NCBI RefSeq assembly: GCF_000612505.1
Contig: NZ_CP004078.1
Location: 4,596,001 to 4,660,000 of the forward strand
Direction: 5' to 3'
Length of the DNA: 64,000 bases
From: Paenibacillus sabinae T27
Lineage (GTDB): Bacteria; Bacillota; Bacilli; Paenibacillales; Paenibacillaceae
Below, one piece after another: positions 1-64,000 of this stretch; position 1 is the first letter of the stretch; every line of letters begins with the position of its first letter. Below the pieces are notes generated by a model. It was not told the origin of the DNA and ran no database searches. It saw nothing but the letters and a program-made list of their open reading frames with translations. The translations under genes and the position numbers were made by a program.

Positions 1-867
1 GTAGAGCGTGAGGAAATAGTATAACGTACCGAATGATGCGGAGAACAACGCTGCGGTAATCGCGGCCCCAGTCAAACTCCGAATCCGAAACAGTCTGAAG
101 GGGATCAAAGGATCTTTTGTGCGTTTTTCAATGACCACGAACAGAAGAAGCAGAATAGCGCCAACAATGCCAGGAATAATCGCTGATGGATGAATCCAGC
201 CAACGACCGGGGCTTGAATAAGATAATTTACTATCAAGATCATGCCGGCCGTTACGGAAATCGCGCCTATTGCGTCAAAATGGCGTTTTGCAGATGCCGC
301 CTTGCTCTCCACAAGCGTGATCGGAGCGAGGATAATAACGAAAATAGCAATTGGAACATTGACAAAAAAGGTGGCTTCCCAGCCGATAAAGCTTGTTAAC
401 ACGCCGCCAAGCAATAACCCAATGGACATGCCCACTCCACCCATTGCCGCCCAAATGCCTAATGCACGGTTGCGTTCTGGGCCTTCTTCAAAGTTGGACA
501 TGATCAGTGACAATGTAGCCGGCGACAGCAGCGCTCCGCCAATGCCTTGGAGTCCCCTTGCGATTATGAGGAACAGCTGAGAGTCTGCCAGGCCGCCAAG
601 CAGAGAGCCTAAACCGAAGATCCCCATGGCAATGATGAACATTCGCCGTCTGCCCAGCAAATCAGACAATCTGCCACCGATAAGGAGGAAACCTCCAAAG
701 GCCAGGGAAAACGCGCTGATGACCCACTGCAGCTGGTTCGCGCTAAAGCCTAAGTCTGCTGCAAGTGAAGGCAGAGCTACAAAAATAATTGTGTAATCAA
801 GCGCCAAAATTAATTGGGACAGTGCCAGGATCGTCAAAGCCAATCCTTTGTGTCTAGTCGAATTCAT
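1..867 (-). CDS. MFS drug-exporter-like transporter (DHA2 type), C-terminus outside window
   Basis: Membrane transporter of the major facilitator superfamily, probably a proton-driven exporter of the 14-helix EmrB/DHA2 branch. The 289 visible codons are open to the window edge. Residues 22-33 read LDYTIIFVALPS, the TM1 motif of DHA2 exporters, and residues 64-75 carry the loop 2-3 motif GGRLSDLLGRRR. The ATG at 867 follows an AAGGAG ribosome site. It is transcribed away from the tetR gene at 1622, and an operator-like dyad lies at 891-904 just upstream, so control by that TetR protein is likely. The substrate cannot be read from the sequence. Confidence 0.9.
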   Translation of the reverse strand, partial: MNSTRHKGLALTILALSQLILALDYTIIFVALPSLAADLGFSANQLQWVISAFSLAFGGFLLIGGRLSDLLGRRRMFIIAMGIFGLGSLLGGLADSQLFLIIARGLQGIGGALLSPATLSLIMSNFEEGPERNRALGIWAAMGGVGMSIGLLLGGVLTSFIGWEATFFVNVPIAIFVIILAPITLVESKAASAKRHFDAIGAISVTAGMILIVNYLIQAPVVGWIHPSAIIPGIVGAILLLLFVVIEKRTKDPLIPFRLFRIRSLTGAAITAALFSASFGTLYYFLTLY

Positions 868-890
868 GAAATCCGCTCCTTTTCGTTATC

Positions 891-904
891 AGACCTTTCA
901 GTCT
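891..904. promoter_or_regulatory. TetR-type operator, copy 1 (MFS exporter)
   Basis: The dyad AGACCTTTCAGTCT has 4-bp arms and a 6-bp centre. The same layout recurs at 1668-1681, 2171-2184 and 2279-2292. It lies between a candidate -35 (TTGACC on the minus strand) and the exporter start, so a bound repressor would block transcription. Binding by the neighbouring TetR protein is inferred. Confidence 0.65.
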
Positions 905-1013
905 AATTAATTTAGCGGGAATAGGGTCAACATTGTCGACTCTACCCCCGAATTCCACTCACATAAGAGCCCATCACATTATAGACCATTTGATCTAAAA
1001 ATTCGAAAATATA

Positions 1014-1039
1014 ATGAAGCGTCTTTTTTACGCTCCATT
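1014..1039 (-). terminator. Possible terminator of the tetR gene
   Basis: An imperfect hairpin, AATGxAGCGT paired with ACGCTxCATT around a 7-nt loop, overlaps the tetR stop codon and is followed on the minus strand by an A/T-rich run. It is weak compared with others in the window. Confidence 0.35.
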
Positions 1040-1622
1040 AATTGTCCAGCTTAGAAAGAGTAACGGCAGCAATATCATCCAAAACTTTAGGATCGGTGGT
1101 TAATTTAGCCACTTGGGTCAGCGAATATCTTTCATGGTACAAATACCGTGCAAGAGCAAGCAAATCACGGTTTCCGCTTAGTTCACCTTGATTTCGGGCG
1201 CGAACCAGCGCTTCATAAAAGGCTTCTACCAAACGTGTCATATCCCGTTCAAAAAACGCTGCGATTTCCGGATCATGAGGAACCTGATCAATGGCGCTGT
1301 GCATAATGAAGCATTCCTTCCGGCGCTCCCCATCTTGCAGAACAGCCACAATTTCATGGAAAATATCAGCAATCGCCTGCTTAACCGAACCTGGACGTTC
1401 CAAATATGAAATGACCGCATCCGATTTCTCATTTACATAATGTTTAACAGCCTTGATGAAGAGATCCCGCTTGGTTCCGTAAGTATCGTACAGGCTTTGG
1501 CGCGCTATGCCTAACCCATCGAGTAAATTTTGCAGCGAAGTGCCTTCGTAGCCGTAGTGCCCGAATACCTCCATAGCCTTGTGCAGAACAAGCGATGTAT
1601 CAAATTCTTTACTTCTTGCCAT
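1038..1622 (-). CDS. TetR/AcrR family transcriptional regulator
   Basis: DNA-binding repressor of 194 residues, the usual TetR length. The N-terminal helix-turn-helix spans about residues 28-47 (TSLQNLLDGLGIARQSLYD). The C-terminal part is the variable ligand-binding and dimerisation domain. The promoter upstream (-35 TTGACT, 17 bp, -10 TAAGAT) contains the operator 1668-1681 that is shared with the MFS exporter and the NTF2-like gene, which fits autoregulation and control of both neighbours. The inducer is unknown. Confidence 0.9.
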   Translation of the reverse strand: MARSKEFDTSLVLHKAMEVFGHYGYEGTSLQNLLDGLGIARQSLYDTYGTKRDLFIKAVKHYVNEKSDAVISYLERPGSVKQAIADIFHEIVAVLQDGERRKECFIMHSAIDQVPHDPEIAAFFERDMTRLVEAFYEALVRARNQGELSGNRDLLALARYLYHERYSLTQVAKLTTDPKVLDDIAAVTLSKLDN

Positions 1623-1653
1623 TTTTTACGAGCACTCCTCCCTTGTGACATTC

Positions 1654-1682
1654 ATCTTATCTTTTCCAGATCACTCAGTCAA
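1654..1682 (-). promoter_or_regulatory. tetR promoter with operator copy 2
   Basis: On the minus strand TTGACT (1677-1682) and TAAGAT (1654-1659) are separated by exactly 17 bp. The dyad AGATCACTCAGTCA (1668-1681) covers the -35 box and part of the spacer. Confidence 0.75.
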
Positions 1683-1690
1683 TATTATTT

Positions 1691-2149
1691 TTAATTCCCG
1701 GAAAATTGAACGACTTCGTTCATGCTGCCAACCGATTCGATCGCGACCAGCGGATTCCAGAAATCCCGGTAGCGCGTAATGAGGCCGTCTTTCGTTTCGA
1801 CCACGCTGATATACGTCTGATTGTAAGGGTTCCCCGTCTCTCTGTGCTTCCCGGCGGATTTGAACTCCGCAATGACAAGCTCGGGGTCGACAGCCGGATG
1901 GAACTCCAGCTCTGTAAACTGCACCTCAAAGTGTTTCGGGAAGTTCAGCATATATTCGTACATGTCGGCTTTGCCTTGTTTGAATTCGGGAAATCCTGCC
2001 GGTCCATAAGGGAATTCCAGGATACCGTCTTCGTGCCAAAGATTGACCCATGCTTCAATATCTCCACCAGACAGATATTTCAAGTGATTCCGAAATGTCT
2101 CTTGTGCCCGCTCGCGAATGGCTCCTGCAGTAAGTTTGTTGTTGTTCAT
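1691..2149 (-). CDS. NTF2/SnoaL-like protein
   Basis: A 152-residue protein of the nuclear-transport-factor-2-like (SnoaL-like) fold. Members are small cone-shaped alpha+beta proteins acting as cyclases, isomerases or ligand-binding proteins. The family features visible are an N-terminal helix pair (AQETFRNHLKYLSGGDIEAW), an acidic loop with WHEDGILEFP, and a C-terminal sheet ending in ITRYRDFWNPL. It lies 68 bp upstream of tetR on the same strand and has its own operator at 2171-2184, so it is probably part of the TetR-controlled set. It might modify or bind the compound that the MFS protein exports. No reaction can be assigned. Confidence 0.8.
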   Translation of the reverse strand: MNNNKLTAGAIRERAQETFRNHLKYLSGGDIEAWVNLWHEDGILEFPYGPAGFPEFKQGKADMYEYMLNFPKHFEVQFTELEFHPAVDPELVIAEFKSAGKHRETGNPYNQTYISVVETKDGLITRYRDFWNPLVAIESVGSMNEVVQFSGN

Positions 2150-2170
2150 TTTTATTTCCTCCTTTTATTT

Positions 2171-2184
2171 TGACTATTCAGTCT
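2171..2184. promoter_or_regulatory. TetR-type operator, copy 3 (NTF2-like gene)
   Basis: The dyad TGACTATTCAGTCT lies just upstream of the ribosome site (AAAGGAGG) of the NTF2-like gene and matches the other three copies in arm sequence and 6-bp centre. Confidence 0.6.
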
Positions 2185-2264
2185 GTAATGTTTAAAAAAA
2201 TAATACCTTGCATCTAGAGTTAAAATTTTGTACCCCAATTAGTTGACCACCTCCTTGTGATTCC

Positions 2265-2293
2265 ATCATATCTTTTTTAGACTGTTTAGTCAA
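2265..2293 (-). promoter_or_regulatory. Orphan promoter with TetR-type operator copy 4
   Basis: On the minus strand TTGACT (2288-2293) and TATGAT (2265-2270) are separated by 17 bp, a near-ideal sigma-A promoter. The dyad AGACTGTTTAGTCA (2279-2292) covers the -35 box. The region closely resembles the tetR promoter, and a GGAGGTGG ribosome-site-like sequence follows at about 2247-2255, but no reading frame follows before the NTF2-like gene. It may drive that gene with a long leader or be left over from a lost gene. Confidence 0.7.
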
Positions 2294-2354
2294 TAATTTT
2301 TTTGCACAATTTTTCGCCCCATGTTTCTGGCTGCTTGATGAGTTTCCTCCCTAT

Positions 2355-2398
2355 AAAAAAAAGCCTCGCTGAAGGCCAAATTGGCTATCAGCGAGGCT
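2355..2398 (-). terminator. Rho-independent terminator of the catabolic operon
   Basis: An 11-bp perfect stem (AGCCTCGCTGA with TCAGCGAGGCT) is followed on the minus strand by a run of T. It lies just downstream of the last operon gene. A 13-bp tandem duplication (2409-2434) sits between it and the gene and spans the stop codon. Confidence 0.85.
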
Positions 2399-2425
2399 AT
2401 CTTGTCAGGCACTTACAGGGTGCAC

Positions 2426-3325
2426 TTACAGGGTGATGCCTGTCTGCTTCAAAGTGCGCGCGATATCCGCTCTGGCTTCTTCCCCCAGCGTGCGGAAAGG
2501 CGCCCGGACCGGTCCTGAAGACAGTCCGATGAGCTCCATCGCGGCTTTGACCATTGCGGGCTGTCCGTATTTGCGGGCCAGATCGCGGATCGGCTGCCAG
2601 CGGTAGTACCGCTCAATGGCACGGGCATTTTCGCCTTGCTGGAATTCGTTGTACAGCGCGACGAACTCGGAAGTCATGAAGTTGGCGTTCGTGGATGTGC
2701 AGCCGGGCAAGCCGGAGGCAAGTCCACCGAGGATGAGACCGTCCGAGCCGCACATGACCGAGATGTCCTTACCGGCGTAAGCGACGGTCCGCACCAGCGC
2801 ATGCAGATCGGTAGCGCCCTGCTTGACTCCGGCGACGTTGTCCAGCTTGGCCAGCTTGGCGATCTCCTCCGGTGACAGATGGACGCCGATGCTCGCGCTG
2901 TTGTAGATAAGAATCGGCAGCTCGGTCGATTCATTCAGCAGCTCGAAGTGATACAGAATATCCTGCGGACGGACCTCCGATACGTACGGAGGCGTCACCA
3001 TTACGCCGTCGGCGCCGGCCTGCTTGGCTGCATCCGCAAGCTCGATGGCTTCGCCGGTGCCGCTGGCTGCCGTGCAGCACAGCAGCGGAACCCGGCCGGC
3101 AACCGCGTCGGCGGCGGCGGTGAACAGCTGCTTCCGCTCATCGCTTGTCAGACTCGGGTATTCCGCGTATGTACCGCTGACGATAATGCCATGAGCGCCT
3201 GAGGCAATGAAGTGATCGATATTCCGCCGCAGCGCGGCCGGATCGAAAGCCAGCGTATCTGTCATCGGAGTGATGGACAGTACGTAAATTCCTTTAAGCT
3301 TATCTTTCAAGTCAGTTGTGGACAT
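2426..3325 (-). CDS. Dihydrodipicolinate synthase / N-acetylneuraminate lyase family aldolase
   Basis: A 299-residue class I aldolase of the DapA/NanA family. These TIM-barrel enzymes make or break C-C bonds next to pyruvate through a lysine Schiff base. The Schiff-base lysine is K168 (VAGVKQG) and the catalytic tyrosine Y141 (LIYNSA). The family loop GTTGE appears as GTYAE at residues 51-55, and YNxP has become YNSA, so it is unlikely to be the biosynthetic DapA. Being last in a ten-gene operon with an aminotransferase and two hydrolases, it probably cleaves or condenses a 2-oxo acid product. It could also act as a dehydratase, as some family members do. Confidence 0.85.
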   Translation of the reverse strand: MSTTDLKDKLKGIYVLSITPMTDTLAFDPAALRRNIDHFIASGAHGIIVSGTYAEYPSLTSDERKQLFTAAADAVAGRVPLLCCTAASGTGEAIELADAAKQAGADGVMVTPPYVSEVRPQDILYHFELLNESTELPILIYNSASIGVHLSPEEIAKLAKLDNVAGVKQGATDLHALVRTVAYAGKDISVMCGSDGLILGGLASGLPGCTSTNANFMTSEFVALYNEFQQGENARAIERYYRWQPIRDLARKYGQPAMVKAAMELIGLSSGPVRAPFRTLGEEARADIARTLKQTGITL

Positions 3326-3342
3326 GTTGTGGACTTCCTCCT

Positions 3343-4551
3343 TTATTTGCTCCCAAGAATCGATTCCATCGCCGCGATTCCGTTCTCCATCTCCTCACGG
3401 GAAACGGCGTAAGACAGGCGGATATGATACGGGCTGCCGAACCCGGTTCCCGGCATCACGGCAACCCCGGCCTTCGTCAGCAGAATATCCGCCAGGTCGT
3501 CGGCGGTGGAAATGGTCCGTCCCTCCAGGGTCTGGCCGCGCCAGGCGGAGGCGTCAACCCATACATAGAAGGCGCCGTCCGGCACGCTGCACTCCAGTCC
3601 TTTGATCCGGCGAACCCCTTCGACCAGAATGCCGCGGCGCGCCGCGTATTCCTCGCGGATGTCCGCAAGATCTTCCTGCGGGCCGTCAATGGCAGCCAGC
3701 GCCGCCTGCTGGGCGATGGATGACGGGTTGCTTGTCGTATGGGACTGCAGGCGAAGCATCGCCTCGGTGACCGCGGCCGGAGCGGCAGAGTAACCGATGC
3801 GCCAGCCGGTCATCCCGTACGACTTGGACACCGCGTTGATCACGACGGTCCGCTCCCGCATACCGGGAAACGACGCGATGCTCGTATATCCTTCCAGCTT
3901 GAACACAAACGCCGAATACACCTCATCGCTGATGACCCAAAGATCCCGCTGCCTGCAGAACTCGGCCAGCCTGGACAGCTCCTCCGCGCTGTAAACTGCG
4001 CCGGAAGGGTTGTTCGGCTGGTTGAGAATCAGCAGACGGGTCGAGTCGTTCACCAGAGGCGCAAGCGTCTCCGGCGTCACTTTATAACCGGAGGAAGCGC
4101 TGGTCTGAACGAAGACCGGCTTCGCGCCAGCGAATTTCACCTGCTCGGGGAACGACACCCAATACGGAATTGGAATCATTACTTCGTCTCCCGGCCGGCA
4201 TAGCGTGCAAATCGCATTGAACAAGGCATGCTTGCCGCCGACGGTGACTACAATGTCTCCGGGGTCGTAGCTAAGCCCCATATCCCGCTTAAGCGCCCGG
4301 CAGATCGCTTCGCGCAGAGGCAGGATGCCGCTCGTGTCGGTATATCCTGTGAAATTGTCTTGTATCGCCTGAATCGCGGACGCCTTGGCCCGGTCAGGCG
4401 TTGGAAAATCCGGCTGCCCGAGTCCCAAGCGGTACACGGTTCGGCCTTCCCGCTGGTACCTTGCCACTGTGGACTCCAGCAACGCAGTCGGAGAAGGCTG
4501 AACACGCTCTACCCAATCCGCCAACTGAACATGTTGGTTCAACAACGTCAA
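3343..4551 (-). CDS. PLP-dependent aminotransferase, class I
   Basis: A 402-residue fold-type I aminotransferase close to the aspartate/prephenate aminotransferase group. Visible motifs are GLGQPDFPTP (43-52), NQPNNPSG (177-184), SDEVY (208-212), the PLP lysine K243 in SKSYGMTGW, and the carboxylate-binding arginine R378 in IRLSYA. It is cytoplasmic. It begins 20 bp after the M20 gene and ends 17 bp before the aldolase, so the three are translated as neighbours. In this pathway it would turn the amino acid released by the hydrolases into a 2-oxo acid or aldehyde; substrate inferred only. Confidence 0.88.
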   Translation of the reverse strand: MTLLNQHVQLADWVERVQPSPTALLESTVARYQREGRTVYRLGLGQPDFPTPDRAKASAIQAIQDNFTGYTDTSGILPLREAICRALKRDMGLSYDPGDIVVTVGGKHALFNAICTLCRPGDEVMIPIPYWVSFPEQVKFAGAKPVFVQTSASSGYKVTPETLAPLVNDSTRLLILNQPNNPSGAVYSAEELSRLAEFCRQRDLWVISDEVYSAFVFKLEGYTSIASFPGMRERTVVINAVSKSYGMTGWRIGYSAAPAAVTEAMLRLQSHTTSNPSSIAQQAALAAIDGPQEDLADIREEYAARRGILVEGVRRIKGLECSVPDGAFYVWVDASAWRGQTLEGRTISTADDLADILLTKAGVAVMPGTGFGSPYHIRLSYAVSREEMENGIAAMESILGSK

Positions 4552-4571
4552 TCACCTCTTCTGTTTATCGG

Positions 4572-5747
4572 TTACGAGCCTGCGACTTCCATCGCAATGG
4601 AAGCGTAGACCCGTGCTGCATTATCCAGTTCGGACACGGTTACCCACTCGTCGATTTTGTGAGCCACACTGAAATCGCCCGGCCCGTAGATGACCGACGG
4701 AATTCCCCGTTTGACGAAGTGGGTCATGTCGCAATTGGCCGTAAGGCCCGTTAGCTCGGGGCTGCGTCCGTATACGCGTTCGATCGCCGCTGAAGCGAGC
4801 CCCACCATCGGATGATCGGGACGGGTCTCCGATGCCACCCCTGTTGTCGGAACGAGCCGGTCGATGTGGACCCGGCCGTCCAGCGCGGGAAGACCGGCGA
4901 TGATCTGCTCGATCTCCCGCAGCGCGTCTTCTTCCGCCTCGCCGGGAATGAGCCGGCGGTCGATCAGCGCCTCACAGCGGTCCGGAATCATCGATTCCTT
5001 GATTCCGCCCTTAATGACCGTGACGGACAGTGTCGACTGCCCCGTCAACGGATGAAGCCGCTTCGTCAGCTCCTCCTCGGCGAAGTCTTCAAGCGCCACA
5101 AGCGTCCGCGCCATCAGGGACACGGCGTTGACGCCGAGGTGAGGCGTTGACGAATGGGCCGATACCCCTTCGGCGACGAGCACGGGACGTATGCTGCCCC
5201 GGTGCGCGATCGCCAGGCTGCCGTTCGTCGCTTCACCGATCACCGCCAGGTCGCCGTGAAGATCGTCCGGCAGCCTGCGGGCTCCAAGGCTCGCCGCCTC
5301 TTCATCCACGACCGCCGCCAGCACGATATCCCCCGGCAGCTGCGCGCCGGAGGCGGCAATCGCTTCGACAGCGGCCATCATGGCGGCCAAAGGCCCCTTC
5401 GCATCCATGACGCCCCGGCCGTACACCCGGTCGCCTTTGCGGAGCATGCTGAACGGATCGGAACTCCAGCCGTCGCCGGCAGGAACGACATCCATATGCG
5501 TATTCAGAATAACGGTTCGTCCGCCGCCCGTGCCTTTCAGGCGGGCGATCACATTCGGCCGGCCCGGCTCGATCTCCTGAAGCTCGACCTCGCATCCCGC
5601 TTCCCGCATGATCTTGGCGACATATTCAGCCGCCTCTCCCTCCGTGCCGCTCGGGTTCACGCTCTGGAAGCGGATCAGGTCGGCCAGAAGTTCCAGGGTC
5701 CGTTCGGGGCGGATGACCGGCTCCACTGCGCGCAGGCCTTCGCTCAT
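4572..5747 (-). CDS. M20 family metallohydrolase (ArgE/DapE-like)
   Basis: A 391-residue zinc-dependent amidohydrolase of the ArgE/DapE/CPG2 group, which removes acyl or peptide groups from amino acids. Metal ligands and catalytic residues are visible: HMD at 84-86, D115 in GVMDAKG, the E149-E150 pair in VVDEEAAS, and a C-terminal histidine in the stretch SVAHKIDE. I chose the ATG at 5747 because it overlaps the stop of the SDR gene as ATGA (translational coupling); the longer frame starting at 5816 lies inside the SDR gene. It is probably the deacylation step of the pathway. Confidence 0.88.
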   Translation of the reverse strand: MSEGLRAVEPVIRPERTLELLADLIRFQSVNPSGTEGEAAEYVAKIMREAGCEVELQEIEPGRPNVIARLKGTGGGRTVILNTHMDVVPAGDGWSSDPFSMLRKGDRVYGRGVMDAKGPLAAMMAAVEAIAASGAQLPGDIVLAAVVDEEAASLGARRLPDDLHGDLAVIGEATNGSLAIAHRGSIRPVLVAEGVSAHSSTPHLGVNAVSLMARTLVALEDFAEEELTKRLHPLTGQSTLSVTVIKGGIKESMIPDRCEALIDRRLIPGEAEEDALREIEQIIAGLPALDGRVHIDRLVPTTGVASETRPDHPMVGLASAAIERVYGRSPELTGLTANCDMTHFVKRGIPSVIYGPGDFSVAHKIDEWVTVSELDNAARVYASIAMEVAGS

Positions 5748-6529
5748 AGCGATTTCACCATCCCGCCGTCCACGAGCAGCGTCTGGCCCGTGACATAGCT
5801 TGCACTGTCCGAGCACAGGAACGCCACCACGCGGGCAAACTCATCTGGCTGCCCGTAGCGCCCGAGCGGAATCTGCTTCTCGCTCTGCGCCTTGATCGCT
5901 TCCGGGGTAGCCCCTGCCTTGTCCGCCCGGATGCGGTCCAGGGAGCGGACCCGATCCGTATCGATCCGGCCCGGAGCCACTATATTGACCCGAATGCCGT
6001 ACGGGGCAAGCTCTTCCGCCAGCGTTTTGCTAAGTCCGGCCACGCCGGTCCGCATCACATTGGAGAGAGTCAGCCCTGGGATCGGCTGCTTGACCGAGGA
6101 TGAAGCTAGGTTAACGATCGCGCCGCCCTGCGCCTTCAAATGCGGAAGCGCATAGGAGACGAGGCGGACCACGCTCATCACGTTAAGCTCGTACGCATAC
6201 AGCCAGTCTTCTTCTTTCAGCGACTCGAAGTTCCCGGCGGGAGGACCGCCGGCGTTGGTAACCAGAACGTCCAGTCCGCCAAAAGCGGTGACGGTCTCTT
6301 CCACGCAGCGGGACAGGTCGGAAGCGGAGCAGACATCCGCCGCAAGCCCAAGCGCGGGCATTCCCGTTTCGGCGGTGATGTCCGCAGCCACGGCTTTAGC
6401 CTCTTCGCCGTTCCGGCTGAACAGCGCCACCTTCGCCCCGCCGCGTGCCAGCTCGAACGCCACGGCGCGGCCAAGGCCTTTGCTTGCCGCCGCTACGAGC
6501 GCGGTCTTTCCTGCGAATGATCCGCTCAT
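5744..6529 (-). CDS. SDR-family oxidoreductase with altered active site
   Basis: A 261-residue short-chain dehydrogenase/reductase. The NAD(P)-binding glycine motif is at 14-20 (AASKGLG), the NAG motif at 92-94 and the sheet-ending serines at 143-145. The classical YxxxK catalytic pair is replaced: the aligned stretch around residues 155-160 reads LSNVMR, with serine and arginine where tyrosine and lysine are expected. A group of FabG-like proteins shares this pattern, so it is not a local error, but the chemistry may differ from ordinary alcohol oxidation. Start and stop overlap both neighbours by 4 bp. Confidence 0.85.
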   Translation of the reverse strand: MSGSFAGKTALVAAASKGLGRAVAFELARGGAKVALFSRNGEEAKAVAADITAETGMPALGLAADVCSASDLSRCVEETVTAFGGLDVLVTNAGGPPAGNFESLKEEDWLYAYELNVMSVVRLVSYALPHLKAQGGAIVNLASSSVKQPIPGLTLSNVMRTGVAGLSKTLAEELAPYGIRVNIVAPGRIDTDRVRSLDRIRADKAGATPEAIKAQSEKQIPLGRYGQPDEFARVVAFLCSDSASYVTGQTLLVDGGMVKSL

Positions 6530-7701
6530 GCTTGTCCCCCCTTCGCTATCGTCAGCTCACGGGGCAGCTTGGTCAGCACTTCGCAGCCGGTCTCCGTCAC
6601 CAGAATCGTCTCGCTGAATCCGACGCCGTAGCGGTTCGGAACGCGAAGGGCCGGCGGAATGTGGAAGACCATGCCCGGCAGCAGCACGCGGTCATCGTCC
6701 CGCTGAAGGCTCATAATATGGCCTTCTCCCCAGTCCGGTGCAAAAGCAACGCCGATCGAGTAGCCGGTCCGTTTGCGGAACTGCTCATACAGTCCGGCAC
6801 GCTCGATCGTTCCCCGGCAGGCTTCGTCCACCTCTCCGGCGGTAACGCCCGGACGGATGACTTCGAGCGCGGCGTTCAAGGAAGCGATGCACACCTCGGT
6901 CACCCGCTTGATCTCATCGGTTGGCGTGCCGGTATAGGCAGCCCGCATCAGCGCGCCGTGGTACCGGTTGCGGGCCCCTGCCACTTCCAGCAGAAGCGTC
7001 TCCCCGTCGCCGATCACCTTATGCCCCCATGCGGCATGCATGTTGCCCGAACGGTAGCCGGAGGAAATAAACGGCTCCATCCCCAAATACTCGCCCCCAG
7101 ACCTAATCATGGCGGAGAACATGGCCGCGGCAGCCTCGTCTTCATTCACTCCCGCCCGGATCGCGTCAAGCCCTGCCTGCATCGAGCTGTCGGCCACGGC
7201 GCAGGCTTCGCGGATGTACGCAATTTCCGCCGGAGATTTGATGACCCGGAACGCTTCAACCGTCCCTTGGGCATCCATGAGCCGGAAATCGCCAAGCATT
7301 TTCTCAAACTTCTGGTAGTTCCGGACAGGCAGGAACCAGGAGCCCGTCTCCAGGCCAATCGCACCGGGAGCGATGCCGATCTCTCTGACTGTATCCGCGG
7401 TCAATGCAACCGGGTCATTCGTGTCGTCATAGGTTCTGACCTGGCTTTCAGGCAGCCAACTGTAGGTTTGAACATTGGACAGCTCGCCCCGCCGGAGCAC
7501 AAGCACCGGATCGCCGAAAGCCGGCACGACCAGGCATTGGTACATATAATAGCCCGGGCTCTGATAGCCGGTCAGATAAAAAATATTTTCAGGGGTGTGA
7601 ATCAGCATGCCGCTGAGCCCCTTGAGTTCAAGCTCGCGTTGTACATTTTGCAGGCGGGAATCAAATTCATCCCTGGAAAATACCAATGATGTGGCGCTCA
7701 A
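6526..7701 (-). CDS. M24-fold hydrolase resembling ectoine hydrolase DoeA
   Basis: A 391-residue protein with the creatinase-type N-terminal domain (about 1-150) and the pita-bread M24 domain (about 155-385). The C-terminal signature RTGYSIG (311-317), PDWGE (322-326) and PGMVFH (342-347) matches what I recall of DoeA/EutD ectoine hydrolases rather than Xaa-Pro peptidases. Most M24 metal ligands are absent: LLLEVAG replaces the usual D-containing strand, GYSIG replaces GHGIG, and HIPPAL replaces TIEPG, so it is probably not a two-metal peptidase. It may open a cyclic amidine or cleave a related C-N bond. Ectoine itself is not proven; the rest of the operon differs from known ectoine clusters. 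Confidence 0.75.
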   Translation of the reverse strand: MSATSLVFSRDEFDSRLQNVQRELELKGLSGMLIHTPENIFYLTGYQSPGYYMYQCLVVPAFGDPVLVLRRGELSNVQTYSWLPESQVRTYDDTNDPVALTADTVREIGIAPGAIGLETGSWFLPVRNYQKFEKMLGDFRLMDAQGTVEAFRVIKSPAEIAYIREACAVADSSMQAGLDAIRAGVNEDEAAAAMFSAMIRSGGEYLGMEPFISSGYRSGNMHAAWGHKVIGDGETLLLEVAGARNRYHGALMRAAYTGTPTDEIKRVTEVCIASLNAALEVIRPGVTAGEVDEACRGTIERAGLYEQFRKRTGYSIGVAFAPDWGEGHIMSLQRDDDRVLLPGMVFHIPPALRVPNRYGVGFSETILVTETGCEVLTKLPRELTIAKGGQA

Positions 7702-7734
7702 TATCGTCTACCCCTTTCCCTGAACTCATCGTTG

Positions 7735-8535
7735 TCAAGCCTGATAGCCGTAAGTATCCATTCTTAAATCTCTTAAATAGGGTGTTAGCTTGGAGCATTC
7801 GTCCGCTTCATCCAGATCGATCTCCAGCACCTGCATGTCTTCTTCACTCAGATTGCCGCTGACGATGAGCTCGCCCTTCGGATTCGCCAGCTTGTTGTTG
7901 CCGAACAGCCGCAGACTGCCGCCCACGCCGTTGATGCCAGCCACAAAGCAGGTATTTTCAAGCGCCCTTGCCGGATAATAAATATCCCATCTGTGCTTGT
8001 CTTCCAGTGAAAAAGCGGACGGCGTGACGATCAGCTTCGCCCCTTGCAGAGCTAGAGTACGCGCGGCCTCCGGGAAACCAGCATCGTAACAAATCAGGAC
8101 GCCGAGCTTGCCGAAATCAAGTTCATACGGAGAACAAACGTCCCCGGGTTTAAAAAACTTCCTCTCATCCTCCCACAGATGAACCTTGCTGTACGTACCC
8201 GCGAGTTCTCCGTTTCGCCTAATAATAACGGCGCCATTGGCGGTCCCGCCCTCGTCCAGCTTTAGGGCCATCCCAAGCACGATGTTAATGTTATGCGTCT
8301 GTGCAGCTTCGCGGAATGCCCGAACCGTCGAACCGCCTGTGTCCTCGGCCAGCTCATGATAGCGGTCGCCGATCACGTCGGTATTATATCCAGTGATGCA
8401 CAGTTCCGGGAACACGATCAGATCGGCCCCCTGCCGCGATGCCTGCTCAACGAACTCCAGGCCTTTGCGGACATTCGCGGCGATGTCCATCAGCGCGCTT
8501 TCGAACTGCACCAGCGCCAGTTTAACCGTCGCCAA
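7735..8535 (-). CDS. Carbon-nitrogen hydrolase (nitrilase superfamily)
   Basis: A 266-residue cytoplasmic hydrolase of the nitrilase superfamily, amidase or N-carbamoyl-amino-acid hydrolase type. The catalytic triad is clear: E44 (VFPELCITGY), K117 (YSKVHLW) and C149 (LICYDAGFPE). I take the TTG at 8535 as start because an AAGGAGGGG ribosome site lies just upstream and the protein then opens with ATVKLALVQ as family members do; the longer frame to 8688 overlaps the ABC ATPase gene. In the operon it would hydrolyse an amide, nitrile or carbamoyl group of the imported compound. Confidence 0.88.
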   Translation of the reverse strand: MATVKLALVQFESALMDIAANVRKGLEFVEQASRQGADLIVFPELCITGYNTDVIGDRYHELAEDTGGSTVRAFREAAQTHNINIVLGMALKLDEGGTANGAVIIRRNGELAGTYSKVHLWEDERKFFKPGDVCSPYELDFGKLGVLICYDAGFPEAARTLALQGAKLIVTPSAFSLEDKHRWDIYYPARALENTCFVAGINGVGGSLRLFGNNKLANPKGELIVSGNLSEEDMQVLEIDLDEADECSKLTPYLRDLRMDTYGYQA

Positions 8536-8574
8536 GCGTTTCCCCTCCTTACGATTCATTCCTGGTTCAATTAA

Positions 8575-8592
8575 AGGCTGACACTTCAGCCT
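8575..8592 (-). other. Intercistronic hairpin
   Basis: A 7-bp perfect stem (AGGCTGA with TCAGCCT, 4-nt loop) lies between the ABC ATPase and nitrilase genes, with a short T-rich stretch after it. It may reduce readthrough or mark an mRNA processing point. Confidence 0.4.
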
Positions 8593-8602
8593 CATGTTAT
8601 GT

Positions 8603-9319
8603 TCAGTACTGTGTAATCTGGTTAAGGAATTGCATAAGACGGGGATGCTTGCCGGCTTGTTCGAGCTGCGAAGAAGGCAGATCTTCAACCACCTGTCCCT
8701 GGTCCATAAAAATAATGCGGTCGCCTACCCGGCGCGCGAATTCCATTTCATGCGTAACGATGACGACGGTCATGCCGTCCTTGGCCAAATCCGAGATAAC
8801 GTCCAGAACCTCGGCCGTCATCTCGGGATCAAGCGCCGAGGTGGGCTCGTCGAACAGCATCAGCTTCGGATTCATGGCAAGCGCCCGCGCAATGGCGATG
8901 CGCTGCTGCTGCCCTCCGGACAGCTGCTCGGGATAATGCTCTGCCCGGTCTTTCAAACGTACCCGTTCCAGCAGTTGAATCGCGCGCGAGCGAACTTCCT
9001 GCTCTTTTTCGCCGCGCACCACCTTCGGAGCCAGCATAATATTCTGAATCGCGTTCAGATGCTGGAACAGATCAAACGATTGAAAGACCATGCCGATTTC
9101 CGCTCTTGCATGCCGCGATCCGTTAACGTCCTGTCCGTTGTACCGAATCTGTCCGCCGTCGATGGGCTCAAGTCCCGCCATGCATCGCAGCAGCGTAGAC
9201 TTGCCGGAACCGGAAGGTCCGATAATAACCACCCGCTCGCCCTCTTGAATATTGAGTGAGACCTCTTTCAGGATCGGATCGTCATGATATTGCTTGAACA
9301 CCCGCTCGATTTGCAGCAC
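8603..9319 (-). CDS. Polar amino acid ABC importer, ATPase subunit
   Basis: A 238-residue ATP-binding protein of the GlnQ/HisP type that powers amino-acid uptake. Walker A GPSGSGKST is at 34-42, the signature LSGGQQQR at 133-140 and Walker B ending DEPT at 157-160, all intact and at the usual spacing. It follows its permease gene by 28 bp. With the permease and lipoprotein it forms a complete importer; homodimers of this subunit should bind a homodimeric permease because only one permease gene is present. Confidence 0.93.
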   Translation of the reverse strand: MLQIERVFKQYHDDPILKEVSLNIQEGERVVIIGPSGSGKSTLLRCMAGLEPIDGGQIRYNGQDVNGSRHARAEIGMVFQSFDLFQHLNAIQNIMLAPKVVRGEKEQEVRSRAIQLLERVRLKDRAEHYPEQLSGGQQQRIAIARALAMNPKLMLFDEPTSALDPEMTAEVLDVISDLAKDGMTVVIVTHEMEFARRVGDRIIFMDQGQVVEDLPSSQLEQAGKHPRLMQFLNQITQY

Positions 9320-9347
9320 AGTGTCCGACCTCCTTCCATTATCAGGC

Positions 9348-10064
9348 TTATAGAATTGACTTTCCGCGCTTCATCAGCGAGAACAATGGGGATTTGCGTT
9401 TTCGGGAACGGGTTATATCCATCCGCCGCTCCAGGTAAGATTGGATGAACGTGAACAGCGCCGTAAAGACAAGGTAATAAATGACGGCCGCGATCAGCGT
9501 GTCCACATAATCAAAGTTGGCGCTGGCCGTCTGCTGAGCAGTCAGCAGCAGATCGGTGTAGCCAACGACCGAGGCCATCGCCGAGGTCTTCAGCATGCCG
9601 ATGAACTGGTTGGCGGTCGGCGGCACGATAACCCGAAACGCCTGGGGAAGAACAACGTAGCGCATCCGCTGCCAGCTGTTCATGCCGAGGGCATTGGCGG
9701 CGCGATGCTGCCCTTTGCCCACTGACGCCAGGCCGGACCGCACAATTTCCGCCATGTAGGCCGCCTCGTTCAGCGCGAGCGCGACGAACGCTGACTGGAA
9801 CCCGGTCAGCCTGATTCCGAACTGGGGCAGCGCCGTGTACACAAAGATCAGCTGCACAAGCACCGGAATCCCGCGAAAAATCCAGATATACGAAGCCGCG
9901 AATCCCTGCAGCAGTTTCCATTTTGACATTTTGGCAAGTGCAATGATAAATCCAAGCAAGACGGCGACAATCTGCGACACCAGCGTGAGCTTCATTGTAT
10001 TTATGGCTCCGTCCAGAAAAGCCCGGGAACCGAGATAAGCCCAAACGCCTTCAACAAATTCCAT
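9348..10064 (-). CDS. Polar amino acid ABC importer, permease subunit
   Basis: A 238-residue inner-membrane protein of the HisM/GlnP family with about five membrane segments. The EAA loop that docks the ATPase is visible as EAAYMAEIVRSGLASVGKGQ (about 98-117). Only one permease is encoded, so the channel is probably a homodimer, unlike the two-permease ectoine importer Ehu. A long hairpin separates it from the binding-protein gene upstream. Confidence 0.93.
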   Translation of the reverse strand: MEFVEGVWAYLGSRAFLDGAINTMKLTLVSQIVAVLLGFIIALAKMSKWKLLQGFAASYIWIFRGIPVLVQLIFVYTALPQFGIRLTGFQSAFVALALNEAAYMAEIVRSGLASVGKGQHRAANALGMNSWQRMRYVVLPQAFRVIVPPTANQFIGMLKTSAMASVVGYTDLLLTAQQTASANFDYVDTLIAAVIYYLVFTALFTFIQSYLERRMDITRSRKRKSPLFSLMKRGKSIL

Positions 10065-10088
10065 GTTAGAACCTCCTTATTACAGCAT

Positions 10089-10136
10089 CCGCCGGATTCG
10101 GACGAGAAAGTGATGCATCTGACGCGAATCCGGCGG
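10089..10136 (-). other. Long intercistronic hairpin after the binding-protein gene
   Basis: A perfect 12-bp stem (CCGCCGGATTCG with CGAATCCGGCGG) with a 24-nt loop lies between the binding-protein and permease genes. No T-run follows. Such hairpins commonly protect the upstream message from 3' decay and raise binding-protein levels over permease levels; that role is inferred here. Confidence 0.6.
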
Positions 10137-10159
10137 CTGTTTATGCAGAGTGCTATTGA

Positions 10160-11035
10160 TTACTTGAAATAACTCATTTCAGCCGGCAGATGGTATTTCT
10201 CCATCAATTGCTTGTAGGTACCGTTCTCAACGACTTTCTTAAGCGCGGTCTCGATCGCCGTCTTCGTTTCCGTATCGCCCTTGCGAACGGCAATTCCGAT
10301 CTTCGTATCCGCGCCGAAGGAGCCCGCGATTTCAAATACGCCCGGTTTCTCCTCTTGCAGATATGCGGCTCCCGGAGAAGAGTGGAGGAATGCGTCGGCA
10401 CGGCCCTGTTCGGTTGCAAGAACGGCGTCGTTGGCCGTCGGGAGCGCCAAAATTTTAATTTCCGGCTTACCGGCCTGCTTCAGCTTAACGTTATGTTCGC
10501 GAACGTTGATTTCCTCGACAGCACCGCGTGTAACGGCGACCGTGAGATTGGACAGATCATCCATGCTTTTGACGCCTTTCGGATTGCCGCTCTTCACAAC
10601 GATGGAGTCAGCCAGTCCCATGTAAGGAATGAAGTCTACTTGCTCTTCCCGTTCGGGCTTGATATACATGGCGGAATTGATGATGTCGATCCGCTTGCCC
10701 TGCAGCGCCGGAATCAGTCCGTCGAAGTTCATCGACTGGATTTTGACCTCTACGCCCATTTCCTTGGCAATCGCTTGTCCCAGTTCAATGTCGAAGCCGG
10801 TGAATTCATTGTTCACCATGTACTCGAATGGAGGAAACGTAGCGGCCGTGCCATAGGTCAGGAACCCTTTTTCAACCAAAAAAGATGGAGCTGCGGCTGC
10901 GGTTTCCTGCGGCTTGCTGCTTCCGGCCGGGGACGAAGCCTGCCCTCCGTTTGCGCTGTTTGTTCCACATGCGCTCAATACAGCAGCTACCAATACCAAC
11001 ATTGCACAAACCAGCATCTTGGTGTTCTTCATCAT
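10160..11035 (-). CDS. Polar amino acid ABC importer, substrate-binding lipoprotein
   Basis: A 291-residue secreted binding protein anchored as a lipoprotein. The signal peptide ends in the lipobox LSAC followed by a Gly/Ser-rich linker and then a type 2 periplasmic-binding fold of the amino-acid family (YGTAATFPPFEYMVNNEFTG, then FDIELGQAIAKEMG). The ATG at 11035 has a GGAGAGG site 8 bp upstream that overlaps the end of the GntR gene. It captures the substrate outside the cell; the ligand cannot be named, but the fold binds amino acids and small zwitterions including ectoine. Confidence 0.92.
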   Translation of the reverse strand: MMKNTKMLVCAMLVLVAAVLSACGTNSANGGQASSPAGSSKPQETAAAAPSFLVEKGFLTYGTAATFPPFEYMVNNEFTGFDIELGQAIAKEMGVEVKIQSMNFDGLIPALQGKRIDIINSAMYIKPEREEQVDFIPYMGLADSIVVKSGNPKGVKSMDDLSNLTVAVTRGAVEEINVREHNVKLKQAGKPEIKILALPTANDAVLATEQGRADAFLHSSPGAAYLQEEKPGVFEIAGSFGADTKIGIAVRKGDTETKTAIETALKKVVENGTYKQLMEKYHLPAEMSYFK

Positions 11036-11040
11036 CACGT

Positions 11041-11721
11041 TTACCTCTCCTCGCTGTTCTCGTTATTTTGCATGACACTTAGTACGACTTTCTGGGTCTT
11101 CCGATTGTGTTCAACCAGGAAACGGCTCGCTTCCTCCGCTTCCTTGCGGGTCATCAGCTCCACCAGATGGCGGTGCTCGTTAAGAGAACCGTCAACCATT
11201 CCGGGCTGAATTAAAAGAATACGGCGGTAACGCTCGCTCTGCTCCCATAGCCGTTCAATGATCGACATCAGTACCGGACGCTGCGCGAGACCGTAAATGA
11301 ACATATGAAACTCACGGTTGGCGGCCAGGATCGCTTCGGTATCGAGACTCTCTTGATACGCAAGCTCCTCCTGTTTCTGAATCATGCCGTTAAGAAGAGT
11401 GACATCCTCCGGCGTAAGCTGCTCAGTCGCAAGCTGCACAGCCAATCCTTCCAAATTGCAGCGCACCAGATAAATATCTTCGAGATGCTGCGCCGACAGC
11501 GGGGTAACCGTTACGCCCCTGTGCGAATGCAGCAGCACCAGATCCTGGGCCGCCAGCTTGTCCAAAGCGCTGCGAACCGGCATTTTGCTCACCCCGAGGC
11601 GGGCGGCGACGGCGTCTTGGTCGATTTTCTCACCAGGAGCCAATTCGCCGGATAACACCCACTGCTTGAGAACGGAGTATACATGCTCCGACGCGGTGAC
11701 AAAGGTTGGAATTCTACTCAA
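11041..11721 (-). CDS. GntR-family regulator, FCD type
   Basis: A 226-residue transcription factor with an N-terminal winged helix (about 12-75, including DAVAARLGVSKMPVRSALDK) and a C-terminal all-helical FCD ligand domain with metal-type histidines (REFHMFIYG and NEHRHLVELM). It is the first gene of the catabolic operon and faces the enolase-superfamily gene. Two identical palindromes, one in front of each divergent gene, are its likely operators, giving autoregulation and substrate-relieved repression of the whole locus. Confidence 0.9.
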   Translation of the reverse strand: MSRIPTFVTASEHVYSVLKQWVLSGELAPGEKIDQDAVAARLGVSKMPVRSALDKLAAQDLVLLHSHRGVTVTPLSAQHLEDIYLVRCNLEGLAVQLATEQLTPEDVTLLNGMIQKQEELAYQESLDTEAILAANREFHMFIYGLAQRPVLMSIIERLWEQSERYRRILLIQPGMVDGSLNEHRHLVELMTRKEAEEASRFLVEHNRKTQKVVLSVMQNNENSEER

Positions 11722-11756
11722 TCATTCAGCATCTCCTTTCTAAAATTCCAAGATCG

Positions 11757-11774
11757 GATATTTGATCAAATATC
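11757..11774. promoter_or_regulatory. GntR operator palindrome, operon side
   Basis: A perfect 18-bp palindrome, GATATTTGATCAAATATC, lies downstream of the operon promoter and upstream of the regulator start, a roadblock position. The identical sequence recurs at 11963-11980. Confidence 0.8.
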
Positions 11775-11785
11775 AACGATCAATG

Positions 11786-11814
11786 ATTACCTGTGACATA
11801 GGTCACATTGTAAA
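11786..11814 (-). promoter_or_regulatory. Operon promoter enclosing a CRP/Fnr-like box
   Basis: On the minus strand TTTACA (11809-11814) and GGTAAT (11786-11791) are separated by 17 bp. The spacer is almost entirely filled by the perfect inverted repeat TGTGACATAGGTCACA (11792-11807), which fits the TGTGA-N6-TCACA recognition sequence of CRP/Fnr-family regulators. A protein bound there would repress this promoter. Confidence 0.6.
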
Positions 11815-11926
11815 GGGTGTTTCGACAAACTGTCAATAAAAATATCTCAAATTGTTAATATATCTGTCATGTCGTCGAAATATCTTCCATAGAGTCGAAA
11901 AAATAAAAGTTTTGTCGATTTTTTTG

Positions 11927-11980
11927 TTGCTAATCGCACTTTTGTGTGACTATAATTACTGTGATATTTGATCAAATATC
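11927..11980 (+). promoter_or_regulatory. Promoter of the enolase-superfamily gene with GntR operator
   Basis: TTGCTA (11927-11932), an 18-bp spacer and TATAAT (11951-11956) form a sigma-A promoter. The palindrome GATATTTGATCAAATATC (11963-11980) begins 6 bp after the -10 box and covers the expected transcription start, a classic repressor position. Confidence 0.75.
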
Positions 11981-12075
11981 AATTTTCTATCTAATTCCGC
12001 ATCAAAATCTTCAAATTACGTTAGATTTAGTAACATCACTTTCTTCGCTACCGAATGAAAAACGAGGTGTCAGCT

Positions 12076-13209
12076 ATGCTTATTTCCCAAATCGATGTAT
12101 TCAGATGCGACCTTCCGCTCTCTCCGCCGTTCACTCATTCTTCTTCCGGAACCGTCACTCACCTGAAAGAAATCTACCTGCGGATTACGGCCGATTCCGG
12201 TGTCAGCGGCTGGAGCGAAGTTCGCGGCAACTGTGAATATGTCACCGGCGACACGCCCGAAAGGGTGGCCGCCGTTCTTACGCATACACTAGGCCCCGCA
12301 CTGCTCGGAAAGCCCGTGATGAACAGAAATAGGATCAACGCCCAGCTCGACAGGCTGATTAACGGAAACAGCGCGGCCCGCGCCGCCGTGGATATTGCCC
12401 TGCTTGATCTTATGGGCAAGGAGTTGAAAGTGTCTGTCGCCGAGGTTTTGGGAGGAAGGATGCGGGATTCCATCCCGAGCGACGCCACCATCGCCTTCGG
12501 CACGCCGGATGAAGCCGAAGAGGAAGCGGCCCGGTATTTGCAGGCCGGCTTCCGGACTATCAAGGTGAGAGTCGGCCCGGACCGGGCCGCTGATCTTGAA
12601 CGGGTGCGGCGGGCCAGAGCCGTTATTGACTCGTTCGGGCTGGGCGGAGAAGTTCTTCTGTGTGTCGATGCCAATCAGGGGTGGACGCCCAAGCAAGCGG
12701 CCCTTCGCCTGAGGGAACTCGAAGCGCTCGGTGTAGAATGGGTGGAGCAGCCCGTGCCTGCTGACGACTTCTCCGGTCTGAAACAGGTCCGGCAGCAGAC
12801 ACGGGCCGCTGTCGTGGCCGACGAGAGCTGCCGCACGTGCGCAGATGTCGCCCGGATTGCCGCCGAGGGTGCGGCCGATATTGTTCACTTGAAGCTTGTA
12901 AAGGCGGGATCGGTATCCAATCTGCTGCGGATGATGGCGGTCGCCGAATCCTTCGGCATCCCGTATATGCTCGGGCAGATGGACGAGGGGCGGCTGGCTA
13001 CCGCCGCTCTGCTGCAAATCGCGGCGGCATCGCGCGCCAGCCATTTTGAAGTATGGGGATTCCAGCGGGTCCGCCCCGAAGACGATCCCGCTAGTACGCT
13101 TACAGTATCGAACGGAGCCGTATCCGTTCCCGAAGGCCCCGGACTGGGAGTCACCGTCGATGAATCCCGCTTGACCCTGATTGCCAGCCTGTCCGCAGAC
13201 GCAATATAA
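12076..13209 (+). CDS. Enolase-superfamily enzyme, muconate-lactonizing-enzyme subgroup
   Basis: A 377-residue enzyme with the enolase N-terminal capping domain and C-terminal barrel. Metal ligands are visible in CVDANQG, WVEQPV and VADESC, and the sixth-strand lysine in HLKLVKAG. The second-strand acid/base motif, normally KxK, reads IKVRV, so its second lysine is arginine. Members of the subgroup racemise or epimerise amino-acid derivatives, cycloisomerise or dehydrate. I chose the ATG at 12076, which has a GAGGTG site, over the in-frame ATG at 12055. It is divergent from the catabolic operon and shares its operator, so it should act on the same substrate, perhaps converting stereoisomers. 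Confidence 0.85.
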   Translation: MLISQIDVFRCDLPLSPPFTHSSSGTVTHLKEIYLRITADSGVSGWSEVRGNCEYVTGDTPERVAAVLTHTLGPALLGKPVMNRNRINAQLDRLINGNSAARAAVDIALLDLMGKELKVSVAEVLGGRMRDSIPSDATIAFGTPDEAEEEAARYLQAGFRTIKVRVGPDRAADLERVRRARAVIDSFGLGGEVLLCVDANQGWTPKQAALRLRELEALGVEWVEQPVPADDFSGLKQVRQQTRAAVVADESCRTCADVARIAAEGAADIVHLKLVKAGSVSNLLRMMAVAESFGIPYMLGQMDEGRLATAALLQIAAASRASHFEVWGFQRVRPEDDPASTLTVSNGAVSVPEGPGLGVTVDESRLTLIASLSADAI

Positions 13210-13246
13210 ACAGCCTCTTGAATCGCGAATATACTTATAGAAGCAA

Positions 13247-13287
13247 AACAGCAAGCCTCCGAATGACCGGAAGCTTGCTGTTTTTTT
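13247..13287 (+). terminator. Terminator of the enolase-superfamily gene
   Basis: Stem AACAGCAAGC with GCTTGCTGTT, followed by seven T. The element is nearly identical to the one at 17133-17167. Confidence 0.85.
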
Positions 13288-13441
13288 ATAATAACTATTC
13301 CCCCCACAAGCCAACACACCAGGCAACAGGAAAATTATGCATCTATCCGAAGCTACGGGCGTATTCAATGATATACCTTTAACTGAAATCATAGCCCTAA
13401 ATATTGGAAGTAAGGTATCCTATATAAAGGAGGTGCGTCTT

Positions 13442-14185
13442 TTGAACAGCTCAAGACTTATGAAGCTGCTGGGGCTTATTGCCGGAGTTGCAGTCCTGGA
13501 TATTGTAATTCTGTCTCCGGGTTTAGCAGGGGTGGAAATCGGCGGTGAAAGTGCTCTGGAGACAGCTTCGGGAGTAACCCTACTGGTTATTAGTCTCCTT
13601 GTGCTGCTGTACGGGAGTTATGCTTTACTGTTTAAACCTCCTGTTCTGACACCTGTGAAAAACATGAAAACGCATGAGGACTATATAACAGCGCTTAACC
13701 ATTACAGAAATGCAAATGTGTTAAAGAAGGATATTTCTCTCTCGCTGGATCAGCTTGACCGGCTGGAGAAGAAGAAAACCACCTTATTGGACGTCCTCAG
13801 CCAAAGATTTGATCCGGCGGAGCTAAGCTACAAGAAGTTTCACTCTGTCATTGATGAAGTCGGGCAGCTTTTTTACCTGAATATCAAGGGAATCCTGAAT
13901 AAGCTCAGTGTATTCGATGCTTCAGAGCTCTCCGCTTTCACCAGCGAGCAGAAGCTCGCGCAGTTTTCCAATAAACTGGTTCAGGAAAAAACCGCTCTGC
14001 ACAACGAGTACTTGACCTCCGTAGCGGGATACCTTGGCGCAAATGAAGAAATTCTGCTGAAGCTAGACAAGCTGCTGCTGGAAATCTCCCAATTGGACAG
14101 CATGGATTATCAAAATATTGAGGATATGCCGTGCATGCAGGAAATGGATGCATTGATCAAGCAGACGAAGTTCTATAAGCAATGA
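13442..14185 (+). CDS. Two-TM membrane protein with helical cytoplasmic domain, first gene of a VWA-TelA cassette
   Basis: A 247-residue protein with two N-terminal membrane segments (about 7-25 and 45-66) and then a long, mostly helical, charged region (about 75-247) likely to form coiled coils (SLDQLDRLEKKKTTLLDVL). I place the start at the TTG at 13442 because a full AAGGAGGTG site lies just upstream; the ATG at 13337 has no such site. Its position before a TelA-family gene recalls XpaC, which adjoins a TelA homologue in Bacillus, but I do not claim homology. It probably anchors the complex to the membrane. The next gene starts 13 bp after its stop. Confidence 0.75.
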   Translation: MNSSRLMKLLGLIAGVAVLDIVILSPGLAGVEIGGESALETASGVTLLVISLLVLLYGSYALLFKPPVLTPVKNMKTHEDYITALNHYRNANVLKKDISLSLDQLDRLEKKKTTLLDVLSQRFDPAELSYKKFHSVIDEVGQLFYLNIKGILNKLSVFDASELSAFTSEQKLAQFSNKLVQEKTALHNEYLTSVAGYLGANEEILLKLDKLLLEISQLDSMDYQNIEDMPCMQEMDALIKQTKFYKQ

Positions 14186-14198
14186 GAGGGAGATGAGC

Positions 14199-15887
14199 AT
14201 GGCTGGAAAAAGTAAAGCGTTTGTGGTGTTGGGAGTTATCGCAGTGGCTGTTTTTGCTCTTGTATATTTCGGGATCAGTTTAACCTCCAATTTAGGTAAA
14301 AGCCAGACACAGGTAACCGCGGAAGACGCGACCAAGCAGCTGGATAAACTGTACAAAAGCATTTCTGTAACTTCCGCGGAACCGGTAAAGGGTCAGATCG
14401 ACCTTGATCCTGCATCTGTCGGCGACTCCTTGCCCGATATCTCCAAATTCCCTATTTCCGTAGCCAATACAACGGACAGTTTCATTGAAATTTTCTCTTC
14501 TACGGAGAAGTCAGGAACCGGCGTAGACGGGTGGTTGAACGAAGTAGCGACAGACTTCAACAATTCCAATTTTATGGTGAATGGGAAACCGGTCTCGGTC
14601 AAGATCCGCAATATTGCCTCGGGAACAGCCGCAGATTATATAAAGTCGGGCAAGTATGTGCCGGATGCCTTCACACCTTCCAATGAGCTGTGGGGCGAAA
14701 TGGTCAAAGCGCAAGGCATCCCCATTCAGCTTGTATCGAAGCGTCTTACCGGGAATGTAGCCGGTATTGTAACAACCAAGAAAAAGTATGACGAGCTCGT
14801 GGATAAATACGGCTCCTTGAATATCAAGACGGTTACAGACGCTATTGCCAATAACGAGCTGGCTATGGGGTATACCGATCCTTTCGCCAGTTCCACCGGC
14901 CTCAACTTTCTGGTGACCGCCCTTCAGACGTTTGACAGCTCGGATTTACTAGGGGATAAGGCGGTTCAAGGGTTTGAGAAATTCCAGGCCAATGTCCCTT
15001 TCACCGCGTCTACAACTTTGCAAATGCGTGACGCGGCCAAGTCGGGAATGCTTGACGCTTTTGTCCTGGAGTACCAAACGTATGTCAATGCGCCGGATCT
15101 GAAGAGCGGCTACGTATTCACTCCTTTTGGCGTAAGGCATGACAGTCCGCTGTATGCTTTGGGCAATTTACCTCAAGATAAGCTGGACATTATCAAGAAG
15201 TTTGCGGAGTTCGCCGAGCAGGATAAGTATCAGAAATCAGCTGCGGACAAAGGGTTCAATGGTCTGCCGGATTACCACTCCGAGCTTAACGCGGTTGACG
15301 GTACCCTTCTCTCCTCCGCCCAGAAGCTGTGGAAGGAAAAGAAGAACGGGAATAAGCCGATCGCAGCGGTATTTGTGGCCGATGTATCCGGAAGTATGGA
15401 TGGTGAGCCTCTCAACCGGTTAAGAGAGTCGTTATTAAAAGGTCAAAAGTACCTCGGCAGGGACAACAGCATTGGGTTGGTTTCTTACTCCAGTGAAGTG
15501 TCCATCAATCTTCCGATTGGGAAATACGACGCGAATCAGCAGTCTATGTTTGTGGGAGCCGTTAACAGCCTGCAGGCTGGCGGCGGTACAGCTACTTTTG
15601 ACGGAATTGTGGTGGCCATGAAAATGCTTCAAGATGAGCTAACGGCTCACCCTGATGTTAAACCCGTAATCTTTGTCTTAAGCGACGGGGAAACGAATGA
15701 AGGGCATTCGCTCGATGAAATCAGAGGGTTAATTGAAACCTATAAAATCCCGGTATACACGATTGGCTATAATGCGAACATCCAGGCGCTGCAAAGCATT
15801 TCAAGTATCAACGAGGCGGCCAGCATCAACGCGGATACGGACGATGTTGTGTATAAGATCGGTAATTTGCTCAACGTGCAAATGTGA
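14199..15887 (+). CDS. Membrane-anchored substrate-binding-like domain fused to a VWA domain
   Basis: A 562-residue protein: one N-terminal membrane segment (about 7-27), a linker, a type 2 periplasmic-binding-like domain (about 88-350; motifs such as SGTAADYIKSGKYVPDAFTP), and a C-terminal von Willebrand factor A domain (about 386-562). The metal-ion-dependent adhesion site is intact: D395-x-S397-x-S399 in DVSGSMDG, a threonine in GGGTATFDG and D496 in LSDGETN. The topology puts both domains outside the cell if the segment is an uncleaved signal anchor. The ATG at 14199 suits the GAGGGAG site better than the ATG two codons earlier. A metal-dependent protein contact sensitive to a bound ligand is inferred. 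Confidence 0.85.
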   Translation: MAGKSKAFVVLGVIAVAVFALVYFGISLTSNLGKSQTQVTAEDATKQLDKLYKSISVTSAEPVKGQIDLDPASVGDSLPDISKFPISVANTTDSFIEIFSSTEKSGTGVDGWLNEVATDFNNSNFMVNGKPVSVKIRNIASGTAADYIKSGKYVPDAFTPSNELWGEMVKAQGIPIQLVSKRLTGNVAGIVTTKKKYDELVDKYGSLNIKTVTDAIANNELAMGYTDPFASSTGLNFLVTALQTFDSSDLLGDKAVQGFEKFQANVPFTASTTLQMRDAAKSGMLDAFVLEYQTYVNAPDLKSGYVFTPFGVRHDSPLYALGNLPQDKLDIIKKFAEFAEQDKYQKSAADKGFNGLPDYHSELNAVDGTLLSSAQKLWKEKKNGNKPIAAVFVADVSGSMDGEPLNRLRESLLKGQKYLGRDNSIGLVSYSSEVSINLPIGKYDANQQSMFVGAVNSLQAGGGTATFDGIVVAMKMLQDELTAHPDVKPVIFVLSDGETNEGHSLDEIRGLIETYKIPVYTIGYNANIQALQSISSINEAASINADTDDVVYKIGNLLNVQM

Positions 15888-15910
15888 TTTCTATTTTAGG
15901 AGGGGTTACC

Positions 15911-17050
15911 ATGGCATTTACAATGGAAGTCGTCAATCCGGAGAAGATTAAGTCGGCAATTGAAGAGCAGGTTAAGCCTGTGCCCGAGGAAGTAGCCCAG
16001 CTAAAGGAGCTGGCGGTAAACAATGTCTCCACGATCCTGGAGCTGGATGTCGATTCACTGGAGAAGCGGAAAGAGATCCTGCAATCGATCGATCAATTCG
16101 GTATGAATACGATGCGGTCCTCGTCGGAGAAAAATGCACTTTTGCAGGTGTCTGTGGGGAATCTGTCCAGAACGGGCGATGAAGGCGGCCAAGTCGCCAA
16201 AGGGCTGACCGAGCTTCAGCTTCAGTTGAAGGATTTGGACCCGAGTGTGGTGGATTTTGCGAAGAGCGGTTTCCTGGGCAAGTTCTTTAACCCGCTGCGC
16301 AGCTACTTTGCCAAGTATCAGAAGGCGGATGCCGTTATTTCGGATATTATTACTTCTTTAGATAAAGGCAAATCTGTATTAAAAAACGATAATACGACTT
16401 TGGAATTTGAACAGCAGGCGCTGCGGGAGCTCACCAAAAAGCTGCAAAAGGAAATCCAGCTTGGCATGCTGATGGATGAAGAAATCGAATCTCAGATTGA
16501 GGCGGCAAAATCACGCAATGAGTCGGAGGATAAAATCCGGTTCATCACTGAAGAAGTGCTGTTTCCGCTGCGTCAGCGCGTGATGGATTTACAGCAAATG
16601 CAGGTAGTCAATCAACAGGGAATTATGGCGATTGAAGTCGTCATCCGAAATAACAAAGAGCTGATCCGCGGGGTGGACAGAGCCCGAAATGTAACGATCT
16701 CCGCCCTCAAAATCTCCGTTACCGTGGCCAGTGCGCTCTACAATCAACGGATCGTCTTGAAAAAGATTGAGCTGCTAAATCAAACTACCAACGATCTGAT
16801 AAGCGGCACCTCCAAAATGCTGAAAGATCAAGGCGCGGCGATCCATAAGCAGTCTCTGGAAACGAGTATTTCGGTAGATACGTTAAAACAGGCTTTCACT
16901 GACGTACTGTCGGCTCTGGATTCCATCAGCACTTACAAGCAGGAGGCCCTCCCCAAAATGCGTGACACCATTAATCAGTTCAGAGAGCTGGCGGATACCG
17001 GAGAGCAGCAAATACAGCGCTTGGAGAAGGGACAGAAGCTGGGGCTGTAG
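15911..17050 (+). CDS. TelA-like (toxic anion resistance) protein
   Basis: A 379-residue, almost wholly helical protein of the TelA/KlaA family, known from tellurite-resistance and stress loci. Recognisable pieces are the N-terminal LDVDSLEKRKEILQSIDQFG, the central SGFLGKFFNPLRSYFAKYQK, the paired helices LQQMQVVNQQGIMAIEVVIR, and NVTISALKISVTVASAL. It is cytoplasmic with no membrane segment. The ATG at 15911 has an AGGAGGGG site; the frame open from 15884 is not needed. It closes the three-gene cassette and is followed by a terminator. The molecular activity of the family is not settled. Confidence 0.88.
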   Translation: MAFTMEVVNPEKIKSAIEEQVKPVPEEVAQLKELAVNNVSTILELDVDSLEKRKEILQSIDQFGMNTMRSSSEKNALLQVSVGNLSRTGDEGGQVAKGLTELQLQLKDLDPSVVDFAKSGFLGKFFNPLRSYFAKYQKADAVISDIITSLDKGKSVLKNDNTTLEFEQQALRELTKKLQKEIQLGMLMDEEIESQIEAAKSRNESEDKIRFITEEVLFPLRQRVMDLQQMQVVNQQGIMAIEVVIRNNKELIRGVDRARNVTISALKISVTVASALYNQRIVLKKIELLNQTTNDLISGTSKMLKDQGAAIHKQSLETSISVDTLKQAFTDVLSALDSISTYKQEALPKMRDTINQFRELADTGEQQIQRLEKGQKLGL

Positions 17051-17132
17051 CAGAAGCCCGAGCTGAAGACCCCCAGCGCCGCCCGTCTAACGGGAGGTCT
17101 CCCCGTACTCAATGAGCTTAAGCCCCAAACAA

Positions 17133-17167
17133 AACAGCAAGCCTCCGGATACCGGAAGCTTGCTGTT
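17133..17167 (+). terminator. Terminator-like hairpin after the VWA-TelA cassette
   Basis: An extended hairpin (AACAGCAAGC with GCTTGCTGTT, inner TCCGG with CCGGA) follows the telA-like gene. It repeats the terminator at 13247 almost exactly but is followed by GGTATTTT instead of a long T-run. Confidence 0.65.
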
Positions 17168-17233
17168 GGTATTTTCTGGTCCCTGACTGCTTACCAAACC
17201 GTCTATAAAAGAGCAAATAGAGCGGTTACATTT

Positions 17234-17710
17234 TTAACGCAAACTTTCACGCATCGCACCCAGCACCAGGGTATATCCGTCAGGGTCTTTAATATAGGCG
17301 TTCTTGAATTCCAAATTACCGTGTGTACCCGAAAAAGGCTCGACGGCAATATTGCCGCCATTTCGGCGCACCTCTTCGACCAAAGGCTCCAGCTCATCCC
17401 ATTTGACATGGACAAAGGTGTCCCATCCGTAATCGGGACCTTCCCACTCGGTGGGATAATCCGGACGCTTCCGGGAGACGGCGTTTGGCCGGACATCATC
17501 GGGAGAAACCGCCTGCTGCAGGATAACGATCATTCCGCCTCGCTCGGCGTGCCCCCAGTCATCAACCTTACACCCGAGAACATCACGGTAATATGCCTGT
17601 GACTTTGCAAGATCCGAAACTAAACGAACTTGAATCGTAAGTCCAAAACCCTCTTTCCGCCGAGCACTCTCGCTTCGCATTGGATTTGCCTCTGCCGTTT
17701 GTTCGTTCAA
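17234..17710 (-). CDS. VOC (glyoxalase/bleomycin-resistance) family protein
   Basis: A 158-residue protein of the vicinal-oxygen-chelate fold. The paired beta-alpha-beta units begin at LTIQVRLVSDLAKSQAYYRD (about 24-43) and end with the family's C-terminal NAYIKDPDGYTLVLG. Members act as metal-dependent isomerases, dioxygenases or antibiotic-binding proteins; the ligands here do not single out one. It stands alone, convergent with the telA-like gene. Confidence 0.85.
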   Translation of the reverse strand: MNEQTAEANPMRSESARRKEGFGLTIQVRLVSDLAKSQAYYRDVLGCKVDDWGHAERGGMIVILQQAVSPDDVRPNAVSRKRPDYPTEWEGPDYGWDTFVHVKWDELEPLVEEVRRNGGNIAVEPFSGTHGNLEFKNAYIKDPDGYTLVLGAMRESLR

Positions 17711-17760
17711 GATTCTTTTCTCCTTTCAAATGATGCCTAAGATTGAGAACCCATTCTCAT

Positions 17761-17847
17761 TATAGCCGGAATAACAGCTTCACGACAGGAATCTTTTTCA
17801 GCAGGAGCACAATCCCAAGGGAAAGAATCATTACGGCCGCTCCATTC
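17761..17847 (-). pseudogene. 3' fragment of an acyltransferase gene
   Basis: Read on the minus strand this stretch encodes GAAVMILSLGIVLLLKK and then PVVKLLFRL and a stop, the C-terminus of the acyltransferase at 28519-29676. The DNA match runs over roughly 84 bp with scattered differences. It abuts the stop codon of the ABC permease gene, so a second acyltransferase copy seems to have been lost or replaced here. Confidence 0.8.
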
Positions 17848-17850
17848 TGT

Positions 17851-18576
17851 TCAATCCGCCCTTTTAATAAATACTTTGACCATAACATACAGAAGCGCCA
17901 AATGAAATATAAGCCCCACGCCAAAATCCGCAATAGCAATAAGAGGGTTGCCTTTTTCTATAGCAAAAAACGCTTCAGCCGGCCAATACGTAGGAATCCA
18001 AGCCCCCAGAAGCTGCCATGCATCTGGTACAAAATAAGCTGCCGCAGGCCCTGCAATCAGTAATCCGCCTATCTTAGATAAAGCCAAGCCTTCTACCTTA
18101 TTGGCAGCAAAAGCTGCAAGGAACAAGGTGAAGCAAGGCGCTTCAATGGCTAGTAACAGGAGTATGAAGATCATTCCCAAATGAATTTCAGATCGTCCCG
18201 AAAAGATCAGATAGATGGATGAAAGTAATACACAGAGCAGGGATGGAAGAATTAACCGATATAGAATGTAGCCCCTTCGCATAAGCGGCGTAACCGCATA
18301 ATAGGAAATGATATTTTCATCGCGTTCATCAAGCATTAACAGCCCGGTCATCATGCCTGTCAGCATTGGAATGGTCGACGCTAAGAAAATTGCGGTAAAG
18401 CTGCTGTACTTATAGATATCAAACGAAAAGCTGCTCATTAGCCAATCTGCGACAACCGGGAATATATATCGCGAAACAACAAGAAGAGCCAGGGGAGCAA
18501 AGAATCCTGCCATTAGTACGGGGTCCAGACCAGCATGGCGAATATCATGGATGAGAAGCGACCGGTATTTATTCAT
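17851..18576 (-). CDS. ABC-2 type exporter permease, second subunit
   Basis: A 241-residue membrane protein with about six hydrophobic segments, fused to no other domain. Together with the next two genes it forms a three-gene ABC exporter resembling the Rv2686c-Rv2688c fluoroquinolone export group by layout and sequence feel. Start and the preceding gene's stop overlap as ATGA. The C-terminus (MVKVFIKRAD) is followed directly by an acyltransferase gene fragment. Substrate not known. Confidence 0.8.
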   Translation of the reverse strand: MNKYRSLLIHDIRHAGLDPVLMAGFFAPLALLVVSRYIFPVVADWLMSSFSFDIYKYSSFTAIFLASTIPMLTGMMTGLLMLDERDENIISYYAVTPLMRRGYILYRLILPSLLCVLLSSIYLIFSGRSEIHLGMIFILLLLAIEAPCFTLFLAAFAANKVEGLALSKIGGLLIAGPAAAYFVPDAWQLLGAWIPTYWPAEAFFAIEKGNPLIAIADFGVGLIFHLALLYVMVKVFIKRAD

Positions 18577-19286
18577 CCCCCTGCTCCTCCCCTGCCCACG
18601 CTCATCAGAACATGGTGTTCACAGGACCGCTTGGCCCATATAAAGACTGCAACATTCCAAATTAGCAATATCCCTATGGAATACAAATAATCCGTGATCG
18701 ATATAGCTGAAAATGCCCCGTTCAGTAATCTTAACGTCCCTTCGGTCGGCAGCGCCAGAAAGAGCCCCGAGTTCCATATTTTCAAATAACCAAGCAGCGG
18801 AAGCACAAACGGCAGCGCATAAGCCTGAGAAAGCAGAATGAAGCTGTTAATGGTTTGACAGTGAGCCACAACTCCAATGGACAGTAGCGTCATCAAGGAT
18901 GATGTCAAGACGATCCCAACAGAGAATGCCAACGGAGATACCGGAATTCCGCTTGCTGCCACGTGTATACCCCAAGCTGCCAACAGAGACAACACAGATA
19001 ACGAACCCGCTTTTGAAAGCAAATATTCCCTGACACGAATTGGAGTGACAAATAAAGGATCATGGATACCCTGATCCTTTTCCAGAAGCACAATCCCTCC
19101 TGCTAAAATAAGACCGAGTGCACTGGGGTCGCTAAATGTTAACAATACAATTACTTTCTCCCGATATCCATCAGGAATAAAACGCAGCAGCACCCAATAG
19201 AACACGCAGACAACAATATAGACCCAATAGAAGCCATGGCGCCATTGAAAGCGGATATCAAAGGCAAATGCAGCCCTGAATCTCAT
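18573..19286 (-). CDS. ABC-2 type exporter permease, first subunit
   Basis: A 237-residue membrane protein with about six hydrophobic segments. The stretch LLEKDQGIHDPLFVTPIRVREYLLSK (given in parts: LLEKDQGIHD and PLFVTPIRVREYL) is the cytoplasmic loop typical of ABC-2 permeases of the fluoroquinolone-export group. It overlaps both its ATPase gene and its partner permease by 4 bp, so all three should be made in step. Confidence 0.8.
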   Translation of the reverse strand: MRFRAAFAFDIRFQWRHGFYWVYIVVCVFYWVLLRFIPDGYREKVIVLLTFSDPSALGLILAGGIVLLEKDQGIHDPLFVTPIRVREYLLSKAGSLSVLSLLAAWGIHVAASGIPVSPLAFSVGIVLTSSLMTLLSIGVVAHCQTINSFILLSQAYALPFVLPLLGYLKIWNSGLFLALPTEGTLRLLNGAFSAISITDYLYSIGILLIWNVAVFIWAKRSCEHHVLMSVGRGGAGG

Positions 19287-20137
19287 GTCAGCTTCCTCCC
19301 GGTAACATCAATAAATATTTGTTCCAGCGAAGCTTCCATGGAATGGATCGTTTCTATGGGGTACTCCCGAATAAGCCGCAAAAATTGCTCATTCTCTCCA
19401 ATACCATCCAGAGAATATTCGGCAAGACTTATCCCATTCTGATGGCGGTACTCTAACCGCACTCGCTTGTTTCCTTTTAGAAGCTTCAGCTCACGAGGAG
19501 AATCAATTAACTTGATCTGACCATCTACAATAAAAGCGACCCGGTCGCATAGCTCCTCCGCGGCTTGCATGTTATGCGTGGTTATGATTACCGTCTTCCC
19601 ATTCGCTTTCTTTTCCAGAATGAGGTCCTTCATCCTCTTGGCATTGACGGGATCAAGCCCTGAAGTCGGTTCATCCAGAAAGAGGATACCGGGATCATTC
19701 AGGAGTGCCCGGCAGAAATTCAACCTCATCTTCATCCCCTTCGACAGTTGGGAAACCTTCATGTTAGCGGCGTCCGCCAGATCAACCTGCTTCAGAAGAT
19801 GTATCGGTTCCTCTGTTCGTCCCGCATAGAGTGACCGAAAATGCTTCAGGTTTTCCATTGCCGTAAACTTCGAGTAGAAGTTCGGGAATTCGAAGGCTAC
19901 TCCAATTTGCTCGAAATATTCCGGCCCGGTATTCCTTATTTCTGTGCCCATAACCTTAACGCTGCCCAGATATTTTTTCAAGACTCCGATTAATATCTTT
20001 TGCGTGGTGCTTTTTCCCGCTCCTGACGGCCCCAGAAATCCAAACACCTCTCCTTGCGGTATCATGAAGTCAAGTCCGCAAAGTGTAGGCTCCTGCTGGC
20101 CGGGATAGGTATAATAAAGGTCCTCCACCTGAATCAT
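19283..20137 (-). CDS. ABC exporter ATPase
   Basis: A 284-residue ATPase of the drug/antibiotic exporter type. Walker A GPSGAGKST is at about 36-44, the signature is SQLSKGMKMR (a degenerate LSGGQ, as is common in this group), and Walker B ends LFLDEPTSGLDP. A C-terminal extension of about 70 residues follows. The gene starts 27 bp after ktrB with an AAGGGGGAG site and no terminator between, so it may be cotranscribed with the Mrp/Ktr operon. Confidence 0.88.
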   Translation of the reverse strand: MIQVEDLYYTYPGQQEPTLCGLDFMIPQGEVFGFLGPSGAGKSTTQKILIGVLKKYLGSVKVMGTEIRNTGPEYFEQIGVAFEFPNFYSKFTAMENLKHFRSLYAGRTEEPIHLLKQVDLADAANMKVSQLSKGMKMRLNFCRALLNDPGILFLDEPTSGLDPVNAKRMKDLILEKKANGKTVIITTHNMQAAEELCDRVAFIVDGQIKLIDSPRELKLLKGNKRVRLEYRHQNGISLAEYSLDGIGENEQFLRLIREYPIETIHSMEASLEQIFIDVTGRKLT

Positions 20138-20164
20138 GATATCTCCCCCTTGGGATGAAAATCC

Positions 20165-21523
20165 TTAACCAATTAGCAGTTTCTCTTCCGGATAACGGTA
20201 TTTTTGCTTCTTATTTCGCTGTGCTAGCGCAAAAGCCAAGGTCAATGGGCCGAGTCTGCCAATAAACATAGTAATAATAATGACCAATTTACCTAAGGGT
20301 GAAAGTTCAGGGGTTAATCCCATGGACATCCCTACCGTTCCGAATGCAGATGTTGCTTCAAACAGCAGCACTAAAAAGTCTTTATGCAGTCGATATTCTG
20401 TAATCGTTAAGAGAAATGCAGCTGCAATTACTACTCCCACAGAAATAGTCATAACTGCCAGTGCTCTGAATATCATTTTTTGAGATATGCGTTTTTTCAA
20501 AAGCTGCACATCTTCGTTCCCCTTCACTGTTGCCATAATGCTGAGTACCAGTACAGCGAAAGTACTTGTTTTGATGCCTCCGCCTGTCGACCCGGAGGAT
20601 GCCCCGATAAACATTAAAAAAATCATGAAAAACTGGGAAGCAGGCATCATACTGGCAACGTCAATCGAATTGAATCCAGCCGTCCGAGTAACTACACCCT
20701 GAAAATATCCGGCCCAGAGTCGTTCGGTCCACGATAGCCCGCCGAACGTTCTGGTATTAAAGAGTTCGATTACGAATATTACCAGAAAGCCAACTAAACA
20801 AAGGAGTCCGGATGTAATTACAACTACTTTTGAATGAAAGGCAAGGTCTCTCCACCGTTTCTTTCGGTAAAGATCCAGAATCACAGTAAACCCGATGCCC
20901 CCGACGATAAAAAGAGAAGAGATTACCAGGTTAATTGATGGATCTCCAACATAGCGGCTCAAACTATCGGGCCACAACGCGAATCCCGCATTATTAAATG
21001 CTGAAACAGCATGAAATATCCCGTAGTAGATCGCCCTTGTCGGCCCTAGTTCATCTGCCCATCGAATGGTTAACAATGCGGCTCCAAGAGTCTCAACAAT
21101 AAAAGCAATGAGGAAGATGCTAAGTGATAGACGGACAACCCCTTGCGTAGTAACTGAGTTAGCAGATTCCTGGATAAGCAGGCGCTCTTTTAATCCAATT
21201 CTTCTTCCCATCACAACGGCGATTAGCACACCAAATGTCATAAATCCCAATCCGCCAATTTGAATTAAACATAGGATCACGATTTGTCCGAATGGAGAGA
21301 AGGCCGTACCCGTATCGAGAACAACCAGTCCAGTTACACATACGGCTGAAGTCGAGGTAAACCATGCGTTGAGCCAGCCCACACTATTCCCCGTTGAAGA
21401 TGATATCGGCAAAGCAAGTAATAAAGCACCTAATAATATTGGAATAGCAAAACCCAGCAGTATAATCCTTGAGGAAGTCAAACTGAGTTTACCTGTAACC
21501 ATCTTCAAACCTTTTAAAAACAT
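20165..21523 (-). CDS. ktrB: KtrB/TrkH-family potassium (or sodium/potassium) transporter subunit
   Basis: A 452-residue membrane protein built of four repeated membrane-pore-membrane units. Pore filters are visible: TSTSAVCVTGL, HAVSAFNNAGF, TRTAGFNSID and TSAFGTVGMSMG. This is the cation-translocating subunit of Ktr systems, which need a cytoplasmic RCK subunit (KtrA) to gate them; no ktrA is in the window. It directly follows the Mrp antiporter genes on the same strand, linking potassium uptake with sodium export. Ktr systems in Firmicutes are a known target of c-di-AMP, made by CdaA encoded at 56723. Confidence 0.88.
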   Translation of the reverse strand: MFLKGLKMVTGKLSLTSSRIILLGFAIPILLGALLLALPISSSTGNSVGWLNAWFTSTSAVCVTGLVVLDTGTAFSPFGQIVILCLIQIGGLGFMTFGVLIAVVMGRRIGLKERLLIQESANSVTTQGVVRLSLSIFLIAFIVETLGAALLTIRWADELGPTRAIYYGIFHAVSAFNNAGFALWPDSLSRYVGDPSINLVISSLFIVGGIGFTVILDLYRKKRWRDLAFHSKVVVITSGLLCLVGFLVIFVIELFNTRTFGGLSWTERLWAGYFQGVVTRTAGFNSIDVASMMPASQFFMIFLMFIGASSGSTGGGIKTSTFAVLVLSIMATVKGNEDVQLLKKRISQKMIFRALAVMTISVGVVIAAAFLLTITEYRLHKDFLVLLFEATSAFGTVGMSMGLTPELSPLGKLVIIITMFIGRLGPLTLAFALAQRNKKQKYRYPEEKLLIG

Positions 21524-21544
21524 ATTTCAGGGCTCCTATGGCAT

Positions 21545-21907
21545 TTATTTTTGATTACCAGAGTGCATTTCCCGCTCCAATACCGGCTTCATATCATCCT
21601 GGATACTGTTCTCCCACAGCTTAACACCCGAACGGTAGGCGGCTCTCCCGTTTAAATGTCCTGCTACCGGTGATGTGATGAAGACGAACACAATGGCGAT
21701 TAGCAGCTTGAAGCTGACAACCTCCACATTGAACATCATGTAAAGAAAGGCCCCTGCGAGAACACAAAGCACGCCAAGGGTCGCACTCTTGGTTGCCGCG
21801 TGAGAGCGTAAATATACATCCGGCAGACGGACCAATCCAAACGCGCTGATTCCGCAGAACAGAGCACCAAACAGTACCAGAACGGCGATAAGCCATTCAC
21901 CGGCCAT
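21545..21907 (-). CDS. mrpG: Mrp antiporter subunit G
   Basis: A 120-residue membrane subunit of the Mrp Na+/H+ antiporter. The signature LVRLPDVYLRSHAATKSATL is clear. I place the start at 21907, where the protein begins MAGEWLIAVL and lines up with known MrpG proteins; the frame runs on to 21928 inside mrpF. It overlaps mrpF by 11 bp. Confidence 0.9.
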   Translation of the reverse strand: MAGEWLIAVLVLFGALFCGISAFGLVRLPDVYLRSHAATKSATLGVLCVLAGAFLYMMFNVEVVSFKLLIAIVFVFITSPVAGHLNGRAAYRSGVKLWENSIQDDMKPVLEREMHSGNQK

Positions 21908-22190
21908 GTTCATCATCTCCACGTTCAATCACAACACCTCTTTCGATATATCTGGCCAAAGCCGTTGTTCCTATAAATGTCAGAATGCCTATGACAAGAA
22001 TAATCTCGATAAAATCCTGTGTTCTCAGCAGCATGCCGATTACCGCAATCATAGCCAGAAGATTAATGCCTATTGTGTCGAGTGCGGCAATCCGGTCGGG
22101 ACGGGTAGGACCTTTAATCAAGCGGTATGTGCAGGCTAATACGGCTAATGAGAGAATGACCAGCGCAGCCGTCAGAAGGGCTGAAACCAT
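21897..22190 (-). CDS. mrpF: Mrp antiporter subunit F
   Basis: A 97-residue subunit with three hydrophobic segments. The family motif YRLIKGPTRPDRIAALDTIG is present near residue 22-41. Its start touches the stop of mrpE and its end overlaps mrpG, so translation of the three is coupled. Confidence 0.9.
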   Translation of the reverse strand: MVSALLTAALVILSLAVLACTYRLIKGPTRPDRIAALDTIGINLLAMIAVIGMLLRTQDFIEIILVIGILTFIGTTALARYIERGVVIERGDDEHGR

Positions 22191-22666
22191 TACCGCGTCA
22201 CCTCCCTGATCGCTTGTTCAAATGTGCCTCTAATTTGCTCGGAGAGCAGGTCCGCGTCCTCTATATCCATTGCATGGATATAGAGGGTCTGCCCGCTCCC
22301 GGATACTTCGAGGGTCAACGTTCCCGGTGTCAGACAAATCAGGCATGAGAGAAGGGTAATCTCCCAATCCGATGTAAGGCTGGTCTGATAGGCAAAGATT
22401 CCCGGACGAATGGTTAGCTTCGGACGAAGAATATGTCTCATGACCGTAAAGCCGGATACGGTTAACTCCCGCATGAACAGCAGAAGCAATTTCAGAATGG
22501 CCCACACTCGCTTGAGGTAGAAGGGCTCGAACCAAAACCTCCGCAGCAGCAGCAGTACGGCAGCGCCCAGCAGCAATCCAATCGTGAAGCGGGAGCCGGA
22601 CCAATCATTATTAAGCAGCATCCACAGGAAGGCAATCATCAGGTTGAGTACAAATTGCAAGGCCAT
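22190..22666 (-). CDS. mrpE: Mrp antiporter subunit E
   Basis: A 158-residue subunit. Visible features are two N-terminal hydrophobic segments and the family stretch LISCLICLTPGTLTLEVS (seen as LLSCLICLTPGTLTLEVS), followed by a soluble C-terminal domain. The ATG at 22666 with AAGGAG upstream is preferred to the TTG two codons earlier. Confidence 0.9.
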   Translation of the reverse strand: MALQFVLNLMIAFLWMLLNNDWSGSRFTIGLLLGAAVLLLLRRFWFEPFYLKRVWAILKLLLLFMRELTVSGFTVMRHILRPKLTIRPGIFAYQTSLTSDWEITLLSCLICLTPGTLTLEVSGSGQTLYIHAMDIEDADLLSEQIRGTFEQAIREVTR

Positions 22667-22673
22667 CTTCAAT

Positions 22674-24149
22674 CTACTCCTTCATTACGGCTTCGATGTA
22701 AAGCGCGGGATGGACCAGTACGTCGCCGGCCTTCGACACATAGGAATAGACCCATTCCGCCTGAGTACCCATCACGATGACCAGAACAAGCAGTGCCGCC
22801 GAGACGGCGGCCGCACCCTTCAGATTAACCCTTGAACGCTCTCCCTTGGGCTCGTCTCCCCAAAAAGCCAATCTGAATATTTTGATTAACGAGTACAAGA
22901 CCAGAAAGCTGGACCCAAGACCGATCAGAGATAGTGTGAGCATGCCGGCATCAAGCCCGCCGCGGATAAGCAGAACTTTACCAGCAAAGCCGCTGAAAGG
23001 CGGAATCCCCACAATCGCCAGCGCCAGCACAAAGAACATCCAGCCGATCAGGGGGTAACGCTTGATCAGGCCCCCCATGTCTTTCAACCGGTCCGTCCCC
23101 CCTATTGTGATCATCATCCCTCCGAGTATAAACAATAATCCCTTGGACAGCATATCGTGAAGCAGATAGAAGACCGCTCCGTTCAGCGCATCCCCGTTAG
23201 CCGCTGCAAGGCCGAAAGCCACAAATCCCACACTGATGATCACATTGTAGTTAAGAATACGCGGAATATCGTTATAAGCGACCGCTCCCAGTCCGCCCAG
23301 AATCATGGCAGCCGCTGCCATCCAGGCAATCCACGTATGCGTTACTCCCGGATCTTGAATAAATATCAGGGTAAACGTCCGAAGAACCGCATAGAGCCCC
23401 ACTTTAGTTAAGAGCGCCCCGAACAGCGATCTTACGGCCGACGGCGGCGCACTGTATGATCCCGGCAGCCAGAAGAACAGGAACAATCCGGCTTTTAAAG
23501 AGAATACAATCAGGAATAGAACAGCAATCACACCCAGTACACCGCCTTGTCCCGCCTCGGCAACACGCTGTGACAAATGAGCCATATTGAGTGTGCCGGT
23601 TGCAGCGTACAGGTAAGCCACAGCCGCTACGAAGAGTGTGGACGAAACGATATTAATCAGCAGATATTTTAGCGACTCCCGAAGCTGAAGCCTCGTTCCG
23701 CCAAGGGAAATCAAGGCATACGACGATATTAGCAAGACCTCAAAAAAGACAAACAGATTAAAAATATCCCCTGTAAGAAAAGAGCCGTATACGCCAACAA
23801 GCAGAAAATGGAAGAGGACGTAGTAATAAGCCTTCTCCCTCTCGGCCTCAATGCTGCCGAAGGAATAGAGAAGAATCCCGAAGCTTGTCACCGCCGCAGT
23901 CAGCACAAGCAGAGCGGCAAACATATCTCCCACAAAAACAATGCCGTATGGCGGCGCCCATCCTCCCAAATGCAGGGTTTGAATTCCGTCCGCACGAATG
24001 CGGGAAACCAGGACGATTGCAACCGCGATATTGAACAGGGCGCTTACTGTACTGATGATACGCTGGAGCAGAATCTTCTCCTTCAGGATAACCAATAAAA
24101 CAGCGGTGCACAGAGGGATTAAAATCGGAAATACCAACAGGTTGCTCAT
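22674..24149 (-). CDS. mrpD: Mrp antiporter subunit D
   Basis: A 491-residue, roughly 14-helix subunit of the complex I NuoL/M/N-like proton-channel family. The stretch LFNLFVFFEVLLISSYALIS (residues about 125-145, seen within GDIFNLFVFFEVLLISSYAL) holds the conserved glutamate of the channel, and lysines lie in the later helices (SLKAGLFLFFWLPG, LLTKVGLYA). With MrpA it carries the proton path of the antiporter. Its start overlaps mrpC by 4 bp. Confidence 0.93.
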   Translation of the reverse strand: MSNLLVFPILIPLCTAVLLVILKEKILLQRIISTVSALFNIAVAIVLVSRIRADGIQTLHLGGWAPPYGIVFVGDMFAALLVLTAAVTSFGILLYSFGSIEAEREKAYYYVLFHFLLVGVYGSFLTGDIFNLFVFFEVLLISSYALISLGGTRLQLRESLKYLLINIVSSTLFVAAVAYLYAATGTLNMAHLSQRVAEAGQGGVLGVIAVLFLIVFSLKAGLFLFFWLPGSYSAPPSAVRSLFGALLTKVGLYAVLRTFTLIFIQDPGVTHTWIAWMAAAAMILGGLGAVAYNDIPRILNYNVIISVGFVAFGLAAANGDALNGAVFYLLHDMLSKGLLFILGGMMITIGGTDRLKDMGGLIKRYPLIGWMFFVLALAIVGIPPFSGFAGKVLLIRGGLDAGMLTLSLIGLGSSFLVLYSLIKIFRLAFWGDEPKGERSRVNLKGAAAVSAALLVLVIVMGTQAEWVYSYVSKAGDVLVHPALYIEAVMKE

Positions 24150-24481
24150 GATTCATCCCCCTTCATGCTGTCCATATCATCCGTTCCCAGTGTTTGGTGC
24201 GCCCGGTAAGCAAGGACGAGGAAAAAGGCGGTAACTCCAAAGCTGATTACGATTGAGGTTAGAATCAGCGCCTGCGGCAAGGGATCCACATAGGCTTCCG
24301 CTTTATTGCCCAGCACTGGCGCTGCGCCTGTCTTAAGTCCGGCCATCGTCATAAGAAGCAGATGGACGCCATGGGTAAGCAAGGAAGTACCCAATATCAT
24401 CCGCAGAAGACTCTTTGACAGAATCAGATATACTCCGGTCATAAATAAAATCCCGATCGCCACGGCCATCATCCATTCCAT
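24146..24481 (-). CDS. mrpC: Mrp antiporter subunit C
   Basis: A 111-residue subunit homologous to NuoK with three helices; the family stretch DPLPQALILTSIVISFGVTA is plain. I chose the ATG at 24481 because it gives the usual start MEWMMAVAIGILFM and a six-G ribosome site at good spacing. It follows the fused mrpAB gene directly. Confidence 0.9.
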   Translation of the reverse strand: MEWMMAVAIGILFMTGVYLILSKSLLRMILGTSLLTHGVHLLLMTMAGLKTGAAPVLGNKAEAYVDPLPQALILTSIVISFGVTAFFLVLAYRAHQTLGTDDMDSMKGDES

Positions 24482-24482
24482 T

Positions 24483-27335
24483 TCACTCATCCCCCCCTAT
24501 TGTTAAAATAATGCTCATCGTTACTCCAACCACAGCCAAAAAAACGCCAAGATCAAACAGTACGGCTGTAGCCAGCTCGGTATCGCCCATAATCGGCAAA
24601 TGGAAATGGCCAAAGGAGTGGCTTAGAAAAGGAGCTCCGAAAGCGAACGAGCCCGCTGCGGTAAGAACGGCAATAGACAGTCCCGCTGCCGTTAACATCC
24701 GGTAGTTCACCGGAAGCGCCCTGCGTACCGTTTCCATCCCGAAGGCGACCGCAAGCAGAATAAGCGCGGCTGAAGCCATAAGCGCTGCGATAAAGCCTCC
24801 TCCGGGATGATTGTGTCCGGCAAAGAACAGATAGATCGAAAAGGTGATAATGATGATCACGATGACCTTGGACATCGTCTGCAGGATCACATCATTGCTC
24901 CTGGCAGGATAAGCCGCTCTTCCGAGGGCAGCTCTGACTCCGGCCGAATTTCCGGGTTCCATTCGAAGATTGATCAGGCCATAGATCCCGAGGGATGCAG
25001 TGCCCAGGACCATGATTTCAAATAACGTATCGAAGCCCCGGAAGTCAACCAGAATAACGTTGACCACATTCTTGCCTCCTGCCAAGGAATAGCTTTCTTT
25101 AAGAAAAAACTCCGAGATAGGAGCAAACGGACTGCTTCCCATAGCTGCCAGCGCGATAAGGGTCATGGTAATGCCGACGCCGGCGGCAATGACGAGATTC
25201 GGCAATTTAAAGCTTATCGGCCTCTTCCCCTTGCTTAGCTTCGGAAGATGCCTGAAGCAAAGCAGGAACAGAATGACGGAAACACTCTCTACAATCATCT
25301 GCGTTAAAGCAAGATCCGGCGCGCGGAAGATGACGAACAGCAGCGTCACCATGTAGCCGGCCGCGCCGGTGAACAGGATCGCATTTATACGCGATTTGGC
25401 AAAAGGTACGGCCACTGCCGCCAGAACCATAACAGCAATGACGGCCATTTCATAGAAAGACAGCGGAGCATAATGGTTCATGCCAAGCGTTATGCCCTTC
25501 GCTCCGAGCATAACACTCCCCAAGGCAACGATGAAAAAGCTGAAGATATAAAGCAGATAATGCCGGACTGAGCCGGTCATATACAGATCTGTGAAGCGGC
25601 GGGACCCGCCCTCCAGCAATCGAAGTGAACCGTCATACATACGGTTCAGCAAATTCCGCGCGTTCCATTCACGGTCCAGTATCCGTAGTTGACTGTAACC
25701 TCTGAACAGCAGCGTGCCTGCGGCAATCACGCCCAGCGTCATGAAGACCTCCGGTGTCCAGCCGTGCCAGAGATGGATAGAGACGCTAAACGTTTCCTCT
25801 GGCGCCAGTAATCCGTTATGGACGGCGGCCATGGCCGGTTCGATTAACGAATAAGACAGCAGTCCTGGAAAGAAGGCGAATACCACAGCCAATGAAACCA
25901 GAACCACTGGGGAAACCAGCAGGCCAAGCGGCGCTTCATGCGGTATTTTATCCAATTGGTCTTCCTTAAGCTTTCCGGTAAATGTCTTAAAGACCAGGAT
26001 CATGCTGTAAACAAAGGTGAACACGCTCGCGATCCAGGCTACCGCTGGAAACAGGATCATCCACGAGTGTCCATCCAGAACATCGAACTCCCGAATATTC
26101 AGTACGGCTGTAAAGAACATTTCTTTGCTTAAGAAGCCGCTAAGGGGAGGCAGTCCCGCCATGGAGAACGCCCCGATCACCGCTACGGAGAACGTGATTG
26201 GCATCAGGGACATTAATCCGCCAAGCCTGCGCAGATCTCTTGTATTCGTTTCATGATCGACAATGCCTACAACCATAAACAGAGATCCTTTAAACACGGC
26301 ATGATTGATCAGATGGAAAATAGCCGCCGCGGTCGCCGAAGCATAAAACAGCGGTTCCTCCGCGCCGGAAGCCAGCGAAGCGGCGGAGCCGAGTCCAAGC
26401 AGGCACATAATCAGTCCGAGCTGGCTGACGGTGGAATAGGCAAGCATGGCCTTCAAATCGGTTTGTTTAATCGCTTTGAATGATCCGTATAAGAGCGTGA
26501 TTAGACCCGTGAGCGAGACCAGCCACAACCACAGGTTCTGTCCGGCGAAAATGGGGCTAAGCCGCGCAACCAGATACAGCCCCGCCTTCACCATCGTGGC
26601 CGAATGAAGATAGGCGCTGACCGGAGTCGGCGCCTCCATGGCATCGGGCAGCCAGATGTGAAACGGGAATTGCGCCGATTTTGTGAAGGCGCCCAGCAAA
26701 ATCAGCAGCATCGCCGGAATAATAAGCGGCTCCTGGGCCAGCATTGGTACCTGGCCGGTCATCTCGCGAATACTGTATGTTCCGCTCATTACATAGAGCA
26801 GATTGAACCCGGCGAACATCGCCAGCCCGCCAAAGACGGTAATAAGCATCGACTTCAGCGCACCGTAACGGGATCTTTCCCGGCGGTGCCAGAAAGCGAT
26901 CAGCAGAAAAGACGTAATGCTGGTTAACTCCCAAAATCCGTAGAGCACCATTAAATTATCAGACAAAACCACTCCCAGCATGGCTCCCATAAACATAAGC
27001 AGATTGATATAAAAGCGGGCGAGCGCTTCCGTTTTGTTCAGATAATAGATGGAATACAAGATCACCAGAGCGCCCATACCGGTAATCAGCAAGGCAAACA
27101 AAAGACTGAGGCCATCCAGATATAACGAAATATCGATACCCAGCGAAGGCATCCAGTGTATGCTCTCCCGCGTATAGTTTCCTTCCTGTACGTCAGGAAT
27201 TCCCGTTAGAAAATACAGGAACAGCGCAGCCGGAATCGGCAGAACCACCCAACCCGGATGAATGCGCGATAGACGCTTGACAAGCGGAATCAAGGCAGCC
27301 AGCAAAAATGGAATCAAAATGGCAGCATGCAGCAC
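24483..27335 (-). CDS. mrpA: Mrp antiporter subunits A and B fused
   Basis: A 950-residue membrane protein. Residues 1 to about 800 are MrpA: a NuoL-like antiporter module (MVLYGFWELTSITSFLLIAF with the channel glutamate; FPFHIWLPDAMEAPTPVSAY) plus the NuoJ-like extension. Residues from about 805 (SNDVILQTMSKVIVIIIITF) to the end match MrpB, including GHNHPGGGFIAALMASAA. In Bacillus mrpA and mrpB are separate genes; fused forms are known from proteobacteria. The frame is continuous with no stop at the junction. The GTG at 27335 has a GGGGGAG site. The operon therefore has six genes instead of seven. Confidence 0.92.
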   Translation of the reverse strand: MLHAAILIPFLLAALIPLVKRLSRIHPGWVVLPIPAALFLYFLTGIPDVQEGNYTRESIHWMPSLGIDISLYLDGLSLLFALLITGMGALVILYSIYYLNKTEALARFYINLLMFMGAMLGVVLSDNLMVLYGFWELTSITSFLLIAFWHRRERSRYGALKSMLITVFGGLAMFAGFNLLYVMSGTYSIREMTGQVPMLAQEPLIIPAMLLILLGAFTKSAQFPFHIWLPDAMEAPTPVSAYLHSATMVKAGLYLVARLSPIFAGQNLWLWLVSLTGLITLLYGSFKAIKQTDLKAMLAYSTVSQLGLIMCLLGLGSAASLASGAEEPLFYASATAAAIFHLINHAVFKGSLFMVVGIVDHETNTRDLRRLGGLMSLMPITFSVAVIGAFSMAGLPPLSGFLSKEMFFTAVLNIREFDVLDGHSWMILFPAVAWIASVFTFVYSMILVFKTFTGKLKEDQLDKIPHEAPLGLLVSPVVLVSLAVVFAFFPGLLSYSLIEPAMAAVHNGLLAPEETFSVSIHLWHGWTPEVFMTLGVIAAGTLLFRGYSQLRILDREWNARNLLNRMYDGSLRLLEGGSRRFTDLYMTGSVRHYLLYIFSFFIVALGSVMLGAKGITLGMNHYAPLSFYEMAVIAVMVLAAVAVPFAKSRINAILFTGAAGYMVTLLFVIFRAPDLALTQMIVESVSVILFLLCFRHLPKLSKGKRPISFKLPNLVIAAGVGITMTLIALAAMGSSPFAPISEFFLKESYSLAGGKNVVNVILVDFRGFDTLFEIMVLGTASLGIYGLINLRMEPGNSAGVRAALGRAAYPARSNDVILQTMSKVIVIIIITFSIYLFFAGHNHPGGGFIAALMASAALILLAVAFGMETVRRALPVNYRMLTAAGLSIAVLTAAGSFAFGAPFLSHSFGHFHLPIMGDTELATAVLFDLGVFLAVVGVTMSIILTIGGDE

Positions 27336-27382
27336 AGACGAGCACTCCCCCTATACAGACATTATTTTTTATGAATCTTGAA

Positions 27383-28021
27383 CTAATGCGGCTTTATCCA
27401 TTCACCCTGTATAATTCTCAAGTACTGCGGTTCGCCATTCGCCACCGTTTTGAACAGCCCGTTATTAAAATCCGTGTGCAGTTCCCGGAAAAATATCCCC
27501 TTGATCGTCTCGCTTCCCTCTTCCTGCTCACTAAGCACGTAGCTCTCCCCCTGCTTCACCAGAAAAGCCGTAATCCCCTTCTCATGGGTTTCCTCCAGCA
27601 TATCGGGATAGCGCTGGACGGCTACAATATGAAGATCAATCGGACCAAGCTGCTCAATCAAATCGTTAATAAAGCTGCCTTGGGTAATCTCTTCCCACAG
27701 GGTCCGGCCGGACTGTCCAATAACGATTTGTGTGATTCCCCTCTCCCGGGCCGTTTCCGCAATGACATCCGCCGTCCTTCTTCCAAGGCATTTACGGATC
27801 AGAAATTCTCCGCCAGCCTCTTTGGTCAGCTTCTCCCATGCCGAGAGATACCGCTCCCTATCCGCGTTGTACTCAAAATCCCTGGATGAGTCCACATTAA
27901 GTACGGTTAAAGGAGCTCCGAGCAGAAGGGACAATCGACTTCCTCTTTGAATTAAACGCTGGCCGTGCGGTCCGTAATGGACACACACCATAATACTTTC
28001 ATTGTTCGGTTCCACAGTCAT
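27383..28021 (-). CDS. KdpD-like / universal stress protein domain protein
   Basis: A 212-residue cytoplasmic protein. Residues about 8-135 form a Usp fold like the one in KdpD (IMVCVHYGPHGQRLIQRGSR; ITQIVIGQSGRTLWEEITQG, the nucleotide-binding GXSGRTxWxE signature of KdpD-Usp). The rest is an unrecognised C-terminal part. It is the first gene of the mrp-ktr operon, so it probably senses a nucleotide or the ionic state on behalf of these transporters. It lacks any kinase domain. Its leader holds a promoter and a terminator hairpin. Confidence 0.8.
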   Translation of the reverse strand: MTVEPNNESIMVCVHYGPHGQRLIQRGSRLSLLLGAPLTVLNVDSSRDFEYNADRERYLSAWEKLTKEAGGEFLIRKCLGRRTADVIAETARERGITQIVIGQSGRTLWEEITQGSFINDLIEQLGPIDLHIVAVQRYPDMLEETHEKGITAFLVKQGESYVLSEQEEGSETIKGIFFRELHTDFNNGLFKTVANGEPQYLRIIQGEWIKPH

Positions 28022-28059
28022 TTTCTACGCCTCCTGCTTCAGTTTTCCCGAAAAAACGC

Positions 28060-28085
28060 AAAAAGAGCCCGCAATTGGCAGGCTC
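28060..28085 (-). terminator. Terminator in the leader of the usp-mrp-ktr operon (possible attenuator)
   Basis: On the minus strand an 8-bp stem (GAGCCTGC with GCGGGCTC, one T-G pair, 5-nt loop) is followed by TTTTT and, after three bases, TTTTTT. It lies between the promoter at 28118-28146 and the start codon at 28021, so it should cut most transcripts short unless something prevents it from forming. Confidence 0.75.
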
Positions 28086-28117
28086 CTCCTAGTTAACGAA
28101 TTATACAATTAATATAA

Positions 28118-28146
28118 ATTATATCGGCCGCAGAGGGGATTGTAAA
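28118..28146 (-). promoter_or_regulatory. Promoter of the usp-mrp-ktr operon
   Basis: On the minus strand TTTACA (28141-28146) and TATAAT (28118-28123) are separated by exactly 17 bp, a strong sigma-A promoter. The predicted leader is about 90 nt long and carries the terminator hairpin. Confidence 0.75.
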
Positions 28147-28218
28147 GAGATTCTCGCAGAAAATAACGGTATGCCCGATCATCTTACAGGGAATCCTTTG
28201 TACAAAGGAGTGATTTCC

Positions 28219-28467
28219 ATGTTCATTCGCAAGGTTATGATATGTTCTGGCCTCTTCATCCTCTTGCTTGCGCTGGGATGGAGGCTTGAACAAAGCATGA
28301 ATGCATTAAAGATTCAGGGCCTTCCGCCAAACACTGCATATGAAAGCTATAGATCCCGCTCCGCAACTAACGCTGTACCTGCTCCTGTCAGCATGCCCTT
28401 TCTTCCGCGTGAATATGTACGGATCGTACGCAAAACGGCTGTATCTCCTCATCCGCTTTCCGAGTAA
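28219..28467 (+). CDS. Small membrane or secreted protein, unknown
   Basis: An 82-residue protein with a hydrophobic N-terminal segment (about 7-21, VMICSGLFILLLALG) and a basic, proline-containing remainder. The ATG at 28219 has an AAGGAGTG site. It stands between the divergent mrp operon promoter and the convergent acyltransferase gene. I do not recognise a family. Confidence 0.6.
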   Translation: MFIRKVMICSGLFILLLALGWRLEQSMNALKIQGLPPNTAYESYRSRSATNAVPAPVSMPFLPREYVRIVRKTAVSPHPLSE

Positions 28468-28518
28468 ATTGCCCGAACAGGCTCATGACTGCCCCTCTCC
28501 ATGCTTCCGTCATCTATT

Positions 28519-29676
28519 TCATAGCCGGAATAATAGCTTCACGACAGGAAATTTCTTGAGCAGCAGTACAATCCCAAGGGAAAGAATCATTACGGCCGCT
28601 CCATAGATCAGGTTGGCAAGCAAATTCGTACTAAAGGGCAGCAGTTTATAGTAAGGCAGCGTAAACCAGCCGACAATGACATGAATGAGATAAATCCCCA
28701 GCGTATTCGAGCCGATGATCTCCATTCCCTTTGACAACCGGGGAGATTTGCCCTGTTTGTAGCGGGAGGACAGGATAAAAAGACCTGCGGTAACGATAAG
28801 GGTCATTAGGGTATCGTACCCGTCAAAAACCGTATCGAATACTACCCCGTTCGACTGACTCATGATTAGCCCATATCCGAGCAGCACAATCAGAGCGGTC
28901 AGAATGATCCCCGTCAGCACCGGACTGCTGGGCCTGCGGAAACGGTTCTTTTGCAGCCTGGCCTGCAGCCAGCCGCCCAAGATGAAGTATACGATCGAAA
29001 AGGCGTAGAAGCCGTTGAATACGTTAAATTTATTGAAAAAATTATAATTCTTATCCAAATAATTGACGTTCATTACCCATTCCGCCGTATTGGCGAGATT
29101 ACTGAGAAAGACGTTCCCGAAAGTGAGCAGAAAAGCCGTGCCGAAGAAAAAGTACAGCGGCCCTTTATCTTTTTTATCGTAGACTTCTTTAATCAAGGGG
29201 AACAGGATATACAGACAGACCAGCGTCTGGAGGAACCATAGATGGAATATTCTATACTGCTTCCATTCGAGCAGGGCTTTGACGAACTGAACCGCTGTGT
29301 AGCTGTCGCCTTTAATCGGGATCAGCACCGCCAGGGTAAGAATGCCCCAAACGACCGTCAGAATGCAGATCATGAGGATTTTGTATACATGCTTGCGGAG
29401 ACTATAGCTTCGGTTCAGCATCAGCGCTCCGTTTACCATGAAGAACAGCGGCACCCCGGCGCTGGCCATGCCTAAGATTCCATAATTTAAATAGGTAAAA
29501 AAGGAAGGATGGTTCAGAATATCAATCGGAAGATTGTTGAAATGATAAAAGCAAACCAGATAAATGGCCATTGTCTTGATCAAATCCAAATAGATGAATC
29601 GCTCCCTGGGCCTGATTTGGGAGATGCCTTCCAGTTGGGACGTTTGAACAGGCTTGAAAGAGGCTCCTGTCGCCAT
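28519..29676 (-). CDS. Membrane acyltransferase, OafA/WecH type
   Basis: A 385-residue integral membrane protein with about ten helices of the acyltransferase-3 family, which moves acetyl or similar groups from acyl-CoA to surface sugars or peptidoglycan. The N-terminal motif FIYLDLIKTMAIYLVCFYHF holds the conserved histidine. No extracellular SGNH domain is attached. The last 28 codons recur as a fragment at 17761-17847. The acceptor is unknown. Confidence 0.85.
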   Translation of the reverse strand: MATGASFKPVQTSQLEGISQIRPRERFIYLDLIKTMAIYLVCFYHFNNLPIDILNHPSFFTYLNYGILGMASAGVPLFFMVNGALMLNRSYSLRKHVYKILMICILTVVWGILTLAVLIPIKGDSYTAVQFVKALLEWKQYRIFHLWFLQTLVCLYILFPLIKEVYDKKDKGPLYFFFGTAFLLTFGNVFLSNLANTAEWVMNVNYLDKNYNFFNKFNVFNGFYAFSIVYFILGGWLQARLQKNRFRRPSSPVLTGIILTALIVLLGYGLIMSQSNGVVFDTVFDGYDTLMTLIVTAGLFILSSRYKQGKSPRLSKGMEIIGSNTLGIYLIHVIVGWFTLPYYKLLPFSTNLLANLIYGAAVMILSLGIVLLLKKFPVVKLLFRL

Positions 29677-29839
29677 CCGCTCCTCACCTCGGCTTCCGCA
29701 GATTTACAGCCTATCCGTTTTCGGCAGGCCGCCTGCCTCCATTTTATCAATGGGTCCTTGCTGCGGCATTCTCCCTTTAGGTGATTTTGAGTAACTCTAT
29801 GTGGTGATGCGGGAACAGGAACAGTATGTTAGGGGGCGA

Positions 29840-31702
29840 TTATTTGAATATAGTGACGGATACTAGTCTGCCGTTCCCCTTGGATTCCTCATAGATAATC
29901 GGCACCGTCCCGGTCGGAAACGGCACCTCGAATCGGTAGGCGCCAGTTTTCTCGTCGCTTTTCTCCGGTAGTTCCCTGCTCTCGTAGCTCCCCTGAACGC
30001 CGGCCTTCGTCATAAACTCCAGCGTCCTCTGCACACTGGCATTCTCGTATCGGCTCTGCAGATACTCAGTCCACCCCCGCTCATCCCAATCGGGAACTTT
30101 CACGCGTACTCCGGCCGCCCGCATCGTCTCCAAAATTTTGACGACCATGCTCCCGTCCCCTTCCTGCATAGCTGCTGCGAGCGGCAGGTATGCCCGGTTA
30201 AGGGTCGCTAAGAAACTGTTTTTGTTTTTGGCGCTAAGCAGCTCAAAGACATCCTCTTTCCGTTGTTCCGCAGTGAACCAGTAAGCGTGAAGATCAATCG
30301 GATTGACCTGACTTGTACCTGGGATCAGATACCGCCCGTCATCCGAAACACGGAATACCTCTGTTGATCCGAAACGTGTCGGGTATTGCAGTATAAATAT
30401 GTTGCTGCCGTTCCCGCTTACCATCATTTGGACGGACAGCGGCTCACTAGACCGCGTCCTTCCCGGAAGGATCGACACGGAGCCATTCAAGCTGGAGTAG
30501 TAAAAGCTGCCGTCCCGCGCTGTCTCCCGGACAAGCCGGTACATCAGCCGGCTCTTGCGCGTGAACGGCTGCACACTAATGTTAGTCGTGGTTCCGTTTA
30601 CGGTTCTGATTTCCTCATTTAGCAGCCAAGTAATGTCGGCTATGCCCCGTAATTCTCTTGGGGACCGCCCGCCAGACAGGTCTGGAAGCCGCATAGCAAT
30701 GCGAAAATCACCTGTCCGCCATTCGTAAGCCGTATAGCTCATCTCCGACGCATAGAAGACATCAGAGAAATTCGTATTGTAAGAGATGCCAGCGAGCCGC
30801 TTTTTACCGCCAAAATCAACCGCGCTGAGGTGCCGGCCGGAAGCTGATAGAACACCCGCTGTGACCAGCACCGGCACGAGCAGGATGGTAATATAGGTTG
30901 ATATTCGTCCAGCCCCGGCCTCCCCGAAGGGCAAATGCGGAGTCTTTTCCCCGTCCTCCCGCAGCTTTCCTTCCAGCCTTTCCATAAGCTCGGCGATTAG
31001 AAAGGTTCCGACCACTGCATAAGCGAGCAATGGTATCGCATATCCCATAGGCTGGGGGAGAGAGCGCAGCAGACTGAAGATCAGCGTACACAGCATGGCG
31101 GCCAGAGCAAGCGGCAGCAGCGTCCTGAAATAACGCCGGAACAGGCCCGGTGCCTCGGCAAAGGCTTCACTGAGAGAGAGGTCCTGTAGGACGATCAGAT
31201 AAGGCGTGAGCGAAAAGAACAGCAAAGCAACGATCAAAATGATCCCAAACGGGAAAAAGACCGCAGCCAGAAAAAATGTCACTGCGTACAAGACAAGCTG
31301 AAACACCGACCATCCCAGCATATCCTTGAAATACCGGCGTCCGCATTGGATCAGCGGGACCATCCTTTGACTCTGGACCCATCCTTTTATACCGCCAAGG
31401 TACATGCCTCTGATAAAGCTTTGGACCACCAACACCGCCGCCGACACCAGAATTGCCGCTATGCCCCATACCGGTTTCCCGGCTTGAAGCTGAGTGTAGG
31501 GAACTTTCAGATCCGAGAGAGAAGGCATATAGAGCGGGATGGTCGCGTTGAACCCGCTCGTCTGCGCAGCGGCGCCCGATACCGTTACCGGCAGCTGAGC
31601 GTATGGAAATACGGAAAACCCGACATAAATGCCAAGCCCAACCAGAGCCGATATAAACACTTCGAACGCCAAAACTAAAACAATCAATCGTATGTAAGCC
31701 AA
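29840..31702 (-). CDS. Large membrane protein with extracytoplasmic C-terminal domain, unknown
   Basis: A 620-residue protein. The first roughly 290 residues hold six or more hydrophobic segments, and a further one at about 272-290 leads into a soluble C-terminal half (about 295-620) rich in beta-type sequence, including FILQYPTRFGSTEVFRVSDD and a closing VPFPTGTVPIIYEESKGNGR. The start is a TTG with a GGAGGTG site 5 bp upstream. No family was recognised and no neighbour explains it. A sensor or envelope-assembly role is possible but unsupported. Confidence 0.7.
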   Translation of the reverse strand: MAYIRLIVLVLAFEVFISALVGLGIYVGFSVFPYAQLPVTVSGAAAQTSGFNATIPLYMPSLSDLKVPYTQLQAGKPVWGIAAILVSAAVLVVQSFIRGMYLGGIKGWVQSQRMVPLIQCGRRYFKDMLGWSVFQLVLYAVTFFLAAVFFPFGIILIVALLFFSLTPYLIVLQDLSLSEAFAEAPGLFRRYFRTLLPLALAAMLCTLIFSLLRSLPQPMGYAIPLLAYAVVGTFLIAELMERLEGKLREDGEKTPHLPFGEAGAGRISTYITILLVPVLVTAGVLSASGRHLSAVDFGGKKRLAGISYNTNFSDVFYASEMSYTAYEWRTGDFRIAMRLPDLSGGRSPRELRGIADITWLLNEEIRTVNGTTTNISVQPFTRKSRLMYRLVRETARDGSFYYSSLNGSVSILPGRTRSSEPLSVQMMVSGNGSNIFILQYPTRFGSTEVFRVSDDGRYLIPGTSQVNPIDLHAYWFTAEQRKEDVFELLSAKNKNSFLATLNRAYLPLAAAMQEGDGSMVVKILETMRAAGVRVKVPDWDERGWTEYLQSRYENASVQRTLEFMTKAGVQGSYESRELPEKSDEKTGAYRFEVPFPTGTVPIIYEESKGNGRLVSVTIFK

Positions 31703-31847
31703 ACCGGCACCTCCACAAATTCATTATTTTACAATATAATCCATTCATTGTATTCGACTAATTTGTGGAAGTGTCCTGCCTGCCCGTACTGCTTAACGAC
31801 ACACCTGGTCTAGCGCTGCCATCTTTAGCGATTCCGATTACGAATTA

Positions 31848-31972
31848 AAGCCAACCGGCTGAGTCCGCCATACACGATCTATATTGATCATTTGCTCATT
31901 ATTCCGCCGGGTATCCCGTAATATGTGATGCAGCCGGGTACACATTATTGAGCTTGCTGGCAGACTTCGATT
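31848..31972 (+). pseudogene. Fragment of a LysM-protein gene
   Basis: The plus strand encodes ANRLSPPYTIYIDHLLIIPP and then GIP, a stop, and YVMQPG, matching residues about 77-110 of the LysM protein at 36734 closely in both protein and DNA. At least one stop interrupts it and no start is near. The 3' end runs into the oxidoreductase gene on the other strand. It is a decayed partial duplicate. Confidence 0.8.
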
Positions 31973-32898
31973 ACAATCTTCCCCCGCGTCCGGCGGCTCT
32001 CGCTTCGTTCATGGGCTTGGCGGGTGTCCTTAAGCGGCACCACCGTATCGATTACAACCCGCAAGCGTCCTTCGTCGAACAACTGACTGAGCCGTTCCAG
32101 ATCTGCCGCCGTAATTTGCAGCAGGCGCACCGGCAGAATACGGACTGCCCGTTCGGCAACTCTGTCCACGGAATATTGGCCATAGGTGACCGGCACCAGG
32201 CTTCCGCCCGGCTTTAGCGCATTCAGCAAGCGGTCCCCCTCCGCTCCCCCAACCGTGTCCAGCACCAAATCGGCGGCTAGCGGCAGCTGTTCGATCGGTG
32301 TCACGGTATAATCGATGAACTCATCCGCACCTAGTTCCCGAACAAAGCCTTCATTTCTGCCGGAAGCAACGCCGATAACCTTCGCTCCATTCAGCTTGGC
32401 AATCTGAACGGCAAAGTGTCCTATGCCTCCCGACGCTCCATTGATCAGCACCGTCTGGCCCGGCTTCAGTTGTCCCTGCTCCGTCAGCGCATGCCAGGCC
32501 GTGAACGCCGACATGGGCACTGCAGCAGCTTGTATATGGCTAAGGGGTTCCGGCTTGCGGGCAAGCTGCGACTCGGGCACGGTCACATATTCCGCGCAGC
32601 CGGCGCTGTTCGCGGTCATGCCGTATACAGCCTCGCCCTCCCGAAAACGTTCCGCCCCCGGTCCAACCGCTGCAACGATCCCCGATACATCCCAGCCGGG
32701 GATGTAAGGAAGGGGGAAAGCATCGCCGGCAAGTCCCGAACGGATTTGCCAGTCCCCTGGATTGATGCCAACCGCGTGGACCTTAACCAGCACCTCGCCC
32801 GCGGAGGCCTTCGGACGCTCTACCCGCTCATACTGCAGCACCTCCGGCCCGCCATGGGCATGATAGCGAATTGCGTTCATCGTTTCTGTTTCAGCCAT
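31945..32898 (-). CDS. Zinc-independent quinone reductase-like MDR oxidoreductase
   Basis: A 317-residue NADPH-dependent enzyme of the medium-chain dehydrogenase/reductase superfamily, quinone oxidoreductase branch. The N-terminal GroES-like domain contains VLVKVHAVGINPGDWQIRSG and the nucleotide-binding motif is INGASGGIGHFAVQIAKLNG (about 151-170). The structural zinc cysteines of alcohol dehydrogenases are absent. It faces the TetR gene at 33054 and is probably controlled by it, as many such reductases answer electrophile or quinone stress. Confidence 0.88.
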   Translation of the reverse strand: MAETETMNAIRYHAHGGPEVLQYERVERPKASAGEVLVKVHAVGINPGDWQIRSGLAGDAFPLPYIPGWDVSGIVAAVGPGAERFREGEAVYGMTANSAGCAEYVTVPESQLARKPEPLSHIQAAAVPMSAFTAWHALTEQGQLKPGQTVLINGASGGIGHFAVQIAKLNGAKVIGVASGRNEGFVRELGADEFIDYTVTPIEQLPLAADLVLDTVGGAEGDRLLNALKPGGSLVPVTYGQYSVDRVAERAVRILPVRLLQITAADLERLSQLFDEGRLRVVIDTVVPLKDTRQAHERSESRRTRGKIVIEVCQQAQ

Positions 32899-33053
32899 AC
32901 AGCATCCCGTCCTTTCTTTCCGTTCCGGAAAAATTCAACATTTGTTTGTATAATAGTAAAAAGATAAAGGCCACGATTCAATAAACAATCCTGCCCCTCT
33001 TTCGTTTAACCGACAAATGGCCCTGTTTGTTGAATACAAAAGGAGAGATTTTC

Positions 33054-33641
33054 ATGGAAGCGCGCAATAACAAACCCGACAGACGTATCCAGCGGTCCCG
33101 GCGGCAGCTCAAACAAGCGTTTATGGAATTGATGAGAGAGAAGGGCTTCTCCGCTATCACGATTCAGGATATTACGGACCGTGCCGATGTTAACCGCGGA
33201 ACGTTTTACACACATTTTCCCGATAAATACGCCTTGCTCGAGACGATGATAAGGGAAAAATTCCAGCGGCTGCTGGAAACCAGTCTTCCCTCAAACGCCG
33301 ATTGGGATCAGACCCATCTGCGCATCCTGATCCAGACTGTTCTGGAGCATTTCAAAGAGATGAACAACCGTTGTTATCCGATTGATACCGTGAATCCGTT
33401 GTTTGAACGCACTGTTCAGGAGGAATTATATTCGCTGCTGCTTCATTGGCTGAAGCAAAGCCCTGCTGACCCGGCCAATCGGCCGTTCCCCACCGAAACC
33501 TTGGCGTTAATGACAAGCTGGGCGATATTCGGGGCGGCGGCGGACTGGAGCAAGGGAACAAGCCGGTATACCCCCGAAGAGATGACCGAGCAGGTTATGT
33601 CGGTTCTCACTGAAGGTATGAACCGACAGTTCCGCGGGTAA
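33054..33641 (+). CDS. TetR/AcrR family regulator
   Basis: A 195-residue regulator with the helix-turn-helix at about 26-46 (ITIQDITDRADVNRGTFYTH) and a TetR_C-type helical C-terminus. The ATG at 33054 has an AAGGAGAG site and is preferred to the frame start at 33027. It is divergent from the quinone-reductase gene across about 155 bp, the usual layout of a local repressor. Confidence 0.88.
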   Translation: MEARNNKPDRRIQRSRRQLKQAFMELMREKGFSAITIQDITDRADVNRGTFYTHFPDKYALLETMIREKFQRLLETSLPSNADWDQTHLRILIQTVLEHFKEMNNRCYPIDTVNPLFERTVQEELYSLLLHWLKQSPADPANRPFPTETLALMTSWAIFGAAADWSKGTSRYTPEEMTEQVMSVLTEGMNRQFRG

Positions 33642-33661
33642 CCATTGGATCGTTCCTCCGC

Positions 33662-35911
33662 CTACCCCTCCGAAATGCCATAGCGCTCGTAGAAGCGGCG
33701 GAGCGCGGGCGGCGCCCACCAATTGGCCCTGCCTGCCAGCTTCATGAACGCGGGCACCAGCACCGAGCGAATCAGGGTGGCGTCGATCAGCACAGCCAGT
33801 GTCATACCGACCCCCAGCATTTTTAGAAACACAACCTCACCTGTCCCATAAGCAGCGAACGTAAAAGCCAAAATCACTGCCGCAGTCGTAACCAGAGACC
33901 CGCTCTTCTGAAGTCCCCGAGCCACGGATTCCTCCAGATCGCCGGTTCGGTCGTATTCCTCTTTAATCCGGGACAGGATGAACACCTCATAGTCCATGGA
34001 CAGGCCATACGCAATGCAGAACATCAGAATCGGAATGCTCGGCTCGATGGAGCCGGCCGGTGTAAAGCCGAGCAACCTGGAGAAATGCCCCTGCTGGAAC
34101 ACCCAGACAAGTGCGCCAAACATTATAGTCAGACTGAGAAAATTAAGCAGCGTCGCTTTCAACGGCAGCAGAATGCTCCCTGTCATCAGGAACAGGATGA
34201 CAAACGTAATGGCGAGGACGAGGACAAGCGCAACCGGGATTCTCTCCAGCAGCTTTTCGCGGAAATCGGTCAAATCCCCCGGATATCCCCCTACCATGAC
34301 CTCAAACGGCGCCGCCATTGCCCGGATTTCCCTTACCAGACCGGGAGCATCGGCGCTGATGGCTGATCCGTAAGGAATGACCGTTAGAAAGGTGCCTCCA
34401 TCCGCTCCGGCAAACCGGGCGTGGGCCGCATTGGCAGGCGTAATCAAGCGCCCCTCGGCGTAGGAACCGGCCAGAGAATCCACCTGAATAATACCAGAGA
34501 CCTTCGATAACCGCTCCGCATAAGCCGATATGTCCGCCATTACGGCTGACGGGTCCTTGACTTCGGAGGCGACAACCTGGATTGCATCCGTCTCCTCGGC
34601 AGGAAAACCGGCCATCTTCTGGTCTTCGACTATTCGGCTTGTAGCATTGGCCGGTAGCACACGGTGATCGGGGAGGCCGAACCGCAAATCCAGGACGGGA
34701 GAACCGAGCAGCAGCAAAATAAGCATCGCTGCGCCTCCGTACAGTACGGGACGGCGCATCACCGCTTTGGCCCATCTATACCACCAGTCCCCCCGGGATC
34801 GGGAAGATCCGGGGCTGGCCGTAGATGTTCCCGTTTGGGAACGACGGGCAAGCCGGGGACCAAGTACGGCGAAGAACGCGGGCAGGATGAGCACCGAACC
34901 GATAATGCCCGACAGCACCACCATTACGCCGGTATAAGCGAAAGACTGGAGGAATGGGAAGGGAAAGACAAACAGCACCGAACAGGAAGCAGCGACCGTA
35001 ATCCCGCTGAAAATAACGGTTCGTCCGGCCGTCTCCACCGCAATCACGGCTGAAGCATGGGCATCCTTCCCCGACGCGAGCTCTTCCCTGAACCTGAAGA
35101 TCATAAACAGCGAATAATCAATGCCAAGACCAAGCCCCATGACCAAGGTCAGATTGAGCGCAAAAGTCGATACCTCTGTGAACGGAACAACGGCGGCCAA
35201 TCCGGCCAGTGTGCCGACCATCGCGAACAATCCCACGCCGATGGTCAGAGCCGTCGCCCTGAAGCGCCGGTATACCAGCAGCAGCAGGACAAATACCCCA
35301 GGCAGTATGATCATCTCCGCCCGGGCAAAATCCTGACGGGCGAGCCCCGCTGCCTGCCGGAATATTTCGTCCTGCCCGCCCACCTCGACCTTGAGAAGCT
35401 CAGTCTCCCGGGTGAATTTTGGGGATAAGCTAGCCAATGCCGTCCTCGCTTCCGTTACCGTGCCTTTCAAATGCGCCAAAATAAGCGCTTGTGTTCCATC
35501 CTTGCTTCGCAGCGTCTGCGTTCCGCCGCGGGACCAGTACGAGGCCGCTTGCTGAACGGCTTCTTCTCCTGCTAATTCGTCGGTAAGCGCAAGTCCCGCT
35601 TCCCGAATGTCCGGGCTGTCGATCGTGCCATGCTTTGCCGTGACGAGCAGCGCCAGATTCGGACTGCCGGAGCCGAACCGCTGCTCAAGCGCCTTACCCG
35701 CCTGATACGATTCGGAGCCCGGCACTTCCCATCTGCTGAGGGAGAGCTTGCCAACGGTTCCGGCGCCGATAACAGCAGAAGCGACAAACACGATAACGCC
35801 CAAAATAATGACCGGCCACCTGGCCTTTACAATAAAATGTCCGAGCGACCGCAGCACCGTATTTCGGGATAATGCCAAAGTTTCCTTGCGGTATCCATGT
35901 GGCCTGTCCAT
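33662..35911 (-). CDS. MMPL/RND-family membrane exporter
   Basis: A 749-residue protein with two six-helix halves, each preceded by an extracellular domain, as in MmpL/YdfJ lipid or drug exporters. Visible features include the sterol-sensing-like stretch LVMGLGLGIDYSLFMIFRFR in the first half and its equivalent MFCIAYGLSMDYEVFILSRI in the second, both with the proton-relay aspartate-tyrosine pair. The second of two adjacent ATGs fits the GGAGGAG site better. It lies in front of a TetR gene with matching operators at 35932 and 36601, so it is probably induced by the TetR ligand. Confidence 0.9.
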   Translation of the reverse strand: MDRPHGYRKETLALSRNTVLRSLGHFIVKARWPVIILGVIVFVASAVIGAGTVGKLSLSRWEVPGSESYQAGKALEQRFGSGSPNLALLVTAKHGTIDSPDIREAGLALTDELAGEEAVQQAASYWSRGGTQTLRSKDGTQALILAHLKGTVTEARTALASLSPKFTRETELLKVEVGGQDEIFRQAAGLARQDFARAEMIILPGVFVLLLLVYRRFRATALTIGVGLFAMVGTLAGLAAVVPFTEVSTFALNLTLVMGLGLGIDYSLFMIFRFREELASGKDAHASAVIAVETAGRTVIFSGITVAASCSVLFVFPFPFLQSFAYTGVMVVLSGIIGSVLILPAFFAVLGPRLARRSQTGTSTASPGSSRSRGDWWYRWAKAVMRRPVLYGGAAMLILLLLGSPVLDLRFGLPDHRVLPANATSRIVEDQKMAGFPAEETDAIQVVASEVKDPSAVMADISAYAERLSKVSGIIQVDSLAGSYAEGRLITPANAAHARFAGADGGTFLTVIPYGSAISADAPGLVREIRAMAAPFEVMVGGYPGDLTDFREKLLERIPVALVLVLAITFVILFLMTGSILLPLKATLLNFLSLTIMFGALVWVFQQGHFSRLLGFTPAGSIEPSIPILMFCIAYGLSMDYEVFILSRIKEEYDRTGDLEESVARGLQKSGSLVTTAAVILAFTFAAYGTGEVVFLKMLGVGMTLAVLIDATLIRSVLVPAFMKLAGRANWWAPPALRRFYERYGISEG

Positions 35912-35931
35912 CATTCATCTCCTCCAGAAAT

Positions 35932-35951
35932 TTGTTTGATCAATCAAACAA
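35932..35951. promoter_or_regulatory. TetR operator in front of the MMPL gene
   Basis: A 20-bp dyad, TTGTTTGATCAATCAAACAA, lies just upstream of the ribosome site of the exporter gene. Its core matches the dyad at 36601-36618 in the opposite orientation. Confidence 0.8.
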
Positions 35952-35984
35952 TAACCTTTAAAAAAAATTGCCGCCCGTTCATCT

Positions 35985-36569
35985 CTATTTTTGAACACTG
36001 CTAACATAAGCGGCAATCATAGCGGCTAGGGTATCATATGCGCCGTCGTAATCGAAACCTTCGTCGCACAGCCGCTGCAAAGCAAGGCCATCGAAGACAG
36101 ACAGCAGGATCGGGGCCAGCGCGCGGGAATGCTCTTCCGGGAGCTTGCCAATGGACTCGATCAGCTCGGCCAGGTGCCCGCGTTTGCTTGCAAGGGTATC
36201 TTTGATGCTGCCGGATACCGCTTCGTTCCTCAATCCCAGGGCGAACAATTCATAACGAAGCTTGATCCATGAAGGGTTCTCCTCGGCTCTAGATTTCGGG
36301 ACGCTCAGTACCGATTTGATTTTCTCCTCGTCCAGCGGACTGTCGCTGTGGCTTCGCACGAACGGCAGCGATTCGCAATATCTCTCCGATTCGCGGCGGA
36401 ATACTTCGGCGAACAGCAAATCCTTGCTGGAAAAATAGTAACCGATCAGCCCCTGCGCCACTCCTGCAACGCGGGCGATTTCTTTCGTGGAGGCTTCATC
36501 GTAGCCTTTTTCCGCCAACACCTGGTAGGCTGCGTCGATAATTCTCTGCTGTTTATCCGGCTCGGTCAT
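35985..36569 (-). CDS. TetR/AcrR family regulator of the MMPL exporter
   Basis: A 194-residue regulator with the helix-turn-helix at about 24-45 (ASTKEIARVAGVAQGLIGYY). An AGGAGG site precedes the ATG at 36569. It is upstream of the MMPL gene on the same strand, with one dyad operator in front of each gene, so it should repress both itself and the exporter. Confidence 0.9.
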   Translation of the reverse strand: MTEPDKQQRIIDAAYQVLAEKGYDEASTKEIARVAGVAQGLIGYYFSSKDLLFAEVFRRESERYCESLPFVRSHSDSPLDEEKIKSVLSVPKSRAEENPSWIKLRYELFALGLRNEAVSGSIKDTLASKRGHLAELIESIGKLPEEHSRALAPILLSVFDGLALQRLCDEGFDYDGAYDTLAAMIAAYVSSVQK

Positions 36570-36600
36570 CTTAACCTCCTCATGCGGTCATTGCATCATC

Positions 36601-36618
36601 TGTTTGATTGATCAAACA
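36601..36618. promoter_or_regulatory. TetR operator in front of the regulator gene
   Basis: An 18-bp dyad, TGTTTGATTGATCAAACA (8-bp perfect arms, 2-bp centre), lies 32 bp upstream of the tetR start codon. Confidence 0.8.
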
Positions 36619-36733
36619 AATAATAGCATAAATCACCCGCTTTGACAAAATAACACGAGGAGGCGGCGGCTTCTGCATCATTCATCCGCTGAATACACTG
36701 GGTAACAAGAGGTTTAAGGAGGAGGTCGTCCCC

Positions 36734-38551
36734 GTGCAGACGTTCTATACCGTTAGACCCGGCGAATCTGTGTCGGCAATCGCCAAGAGGTGGGAAATCC
36801 CTGTCGCTGCGCTTATCGCAGCAAACAATCTTCCGTCTCCCGATTTCATCACCCCCGGTCAGCAGCTGTCGGTTCCGTCCGGTGTGACAACCGTTCAGGT
36901 GAAACCCGGAGACTCCGTTTACTCCCTTTCCCTATCATACGGCGTGCCTATGGCTGCTATTATCGAAGCCAACCGGCTGAGTCCGCCATACACAATCTAT
37001 ATCGATCAAATACTCATCATCCCGCCGGGTGTCCCCTATTATGTGGTGCAACCCGGGGATTCCTTATATGGACTTGCCGGCAGATACAACGTCACGACTG
37101 GCGGCATCCGAAGACCGGATCTGATCCGCCAAGCGAACCGGCTGCCTTCCGACTTGATCATCGCGGGCATGCACCTAATCATTCCTTACGCTCCTCCGGG
37201 CGGAGCCGGAAGGCTGGCCTTTGTTTCGAACGCTGGCGGCGCCTACGATCTCTGGCTGTACGATCCGCGGAGCGGCCGAACGACAGCGGTTGGAGGTCAG
37301 CAGGCGGATGCCCATTCCGTGCCCTATTGGTCGCCGGACAATCGCCGGATTGCTTTTATCGGGAAGCAAGGGGTTCTCTTCATCCTCGACGTGCTGCAGG
37401 GAACCTTGACGCAGATCGATCAGCTCGAGCCCTATACCACCCTCTCCTGGTCCCCGGACAGCGCGCAGATCGCCTACACGAAGCAGAACCGGATCGTGCT
37501 TTATGAGCTGGCTGCCTTCTTCGGCCGAACGCTGCCCGTAACCGGCGCCAAGCATGTGCAGTGGTTTCCCTCCGGCGATAAGCTGTTATTTGCGGCCCCG
37601 GATAACACCGGAACAGATCAGCTTTATGAGATTCGCGTCAACGGTACCGGCCAGCGACAAATTACGAATGATACGTTCAGCCCCAAGAACGAGGTCGAGC
37701 TCTCGCCAAGCGGCTCCCATGCCCTTTTCACCTCTCCCGGCGCAAGCATTTCCATTATTTACGTGGCAGAAATCAATACAGGGAACCTATCCGAACTGAC
37801 GGGCGGGCCGCTAGCGAAAAATTATTATCCGGCCTGGGCTCCAAATAGCGCCGCTATCGCGTACAGCGCAACTGATTTTGCCGAACGTAAAGGCTACTTC
37901 TCCACTATCCGAACCGAACGTCCGCAAGGCAGAGGCCAGCAAATCCCGGCCGTCTCCGATTGCTTTGCTACTCCCGTCACCTGGTCCCCGGACAGCGAAG
38001 CCATCGCCTACTTGTCCGGCTGCGAAGGATCGGGTCTCTCCAGCGAGATTTGGATCGTCGATATCCGCCATCCCGCACCGATCCGTGTTGTTTCGGGAAC
38101 AGGTGCCATCACCTCCGTACAATGGTCCTCCGCAGCCGTTCCGGCGGATAACTACGCTCAGTTCCGCAGCGATGTGTACCGCGTCAGCTTCCCCTACCCT
38201 GCCGCGTGGCGAGCGGTAAGCGAGACCCGGTACGAGGGCGCGGACGGTTTCTTCCAGATCTCCGCTCTGGCCAGCGATTTATCCTTCGACGAGCTGTGCC
38301 GTTCCGAAGCGTATCATCCGCTAATGCCGTACGGCTCTTCGCCGCGAATTGTCCCGGGACGCGTGCAGGGTCAGGAAGCCTGCTACATCTTCCCATCCCA
38401 GGATCAAGCGCCTGAATTGCGGCAACAATCGGCGTTCATCGCCGTATACCCGCAGCCTGTTGTCATTAACGGCAGCACGTATCCATACTTCATCCTCTGG
38501 GCGGACCAAGCTCATCTTCAAGCGATGGTGAACGGATTACGATTTCTTTGA
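36734..38551 (+). CDS. Triple-LysM protein with WD40-like beta-propeller
   Basis: A 605-residue protein starting at GTG (AAGGAGGAGG site). Three LysM modules (about 3-49, 52-97 and 101-150; each with the pattern YxVxPGDSxxxIA and a final IP) bind peptidoglycan or chitin-type sugars. Residues about 158-470 form a TolB-like PD40 propeller with repeated YWSPDNRRIAFI, SWSPDSAQIAY and TWSPDSEAIAYL blades. The last 130 residues are a separate domain. No signal peptide or membrane segment is visible, as in spore-associated LysM proteins, so a spore-coat place is possible. A decayed partial copy lies at 31848. Confidence 0.85.
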   Translation: MQTFYTVRPGESVSAIAKRWEIPVAALIAANNLPSPDFITPGQQLSVPSGVTTVQVKPGDSVYSLSLSYGVPMAAIIEANRLSPPYTIYIDQILIIPPGVPYYVVQPGDSLYGLAGRYNVTTGGIRRPDLIRQANRLPSDLIIAGMHLIIPYAPPGGAGRLAFVSNAGGAYDLWLYDPRSGRTTAVGGQQADAHSVPYWSPDNRRIAFIGKQGVLFILDVLQGTLTQIDQLEPYTTLSWSPDSAQIAYTKQNRIVLYELAAFFGRTLPVTGAKHVQWFPSGDKLLFAAPDNTGTDQLYEIRVNGTGQRQITNDTFSPKNEVELSPSGSHALFTSPGASISIIYVAEINTGNLSELTGGPLAKNYYPAWAPNSAAIAYSATDFAERKGYFSTIRTERPQGRGQQIPAVSDCFATPVTWSPDSEAIAYLSGCEGSGLSSEIWIVDIRHPAPIRVVSGTGAITSVQWSSAAVPADNYAQFRSDVYRVSFPYPAAWRAVSETRYEGADGFFQISALASDLSFDELCRSEAYHPLMPYGSSPRIVPGRVQGQEACYIFPSQDQAPELRQQSAFIAVYPQPVVINGSTYPYFILWADQAHLQAMVNGLRFL

Positions 38552-38577
38552 CAGTAAGATTGATTCAAAGACTAGAA

Positions 38578-38604
38578 GAGCCAACCCGATTGAAGGGTTG
38601 GCTC
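38578..38604 (+). terminator. Hairpin downstream of the LysM gene
   Basis: A perfect 10-bp stem (GAGCCAACCC with GGGTTGGCTC) with a 7-nt loop. There is no immediate T-run, so it is a weak terminator or a 3' stabilising hairpin. Confidence 0.6.
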
Positions 38605-38624
38605 AGAGAGATAATTTTAAGTTT

Positions 38625-38663
38625 AGCAGTTGTCCCGATCCAGACAACTTCATCGGGACTGCT
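38625..38663 (+). terminator. Terminator between convergent genes
   Basis: AGCAGT...CCCGAT pairs with ATCGGG...ACTGCT, followed by ATTATTGTTT. It separates the LysM gene from the convergent propeller/MORN gene. Confidence 0.65.
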
Positions 38664-38671
38664 ATTATTGT

Positions 38672-40558
38672 TTAATTCTTTAAAGGTTCACCCCATTCGT
38701 CAAATCCGCCTTGATACAGCATATTCCCCTCGGGATCATAGAGGGTGCCGTTGATAAACCGGTCGTCCGCAAAATCCCCCTCAATTTTAACCTCATCATT
38801 GGCGTAATACCAGATTGCCTTTCCTTCTCGACCTCCCTGGCTTATTTCTACGACGAGATATTCACCAGTACTTCGATTCAGAACCACCTCTAGCCCCTCC
38901 CAATGCAAGCCCGATTCGTTGTAAGAACCTTTATACCGAAGTCCTCCGCCGGGATAATATTCGATGCCCTCCACCTGCTTGCCATTTCTCATCGTTCCTT
39001 CGAAGTACAGTTCGTCAGCGAAAAGATAGTACATTTTCCCTTCGCCATCCATTTTATCGTTCTTCCATTCCCCTTCATAGAAAACACGTCCGTTTTCGTT
39101 GTATTGCGTTCCATACCCCTCACGGATACCGTCTACCAGCCCGCCATGATACCGCATGCTGCCGTCTTCGTTATACAGGGTATCCTTTGTATCTTTCAGG
39201 CTGATGTACACCGTCTGCTTTGCTCTATTCCAGCTAATTTTACGGTCAGCCGCTTCACCAATAAGCCTAAGAGGGACATAGGTTGTACCGCCCCGAGTAA
39301 CCGGCGCAGAATCGGTTTTGATAACTTTTCCATTAACAACCATTTCTTTCTTGTCAATAGTCAGTTTAATTACCAGGCTTCCCTTGGTGCCCGTGATCTG
39401 GCGCGTTTTGTTATCCCATTTAATGCCGAACCCCATCCGCTCGAACAGGGAACGAAACTCGACATAGGTGCTATTGTTAAGCGAAATCGGGGCCGTACGC
39501 AGGGGAACCTCTACCCCATCCATAACGACATGAATCGGTTCTGCATTCCGGTCTGCACGGGTACTCGGAGGAATGATGGTTCTTTTGACGATAAAACCGC
39601 CTTTATTTAAATAAATCAGCGTATCGCCGGAGAGTCCGAGTACATGATTGTATGTCGCTTCCAGCGGTATCGAAAAAGACTCCTTATGCAAAAGGTCTAC
39701 ACCTGTTACCTTTGCTTGATCTCCCTCTCCTTTTTCAACCCAAATGCCATAGGACAACCCTGTGAATACTTTTGACAATTTGTAAGGAGAATCTTTTTGC
39801 AGCACGATTCCCTTCTCAGACGGAGTGGTTGCGTTCAGCTCAACATAACCCTGATTTTCCCTAAGCTTGGTCTTAAGCACAATGTATTTGCCATTGAACG
39901 AATAATCATGCGGAAAGCTGGCTCCGTAAAAATGATCTTCACTCTTTGAACCCAAATCATAGGCTCTAATTTCATCGGATCGGTACAGATAGATAAGCCG
40001 GCCCTTACCCAGCTGAGGATTACTCCCTTCCTCGATCTCCTCCGACTCACCGCTTGCCAAATTAAGAACTTGGACTTTGTAATGATCAACCCATGCCAGA
40101 TAATTGCCATTTCCAACGGGCTCCGTTAGCGAGGATGACCCGCCGTCAACCAGTTTCTTTTTTTCCTTACTTTTCAAATTGTATCCCCATATATCACTTC
40201 CATGGAGTTCATTACTCTGAATCCAAAGAACCATTGGGCCTTGAATGGTATCCGCTAGAACCGGGTTATATTTGTGGGTCTTATCGGTAGTCAATCTTTC
40301 CGTCTTTCCGTTATCCAAATTTAAAACATAAATCGAATCATAGTGATCTTGAATTATAGTCCAGGTTAAGTAGCGGCCAGCGATATCAGCATCCTTGAGA
40401 TCTTGAAAATCAACCGGTCCGACTTTGAACTTCGTCACCTCGTCTTTCCATGTGTAGTTCTGCCCTGCTGCTGCGCTCGCAGCCATCCCCCTTGTTTCCA
40501 TTTCGGTTAATGCAACGAGCATCCAGACCACAAGCACACTCCAAAAGATTCGTCTCAT
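38672..40558 (-). CDS. Secreted propeller / copper-amine-oxidase-N / MORN protein
   Basis: A 628-residue exported protein. A signal peptide covers about residues 1-32. Residues about 45-325 look like a TolB-type propeller (YVLNLDNGKTERLTTD, then similar blades). Residues about 340-460 are a copper-amine-oxidase N-terminal domain (VPLRTAPISLNNSTYVEFRS; TTYVPLRLIGEAADRKISWN), common in Paenibacillus wall proteins. The rest holds MORN repeats (YHGGLVDGIREGYGTQYNEN, YEGEWKNDKMDGEGKMYY). The ATG at 40558 is preferred to the frame start at 40600. Expression is under a c-di-GMP-I riboswitch, suggesting a role in surface attachment or motile-to-sessile change (inferred). Confidence 0.85.
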   Translation of the reverse strand: MRRIFWSVLVVWMLVALTEMETRGMAASAAAGQNYTWKDEVTKFKVGPVDFQDLKDADIAGRYLTWTIIQDHYDSIYVLNLDNGKTERLTTDKTHKYNPVLADTIQGPMVLWIQSNELHGSDIWGYNLKSKEKKKLVDGGSSSLTEPVGNGNYLAWVDHYKVQVLNLASGESEEIEEGSNPQLGKGRLIYLYRSDEIRAYDLGSKSEDHFYGASFPHDYSFNGKYIVLKTKLRENQGYVELNATTPSEKGIVLQKDSPYKLSKVFTGLSYGIWVEKGEGDQAKVTGVDLLHKESFSIPLEATYNHVLGLSGDTLIYLNKGGFIVKRTIIPPSTRADRNAEPIHVVMDGVEVPLRTAPISLNNSTYVEFRSLFERMGFGIKWDNKTRQITGTKGSLVIKLTIDKKEMVVNGKVIKTDSAPVTRGGTTYVPLRLIGEAADRKISWNRAKQTVYISLKDTKDTLYNEDGSMRYHGGLVDGIREGYGTQYNENGRVFYEGEWKNDKMDGEGKMYYLFADELYFEGTMRNGKQVEGIEYYPGGGLRYKGSYNESGLHWEGLEVVLNRSTGEYLVVEISQGGREGKAIWYYANDEVKIEGDFADDRFINGTLYDPEGNMLYQGGFDEWGEPLKN

Positions 40559-40598
40559 TTTCGTTGAACCATTCCTTTCTTCTGCTGTAAGAACACGC

Positions 40599-40630
40599 AA
40601 AAAAACAAGCCTCTGAGCAACCCGGCTGTC
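40599..40630 (-). terminator. Expression platform of the c-di-GMP riboswitch
   Basis: On the minus strand AGCC...GGCT can pair around the 3' end of the aptamer (GGGTTGCTCAGA in the loop) and is followed by seven T. The aptamer's closing stem uses the same bases, so ligand binding and termination probably exclude each other; ligand would then favour readthrough. The stem is short, so the direction is uncertain. Confidence 0.5.
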
Positions 40631-40712
40631 TGGTTATAGCTTACTATAACGGAAGACCCGTGGCTTTGCGCCCCCGCCTTTCGAACGAGTTTGCCTTTGG
40701 TCAATCACTTGT
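40612..40712 (-). ncRNA. Cyclic di-GMP-I riboswitch (GEMM) aptamer
   Basis: The minus strand carries the GEMM core in order: AAAGGCAAAC, a GAAA tetraloop in TTCGAAAGG, the invariant GGGGGCGCAAAGCCACGGG (tetraloop receptor and ligand-binding guanosine region), a variable arm closed by GTTATAG and CTATAAC, and the 3' strand AGCCGGGTTGC. It lies 50-150 nt upstream of the secreted propeller/MORN gene and downstream of a good promoter. This class binds cyclic di-GMP. Confidence 0.88.
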
Positions 40713-40750
40713 TTCGTGATTTCTTATAGTTCTTTTGCACTTCTTTTTTC

Positions 40751-40779
40751 AGTATAAATCCAGATTTAAAATTTACCAA
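40751..40779 (-). promoter_or_regulatory. Promoter upstream of the c-di-GMP riboswitch
   Basis: On the minus strand TTGGTA (40774-40779) and TATACT (40751-40756) are separated by 17 bp. The transcript would include the whole aptamer. Confidence 0.65.
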
Positions 40780-40808
40780 TTAATATTTTGTTTGTCACTC
40801 ACTTGAGA

Positions 40809-40850
40809 TACGCACTTTAAAGTACGTACTACCTCAGATAGCCGTATAAT
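40809..40850 (+). promoter_or_regulatory. Promoter with near-perfect dyad, radical-SAM/aminotransferase pair
   Basis: A 20-bp dyad, TACGCACTTTAAAGTACGTA (one mismatched pair), lies at 40809-40828. A TATAAT box is at 40845-40850. The dyad covers the expected -35 region, which is poor in consensus, so a dimeric regulator probably acts here. The regulator is not encoded nearby. Confidence 0.6.
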
Positions 40851-40895
40851 TGTAAACTTATAGAAATCAGTGCTATGTACAAAGGAGAAGAGAAA

Positions 40896-41795
40896 ATGAA
40901 GTATACCGGCCCCGTTTACCGTCCGCCTTTTGAAGCGAATTCGCTATTACTGCAAGTCACTGTCGGATGCAGCCATAATGAGTGCAGCTTCTGTACCATG
41001 TATAGCGATGTGCCTTTTCATGTCGAAACGCTGGAACAAATTGAGCATGATTTATGGGAAGCCAAACGAATGTATCCTGAAGTAAACCGTATATTTTTAG
41101 TCAATGCCGACCCTTTTGCCCTGAGTGCAGACCGGCTTAAATCCATTGCGGTTAAAATCAATGAAATTCTGCCTCAAGTTCAGACTATAGCGATGTATGC
41201 CTCCGTTAATAACATTAAAAATAAAACCGATGAAGAGCTTAAAGAATTAAGAGCCTTAAAGATTAACGACCTCAATATCGGCCTGGAATCCGGTATGCCC
41301 GAGGTAGTGGAACATTTTAATAAAGGATTTACGGTGGATGAAGCCAAAGTACAGTTAAAGCGTTTAACCGAAGCTGGAATGGACTTTAGTGTAAATATTA
41401 TCATCGGAGGAGCCGGCAGCGAAAAAACACGGGAAAATGCAAAAGCAAACAGCAAACTGCTAAATGAAGTTAAGCCAAAGCTGATCTTTATTGCCACTTT
41501 ACATGTGGATCCCGGCAGCCCGCTGGATGAAGAAGTAGAAGAAGGGCTTTTTATAGAAAATACCTTGCGCCAAAATATTGAAGAGGAAATCGAAATGTTA
41601 AGCGGACTGAACCTGGACCATACCTTTTTCTTCGGTCTCCATACCTCCAATGTAATACCCGTTCGCGGTATGCTCCCAGACAAGAAAGATGAAATGATTG
41701 CGGCACTAAAAGAAGGCTTAAACTCCATTGGGGTCGAATATTTAGACGGTCACCTGCAAAAAGGTGTGGAAGGAGCGGTTTCAATCCCCAGATAA
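40896..41795 (+). CDS. Radical SAM protein
   Basis: A 299-residue enzyme of the radical S-adenosylmethionine superfamily. Near the N-terminus it has GCSHNECSFCTMY, which gives a CX4CX2C cluster motif in place of the usual CX3CX2C. Further features are FLVNADPFAL and the SAM-binding region IGLESGMPEVVEHFNKG, as in YgiQ/Elp3-type barrels. The ATG at 40896 follows AAAGGAG. It is 23 bp from the aminotransferase gene, so the two likely act together. The substrate is not identifiable. Confidence 0.85.
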   Translation: MKYTGPVYRPPFEANSLLLQVTVGCSHNECSFCTMYSDVPFHVETLEQIEHDLWEAKRMYPEVNRIFLVNADPFALSADRLKSIAVKINEILPQVQTIAMYASVNNIKNKTDEELKELRALKINDLNIGLESGMPEVVEHFNKGFTVDEAKVQLKRLTEAGMDFSVNIIIGGAGSEKTRENAKANSKLLNEVKPKLIFIATLHVDPGSPLDEEVEEGLFIENTLRQNIEEEIEMLSGLNLDHTFFFGLHTSNVIPVRGMLPDKKDEMIAALKEGLNSIGVEYLDGHLQKGVEGAVSIPR

Positions 41796-41818
41796 TGGGT
41801 GGAGGAAGGAGATCAGGA

Positions 41819-42982
41819 ATGAAAGAATTATCATCAAAGATCGCAAGCATCGAACCGGCTAAAATCAGAAAAATGTATGATATGGCCCAAGGATTAGACA
41901 ATGTAATTAGTTTTGTAATAGGCGAACCTGAATTTGATACTCCAGAGCATATTATTGACGCCGCCAAAAAAGCCATGGATCGCGGCCATACGCATTACAC
42001 ACCCAATTCCGGTATTCTTCCTCTACGTGAAGCGGTAAGCGCGCATTTTCAAAATTTTGATAAAGTCAGTTACAATCCGCTTGATGAAATTATGATTACC
42101 GTTGGGGGGATGCAGGGGCTTTACCTCTCCCTTCTGGTCCTTACGAATCCCGGAGATGAGGTCATCGTCAGTGACCCGTGCTATACCAATTATTATGGAA
42201 TGATCGAAATGAATCATGCCGTTCCGGTGACGGTTCCGGTGTACGAAGAAGAAGGGTTCAACTTTACGGAGCAAGGTTTAAGAGCAGCGATAACCCCCAA
42301 ATCCAAAGCCATCCTATTGAATACGCCATCCAATCCAACGGGAGCCGTGGCGGACCGGGCAACGATAGAAATGATCGCGCGAATAGCCGCCGAGCATGAT
42401 TTATATGTGATTTTTGACGAGGTGTACAAGTATCTTATCTATGATGAAGAAGATTTCTTCAATATCGCCCGTATTCCCGGCATGAAAGAACGAACGATTA
42501 TCGTAGATTCCGTATCCAAATCCTATGCCATGACCGGGTGGAGAGTCGGATTCTGTCTAGGTCCGGAGCCTGTCATCTCTGAAATGCAAAAAATCCAGGA
42601 ATTTATGCTGTCCTGCGTGAACACTCCGGCACAATATGCAGCAATCGAAGCCCTGACGGGACCCCAGGACGCTCTTACATACATGAATGAGCAATATAAA
42701 CTGCGCAGAAAGATCATGGTCGACCGAATCAACAGCATCGATACCTTGTCCTGCTTAATGCCGAAAGGTGCATTTTACGTATTCATGAATATCAAAGAAA
42801 CAGGCCTGACCTCTGACGAATTTGCAATCGGGCTTCTGAAGGATCAGCATGTCGTTGTGTCTCCCGGAGATTGTTTTGGAGCTATGGGCGAAGGTTATGT
42901 GAGACTGTCGTATGCTACTTCCGTGGAGAATATTAATGAAGGATTCGATCGAATCGAGAAGTTCGTGAACAAATTAAAATAA
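41819..42982 (+). CDS. PLP-dependent aminotransferase, class I
   Basis: A 387-residue fold-type I aminotransferase. Key motifs are VIGEPEFDTPEHI, YTPNSGILPLREAVS, NTPSNPTGA, IFDEVYKYL, the PLP lysine in SVSKSYAMTGWR, and the C-terminal arginine in VRLSYATS. It is a different protein from the aminotransferase at 3343, though of the same broad group. The ATG at 41819 has an AAGGAG site. Its pairing with a radical SAM gene is unusual and may point to a small specialised pathway. Confidence 0.88.
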   Translation: MKELSSKIASIEPAKIRKMYDMAQGLDNVISFVIGEPEFDTPEHIIDAAKKAMDRGHTHYTPNSGILPLREAVSAHFQNFDKVSYNPLDEIMITVGGMQGLYLSLLVLTNPGDEVIVSDPCYTNYYGMIEMNHAVPVTVPVYEEEGFNFTEQGLRAAITPKSKAILLNTPSNPTGAVADRATIEMIARIAAEHDLYVIFDEVYKYLIYDEEDFFNIARIPGMKERTIIVDSVSKSYAMTGWRVGFCLGPEPVISEMQKIQEFMLSCVNTPAQYAAIEALTGPQDALTYMNEQYKLRRKIMVDRINSIDTLSCLMPKGAFYVFMNIKETGLTSDEFAIGLLKDQHVVVSPGDCFGAMGEGYVRLSYATSVENINEGFDRIEKFVNKLK

Positions 42983-43017
42983 ATGAGTTTGCTATTGATC
43001 TTAACTACAGTAATAGA

Positions 43018-43064
43018 AACAGCGGCAGTTATGGACGAGAAGGTCCTAGACTGTCGCTGTTTTA
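43018..43064 (+). terminator. Terminator of the radical-SAM/aminotransferase operon
   Basis: Stem AACAGCGGCAGT with ACTGTCGCTGTT (one mismatch) followed by TTTA. It lies 36 bp after the aminotransferase stop. Confidence 0.75.
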
Positions 43065-43069
43065 TTGAA

Positions 43070-43582
43070 CTATTCCAATTCCTTAATATCCTTAATCAGC
43101 ATTTCAACATTTTCTTTTTTTGTAGCCCAACTGGTACAGAATCTCACAACACTGTGATTAGTATCGGCTTTTTCCCAGAAGGAAAAAGAATACTTTGTGC
43201 CCAATTTCATCAACACATCTTCCGGCAAAATGGGAAACTGTTGATTGGTTTTGGAATCATATCGTAATGAAAAGCCTTTTTCAACAAAAGCCTCTCGAAT
43301 CATCATCGCCATTTCTACGGCATGACTGGAAATTTCATAGTACAAGCCATCTTCAAACAAGGTTTCAAACTGGATTCCGAGTAATCTCCCCTTGGCCAGT
43401 AATCCTCCCTTTTGCTTGATCATATACCGAAAATCTTTTTTCAGCTCATCATTTAGGATCACTGCTGCTTCCCCAAATAACGCTCCGATCTTAGTTCCCC
43501 CGATATAGAACACATCACAAAGTCTTGCAATATCCGCCAAGGATAAATCGCTAGATAAATTGCCGCCACCCGGAGCCAATCA
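43070..43582 (-). pseudogene. Truncated L-threonine aldolase (C-terminal half)
   Basis: The minus strand encodes about 170 residues corresponding to the second half of low-specificity L-threonine aldolase, a roughly 340-residue PLP enzyme. LADIARLCDVFYIGGTKIGA includes the PLP lysine (GGTK), and LLAKGRLLGIQFETLFEDGL and VVRFCTSWATKKENVE are also typical. The N-terminal half, including most of the cofactor pocket, is missing: the frame starts at a TTG with no ribosome site and unrelated sequence lies upstream. It should be inactive. Confidence 0.8.
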
Positions 43583-43865
43583 CACTGATACTTCCGTGTT
43601 ATGCCCAGGTGCGAAACTGTGGTACAAAGAGAACAACGCCGGCTGCAGCTCATATGCACATTACAGGTTTTTGGATCGTTTTTTGGCACTAAGATACTCC
43701 TAGTCTATCCAAAAAACTATCTTTTGGATATAATTAGTAGGCTAACATCCCTTGGGAGGCTTGATATGTAGAAAAGCATGATTGGATAGTCTACAAAATT
43801 CCTGCTTCTGAGTGGACAATTAGTTTTGCTAGTGGTACTGCGATTGGGGGGTCTTTGAAACTAAG
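43583..43865. other. Non-coding stretch between aldolase remnant and lipoprotein gene
   Basis: Besides the dyad at 43706, there is a GGGAGG site followed by ATG TAG, and a short frame without a start codon that ends ATGA at the lipoprotein start (last residues IPASEWTISFASGTAIGGSL, then KLR). They look like leftovers of a lost gene. Confidence 0.4.
43706..43734 (+). promoter_or_regulatory. Dyad overlapping a -10 box
   Basis: Perfect 9-bp arms TATCCAAAA and TTTTGGATA (43706-43730) overlap a TATAAT at 43729-43734. The -35 region is poor. It precedes the lipoprotein gene by about 130 bp and may be its regulated promoter. Confidence 0.5.
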
Positions 43866-44462
43866 ATGATTAAAAAACTAATATTCTGTGTTCTTGTCGT
43901 CATGTCTTTATCTGCTTGTAGTTCAAATGAGCAAAGCAATCAACCGCAACCTACAAAATCACCGGAGGAAATTGCAAAAGCGGTATCCGGATTGGTTGAA
44001 GAAAGGGACGAGGTACAAGATGTTTCGTTCTACTATGCTCAAACAACCGAGCAAAACAAGGGTAAGAGCGATTTTTATGTTTACTTCTCTAATGACAATG
44101 GAAAAGTGTCGGATTTGGAATTTGTAGTGCAGTATATAGGGACCCATCAAATAGGCACTAATTGGATCGAAATCAGAGCTGATGACCAGTTATTTAGCAT
44201 AAATAATATCAATGATTATGTTAGAGGAAGCATGTCACTTTATACTGTACACGAAGTTTATTCAAGTACAGTTTACCGTGATGACTTAAAAATGATTAGA
44301 GCAATGGCGAATGCAGAGAAGACAATAATTCGTTTAACTGGAACCGGTTTGTACAGCACGGATATTAAATTAAGTAAGCAACAAAAGCAGGCAATGTTGA
44401 ATGTTATTAGAGCTTATAAAAACGCAGGTGGAGATCGCTATTTTTTGGGTGATGAACTGTGA
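43866..44462 (+). CDS. Small lipoprotein, unknown
   Basis: A 198-residue exported lipoprotein. The signal peptide ends LSAC, followed by a Ser/Asn/Gln linker (about 19-35) and a mixed alpha/beta domain with charged surface. No family was recognised. The ribosome site is weak, but its start overlaps an upstream stop as ATGA, suggesting earlier coupling to a lost gene. Codon use is more A/T-rich than in the first 13 kb. Confidence 0.7.
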   Translation: MIKKLIFCVLVVMSLSACSSNEQSNQPQPTKSPEEIAKAVSGLVEERDEVQDVSFYYAQTTEQNKGKSDFYVYFSNDNGKVSDLEFVVQYIGTHQIGTNWIEIRADDQLFSINNINDYVRGSMSLYTVHEVYSSTVYRDDLKMIRAMANAEKTIIRLTGTGLYSTDIKLSKQQKQAMLNVIRAYKNAGGDRYFLGDEL

Positions 44463-44484
44463 GTCCTCTTATAGGGCTCTTTTA
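44461..44484 (+). terminator. Terminator of the lipoprotein gene
   Basis: Stem GAGTCCT with AGGGCTC (G-T pair tolerated) and TTTT, immediately after the stop codon. Confidence 0.65.
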
Positions 44485-44903
44485 TTATGTATGATGATTC
44501 CTCTGGACCAAAGGGCGTTCCGTCCGGTTCACCGAGGGTAGCGCTCAGCCTCAATCGTCGGCGAACCTGCTGCTTGTGTTAAATGAAAATAAATTATTAT
44601 TATAGACGCTCATGCCGCTGACGCGGCACCATCAGAGGATGAAATAAAGTTAAAAAAGCAGCTGCCTTATAGACGTGAAAAAATAGTCCTAGAATGGCAG
44701 CTGCATTATTCAACTAGCGTCCCCTTTATCTCTTACTGCAGGAAGCACATATGGCTAACGAATGAAATATGCGTCTTCGATGCAAAAACAACCGCCGCAA
44801 TTTTCCGCGGGTCTCATCAAAGACAGGTCGTAAAAACGATTATGGAGGCTACGCTTCTGTCAGGATGCGTTTTCGCGTTTCGAGTATACGTACGGATGCA
44901 GCA
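44485..44903. other. Intergenic stretch without a supported gene
   Basis: No frame here has a start codon with a ribosome site. A stop-free plus-strand frame of about 100 codons (roughly 44599-44907) lacks any start and resembles nothing I know; I treat it as non-coding or relic. A minus-strand hairpin lies inside at 44658-44704. Confidence 0.5.
44658..44704 (-). terminator. Terminator-like hairpin downstream of the SDR gene
   Basis: A 9-bp stem (GCAGCTGCC with GGCAGCTGC) with a 29-nt loop is followed on the minus strand by TTTTTT. It is about 200 bp past the SDR stop. Confidence 0.5.
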
Positions 44904-45887
44904 TTAGACGGTTGGTATATTGGTCTCTGTCAGTTCGGCAGAGAGTTCCCATAGGCGCAAGGCTTGCTGAGGATCGACCGCGTAGTCCTTAACTCCGATT
45001 GGGGTGCCGTCGTCAGGAGCCGGTTCTGCGATGTCACAGTCCTCGCAGTAGATTCCACCTAAGCCGGCAAGTTTTGGGGAGGTGGCCGCCCACACCTGGG
45101 TAGCGGCACCCTGCTGAGGTGTCTTGAATGTTGGATCGGCCGGTTTGCCGTTTTCGTCAATCCAACCCAGCGTGACCATATCCTCCTTTGTCAGATGACG
45201 CTGCAGCGGCGTCAGAATTGCGCCAGGGTGCAGCGAGAATGCCCGTACACCGTGCTCCGCACCACGTCTGTCGAGCTCGACGGCAAACAGGATGTTGGCG
45301 GTCTTGGATTGCCCGTAGGCAGGGAACCTGTCGTAACTACTGCGCTTGAACTGCACGTCGTCCCAACGGATCGGCGATAGGTGGTGGCCAGCTGAGGATA
45401 CAGATACCACGCGCGCTCCTCCCTCGGCAACGAGTGCTGGCCACAGCAGGTTGATCAGCGTAAAATGGCCCAGGTGGTTGATGGCGAACTGGGCCTCCCA
45501 GTCAGGCCCCACCCTAGTCTCCGGGCAGGCCATGATCCCGGCGCTGAGGATAGCAATTTCGATACTGCGACCACTGGCTAGAAACCGATCGCTAAATGCC
45601 CGGACGCTGGAGAGGTCCGAAAGGTCAAGCTCAACCACCTCAACACCTTTCAAGCCAGCGAGCGCCCGTTCAGCAGAGGCGGGACGGCGCGCCGGAACGA
45701 CGACATGGGCTCCGGCACGGGCGAGGGCTCGTGTGGTCTCCAATCCTAAGCCCGAGTACCCACCGGTCACAATAGCCAGACGTCCGGAGAGATCGATTTC
45801 GTGCAGTACCTCATCGGCGGTGCTTCGATTGCCAAATCCGGAACCAATTCTGTGCTGCATAGTTTTTGAATAACTTTGATGCTGCAT
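44904..45887 (-). CDS. SDR-family oxidoreductase (retinol/protochlorophyllide-reductase-like)
   Basis: A 327-residue short-chain dehydrogenase. The cofactor motif is TGGYSGLG (about 41-48), the catalytic serine lies in SVSSAGHHLSP and the YxxxK pair in AYGQSKTANILFAVELDRRG. Length and the AGIMACPETR loop match the retinol-dehydrogenase-like group common in actinobacteria. Base use is clearly more G/C-rich than the lipoprotein and deacetylase genes on either side, which suggests transfer (inferred). It is driven by the MerR-type promoter at 45922-45952. Confidence 0.85.
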   Translation of the reverse strand: MQHQSYSKTMQHRIGSGFGNRSTADEVLHEIDLSGRLAIVTGGYSGLGLETTRALARAGAHVVVPARRPASAERALAGLKGVEVVELDLSDLSSVRAFSDRFLASGRSIEIAILSAGIMACPETRVGPDWEAQFAINHLGHFTLINLLWPALVAEGGARVVSVSSAGHHLSPIRWDDVQFKRSSYDRFPAYGQSKTANILFAVELDRRGAEHGVRAFSLHPGAILTPLQRHLTKEDMVTLGWIDENGKPADPTFKTPQQGAATQVWAATSPKLAGLGGIYCEDCDIAEPAPDDGTPIGVKDYAVDPQQALRLWELSAELTETNIPTV

Positions 45888-45921
45888 GGTGTTTCATCTC
45901 CTTACTGATATTCTCATATCC

Positions 45922-45952
45922 ACCATACAACCTGTAGTGCACTTAAGGTCAA
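45922..45952 (-). promoter_or_regulatory. MerR-type promoter with 19-bp spacer
   Basis: On the minus strand TTGACC (45947-45952) and TATGGT (45922-45927) are separated by 19 bp instead of 17. Between them lies the dyad ACCTGTAGTGCACTTAAGGT, whose centre AGTGCACT is a perfect palindrome. This is the standard architecture of promoters twisted open by MerR-family activators. Confidence 0.88.
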
Positions 45953-46070
45953 GTACTGTCCTAAAACCAATGGTTTTCGTCATCATGTTGGGTCCTTGAT
46001 TGTATAGCTTCCGATTTTGGGCGCTGAACAGATGAAGATAACCGCAGGCAGCGCATAGCGCCATGGTTTC

Positions 46071-46484
46071 TCATTTACCGGCGGTCCAGAGGTGCTGTGC
46101 GGTTCCTTGCTCAAGGTGTTGTTCGTAGACGTCCACTTTCCAGTTGATGAGTTCGAGGCAGTCGTTCAGGTGCGTAACTTTGACGGCGACTCGTTGTTGG
46201 TGTTCGCGGAGGATTTTAAGTCGTTCGTGTTCGTTTCCAGGGCCCTGACGGACCAGTTCCGCGAACCTTCTGATCTGCTCAATCGGCATTCCAGAAGCTC
46301 GGAGCTTGGTACAGATGCCGAGCCACTCTACATCGGCCGGGCTGTAGCGACGGCGGCCGCCGTTGTCGCGTGCGACCCGAGTGGACAACAGCAGGCCTTC
46401 GCGCTCGTAGAATCGCAGCGAGGAGATGCTCAGTCCAGTGCGCTCAGCAACTTGACCAATACTTAGTTCCTGATCAGTATCCAT
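46071..46484 (-). CDS. MerR-family transcriptional activator
   Basis: A 137-residue regulator with the winged helix at about 5-45 (LSIGQVAERTGLSISSLRFY, then EREGLL) and the long dimerisation helix at about 75-115. The C-terminus lacks the cysteine patterns of metal sensors, as in the SoxR-unlike, small-molecule group next to oxidoreductases. I use the ATG at 46484 (GAGGTG site) over the GTG four codons upstream. It should activate the SDR gene through the adjacent 19-bp-spaced promoter. Confidence 0.9.
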   Translation of the reverse strand: MDTDQELSIGQVAERTGLSISSLRFYEREGLLLSTRVARDNGGRRRYSPADVEWLGICTKLRASGMPIEQIRRFAELVRQGPGNEHERLKILREHQQRVAVKVTHLNDCLELINWKVDVYEQHLEQGTAQHLWTAGK

Positions 46485-46610
46485 TTGAAGCGTCACCTCT
46501 CATTATTCGAAAATTCTGCAACTTTATATTCACTACGATAATATCAATAAAATTCCCAGATTATTTTGTTCTGAAATGAACATGATACTACATGGGAGGT
46601 TGAGTATATT

Positions 46611-47420
46611 ATGTTTAAACCGCACACCATGCCCCTCATTTTTGTGATGCTCATTATGATAATTACCGGATGCGAACGAAAAGCGGATCCCCTTCCCCAA
46701 TCGCGAATTGAGGAAAAACAATCGCCATCAAAAAGTAAATCCATTCAAATGATCCCTCCAGTCAACCCAGATTCAATTCCCATCTTGATGTATCATTCGA
46801 TTGGCATCAATCCATCCAGTACGCTTTTTGTTCCCCCAAAGGTATTTTATAAACAAATGGAACACTTGAAGAATGCCGGATATCACACCATGACTTTCAA
46901 AGATTTAATCAGTTGGAAAACGGGAGAGATGATCCCGGATAAGCCGATTTTGATTACGTTTGACGATGGTTATTTGGATAATTACAAGATCATGTATCCA
47001 TTTTTAAAAAAGCTTCAAATGAAAGCAACGATATTTGCCACCAGTGACTTTATCGGTTTTCCTAATCATTTGAATTGGGATCAGATAAAAGAAATGGAAC
47101 GATCCGGATGCATTGAAATTGGTGCGCATACCCGGCATCACACAGAATTGACAAAAAACACCCCATTACAACTTGTGGATGAAATTTGGGGAGCTAAACA
47201 AAAGATGGAGAAGAGATTGGGGCACCCAGTAATCGCTTTTGCTTATCCATCTGGTAAATTCAATCAAAAAGTATTACAGGTGGTTAAGCGTGCCGGATTT
47301 GACTTTGCCGTAACAACAAAGCCCGGGTTCGCCGTAAAAAAACAGGGATTTTTAACCCTCCACCGCGTTCGAATCCCCGGAGGCCAGCCAATCGCTGCTT
47401 TCATTCATGAATTTCCTTAA
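46611..47420 (+). CDS. Polysaccharide deacetylase lipoprotein (NodB domain)
   Basis: A 269-residue lipoprotein with lipobox ITGC (C21), a linker, and a NodB homology domain at about 110-260. The catalytic and metal residues are D118-D119 in TFDDGY and H173 and H177 in HTRHHTEL; motif 3 is YPSGKFN. Such enzymes remove N-acetyl groups from peptidoglycan or other surface polysaccharides. The extracellular start MYHSIG is of the PgaB/IcaB-like type. The GGGAGG site lies 10 bp from the ATG. Confidence 0.88.
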   Translation: MFKPHTMPLIFVMLIMIITGCERKADPLPQSRIEEKQSPSKSKSIQMIPPVNPDSIPILMYHSIGINPSSTLFVPPKVFYKQMEHLKNAGYHTMTFKDLISWKTGEMIPDKPILITFDDGYLDNYKIMYPFLKKLQMKATIFATSDFIGFPNHLNWDQIKEMERSGCIEIGAHTRHHTELTKNTPLQLVDEIWGAKQKMEKRLGHPVIAFAYPSGKFNQKVLQVVKRAGFDFAVTTKPGFAVKKQGFLTLHRVRIPGGQPIAAFIHEFP

Positions 47421-47436
47421 TGCTGACCGACACCAC

Positions 47437-48405
47437 TTAACTATCCTCAAATCCCCCGGCATATGAAGTTTTTCGCAACGATTTCATATCCTGGAGAGGA
47501 GGTAGACCAAAGATCCTCCGATACTCCCGATTGAACTGTGACGGACTTTCATAGCCTACTGTCAAAGCGGCTGTCGTTGCCCCCATCGGACCACTCAGCA
47601 TGAGGCGCCTCGCTTCCAGAAGGCGAAGCTGTTTCTGGTACTGCAAGGGCCCCATTGTCGTGACGGCTTTGAATTTATGATGCAGCCCAGAGATACTCAT
47701 GTTGCAGGATTTGGCGAGTTCCTCAATGGTGAAAGAGCGTGCATAGTTTTCTTTGATCCAATGAATGGCCTTTCCGACTCCTTCCGCATTTTGATCAAAG
47801 AGCGCCTTTTGCAAAAATAAGTGTCCAAAATCTCCTGACAGCAAGTTAAAAATCATTTCCCTTTTAATCAACTCGGAAAGAAATCGAACTTCTTTAGGCT
47901 TATCAACAAGCTTCAGCAACCGGAAAAATATGTCCAGCAGCGCGGCATCTGATTTTCCGATGAAGACACCGGCACTCCGACTTTTCTCCTTTGGCTCCGT
48001 ACTGATTTCCGCCTCCATGACCACAGAAGCTATTTCTTGAGTCGTAAAATCGACACGTAAACCGATATAGGGCGATTCTTCCGTAGCGTCGATGACTTGG
48101 GCGGCAGCCGGCATATCGATGAGTGACGTCAAATAATCCCCCGCCGAGTAATGGAAGATATCTTGACCAAGGTAAAGCTTCTTAGTCCCTCGAAGGATCA
48201 GGCAAAAAGAAGGCGTCAACACACCCAGACTTTTCGGCGTTTCACGACTGCTCCTGACAATCGTAAGAAACGGAACTATCGTTGACGTCCGTCCCTCCGC
48301 CAGAGTAATCCGATCCGCCATAGCAATGATCTGATCCAATGCTTTCTTATGAATAGAAACACTCTTTCCAAAGTTAACTTGGTTATCCACTCTTTGTTCC
48401 GGCAT
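47437..48405 (-). CDS. AraC-family regulator
   Basis: A 322-residue regulator. The N-terminal half is the AraC_N cupin-like domain (FCLILRGTKKLYLGQDIFHY), the C-terminal 100 residues hold two helix-turn-helix units (FTIEELAKSCNMSISGLHHK; VGYESPSQFNREYRRIFG). I prefer the ATG at 48405 for ribosome-site spacing over 48414. It faces the MFS gene at 48549 and probably controls it. Confidence 0.9.
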   Translation of the reverse strand: MPEQRVDNQVNFGKSVSIHKKALDQIIAMADRITLAEGRTSTIVPFLTIVRSSRETPKSLGVLTPSFCLILRGTKKLYLGQDIFHYSAGDYLTSLIDMPAAAQVIDATEESPYIGLRVDFTTQEIASVVMEAEISTEPKEKSRSAGVFIGKSDAALLDIFFRLLKLVDKPKEVRFLSELIKREMIFNLLSGDFGHLFLQKALFDQNAEGVGKAIHWIKENYARSFTIEELAKSCNMSISGLHHKFKAVTTMGPLQYQKQLRLLEARRLMLSGPMGATTAALTVGYESPSQFNREYRRIFGLPPLQDMKSLRKTSYAGGFEDS

Positions 48406-48548
48406 GAATTCCATTCCCCCCCTTTCTTTTTCAAACTACATCATTTTGCAGCTTTAGGCAAGTTTTATGCAGTAACGGTCTACTTCCCTCCTCCAATTCC
48501 ATCCATAATATTGTTCAGGAGCACGAAACAAATGAAAAGGAAAGGAAC

Positions 48549-49982
48549 ATGCTTATGTATCAGTCAAAAAGGATGATTTTAACCATTATTATTGCATGTC
48601 AACTGATTATTGTGCTTGACGCCTCCATTATGATAACGGCAATCCCTCAAATCGGCCGTTCGCTGCATATGACGGCGACCAGCTTGACCTGGGTCCAAAA
48701 TGGCTACATCTTGCCGTTCGGCGGTTTCTTGTTGCTCGGTGCCCGGGCAGGTGACCTTCTGGGGCGTAGAAGAATGCTTGGTATAGGCATTGGATTATTT
48801 TCGCTTGCCTCCATGCTTGCTGGTTTGGCGCCGACAGCCGAATTTTTGCTGGTTTCCCGTGCATTCCAAGGCTTTGCGGCCGCATTAGCAACGCCTGCCG
48901 CGCTAGCATTACTGTCAGCAAGCTTTGTCGAGGCCAAGGAACGTTCCAGAGCAATTGCGATATACAGCGCGGTTTCGGCTGGAGGCGGCAGTATCGGTCT
49001 CCTACTTGGTGGATTTTTCACCGATTTTATCTCTTGGCGTGTCGGGATGTTTATCAATGTCCCCATTGGGATTGCTTTGCTGTATTTGGTACAGAGGTAT
49101 ATCCAGAAAACAGGTACGAGAACCGGACGTTTTGATTTTTGGGGTGCGATTGTCTCCGTCATCGGCATGACCGCGGTGGTATACGGCTTTGTTCAAGCTG
49201 CCGAGCGCGGTTGGGGGAAACCCGAAACATGGATTTCGCTTGCAGCCGGGATTATTTTGTTAGCGGCATTCGTTCTTATTGAAGCTCGGGCGACGGAGCC
49301 GATCATCCCGCTCCGATTGTTTGCGAACCGCCAACGGTCTGGGGCTTATCTTGGAAGGTTCCTCATCGTGTGCGGGAATTTTTCACTCTTCTTCTTTATC
49401 CCTCAGTATTTGCAAAATGTGCTCGGTTTTAGCTCACTGGAAGCAGGTTTAGCCTTCCTGCCATTTACAGGCGCCCAGTTCGGGATGATGTATTTGATGC
49501 CCGGGTTAGTGCACCGTTTTGGAAATAGGAAAGTCCTAATGGCCGGTTTGCTATTAGCCATCATGGGTACCCTCTGGATAAGCCGGATCGTTGGCGTACA
49601 AGCCCAGTTTTTCCCGCAAATGTTCATCCTCTTAGCGATCATGGGCATTGGCGCCGGCATGGTTTTCCAACCGCTTACCGCCTTGGGGCTCTCAGATGTG
49701 GACCCTCAAGATACCGGTGCAGCTTCGGGTCTTATTAATGTCGCGCATCAAAGCGGTTCCTCTTTGGGACTGGCTATTCTCATATCCGTATTTGATGCAG
49801 CTATCCATACGGATCAACCTTCAAAGATACACTTCGCTCATGCTATATCGAGCTCCATATTGGGATCAGTGTTATTTATAACGTCTGCTCTTATTGTGAC
49901 GCTGATCTGCTTCCTTCCGGCAAGCCAACCCATGCGAGAACAGGCATTAACTGATTCATGCCAAGGGAACGAAGCCAGTTGA
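48549..49982 (+). CDS. MFS exporter, DHA2 type
   Basis: A 477-residue, 14-helix exporter. Motifs are IVLDASIMITAIPQIG in helix 1 and LGARAGDLLGRRRMLG in loop 2-3, and motif C-like glycines in SAVSAGGGSIGLLLGG. It is a paralogue of the exporter at position 1. Divergent AraC regulator suggests substrate induction. Drug type unknown. Confidence 0.92.
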   Translation: MLMYQSKRMILTIIIACQLIIVLDASIMITAIPQIGRSLHMTATSLTWVQNGYILPFGGFLLLGARAGDLLGRRRMLGIGIGLFSLASMLAGLAPTAEFLLVSRAFQGFAAALATPAALALLSASFVEAKERSRAIAIYSAVSAGGGSIGLLLGGFFTDFISWRVGMFINVPIGIALLYLVQRYIQKTGTRTGRFDFWGAIVSVIGMTAVVYGFVQAAERGWGKPETWISLAAGIILLAAFVLIEARATEPIIPLRLFANRQRSGAYLGRFLIVCGNFSLFFFIPQYLQNVLGFSSLEAGLAFLPFTGAQFGMMYLMPGLVHRFGNRKVLMAGLLLAIMGTLWISRIVGVQAQFFPQMFILLAIMGIGAGMVFQPLTALGLSDVDPQDTGAASGLINVAHQSGSSLGLAILISVFDAAIHTDQPSKIHFAHAISSSILGSVLFITSALIVTLICFLPASQPMREQALTDSCQGNEAS

Positions 49983-50162
49983 GAGAAGTTAATTGCGTGC
50001 AATCGTAGTAAAAAAAGAGGTCAACACAAGTAGGGCAACCAAGATGGAATAAGTCGAAGTCGTCACCACAATTTGTGAATAATCACTCGGCACACGAGTT
50101 TAGACAAATTAACACCTCCATTTCGGTTTCCATAAAACAGCCTATAGCGGACTGTCCGTTAT

Positions 50163-50220
50163 AATCCCCAAAAACGACTAATGGCTTCACCCCTTGATAA
50201 CAAAGGGCTAAGCCATTAGC
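50163..50220 (-). terminator. Terminator-like hairpin near the transposase fragment
   Basis: Stem CTAATGGCTT with AAGCCATTAG, inner CCCTT with AAGGG, followed on the minus strand by CGTTTTT. The stretch 49983-50258 holds no gene otherwise. Confidence 0.55.
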
Positions 50221-50258
50221 TATAAATTGTTTTGCTGCAAATCTTGGTGATTCTGATT

Positions 50259-50459
50259 TCATTTTATCCAGAAGTAACCGTATGATATGCCTCCAGAAAC
50301 CAACTCTAGGTGCAAGGTTTTCGGGATTTGGGCAATGGTTCGGCCTTCCAACCGTAGAAGTACAGCCAAATAGCGCTCGTGCATTCGTTTGTCGGAAGTC
50401 TGTTTCATGGCTTGTTCTACGGCTTTCCTTTCGGCTGTTGAAGTCGTCATCTCACTCAC
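50259..50459 (-). mobile_element. N-terminal fragment of an IS630-type transposase
   Basis: The minus strand encodes about 66 residues that begin like IS630-family transposases (AMKQTSDKRMHERYLAVLLR and LEGRTIAQIPKTLHLEL, the first helix-turn-helix). The similarity then stops and unrelated codons run to a stop; the catalytic DDE domain is absent. No terminal inverted repeats were found, so this is a relic. Confidence 0.7.
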
Positions 50460-50556
50460 GTCCTTATCAGTAGTCTTACTCTTTATATACCCGATTCGAA
50501 CGTTCTCTTGGATTTCAGTAGTTCATTAAATCATTTTATATAGATGATTTAAACAA

Positions 50557-50591
50557 GAAAGACTGCCGGCAAATTTCTCCGACAGTCTTTC
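50557..50591 (-). terminator. Terminator of the 42-residue protein gene
   Basis: GAAAGACTGCCGG pairs with CCGACAGTCTTTC (one mismatch, 9-nt loop), followed on the minus strand by TTGTTT. It starts 7 bp after the stop codon. Confidence 0.75.
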
Positions 50592-50597
50592 TCTTCC

Positions 50598-50726
50598 TTA
50601 TAAAGTAGTATGCTTCTCTTCATATTCGCTGGACAATTCCTTGAGCGATTTGATTTTACCATGGGGATGCTGTTCTTGCTTTCGTGACTTCCAGGCAGCT
50701 TTGTTCCTTCTCTTCTGGTGAGCCAT
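50598..50726 (-). CDS. Very small basic protein, unknown
   Basis: A 42-residue protein, MAHQKRRNKAAWKSRKQEQH followed by a helical, acidic end (IKSLKELSSEYEEKHTTL). It has a GGAGGA site 8 bp before the ATG and its own terminator right after the stop, so it looks like a real gene despite its size. The basic first half suggests binding to nucleic acid or ribosome; no family was recognised with confidence. Confidence 0.7.
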   Translation of the reverse strand: MAHQKRRNKAAWKSRKQEQHPHGKIKSLKELSSEYEEKHTTL

Positions 50727-51121
50727 AAAAGATATCCTCCTCTGGAAACTGAGATGTATACTACTTCCTTATGTTGTCATTCCTGGGTTCCTCTCATTCA
50801 TTATAATTAATTTGTGTGAACAGAAATGGATTGATTATCACAATTATTTCTTTGTATAAGATAGGGGGTTTTGGTATGGCTGGGGTGATCACTGTCCTTC
50901 TTTTCACCCCCTTTCCTCCCCATACAGTCTTCCAAGTATTTCGCCAAGAGGTCCAAACTAGGAAGGTTCGCCCGATTCCAAACAATCTGTTGTCAGACTT
51001 TTCGGGTCATTCATTTTATTTTTGCAGACCCACCTTGCGTTCAATCTGTATATTAATTATCAACTTTGAAACTCAACTCGTTATTCGTATGTGTGAGAAA
51101 CCAGAACTTTGGATTTCAAAT

Positions 51122-51153
51122 AATAAAAGCTGCCAATCAGGCAGCTTTTATTA
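51122..51153. terminator. Bidirectional terminator
   Basis: AATAAAAGCTGCC pairs with GGCAGCTTTTATT around a 4-5-nt loop, with T-rich sequence on both strands. Confidence 0.7.
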
Positions 51154-51247
51154 TTTGTTATTTTCAGTTTGATAATTATTAGTTATCATCTTCTGGAGCG
51201 TCATCAATCTTATAATTGAATTCATTTTTACCCCATTTAAAAAATTA

Positions 51248-51273
51248 AGCCGTCCTTAAAATGCAGGACGGCT
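51248..51273 (-). terminator. glmS terminator
   Basis: Stem AGCCGTCCT with AGGACGGCT, followed on the minus strand by TTAATTTTTT. It lies about 125 bp past the glmS stop. Confidence 0.7.
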
Positions 51274-51399
51274 CATGCTGTCAAAATTGTGGTTTTAGTT
51301 ATAGAACAAATCTTTATTGTAATTTTTTATTAAACAAAACTTATTGTTAAGAACAACATTTTATTGTAATGAATCAAGCTCAATTATCCTTTAATACCC

Positions 51400-53232
51400 T
51401 TACTCCACCGTCACGCTCTTGGCCAGGTTTCTTGGCTTATCAACATCATGGCCGAGGGCCAGGGATGCGTAGTAAGCAAGCAGCTGGAGGACCACAACGG
51501 ACAAGGCCGGGGTCAGCATCGGCAGGGTCTTCGGAATGGCAAAGGCCTGGTCGACGGACTTCAGCAGGTCGGTGACATGCTCTTCATGCGTGATTGCCAG
51601 CACGTCTGCGCCGCGGGCTTTCACTTCCTTGATGTTGCTGACGGTTTTCTCCAGAACGGACTCCTGGGTCGCCACAGCGATAACCGGAATGCCTTCCTCG
51701 ATCAATGCCAGCGTTCCGTGCTTCAGTTCACCCGCCGCATAGGCTTCTGAATGAATGTAGGAGATTTCTTTCAGCTTCAGCGAGCCTTCTTGGACAACGG
51801 CATAGTCGACTCCGCGGCCAAGGAAGAACAAATGATCATGCTTGGCGATTTGTTCAGCATATACCTTAACGGCATCCTTCTGCTCCAGAATGGATTCCAC
51901 CTGCTCCGGCAGTGACTGCATAGCCGCCAAAATATGAGCGATTTCTTCGTCAGTCTGCGTACCGCGAACCTCAGCCATGTACAGGGCCAACAAGGCAAAA
52001 GCGATAATTTGGGAAGTGTAAGCCTTAGTCGATGCTACCGCGATTTCCGGTCCAGCCAAGGTTACGAGCACATCATCCGCTTCGCGGGCAATGGAACTAC
52101 CGACGACGTTGGTGATCGCGAGTACATGTGCGCCATTGGCATGACCTTCGCGCAGTGCAGCCAGCGTATCCGCCGTTTCACCCGATTGGCTGACTACAAT
52201 AACCAGCGTCTCCGGCGTTACGATCGGCGAACGGTAGCGGTATTCCGATGCGATGTCGTTCTCAACAGGAATGCGTACCAGCGATTCGATCAGATTGCGT
52301 CCGACGAGACCGGCGTTATACGCGGTACCGCAAGCAACGATCTGAATATTTCTGATATTCTTGATTTGCTCGTTGGTGAGCTTCAGCTCCGGCAGTATTA
52401 CTTTGGTTCCTTCCGGATTCATGCGGCCGAGCATCGTATCGCGGTAAGCTTTAGGCTGCTCGTGAATTTCTTTCAGCATGAAATGCTCAAAGCCGCCTTT
52501 TTCCGCGGTTACGGCATCCCAATCGACAGTAATCATTTCCCGAGAAATAAAATTACCCTCAATGGTCATTAATTCGACAGAATCTCTTGTCAGAACGGCC
52601 ATTTCGCCGTCGTTCAAAATATATACGTTACGGGTGTATTCCAGCAGAGCCGGGATATCAGAGCCGATAAAGTTTTCCCCTTCGCCAAGACCGATAATGA
52701 GCGGGCTGGCCTGACGTACGGCAACCAGTTTATCCGGTTCGTATTCAGTCAGAACACCCAGCGCAAACGCGCCGCGCATGAGTTTAATCGCTTTTTGCAC
52801 AGCTTTGACGATATCTCCTTCGTACTCGCGCGCGATCAGGTGAGAAATCACCTCAGTATCGGTTTCGGAAGAAAAATGGCATCCTTCGGCAATCAGTTCT
52901 TCCTTCAGCTCAAGATAATTCTCGATAATGCCGTTATGAACAACCGAGAATTTATGGCTTTCATCCGTATGCGGATGGGAATTGGCATCCGATGGCTTGC
53001 CATGCGTAGCCCAGCGTGTATGACCGATGCCGGCGCTGCCGACAAGCGGATAATGTTCCAGTTTGGACTCCAGGTTCGCTAAGCGGCCGAGCGACTTCAC
53101 GATCTGCAGACCATCCTTGGTGAACACAGCAATACCCGCCGAATCATAACCGCGGTACTCCAGCTTTTTCAAGCCCTCTACCAAGATTCCCTGAGAATTC
53201 TGATTGCCGATATATCCCACGATACCACACAT
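51400..53232 (-). CDS. glmS: Glutamine-fructose-6-phosphate aminotransferase
   Basis: A 610-residue enzyme that makes glucosamine-6-phosphate from fructose-6-phosphate and glutamine, the first step to UDP-GlcNAc and peptidoglycan. The catalytic cysteine is C2 (MCGIVGYIGN). The glutaminase domain spans about 1-240 (HTRWATHGKPSDANSHPHTD) and two SIS domains follow (VVSQSGETADTLAALREG; GRGVDYAVVQEGSLKLKEIS). The C-terminal KSVTVE tail is complete. The 5' leader contains a glmS ribozyme, giving feedback by the product. Confidence 0.97.
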   Translation of the reverse strand: MCGIVGYIGNQNSQGILVEGLKKLEYRGYDSAGIAVFTKDGLQIVKSLGRLANLESKLEHYPLVGSAGIGHTRWATHGKPSDANSHPHTDESHKFSVVHNGIIENYLELKEELIAEGCHFSSETDTEVISHLIAREYEGDIVKAVQKAIKLMRGAFALGVLTEYEPDKLVAVRQASPLIIGLGEGENFIGSDIPALLEYTRNVYILNDGEMAVLTRDSVELMTIEGNFISREMITVDWDAVTAEKGGFEHFMLKEIHEQPKAYRDTMLGRMNPEGTKVILPELKLTNEQIKNIRNIQIVACGTAYNAGLVGRNLIESLVRIPVENDIASEYRYRSPIVTPETLVIVVSQSGETADTLAALREGHANGAHVLAITNVVGSSIAREADDVLVTLAGPEIAVASTKAYTSQIIAFALLALYMAEVRGTQTDEEIAHILAAMQSLPEQVESILEQKDAVKVYAEQIAKHDHLFFLGRGVDYAVVQEGSLKLKEISYIHSEAYAAGELKHGTLALIEEGIPVIAVATQESVLEKTVSNIKEVKARGADVLAITHEEHVTDLLKSVDQAFAIPKTLPMLTPALSVVVLQLLAYYASLALGHDVDKPRNLAKSVTVE

Positions 53233-53439
53233 AAATAATTTCCTCCGTCCATTGGATTATAATGTAGGCAGCATGAGGAAAGAAACGTGCCGTGCGGCAT
53301 GCTTGAGAATAAGCAAATATTCTGTTGTCAAATTACTCAACAAAATAACCTGTCACTTCAACTTAAATCTGGAAATGCACAGTCTTCTCCTCTGCCGCGA
53401 GCAGATTCGCTTCCGTTCCCTTTGTATGCATACCCATTA

Positions 53440-53664
53440 ATAAGTTCTCTTTTGATTGCGCCCACAAAAACGTTGTCTGAACGGTTGCCCTGTTCGTTTT
53501 CCGTTTCCATTTACGGCTCTGGCGCTTCACCGGGAGGTCCCCGCCGAACATTTCGAACACCTCCACCTCGTCAGCTTGAGTTTGCCGTGATCCGGATCAG
53601 CACAGCCTCCAACATGGCTTAATTGCTGCTCCTTCTCCCCCGCGCAGGTTCAAGCTCTGGCGCT
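53440..53664 (-). ncRNA. glmS ribozyme (glucosamine-6-phosphate riboswitch)
   Basis: The minus strand has AGCGCCAGAGC at the 5' end, with cleavage expected between A53664 and G53663. The conserved core follows downstream: TGACGAGGTGGAGGTGTTCG, AATGTTCGGCGGGGACCTCC and CGGTGAAGCGCCAGAGCCGT in succession, matching known ribozymes. The 3' boundary is approximate. Glucosamine-6-phosphate acts as cofactor for self-cleavage and the cut message is degraded. Confidence 0.92.
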
Positions 53665-53718
53665 TAAGTGGTTAACCTCACGATCCCCGCTTTCCTTCTC
53701 GAATAATGAACATAGTCT

Positions 53719-53747
53719 ATTATATGCACGTCACCGCGCTTTTGCAA
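53719..53747 (-). promoter_or_regulatory. glmS promoter
   Basis: On the minus strand TTGCAA (53742-53747) and TATAAT (53719-53724) are 17 bp apart. Transcription starts just upstream of the ribozyme cleavage site, and a terminator separates this unit from glmM. Confidence 0.8.
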
Positions 53748-53753
53748 ATGAAT

Positions 53754-53798
53754 TAAAAAATCCGGCCTTGCTCTACTATTGATGCCGCAAAGCCGGAT
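53754..53798 (-). terminator. glmM terminator
   Basis: ATCCGGC pairs with GCCGGAT (extra TTGC/GCAA pairing inside) and TTTTTT follows on the minus strand. It sits directly before the glmS promoter. Confidence 0.8.
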
Positions 53799-53835
53799 AG
53801 GTGATGCTGGAAATCATAAAAAAACAGGGACGCTT

Positions 53836-55176
53836 TTATACAAGCTCACGCTGAACAACCTCGACAATCCGTCCAACGAATTGGTCCAAATCTTCCTTCA
53901 CCGGACCCTCGGCCATTACACGAATCAGCGGCTCGGTACCCGAAGGGCGAACAAGAACCCGCCCATTGCTGCCGAGCTTGCCTTCAACTTCTGTAATAGC
54001 TGCCTCAATCGCAGAATTGTTCGGATAGTTGCTCTTATCCTGAACACGCACATTAACCAGCACCTGCGGGTATTTGGTCATGATCGATTTCTGTTCGCTG
54101 AGCTTCTTGCCGGAAGAGAGCAGCGTATCCGCCAGCTGAATGGCGGTCAAAATGCCGTCGCCGGTCGTGTTGTAATCCAGGAAAATAACATGGCCCGACT
54201 GCTCGCCTCCCAGATTATAACCGTTGCTGCGCATTTCCTCCATAACATAGCGGTCGCCCACTGCCGTCTTCGCCGTGTTAAGAGACAATTTCTCGGCAGC
54301 CTTGTAAAAGCCGATGTTGCTCATTACCGTCGAGACAACCGTTCCATCCTTCAGCTTGCCTGCGCGATTCATGGCATCACCGCAAATGCAGAGGATATAG
54401 TCGCCGTCCACTTCTTCACCCTTGTCGTCGATGGCAATCAGGCGGTCGGCGTCGCCATCGAAGGCAAGTCCCAAATCCGCGCCAAGCCGCAGCACTTCGT
54501 CCTTCAGCTTCTCAGGGTGGGTGGAGCCGTAGCCGTCATTAATGTTCAGACCGTTCGGCTCTGCCCCAATTTCAGTCACTTCAGCCCCAAGCTCTCTGAA
54601 CAGACGGGGAGCCAACTCGTAAGCCGCGCCGTGCGCGCAGTCCAGTACAACCTTCAGTCCCTTGAAGCTGTTCGAAATGGTGGTCTTTAAATAATCCAAA
54701 TAGAGATATTTGGAAGAAAAGTCTTCTCTCACGGTACCGAGACCCGAACCGATGGGCCGCGGAAGCTCATCGTTCTCGGCATCCATCAATTCCTCAATGC
54801 GCAGTTCGGTTTCATCCGACAGCTTAAAGCCGTCTCCTCCGAAAAACTTAATGCCGTTATCTTGCACCGGATTGTGGGACGCTGAAATCATAACGCCCGC
54901 ATCCGCTTTTAATAAACGGGTAATATATGCGACCGCAGGCGTTGTTACAACGCCAAGGCGGATAACTTCCGCGCCAATCGATAACATACCGGCTACGAGC
55001 GCCGATTCAAGCAGAGGGCCGGAAATCCGGGTATCCATCCCGATAACCACCTTAGGCTTCTCCACGTTGGCGGTAAGCACATATCCTCCGCAGCGACCGA
55101 TGCTGTACGCCATCTCCGCCGTCAATTCACGGTTGGCGACTCCACGCACACCGTCGGTTCCAAAATACTTTCCCAT
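53836..55176 (-). CDS. glmM: Phosphoglucosamine mutase
   Basis: A 446-residue enzyme that turns glucosamine-6-phosphate into glucosamine-1-phosphate. The phosphoserine loop is [13 protein letters not shown], the metal loop [14 protein letters not shown] and the sugar loop EQSGHVIF; the C-terminal phosphate-binding loop is [14 protein letters not shown]. It follows ybbR in the cdaA operon. In Bacillus and Listeria, GlmM binds CdaA and lowers c-di-AMP synthesis, so the gene order has functional meaning. Confidence 0.97.
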
Positions 55177-55302
55177 GTCTGTTCTCCTTTTTGTTATGCT
55201 GCATCAGCTTAATATTGATAATATATGATTTCAGAATACTCAGTGTTCTGTAAACCCTTGAAACAATGGGTTAACCCATCCATTTATAGGCAAGTACAGC
55301 TA

Positions 55303-56730
55303 TTACTGCACTGGCGGAATATTTCCCGCTTCCCCGACATTACCGCTTTCGGGAGAAGCTGCCTGCGGCGTAGGGCTCGGGTTGCCATTTACTGCGCCCG
55401 GCGACGGCTCTTCAACAGTTCCGCTGCCGGATGTGGGTTCAGAGCTTGGCTCTGGCGTTGCCACGGACCCGTTCACCGGCGTGGCCGATGGAGAGGCGGA
55501 GGAAGCTGGATTATGGAGCTGAACCGTTACTGACGGTCTTTGACCACTACTCAGCTCTACAAAGCGAGGGAGCGCGATTTGCAACGGCACCACGTGGTTC
55601 CCTGCGCTCAATCCGCTTAAATCGGCAACGGCTTTGATATTCCCCTTGTCCAACTGATTCAGCAGCGAGCTTGCCCCATATAGCGTCAGCGAGACAGAAC
55701 TCCCTGAAGGACTTGTAACCGAAGCGGTCATTCCCCTGCCAATCCCTTCGAGTGTTACAGGAATACCCGAGATTGTACGCTCGCCGGCCTCGGAGGCTGT
55801 TACTGTAACATTGACGGATTTCGGTTCTGTGCTTTCGGTTCCCTCCGGCGGCTTCAGGTCCAATTTGAGGGTGGACGTTCCTGCAGAGCTTATGGAGCTC
55901 AGATCGATCGTAGCCTCATAGGAGGTGACCGAAGCCAGCGCCGCTTCCTGCCCATATAGTATAACACTGTCCACATCCGAAGTTACTTTTGAAAGCACAA
56001 GCGAGTCCGGCAGACGGCCCGTATATCCGATGCTCAGCGGCACGCTCTTGAAGGGAAGCGTAATCGGCAGGTCGACGGACACCGCCTCCGGCTCGATCAC
56101 AGCGTCTTTCAGCTCGTTGCCGCTCTTATCGTAGGCGTAGAGCTTCATTCTTTTCTCCGTGACCGTCGCTTTTTCCCCATCCAGTTCAATAATCCCCTGC
56201 ACTTTCGCCACTTTATCCAGCTCGCTTGCGGTCAGCGTGACTTTGGCTGTTGAGGGTTCCACAACCGGCGTTCCCACCTGGTAACCGTCCCCAGGCGCTC
56301 CTTTGGTTGCAACCGTTACAGGAAAAGATTTGGTATTCCGCTGCTCGATGCGTACATGCACTTTATCGGGTGTAATTGATATCAGCTGTACTCCGCGGGG
56401 AACCGAATATTTCAAGGCGATTTCACTCGTTCCCGGCTTCGCCTGGCTTAAATCAAGCGTTACCTTATAGGCGTCGGAGAATACATAAGTCAGATCAGTG
56501 CTCTTGCCCATTACTTCCATTCTCACGCTGTCCACATCTCTGGAAAGGACATACTTGTCTTTATCCAGCCCGGTGACCTGAATCGGGACATTCTCGATGA
56601 TCTTGGTTTCGAGCCGGGAGGTTGTCTGCGGGGTAGACGTGGTATCGGTATGCACCATCGCCCACAAAATAATACTTAAAGCCAGCGCAAGCACCTTGTT
56701 AAAATTATTGTTGTTCATCCACTTATCCAT
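55303..56730 (-). CDS. cdaR: YbbR-domain regulator of CdaA
   Basis: A 475-residue membrane-anchored protein: one N-terminal membrane segment (about 9-26), four extracellular YbbR domains (about 40-405), then a Ser/Pro/Thr/Glu-rich, probably disordered tail of about 70 residues, longer than in Bacillus subtilis as far as I recall. It controls the diadenylate cyclase CdaA, whose gene it overlaps by 8 bp, and may pass on signals from the envelope. Confidence 0.93.
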   Translation of the reverse strand: MDKWMNNNNFNKVLALALSIILWAMVHTDTTSTPQTTSRLETKIIENVPIQVTGLDKDKYVLSRDVDSVRMEVMGKSTDLTYVFSDAYKVTLDLSQAKPGTSEIALKYSVPRGVQLISITPDKVHVRIEQRNTKSFPVTVATKGAPGDGYQVGTPVVEPSTAKVTLTASELDKVAKVQGIIELDGEKATVTEKRMKLYAYDKSGNELKDAVIEPEAVSVDLPITLPFKSVPLSIGYTGRLPDSLVLSKVTSDVDSVILYGQEAALASVTSYEATIDLSSISSAGTSTLKLDLKPPEGTESTEPKSVNVTVTASEAGERTISGIPVTLEGIGRGMTASVTSPSGSSVSLTLYGASSLLNQLDKGNIKAVADLSGLSAGNHVVPLQIALPRFVELSSGQRPSVTVQLHNPASSASPSATPVNGSVATPEPSSEPTSGSGTVEEPSPGAVNGNPSPTPQAASPESGNVGEAGNIPPVQ

Positions 56731-57553
56731 TGGAGCCGCCCCCCCTCCATTTCCAGAAGGCGTTTCGCTTTTCCGTCAAAGGCGAATGGTTCCTCAGCTC
56801 TTCATAGAGCTTGGAGATCAGCGACTCTTCATTGATATCCCTGACTACCTGGCCGTTGATGGCAAGCGAAATCTGGCCTGTCTCCTCCGAGACGATCACA
56901 GACACCGCGTCCGTTACTTCGCTAATCCCGATCCCCGCCCTGTGCCGGGTACCCAATTCCTTGCTAATAAAAGGATTCTCCGACAACGGAAGGTAGCAGG
57001 CCGCCGCCGCGATTTGGTTCCCCTGCATAATGAGCGCTCCGTCATGCAAAGGGGTATTCGGTATGAAAATATTAATAAGCAGCTCGGAGCTCACCATGGA
57101 ATTCATCGGAATGCCGGATTCCTTATATTCGTTAAGGCCGGTAGCCCGTTCGAATACGATTAATGCCCCGATTTTTCTGCGTGCTAAATAATTTACGGCT
57201 TTAATAATTTCGCCGATTAACTTACTGACCTCCTCATCGTTCTCCGCCGTCCTGCCAAAGAACTTTCCCCTTCCGAGCTGTTCCAGACCGCGCCGCAGCT
57301 CCGGCTGAAAGATAATAAACACGGCCAGCACCCCGAAGGTAAACATTTGATTCATGAGCCATTTCAGTGTATATAGATCAAACAGCGTGCTGAACGCCCA
57401 GATGACTATCAGTACCAGAATCCCCTTCAAAAGCTGAATTGCACGGGTTCCGCGGACCATGTTGAGCACTTTATAAATAATATAACTAACAATCAGAATA
57501 TCAATGATATCCTTGATAGACTCTTTCCAGGTAAGGTCCGTAAAATAACTCAT
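56723..57553 (-). CDS. cdaA: Diadenylate cyclase CdaA
   Basis: A 276-residue membrane enzyme that makes c-di-AMP from two ATP. Three N-terminal membrane helices (about 10-90) are followed by the DAC domain with the catalytic DGA in PLHDGALIMQG and RHR in GTRHRAGIGI. c-di-AMP controls potassium and osmolyte transport and wall homeostasis in Firmicutes. The rsiW terminator lies between it and the sigma operon, so it has at least partly separate expression. Confidence 0.96.
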   Translation of the reverse strand: MSYFTDLTWKESIKDIIDILIVSYIIYKVLNMVRGTRAIQLLKGILVLIVIWAFSTLFDLYTLKWLMNQMFTFGVLAVFIIFQPELRRGLEQLGRGKFFGRTAENDEEVSKLIGEIIKAVNYLARRKIGALIVFERATGLNEYKESGIPMNSMVSSELLINIFIPNTPLHDGALIMQGNQIAAAACYLPLSENPFISKELGTRHRAGIGISEVTDAVSVIVSEETGQISLAINGQVVRDINEESLISKLYEELRNHSPLTEKRNAFWKWRGGGSNG

Positions 57554-57862
57554 TGCATAAAAACCCCCGTAAGTTCATATTAGCTGGGTTTATGTAAATT
57601 ATCTGTTAATTGTGTAACATATCTAGGTTATAACGTTCACGACCATGTTGCAAGTTTGTGCTTAATGCGCCTAAAAAAACCGCAATTTATCAGTGCCAGT
57701 CCAAAACACAAGAAGAAACGGCTGCGCCGTCCTCCATTAAGAAGGAGGCATCCGTTTCTCGTACGCTGATTGCCTGGAACCAAGATTTCATCTGATCAAA
57801 AAAGCGCCGTCTTTTTCGAGAAAAAGAGGCGCGGCAATTCATCATGTTCAGCGGCCGCCTTA
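57554..57862. other. Intergenic region between rsiW and cdaA
   Basis: Besides the rsiW terminator, a second hairpin (AGAAACGG...CCTCC with GGAGG...CCGTTTCT, about 57713-57759) lies on the way to cdaA. No clear 17-bp-spaced promoter for cdaA was found; a TTGCAA box near 57642 has TATAAC at a short spacing. Confidence 0.5.
57804..57832 (-). terminator. rsiW terminator
   Basis: GCGCC-TCTTTTT pairs with AAAAAGA-GGCGC around a short loop, followed on the minus strand by TTTTTT. Confidence 0.8.
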
Positions 57863-58477
57863 TTAGCGATAAGCGACATCGGAGAACATATTGGTGACTT
57901 TATACCAGATCCAGCTTAATGCCTGGTCTATGCTTTTGACTTGCCCTGAAATGTGGGCGGTCGAGGCCTGGTACAACGAACCGTCGATGACGGTCACATT
58001 CCCGTTCACTTCCCCGTACACTTGTGTCTTGCCGTTCTCAACCGTGAGATCACCGGAGACGCGTTTGCCGGAAGGAACGATGACGGTATTCCCCTGGATT
58101 ACCACCTGATCGAGATCGGAGCCTTTGACGACTAGCTGTCCGTCCTGTTTCAAGAAGGTGACGGAACTCATCAGCATAACGAGCAGAAACACCGAAGCCG
58201 CCGTAAGAGCGGGATGTCTTCTGATCCAGGTAATAACTCTTCTTTCTTTCTTGGAAGGCGGCAGCGCGCCCATAATGCGTCCCACAAGCTCATCCGAAGC
58301 TACAGGGCTCTGGTGCATAAGGGAAAACAGCAGCATATCCGTTTGTTCCAGTTCCTTAAATTGTGCTCGGCATTCCGGACAGGATAGAAGATGCTCCTTC
58401 AAGTCCCGCTGCTGCTGTTCGGGCAAGTCGTCGTCCAGGTAATCATGCATCATAGAGACGGCCAGTTTGCATTCCAT
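57863..58477 (-). CDS. rsiW: Anti-sigma factor RsiW-like
   Basis: A 204-residue single-pass membrane protein. The N-terminal zinc-binding anti-sigma domain has H-x3-C-x2-C in HLLSCPECRAQF; the membrane segment is at about 87-105; the outer C-terminal part is beta-rich (VVIQGNTVIVPSGKRVSGDL). In B. subtilis RsiW is cut by PrsW and RasP on envelope stress, freeing SigW. I prefer the ATG at 58477 over 58495 because an AAAGGA site precedes it. Confidence 0.88.
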   Translation of the reverse strand: MECKLAVSMMHDYLDDDLPEQQQRDLKEHLLSCPECRAQFKELEQTDMLLFSLMHQSPVASDELVGRIMGALPPSKKERRVITWIRRHPALTAASVFLLVMLMSSVTFLKQDGQLVVKGSDLDQVVIQGNTVIVPSGKRVSGDLTVENGKTQVYGEVNGNVTVIDGSLYQASTAHISGQVKSIDQALSWIWYKVTNMFSDVAYR

Positions 58478-58591
58478 AGGAGCCAATCCTTTCATAGTGC
58501 TATTTATATCCCTTTAAATCGGGTCGCAAGGCTTGCTTAACTTTCATACGCGTCAGATTCATAAAACGTTTCACAAAAATCGCATGTTCCT

Positions 58592-59158
58592 TTATAATCT
58601 TGGGCCCAATTTTTTGCGCAAAAATTCCCGGCCTCGGTGTACCCGGGTCTTAATTGTCGTAACCGGCATATTCAGCACTTCGCTGATCTCCTGAAGCGAC
58701 AGGTCCTGAAGATATCTCAGAATCATGACGGACCGGTATTTGACCGGCAGCTCGTCTATCGCTTCATAAATCGTTCTCTGCGTTTCGGAAAGAATAAGCT
58801 CGCTTTCAGGAGTCACATTATCGCTCGGGATAAGGGAATAGCCATCAGTCCCCTCCTGATCGCCAAGCTCGGCGTCAAGTGAGTAGGTCGGCCTGCGTTT
58901 ACGCAGACGGTCGATGCAAAGGTTGGTCGCAATCCGGTATATCCATGTTGAGAATTTCTGATTATCATCGTAGCGATCCAGGTTCCGATACACTCGCAAA
59001 AATGTTTCCTGAACGATATCCTCCGCCTCATGGCGGTTATTCAGCATCCGGTAGCCCAGATGAAAGATTTTATCCTTATATAATTCGACAAGCTCGGCAA
59101 ACGCTCTTTGATCGCCCTTCAGGGCAAGCTTTGTCAACCTGCCTTCCAAATTCTCCAC
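58592..59158 (-). CDS. sigW: ECF RNA polymerase sigma factor, SigW type
   Basis: A 188-residue group 4 sigma factor. Region 2 is at about 15-85 (AEDIVQETFLRVYRNLDRYD and FSTWIYRIATNLCIDRLRKR), region 4 at about 130-180 (LQEISEVLNMPVTTIKTRVH). A GTG start with GGGGGAG upstream. Located before rsiW and cdaA exactly as sigW in Bacillus, where it directs envelope-stress and antimicrobial-resistance genes. Confidence 0.94.
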   Translation of the reverse strand: MENLEGRLTKLALKGDQRAFAELVELYKDKIFHLGYRMLNNRHEAEDIVQETFLRVYRNLDRYDDNQKFSTWIYRIATNLCIDRLRKRRPTYSLDAELGDQEGTDGYSLIPSDNVTPESELILSETQRTIYEAIDELPVKYRSVMILRYLQDLSLQEISEVLNMPVTTIKTRVHRGREFLRKKLGPRL

Positions 59159-59241
59159 CAGTTAACTCCCCCAAACTTGCCGCCCTTAGTATGTCGAAGT
59201 CTCCCATATTCACGGTACAAGTATTTAAATCGTAATTCAAC

Positions 59242-59268
59242 CACGGGTAAAAATCAAGGGTTGTTCCG
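59242..59268 (-). promoter_or_regulatory. Likely ECF autoregulatory promoter of sigW
   Basis: On the minus strand CGGAAC is followed after about 17 bp (with a run of T) by CGTG, close to the -35 AAC and -10 CGT pattern of SigW-type promoters. The leader to the GTG start is about 80 bp. Confidence 0.55.
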
Positions 59269-59293
59269 GCGTTTTCCAAGTTTAGGCAAACGC

Positions 59294-59330
59294 CAAAAAG
59301 CCCGCCTTCCACTGGATAGAAGGCGGGCTT
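59294..59330 (-). terminator. ppc terminator
   Basis: A perfect 12-bp stem (AAGCCCGCCTTC with GAAGGCGGGCTT), then TTTTT on the minus strand. Confidence 0.88.
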
Positions 59331-59370
59331 GCAGTGTCTAGCGAAGGCGAATCAGGGAATGGCCGCGGTA

Positions 59371-62163
59371 TCAGCCCGTATTGCGAAGACCGGCGGCAAT
59401 TCCGTTGATCGTAAGGAGCACTTCGCGCAGCAGGTCCGGATCGTCCTGCTCGGTCTCCCGCAGTGCTCTAAGCTCGGTTAAGAGCTGAACTTGCAGGTAG
59501 CTGAGCGGATCGACGTACGGGTTGCGCAGCCGGATCGACTCTTGAATCACCGGCACATTGTCCAAAATGTCCTGTTGGCCGGTTATCTTCAAAATCAGCT
59601 CCGAGGTCAAACGGAATTCTTCCTCAATCTGTCCGTAAATCCGCTTGCGAGCTTCATCGTTCTTGCTCATCTCCGAGTATTCCTTGGCGATCACCAGGTC
59701 CGCTTTGGCAAGCGCCATTTGCAGCGTATCAACCAGGCTCGTGAAGAAGGAGAAGTGCTCGTACATATGTTGAAGAATCTTAAGATTCTCTTCCTTGTTA
59801 TCATAGAAGCTTTGCAGCCCCGTTCCTGCCGCATACCAAGCAGGCAGCAGGTAACGGCTCTGGGTCCAGGCAAATACCCATGGTATCGCGCGCAGATCCT
59901 CGAACCGGTCGCTGTTCTTCCGTTTGGACGGGCGGGAGCCGATATTGAGCTCGCCGATTTCCGGTAGCGGAGTCGACTCTTTAAAGAAGCTCAGGAAATC
60001 CGGATCGCGGAAGATCAGATCCTGATACTTCGTCAGCGATATCTCGGAAATTTCTCTGCAAATATCTTCCCATTTATTCTCATACAGATCACTGTGCGGG
60101 GTTCTCGCGTTAATGGCCGCGATGACAAGGGCCGACGTCGCCTGCTCCAGACTGCGGTAGGCGATTCCTTTCATCTTATAGCGAGAGGAAATGACCTCGC
60201 CCTGCTCGGTGATCTTGATCCCGCCACCGATGGTGGAAGCCGGCTGAGCCAGAATACTGCGGTTCAGCGGCATTCCGCCCCGGCCAAGCGCTCCGCCCCG
60301 GCCGTGGAAGAACTTCAGCTTCACATCGTACGAGTCGGCCATGGCCGTAAGCTCCTTCAGCGCTACGCGCAGTTCCCAGTTGGCGGTCACAACGCCGCCG
60401 TCCTTATTGCTGTCGGAATAACCAAGCATGATCTCCTGCAGGTTGCTCATGGCCTCTACCGCCTGGCGATAGATCGGCAGATTGAAGATCGTGCGCATGA
60501 TTTCCGGCGCAGCGTGAAGATCATCGATCGTTTCGAACAGCGGAACCGCCTGCAGTGTACAGACAACAGTGCCGTCTTTGTCCCGGCGGAACAAGCCCAC
60601 TTCCTTGGCGAAGACCATAACCTCCAGAATATCGCTCGCCGCTTCCGCCATACTGATCAGGTAGCTTGTGATACACTGCTTGCCGTACTCGGCCTGAGCC
60701 GCGTGAACGGTCCGGTACACTTCCAGACATTCTTCCGTCGATTCGCTGTACTCCTGATAAGGAGAGGTCAGCGGCCGCGGATCGTTAAGCAGCTTCTCCA
60801 GAAGCTCGATCTTTTCACTCTCCGTCAGCTTGGAGTAATCCGGCGTGATATCCATTTTGGCCAAAATCTCCGTCATTGCCTTCTCATGCTCCTGGCTGTG
60901 CTGACGGATATCGAGTGTCGCCGTATGGAAGCCAAACAACTCTACCTGGCGGATCAATTTTTTAATATAAGTGTCGGCCACGTAATCGGCATAGTGATGC
61001 CGCAGACTGCGGTCGATAACGTTCAAATCGTTAATCAGCTCTTCCGGGGAAGAATAGCGCTCAAGCGTACCTTTTTTCTTGTCGTCCAGCACGTTCTGCG
61101 TCTTCGTAATCATGTAGCTCAGTTTGATCCGGTAAGGCTCGTTATCGTTGCGCCATGCATCGCTGCGCTCCAGTTGAACAACCGCCCGGTCTTTCTCAAT
61201 CGATTCCAGCAGCTCCGGCGTGACATTCACGATGCTGGTGCTAAAGCTCAAATACTGGATCAGCTGGCGCATGATCTGCTGGTATTCCCGTATAGCCATA
61301 ATGCGCTGAATACGCAGCGTCTGAATGGTAACCGAAGCCGTAACCGAAGGGTTGCCGTCCCGGTCGCCGCCGATCCATGAACCGAACCGCAGGTAAGTCG
61401 GTACATGCCAATTCTGTCCAGGATAATACTTGCTCAGACAGCGCTCAAGCTCCTGATAGACATCCGGCAGCACATGAAAAATCGTCTCATGAAAGTAATA
61501 CATTCCGTTACGCACTTCATCAAGCACCGTAGGCTTACGGTCACGCAGTTCGTCGGTCTGCCACAAGGTGATAACCTCGTTTAGGAGCTTCTCGCGCAGC
61601 TGCTCGCGTTCCCGGAATGTCAAGGTCGGATTGTCCAGTCCCGTTACATCGTCTGAGATCCGCTTGTGGATATCGAGAATGGCACGGCGCATTGCTTCCG
61701 TCGGGTGGGCGGTCATGACCAGCTCCAGCGACAGGCCATTAATAATCTCCCAGACTTCCTTAGGAGAAAAATCCCGTTCCCGCAGTTCCTGAATTGCGCT
61801 TTCTATAGAACCAGGCTGAACGGTTTCACCCGCAGAGCGCTCATAGTCTCTTTTCCGGCGAATCCGATGATTTTGTTCGGCGATATTCACCAATTGAAAA
61901 TAGATGGCGAATGCCCGGATTACCTGATGCCGGTTTTCCGGGTCCAGGGAATTGATTAATTCCTTAAATTCGCTGTGCAGTTCAGGCAAAAACACAGAGC
62001 GCAACGATTTACTGGTCTCACGAATCTTCTCCACGATCTCCAGCAGTTCATTGCCGCCTTGATGTACCAAGACTTCGCCCAAAATGTTTCCCAGGAACCG
62101 TACGTCTCGCCGCAGCAGGTTATTGGAGTTGACTTTGCCTGCGGTAGTCGTAAGTTCGGTCAT
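59371..62163 (-). CDS. ppc: Phosphoenolpyruvate carboxylase
   Basis: A 930-residue enzyme that fixes bicarbonate onto phosphoenolpyruvate to give oxaloacetate, refilling the citric acid cycle. Catalytic histidine motif VMTAHPTEAMRR, the loop GYSDSNKDGG, the glycine loop FFHGRGGALGRGG and the C-terminal RNTG are all present. The start could also be the ATG at 62211, which has a GAGG site; I chose 62163 for likeness to relatives. B. subtilis uses pyruvate carboxylase instead, while Paenibacillus relatives often carry ppc. Confidence 0.95.
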   Translation of the reverse strand: MTELTTTAGKVNSNNLLRRDVRFLGNILGEVLVHQGGNELLEIVEKIRETSKSLRSVFLPELHSEFKELINSLDPENRHQVIRAFAIYFQLVNIAEQNHRIRRKRDYERSAGETVQPGSIESAIQELRERDFSPKEVWEIINGLSLELVMTAHPTEAMRRAILDIHKRISDDVTGLDNPTLTFREREQLREKLLNEVITLWQTDELRDRKPTVLDEVRNGMYYFHETIFHVLPDVYQELERCLSKYYPGQNWHVPTYLRFGSWIGGDRDGNPSVTASVTIQTLRIQRIMAIREYQQIMRQLIQYLSFSTSIVNVTPELLESIEKDRAVVQLERSDAWRNDNEPYRIKLSYMITKTQNVLDDKKKGTLERYSSPEELINDLNVIDRSLRHHYADYVADTYIKKLIRQVELFGFHTATLDIRQHSQEHEKAMTEILAKMDITPDYSKLTESEKIELLEKLLNDPRPLTSPYQEYSESTEECLEVYRTVHAAQAEYGKQCITSYLISMAEAASDILEVMVFAKEVGLFRRDKDGTVVCTLQAVPLFETIDDLHAAPEIMRTIFNLPIYRQAVEAMSNLQEIMLGYSDSNKDGGVVTANWELRVALKELTAMADSYDVKLKFFHGRGGALGRGGMPLNRSILAQPASTIGGGIKITEQGEVISSRYKMKGIAYRSLEQATSALVIAAINARTPHSDLYENKWEDICREISEISLTKYQDLIFRDPDFLSFFKESTPLPEIGELNIGSRPSKRKNSDRFEDLRAIPWVFAWTQSRYLLPAWYAAGTGLQSFYDNKEENLKILQHMYEHFSFFTSLVDTLQMALAKADLVIAKEYSEMSKNDEARKRIYGQIEEEFRLTSELILKITGQQDILDNVPVIQESIRLRNPYVDPLSYLQVQLLTELRALRETEQDDPDLLREVLLTINGIAAGLRNTG

Positions 62164-62649
62164 GCTGTTCCCCCCATCCTTCTTCCGTATCAATGTCTCA
62201 TCACAAGTCATGTTTCAAGCTTTCCTCATATCATACAATAAAACGGATCGAAAATCTTCAACTTCTTTCACGGTGAAGCACCAGAGTCTTTTAAGATTAT
62301 ACATCAAAATGATTATTTATTCAGGTATATTTTTTCACATTTTTATTAAATTATCGAGAAAATAGCTGGTATCGTTCTAAAATACATATGAAATGCAAAA
62401 GATAGGGCTTACATTTCGGCAATGTTTGTACCTGAGAAGAATTAAAATACGTATGAAAACCAATAAATTCCTTGCTAAATATCCGAAATTTTTACTTATC
62501 GGACGTTCAATGATGGCGAATATGCCTGCGTTGCGGCTCATCGAGTGTTTTTGGTTCGCAGCTCAGGGCTTGTCCAATGCCTGGATTTCCCTCTTATTAT
62601 CCCCATGTCAGAGCTGAAATAGATACCCAGCCGGTGAAGTTTGGCGGCC
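62164..62649. other. Intergenic region without a gene
   Basis: A/T-rich and without a supported reading frame. The plus frame at 62393-62617 has no ribosome site and no family likeness. No strong hairpin or repeat was seen; the ppc promoter probably lies within the first 150 bp. Confidence 0.5.
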
Positions 62650-62928
62650 TTAATCCTCGTCTTTAGTTTGTTCGTTTTTCCATTTCTTTAGCACCTCCAG
62701 CGTCGGCTGCATGAATTCTGAGCGCTCTTTATCCAGAATCGCCTGCAGGCGGTCACGATCCTCCTCAGCCTTATCCAGCAGCTCGCGCGGCACCAAATTC
62801 CCTTTTGCGATTGCTCGAAGCAGCACAATAACTACAATCATCAATATCAACGCCACAATATATGCAAGCCCGTATTTGTCCGCAAGCGGCAGCAGCTTTT
62901 CCAACTGTGCAATGTCGTCCTGTCTCAT
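62650..62928 (-). CDS. Small membrane protein, unknown (phage-like)
   Basis: A 92-residue protein with one hydrophobic segment (about 20-40, LAYIVALILMIVVIVLLRAI), then a charged coiled-coil tail (LLDKAEEDRDRLQAILDKER). This plan, a short outside part, one helix and a long charged tail, is common among phage and mobile-element proteins. The ATG at 62928 follows AAAGGG; the longer frame is less likely. It stands beside an XRE/ImmA pair. Confidence 0.65.
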   Translation of the reverse strand: MRQDDIAQLEKLLPLADKYGLAYIVALILMIVVIVLLRAIAKGNLVPRELLDKAEEDRDRLQAILDKERSEFMQPTLEVLKKWKNEQTKDED

Positions 62929-63205
62929 TTTCTCATCCCTTTCATTAGAACGTGAAATCGCCGTCAAATAGGGTTTTAGCCAATCCAGTTCAATTTAAAA
63001 TCAATTTCTTTATTATCCCTCCTTTATTTGGTGTGGTTCAAAAAACTCATTCAGTGATGATCATTAATGTGATAAAATGGATACTGTTCGTATATCGTTC
63101 GTATTTTTTATATAATATACTCCTTAATCTTCCTTTTCGTAAAATCTGATTTTCAGCCATTTTCCACCTGTTATTATCCAATAACGCCCGGTTATCTTCA
63201 TTCTC

Positions 63206-63271
63206 TTACCTTTTGGCAATTTATTGATGATATATTTACCTTTTGTCAAAATTGATTTATAGTCATATTAA
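63206..63271 (+). promoter_or_regulatory. XRE promoter with paired direct repeats
   Basis: TTACCTTTTGGCAA (63206-63219) and TTACCTTTTGTCAA (63236-63249) are direct repeats exactly 30 bp apart. The second covers the -35 TTGTCA (63243-63248), which is 17 bp from TATTAA (63266-63271). The repressor encoded just downstream is the likely ligand. Confidence 0.7.
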
Positions 63272-63300
63272 CGGTATTTGCAAAATAAGGAGTGTTCGAG

Positions 63301-63741
63301 ATGGAACAAGATTTTGGATTATATATGAAACGGCTGCGCGAGAGAAAAGGTCTCACCCTTAGCCAACTGGCTGTGGCCGCCGGAATCAGTGGTTCACAGA
63401 TCTCACGCATCGAGAACGGTCTACGCGGCGTACCCAAGCCGGCAACCTTGCGCAGACTGGCAGAAGCCATGAATGCCTCCTATGAGGAGCTTATGGAGCG
63501 TGCAGGATACTTACAGGAGTATGAGCAGATGGCTGAAGGAATACCCGAATGGGCGACCAGTAAGGACAAACGCGATTTCAAAAAGATGCTGGAAGATGAC
63601 GGAGAGCTGATGTTTGACGGGATTCCGCTTAACAAAGAAGACAGACAACGGATAAAAGACGTGCTGACAGGCTTGTTCTGGGAAGCCAAGCAGATGAACA
63701 AACGAAAGCCAACCTCCAAACCAGACAAATCGGATGATTAA
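63301..63741 (+). CDS. XRE-family regulator
   Basis: A 146-residue regulator with a Cro/CI helix-turn-helix at about 6-62 (LTLSQLAVAAGISGSQISRI, then ENGLRGVPKPATLRRLAEAM) and a charged C-terminal part. The ATG at 63301 has AAGGAG 8 bp upstream. It precedes an ImmA/IrrE-type protease gene, the standard ImmR/ImmA pairing of ICEBs1 and phages, in which the protease destroys the repressor after DNA damage. Confidence 0.9.
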   Translation: MEQDFGLYMKRLRERKGLTLSQLAVAAGISGSQISRIENGLRGVPKPATLRRLAEAMNASYEELMERAGYLQEYEQMAEGIPEWATSKDKRDFKKMLEDDGELMFDGIPLNKEDRQRIKDVLTGLFWEAKQMNKRKPTSKPDKSDD

Positions 63742-63777
63742 TGCCCTTAACCAATACCTATGCTGCAGGTGAAGAAA

Positions 63778-64000
63778 ATGGATGAACTGGTCCATCAACT
63801 AATTAAAAAATATAAAACTAACTGTCCGTTTGAGCTATGCCGGGCTCTAGGTATCCATGTCCGATTTATGAACCTCGGCAGGGGGACCAAGGGGTTATAT
63901 TACCGCAAGCTGCGTAGAAGGTTCATCGTCATTCATAATGAGCTGTCTTTGGAATGGCAGCGATTTGTTTGCGCGCATGAATTAGGACATGACCGGCTGC
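63778..64000 (+). CDS. ImmA/IrrE-type metallopeptidase, C-terminus outside window
   Basis: The first 74 codons encode an ImmA/IrrE-like zinc protease. The catalytic motif HELGHD appears at about residues 67-72. An AGGTGA site precedes the ATG at 63778; an ATG 18 bp earlier is in frame and possible. It probably cleaves the XRE repressor encoded just before it. Confidence 0.88.
   Translation, partial: MDELVHQLIKKYKTNCPFELCRALGIHVRFMNLGRGTKGLYYRKLRRRFIVIHNELSLEWQRFVCAHELGHDRL

Follow-up and report, generated by a model that had tools for sequence, protein, structure and literature searches.

Gene content and layout of the locus

The window, a 64,000-nucleotide stretch of Paenibacillus sabinae T27 DNA, contains at positions 2426-13209 a locus of eleven intact open genes, whose coordinates, upon checking of the open reading frames, are approximately as first given. 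Ten of them form an operon that encodes a GntR regulator, a substrate-binding protein (SBP), a single permease, an ATPase, a nitrilase, an M24 protein, an SDR protein, an M20 protein, an aminotransferase, and a DapA-like protein; the gene for an MLE-type enzyme is divergent from this operon. The respective family assignments (GntR/FCD, SBP_bac_3, HEQRo-type permease, GlnQ-type ATPase, CN_hydrolase, creatinase_N plus M24, SDR, M20, class I aminotransferase, DHDPS family, and MR_MLE) are those claimed in the original prediction, whose view of a single regulated, catabolic-looking locus is also supported. The features, with the basis of each assignment, are as follows.

2362..2377, minus strand: terminator-like hairpin with T-run, 3' of the last operon gene (consensus scan)
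2426..3325, minus strand: DapA/NanA-family Schiff-base lyase with GTYxE loop, Lys168, and Tyr141 (family profiles and alignment)
3343..4551, minus strand: class I aminotransferase, aspartate-aminotransferase-like (profile scores and alignment)
4572..5747, minus strand: M20 ArgE/DapE-family deacylase, metal ligands present (TIGR01910 and alignment)
5744..6529, minus strand: SDR-fold protein, SNxxR for YxxxK (family and alignment)
6526..7701, minus strand: M24 creatinase/DoeA-fold hydrolase (profiles, alignment, fold, and tree)
7735..8535, minus strand: nitrilase-superfamily amidase, Glu-Lys-Cys triad intact (family and alignment)
8603..9319, minus strand: ABC importer ATPase, GlnQ type (profile)
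9348..10064, minus strand: ABC importer permease, single (open reading frame and profile)
10160..11038, minus strand: substrate-binding protein, lipoprotein-like (family and alignment)
11041..11721, minus strand: GntR/FCD-family regulator (family)
11757..11774, no strand: palindrome GATATTTGATCAAATATC, operon-side copy, candidate operator (genome search)
11807..11836, minus strand: sigma-70-like promoter TTGACA-18-TACAAT, for the operon (11/12 matches)
11927..11956, plus strand: sigma-70-like promoter TTGCTA-18-TATAAT, for the MLE gene (10/12 matches)
11963..11980, no strand: palindrome GATATTTGATCAAATATC, MLE-side copy, candidate operator (genome search)
12055..13209, plus strand: enolase-superfamily enzyme of the MLE subgroup, KxR for KxK (family and alignment)

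Two start codons were revised. The most likely translation start of the M20 gene is the ATG at 5747, which overlaps the SDR stop codon in an ATGA, and that of the nitrilase gene was moved to the TTG at 8535, preceded by GGAGGGG. The consensus scan that gave the terminator-like hairpin found 12 such sites in the region, compared to a mean of 12.6 after shuffling. The gap between the operon and the MLE gene contains two copies of the perfect palindrome GATATTTGATCAAATATC, which has no further occurrence in the 5.27-Mb genome even when 3 mismatches are tolerated. The locus might be repressed by its GntR protein.

Recurrence of the cluster in other genomes

The genes for the SBP, permease, ATPase, M20, MLE, and M24 proteins were taken as the core set. 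At least five of these six are present in 57 of the 80 M24-containing genome loci, which represent the best 80 of 225 relatives from a scan limited to proteins that matched either of two peptide patterns. Each gene label is the best BLASTP match (at least 110 bits and at least 60% coverage) anywhere in the fetched stretch, with the window and loci L019 to L022 as the reference set. The transporter labels of loci L048 and L081 come from a neighboring two-permease system, and discounting both leaves 55 of 80. All five plasmid loci carry at least five core genes, but they were chosen from the top matches and so are not independent. The order of the core genes varies, giving 31 arrangements as label strings, some of which differ solely because a label is lacking or stray or because a contig ends, and any of the five genes that flank the cluster in the window were present in just 1 of 85 fetched stretches, from a close relative (L024). 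A chance neighborhood was rejected in view of the recurrence of the core genes, the turnover of the flanks, and the varied orders. The scattering of these genes among relatives, which the original prediction had named as evidence that would speak against it, was not seen, and searches of the open literature with combinations of the gene families found no named pathway for the set. A variant of the cluster is located on plasmid At of the model strain A. fabrum C58; no literature on its genes was found under the guessed locus tags Atu5478-5483.

The nitrilase is restricted to the clusters from Bacillota, and most proteobacterial clusters contain a GATase in its place. The exclusive gene pairs track lineages, so common descent could equally explain them; the distances of the SDR (0.71 to 0.80), the ATPase (0.60 to 0.82), and the GATase (0.60 to 0.90) agree less well with those of the remaining genes. 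Neither amidase label was assigned in 7 of 62 loci, among which L032 has the nitrilase in two frames and L038 and L082 end shortly past the M24 gene. Neither a DapA nor a VOC label was assigned in 5 of 62 loci. Both counts speak against the pathway proposed below.

The family of Liquorilactobacillus mali yielded a single match in 301, the centre itself, as did a sample of one proteobacterial class (1 of 369 at an E value of 1e-110 or better). In a second proteobacterial class, 6 of 385 matched at the same threshold, including the centre. Four of the five extra matches were fetched: L124, L125, and L126 encode the SBP, permease, ATPase, M20, MLE, and M24 proteins, and L127 encodes only M20 and M24, with L125 and L127 not being independent of L055 and L085. 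E. coli genomes gave no match to a 3301-base stretch from Phytobacter. Chloroflexota were considered as a third phylum and rejected, as in the quick tree the locus from an Anaerolineae metagenome-assembled genome (L047) is nearly identical to that from an alphaproteobacterial one (L055) and is probably a binning error.

Binding protein and importer

The carboxylate-binding Arg residue is retained in all 58 aligned binding proteins, and the position of the Asp that binds the alpha-amino group is occupied by Ser in 57 of them. Accordingly, the substrate is likely to resemble an N-acyl or cyclic amino acid, as had been suggested. The importer scores below the cutoffs of all four Ehu models (254.2 versus 345.4 for EhuA, 102.7 versus 190.9 for EhuB, 159.7 versus 196.95 for EhuC, and 143 versus 205.2 for EhuD).

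M24 protein and the ectoine hydrolases

The description of the M24 protein as DoeA-like yet distinct is borne out by comparison with EutD/DoeA. It has the same fold, its subgroup shares 59 invariant positions with four true EutD proteins, and the GYSIG..PDWGE and RYH motifs are common to both; in the structural model, the PDWGE loop is poor (pLDDT of <50 at 311-319 and 321-324). However, the scores fall far below the cutoffs of both curated NCBIfam models for ectoine hydrolase (315.1 versus 575 for NF038259 and 218.5 versus 613 for TIGR02993). There are 48 fixed differences from the four true EutD proteins, 8 of them gaps, including Arg353 in place of Trp; the protein branches apart from ectoine hydrolases in a quick tree; and a true EutD is encoded alongside the cluster M24 in 4 of 14 genomes. 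An ectoine hydrolase was rejected on these grounds, and the M24 protein probably works like one without being one. The cluster-bearing M24 proteins do not form one clade, as the label requires 5 changes on the quick tree (mean of 22.9 after shuffling).

In public annotation, this protein belongs to the Xaa-Pro peptidase family, which would fit the use of dipeptides or Xaa-Pro peptides with M24 as a true peptidase. Such a role is extremely improbable in view of the two motifs shared with EutD; besides, Glu239 and His248 seem to occupy the positions of the metal-binding Asp residues of metallopeptidases.

The ectoine system (EutD/DoeA with EutE/DoeB, and EhuABCD) resembles the locus in its SBP-dependent ABC uptake, in the combination of an M24 protein with a deacylase, and in a downstream aminotransferase. 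In contrast, here the M24 protein is of a separate lineage, the deacylase is an M20 protein instead of an AstE-like one, the importer has one permease, the regulator is GntR/FCD instead of EnuR, and the amidase, MLE, SDR, and DapA-like proteins are additional. The predicted replacement of ectoine parts by an M20 protein and a single-permease importer is supported, and neither an EutE-type (AstE-like) deacetylase nor eutB/eutC occurs among the eleven genes. In certain Gram-positive clusters that have been linked to ectoine, the abgB product is presumably of the M20 type. These clusters (pucR-eutBCD-atf / abgB-thrA-adh / eutD, with two eutD genes and the abgB amidohydrolase) were proposed in 2026 and called tentative by their own authors (PMC13188858). 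They share with the present locus an M24 protein, an amidohydrolase, an aminotransferase, and their occurrence in Bacillota, and differ in having eutB, eutC, thrA, adh, and pucR; MLE, DapA, nitrilase, and SDR go unmentioned in the section that describes them (PMC13188858). Together with the EutD-like fold and conserved positions of M24, they favor a variant cluster for ectoine or 5-hydroxyectoine, with M24 as the ectoine hydrolase and M20 standing in for EutE. Given the scores, the fixed differences, and the additional EutD, as well as the absence of the eutB, eutC, thrA, and aldehyde dehydrogenase families from all 11 genes, this is quite unlikely.

Active sites of the other enzymes

The nearest solved structure to the MLE-type enzyme by sequence is the L-Ala-D/L-Glu epimerase 1jpm (E value of 1.5e-61). 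All 63 MLE proteins have KxR where epimerases have KxK, a change also seen in alignment to an epimerase, and Lys280 is kept. The two-base set of N-acylamino acid racemases and dipeptide epimerases (KxK and a second Lys) is absent, and a two-base racemase is unlikely because the second Lys of KxK is Arg; the racemase assignment was rejected on this ground, and the predicted racemization step is not supported. In operons with NSAR/OSBS or a dipeptide epimerase and M20, an enzyme of the MLE subgroup adjoins the M20 protein. The same adjacency is seen in most proteobacterial clusters (the genes are separated in L038, L041, and L052), but here KxR is present, no acyltransferase is found among the eleven genes, and there are many more enzymes. 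A D-to-L route, with MLE as an N-acylamino acid racemase and M20 as a stereospecific deacylase, would agree with this adjacency and with the similarity to 1jpm. It is nevertheless hardly probable, as the MLE enzyme lacks one of its two catalytic bases and no job is left for the M24, amidase, and DapA-like proteins.

The M20 protein scores 280.4 bits against TIGR01910 (cutoff, 217.6), within the ArgE/DapE family, and its metal ligands are present in 63 of 63 sequences. The Glu-Lys-Cys triad of the nitrilase is found in all 9. The predicted alteration of the SDR active site is real: SNxxR replaces the YxxxK motif of classical SDR dehydrogenases in 45 of 47 aligned sequences, including that from the window; the two that lack it, in L046 and L069, are apparently unrelated SDRs caught by the label. 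This changed active site counts against assigning the SDR a definite step.

The two top models for the aminotransferase are aspartate transaminases, both with scores under the cutoff; Ser20, Thr22, Lys107, the PLP-binding Lys243, and Arg378 are present in 51 of 51 sequences. The DapA-like protein scores 178.1 against TIGR00674 (4-hydroxy-tetrahydrodipicolinate synthase), below the cutoff of 206.15. Lys168, Tyr141, Tyr53, and Glu55 are conserved in 53 of 53 sequences and Thr52 in 52, with Lys168/Tyr141 matching the Schiff-base center (Lys196/Tyr168) of 4-hydroxy-2-oxoglutarate aldolase. For its substrate, the human aldolase uses Asn78 and Ser198 (PMC3188589). The end-route of hydroxyproline, which joins AspAT to this aldolase (PMC3188589), resembles the combination of an AspAT-like transaminase and a DapA-family lyase seen here, but by our motif alignment Asn78/Ser198 correspond to Tyr53/Gly170 in the present protein. 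The predicted aldol cleavage is possible: the Schiff-base Lys and Tyr are kept, but by motif position both substrate residues are absent. 4-Hydroxyglutamate, considered as the released amino acid on the basis of AspAT, DapA, and a glyoxylate-reductase-like gene, was rejected because of this mismatch, which also counts against the scheme below.

Proposed pathway

The original prediction as a whole is partly supported. There appears to be an even chance that the locus encodes a self-contained, locally repressed system for the import and degradation of one small carboxylate with a blocked alpha-nitrogen by ectoine-style chemistry; the nitrogen would be acylated or part of a ring, and the compound is perhaps plant derived. 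The locus is unlikely to detoxify or scavenge an antimetabolite or an opine-like conjugate instead of supporting growth on a nutrient, since an importer accompanied by what looks like a full set of downstream carbon enzymes is typical for catabolism and ordinary amino acid binders score equally high or higher.

For the catabolic system, we infer the following steps and their order. The compound would be taken up by the binding protein and the ABC importer and then undergo a rearrangement or elimination by the MLE-type enzyme with its single catalytic Lys. The DoeA-like M24 protein, probably metal free, would hydrolyze a C-N bond so that a ring or amidine is opened and an N-acyl amino acid results, a step modeled on EutD acting on ectoine. 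M20 could then take off the acyl group, as EutE does, and the amidase (nitrilase or GATase) could remove a side-chain carboxamide. The aspartate-aminotransferase-like enzyme would yield a 2-oxo acid, to be cleaved by the DapA-like lyase, aided by the SDR-fold protein, probably to pyruvate. In locus L091, VOC-GHR is accompanied by a PLP dehydratase from among the relatives of 3-hydroxyaspartate ammonia-lyase, which is at odds with a simple transamination scheme.

A bolder proposal, put forward tentatively, is a new pathway for a widespread N-blocked amino acid derivative (a cyclic amidine or an N-acyl compound), perhaps from plants, in which a relative of ectoine hydrolase with changed specificity opens the molecule and the MLE enzyme with one catalytic Lys and the SDR without its Tyr perform chemistry new to their families. 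Unrelated bacteria keep together a gene set that runs from transporter to central metabolism, so the compound must be common enough to repay keeping these genes. Through its one binding protein and its candidate operator, the locus offers a direct route to this compound, and the KxR of the MLE enzyme and the SNxxR of the SDR are conserved although they break the catalytic rules of two well-studied superfamilies.

Organization of the cluster

The eleven-gene catabolic locus described in the original prediction was confirmed: eleven open genes, with families assigned using NCBIfam and Pfam, occupy positions 2426-13209 of the window, itself part of a 5.27-Mb genome represented by one contig. Ten of these genes form a minus-strand run that encodes, in order, a GntR regulator, substrate-binding protein (SBP), permease, ATPase, nitrilase, M24 protein (a creatinase/DoeA-fold hydrolase related to ectoine hydrolase EutD), SDR-fold protein, M20 deacylase, aminotransferase, and DapA-like Schiff-base lyase; the enolase-superfamily (MLE-type) gene is divergent from them.

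11041-11721, minus strand, GntR gene, first of the ten
2426-3325, minus strand, DapA-like gene, last of the ten
12055-13209, divergent from the ten-gene run, MLE-type gene

The M24 and SDR genes overlap by four bases, the SDR stop and M20 start share an ATGA, and the last gene is followed by a terminator-like hairpin of a kind equally frequent in shuffled sequences. The three consecutive plus-strand genes beyond the cluster (13337-17050), one of which might encode a von Willebrand-type protein, are outside the pathway, as are a putative TetR-like gene and a SnoaL-like gene on the other side (1038-2149).

Distribution and linkage

A scan of one genome per species (84,980 species) with an alignment of six M24 proteins found 225 relatives, of which the best 80 were retained; among these 80, the closest named record is that of Paenibacillus zanthoxyli (98% identical). 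BLASTP labeling of 85 loci (the 80 genome loci plus five plasmid loci) revealed at least five of the six core genes (SBP, permease, ATPase, M20, MLE, and M24) in 62, comprising 57 of these best 80 genome loci and all five plasmid loci; the count becomes 60 of 85 without loci L048 and L081, whose transporter labels derive from a neighboring two-permease system. Of the 62 loci, 52 encode DapA, 50 the aminotransferase, 47 a CTP-synthase-like glutamine amidotransferase (GATase), and 8 nitrilase. Together with locus L091, they show 31 label strings, some differing solely by a missing or stray label.

The hosts include Bacillota (Paenibacillus, Cohnella, and Liquorilactobacillus mali) as well as members of many Pseudomonadota families (Pantoea, Acinetobacter, Pseudomonas, Acetobacter, Shinella, Mesorhizobium, and others); Agrobacterium plasmids carry the cluster too. 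Several of these taxa are plant or soil bacteria, but skin, wound, and water are also among the sources given in the plasmid records. Within groups, the cluster is rare. In the window's family, 13 of 394 genomes have it, a count that covers the window's own genome and one that is only a 41% relative; for the L. mali family the figure is 1 of 301, and two samples taken by class gave 1 of 369 and 6 of 385. The genes flanking the window cluster were found in a single one (L024) of the 85 stretches, and most cluster proteins agree in their pairwise distances, uncorrected for species relatedness. We take this distribution, the non-shared flanks, and the agreeing distances as strong evidence that the genes are transferred and retained together and act in a single pathway.

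Almost identical clusters are present in metagenome-assembled genomes (MAGs) labeled Anaerolineae (L047) and Alphaproteobacteria (L055), one of which was probably binned wrongly.

Predicted enzymes and ligand

The proposal of an ectoine-like yet different pathway was largely right, except for its racemization step, which is not supported. In the MLE protein, Lys280 and three metal ligands are retained in 63 of 63 sequences, but the second Lys of the KxK motif, found in five aligned structures, is Arg in all 63. This replacement points to a one-base reaction, for instance an elimination or isomerization. The M20 metal ligands are likewise present in 63 of 63 proteins, and the score exceeds the ArgE/DapE cut-off. 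In the SDR-fold protein, YxxxK has become SNxxR (45 of 47). The aminotransferase has invariant Ser20, Thr22, and Lys107 (51 of 51), positions that bind the distal carboxylate in Thermus aspartate aminotransferase, so its substrate is likely an acidic amino acid or its amide. Aldol cleavage by the DapA-like protein is a guess.

The predicted SBP fold (pLDDT 85.5) is that of polar amino-acid binders. The carboxylate-holding Arg is present in 58 of 58 SBPs, and where the alignment places the alpha-amino-binding Asp, Ser stands in 57 of 58; roles and residue numbers follow GlnBP and LAO. Judged from these residues, the ligand probably has a carboxylate and lacks a free alpha-ammonium group.

A search of a library of open-access papers found none that assigns this gene set to a pathway. 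Ectoine clusters have been proposed for Gram-positive bacteria in a 2026 study (PMC13188858), but their gene set differs from that of the window cluster. We would describe the window cluster as a new variant of the catabolic pathways that pair a hydrolase with a deacylase.

Possible alternative enzymes at one step

Nitrilase and GATase, whose catalytic triads are intact in 9 of 9 and 47 of 47 proteins, respectively, occur together in none of the 62 loci. Both, like the PuuD-like peptidase C26 of L034, belong to carboxamide-attacking families, which, combined with the mutual exclusion, suggests one amide-hydrolysis step. Similarly, the absence of any locus combining DapA (52 loci) with the VOC and GhrA-like pair (6 loci) suggests two ways to process a single 2-oxo acid. 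The VOC and GhrA-like version is the one present on plasmid At of A. fabrum C58. Both exclusion patterns partly track lineage, so these one-step readings are suggestive, short of proof.

L034 (6066-12023), from the gut MAG 'Heteroruminococcus', encodes M20, MLE, a sodium/solute symporter, M24, and the PuuD-like peptidase consecutively, i.e., the same core with another transporter and another amidase. In L. mali (L032, 5195-5994), nitrilase is split over two overlapping frames, through a break or sequencing error, and M24 Glu364 and SBP Glu176 are changed, though invariant elsewhere. In L091 (4800-7346), VOC, GhrA-like, and PLP dehydratase genes form a single minus-strand group opposite M20-MLE-M24; this dehydratase scores 307.8 bits against the threo-3-hydroxyaspartate ammonia-lyase model (cut-off, 452). 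A fumarylacetoacetate-hydrolase-family gene, seen in L021 (17470-18171, following SDR), L056, L084, and L088, possibly encodes a protein acting on a 2,4-dioxo acid.

Regulation

The 333-base gap between the GntR and MLE genes contains the perfect 18-base palindrome GATATTTGATCAAATATC twice: one copy comes after the predicted -10 element for the MLE gene, and the second is located downstream of the promoter predicted for the operon. When up to three mismatches were allowed, a whole-genome search for its 20-base form returned these two sites only, and window shuffles gave a mean of 0.03 matches. When the gap was aligned among nine Bacillota sequences (the window and eight relatives), the GntR-side palindrome was recognizable by eye in eight, the L028 copy being degenerate. 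From these sites we infer that a dedicated local repressor would control both transcripts, with GntR as the candidate binder.

Related M24 loci

A second amino-acid-type ABC transporter, with two permeases in L048 and L081, adjoins the cluster in L048 (1-4977), L063 (about 240-2892), and L081 (about 3137-7651). It is accompanied by two M24 proteins with ~31% identity to the cluster M24, and together they perhaps represent a further paralogous pathway. A sister group of M24-M20 pairs, with no labeled MLE, lies beside EutA-like genes of the Asp/Glu racemase family in L035 (790-1596; TIGR02990 score 182.5, cut-off 318) and in L039 and L053, both assigned by BLAST family only. This group is possibly a third pathway of the hydrolase-deacylase kind.
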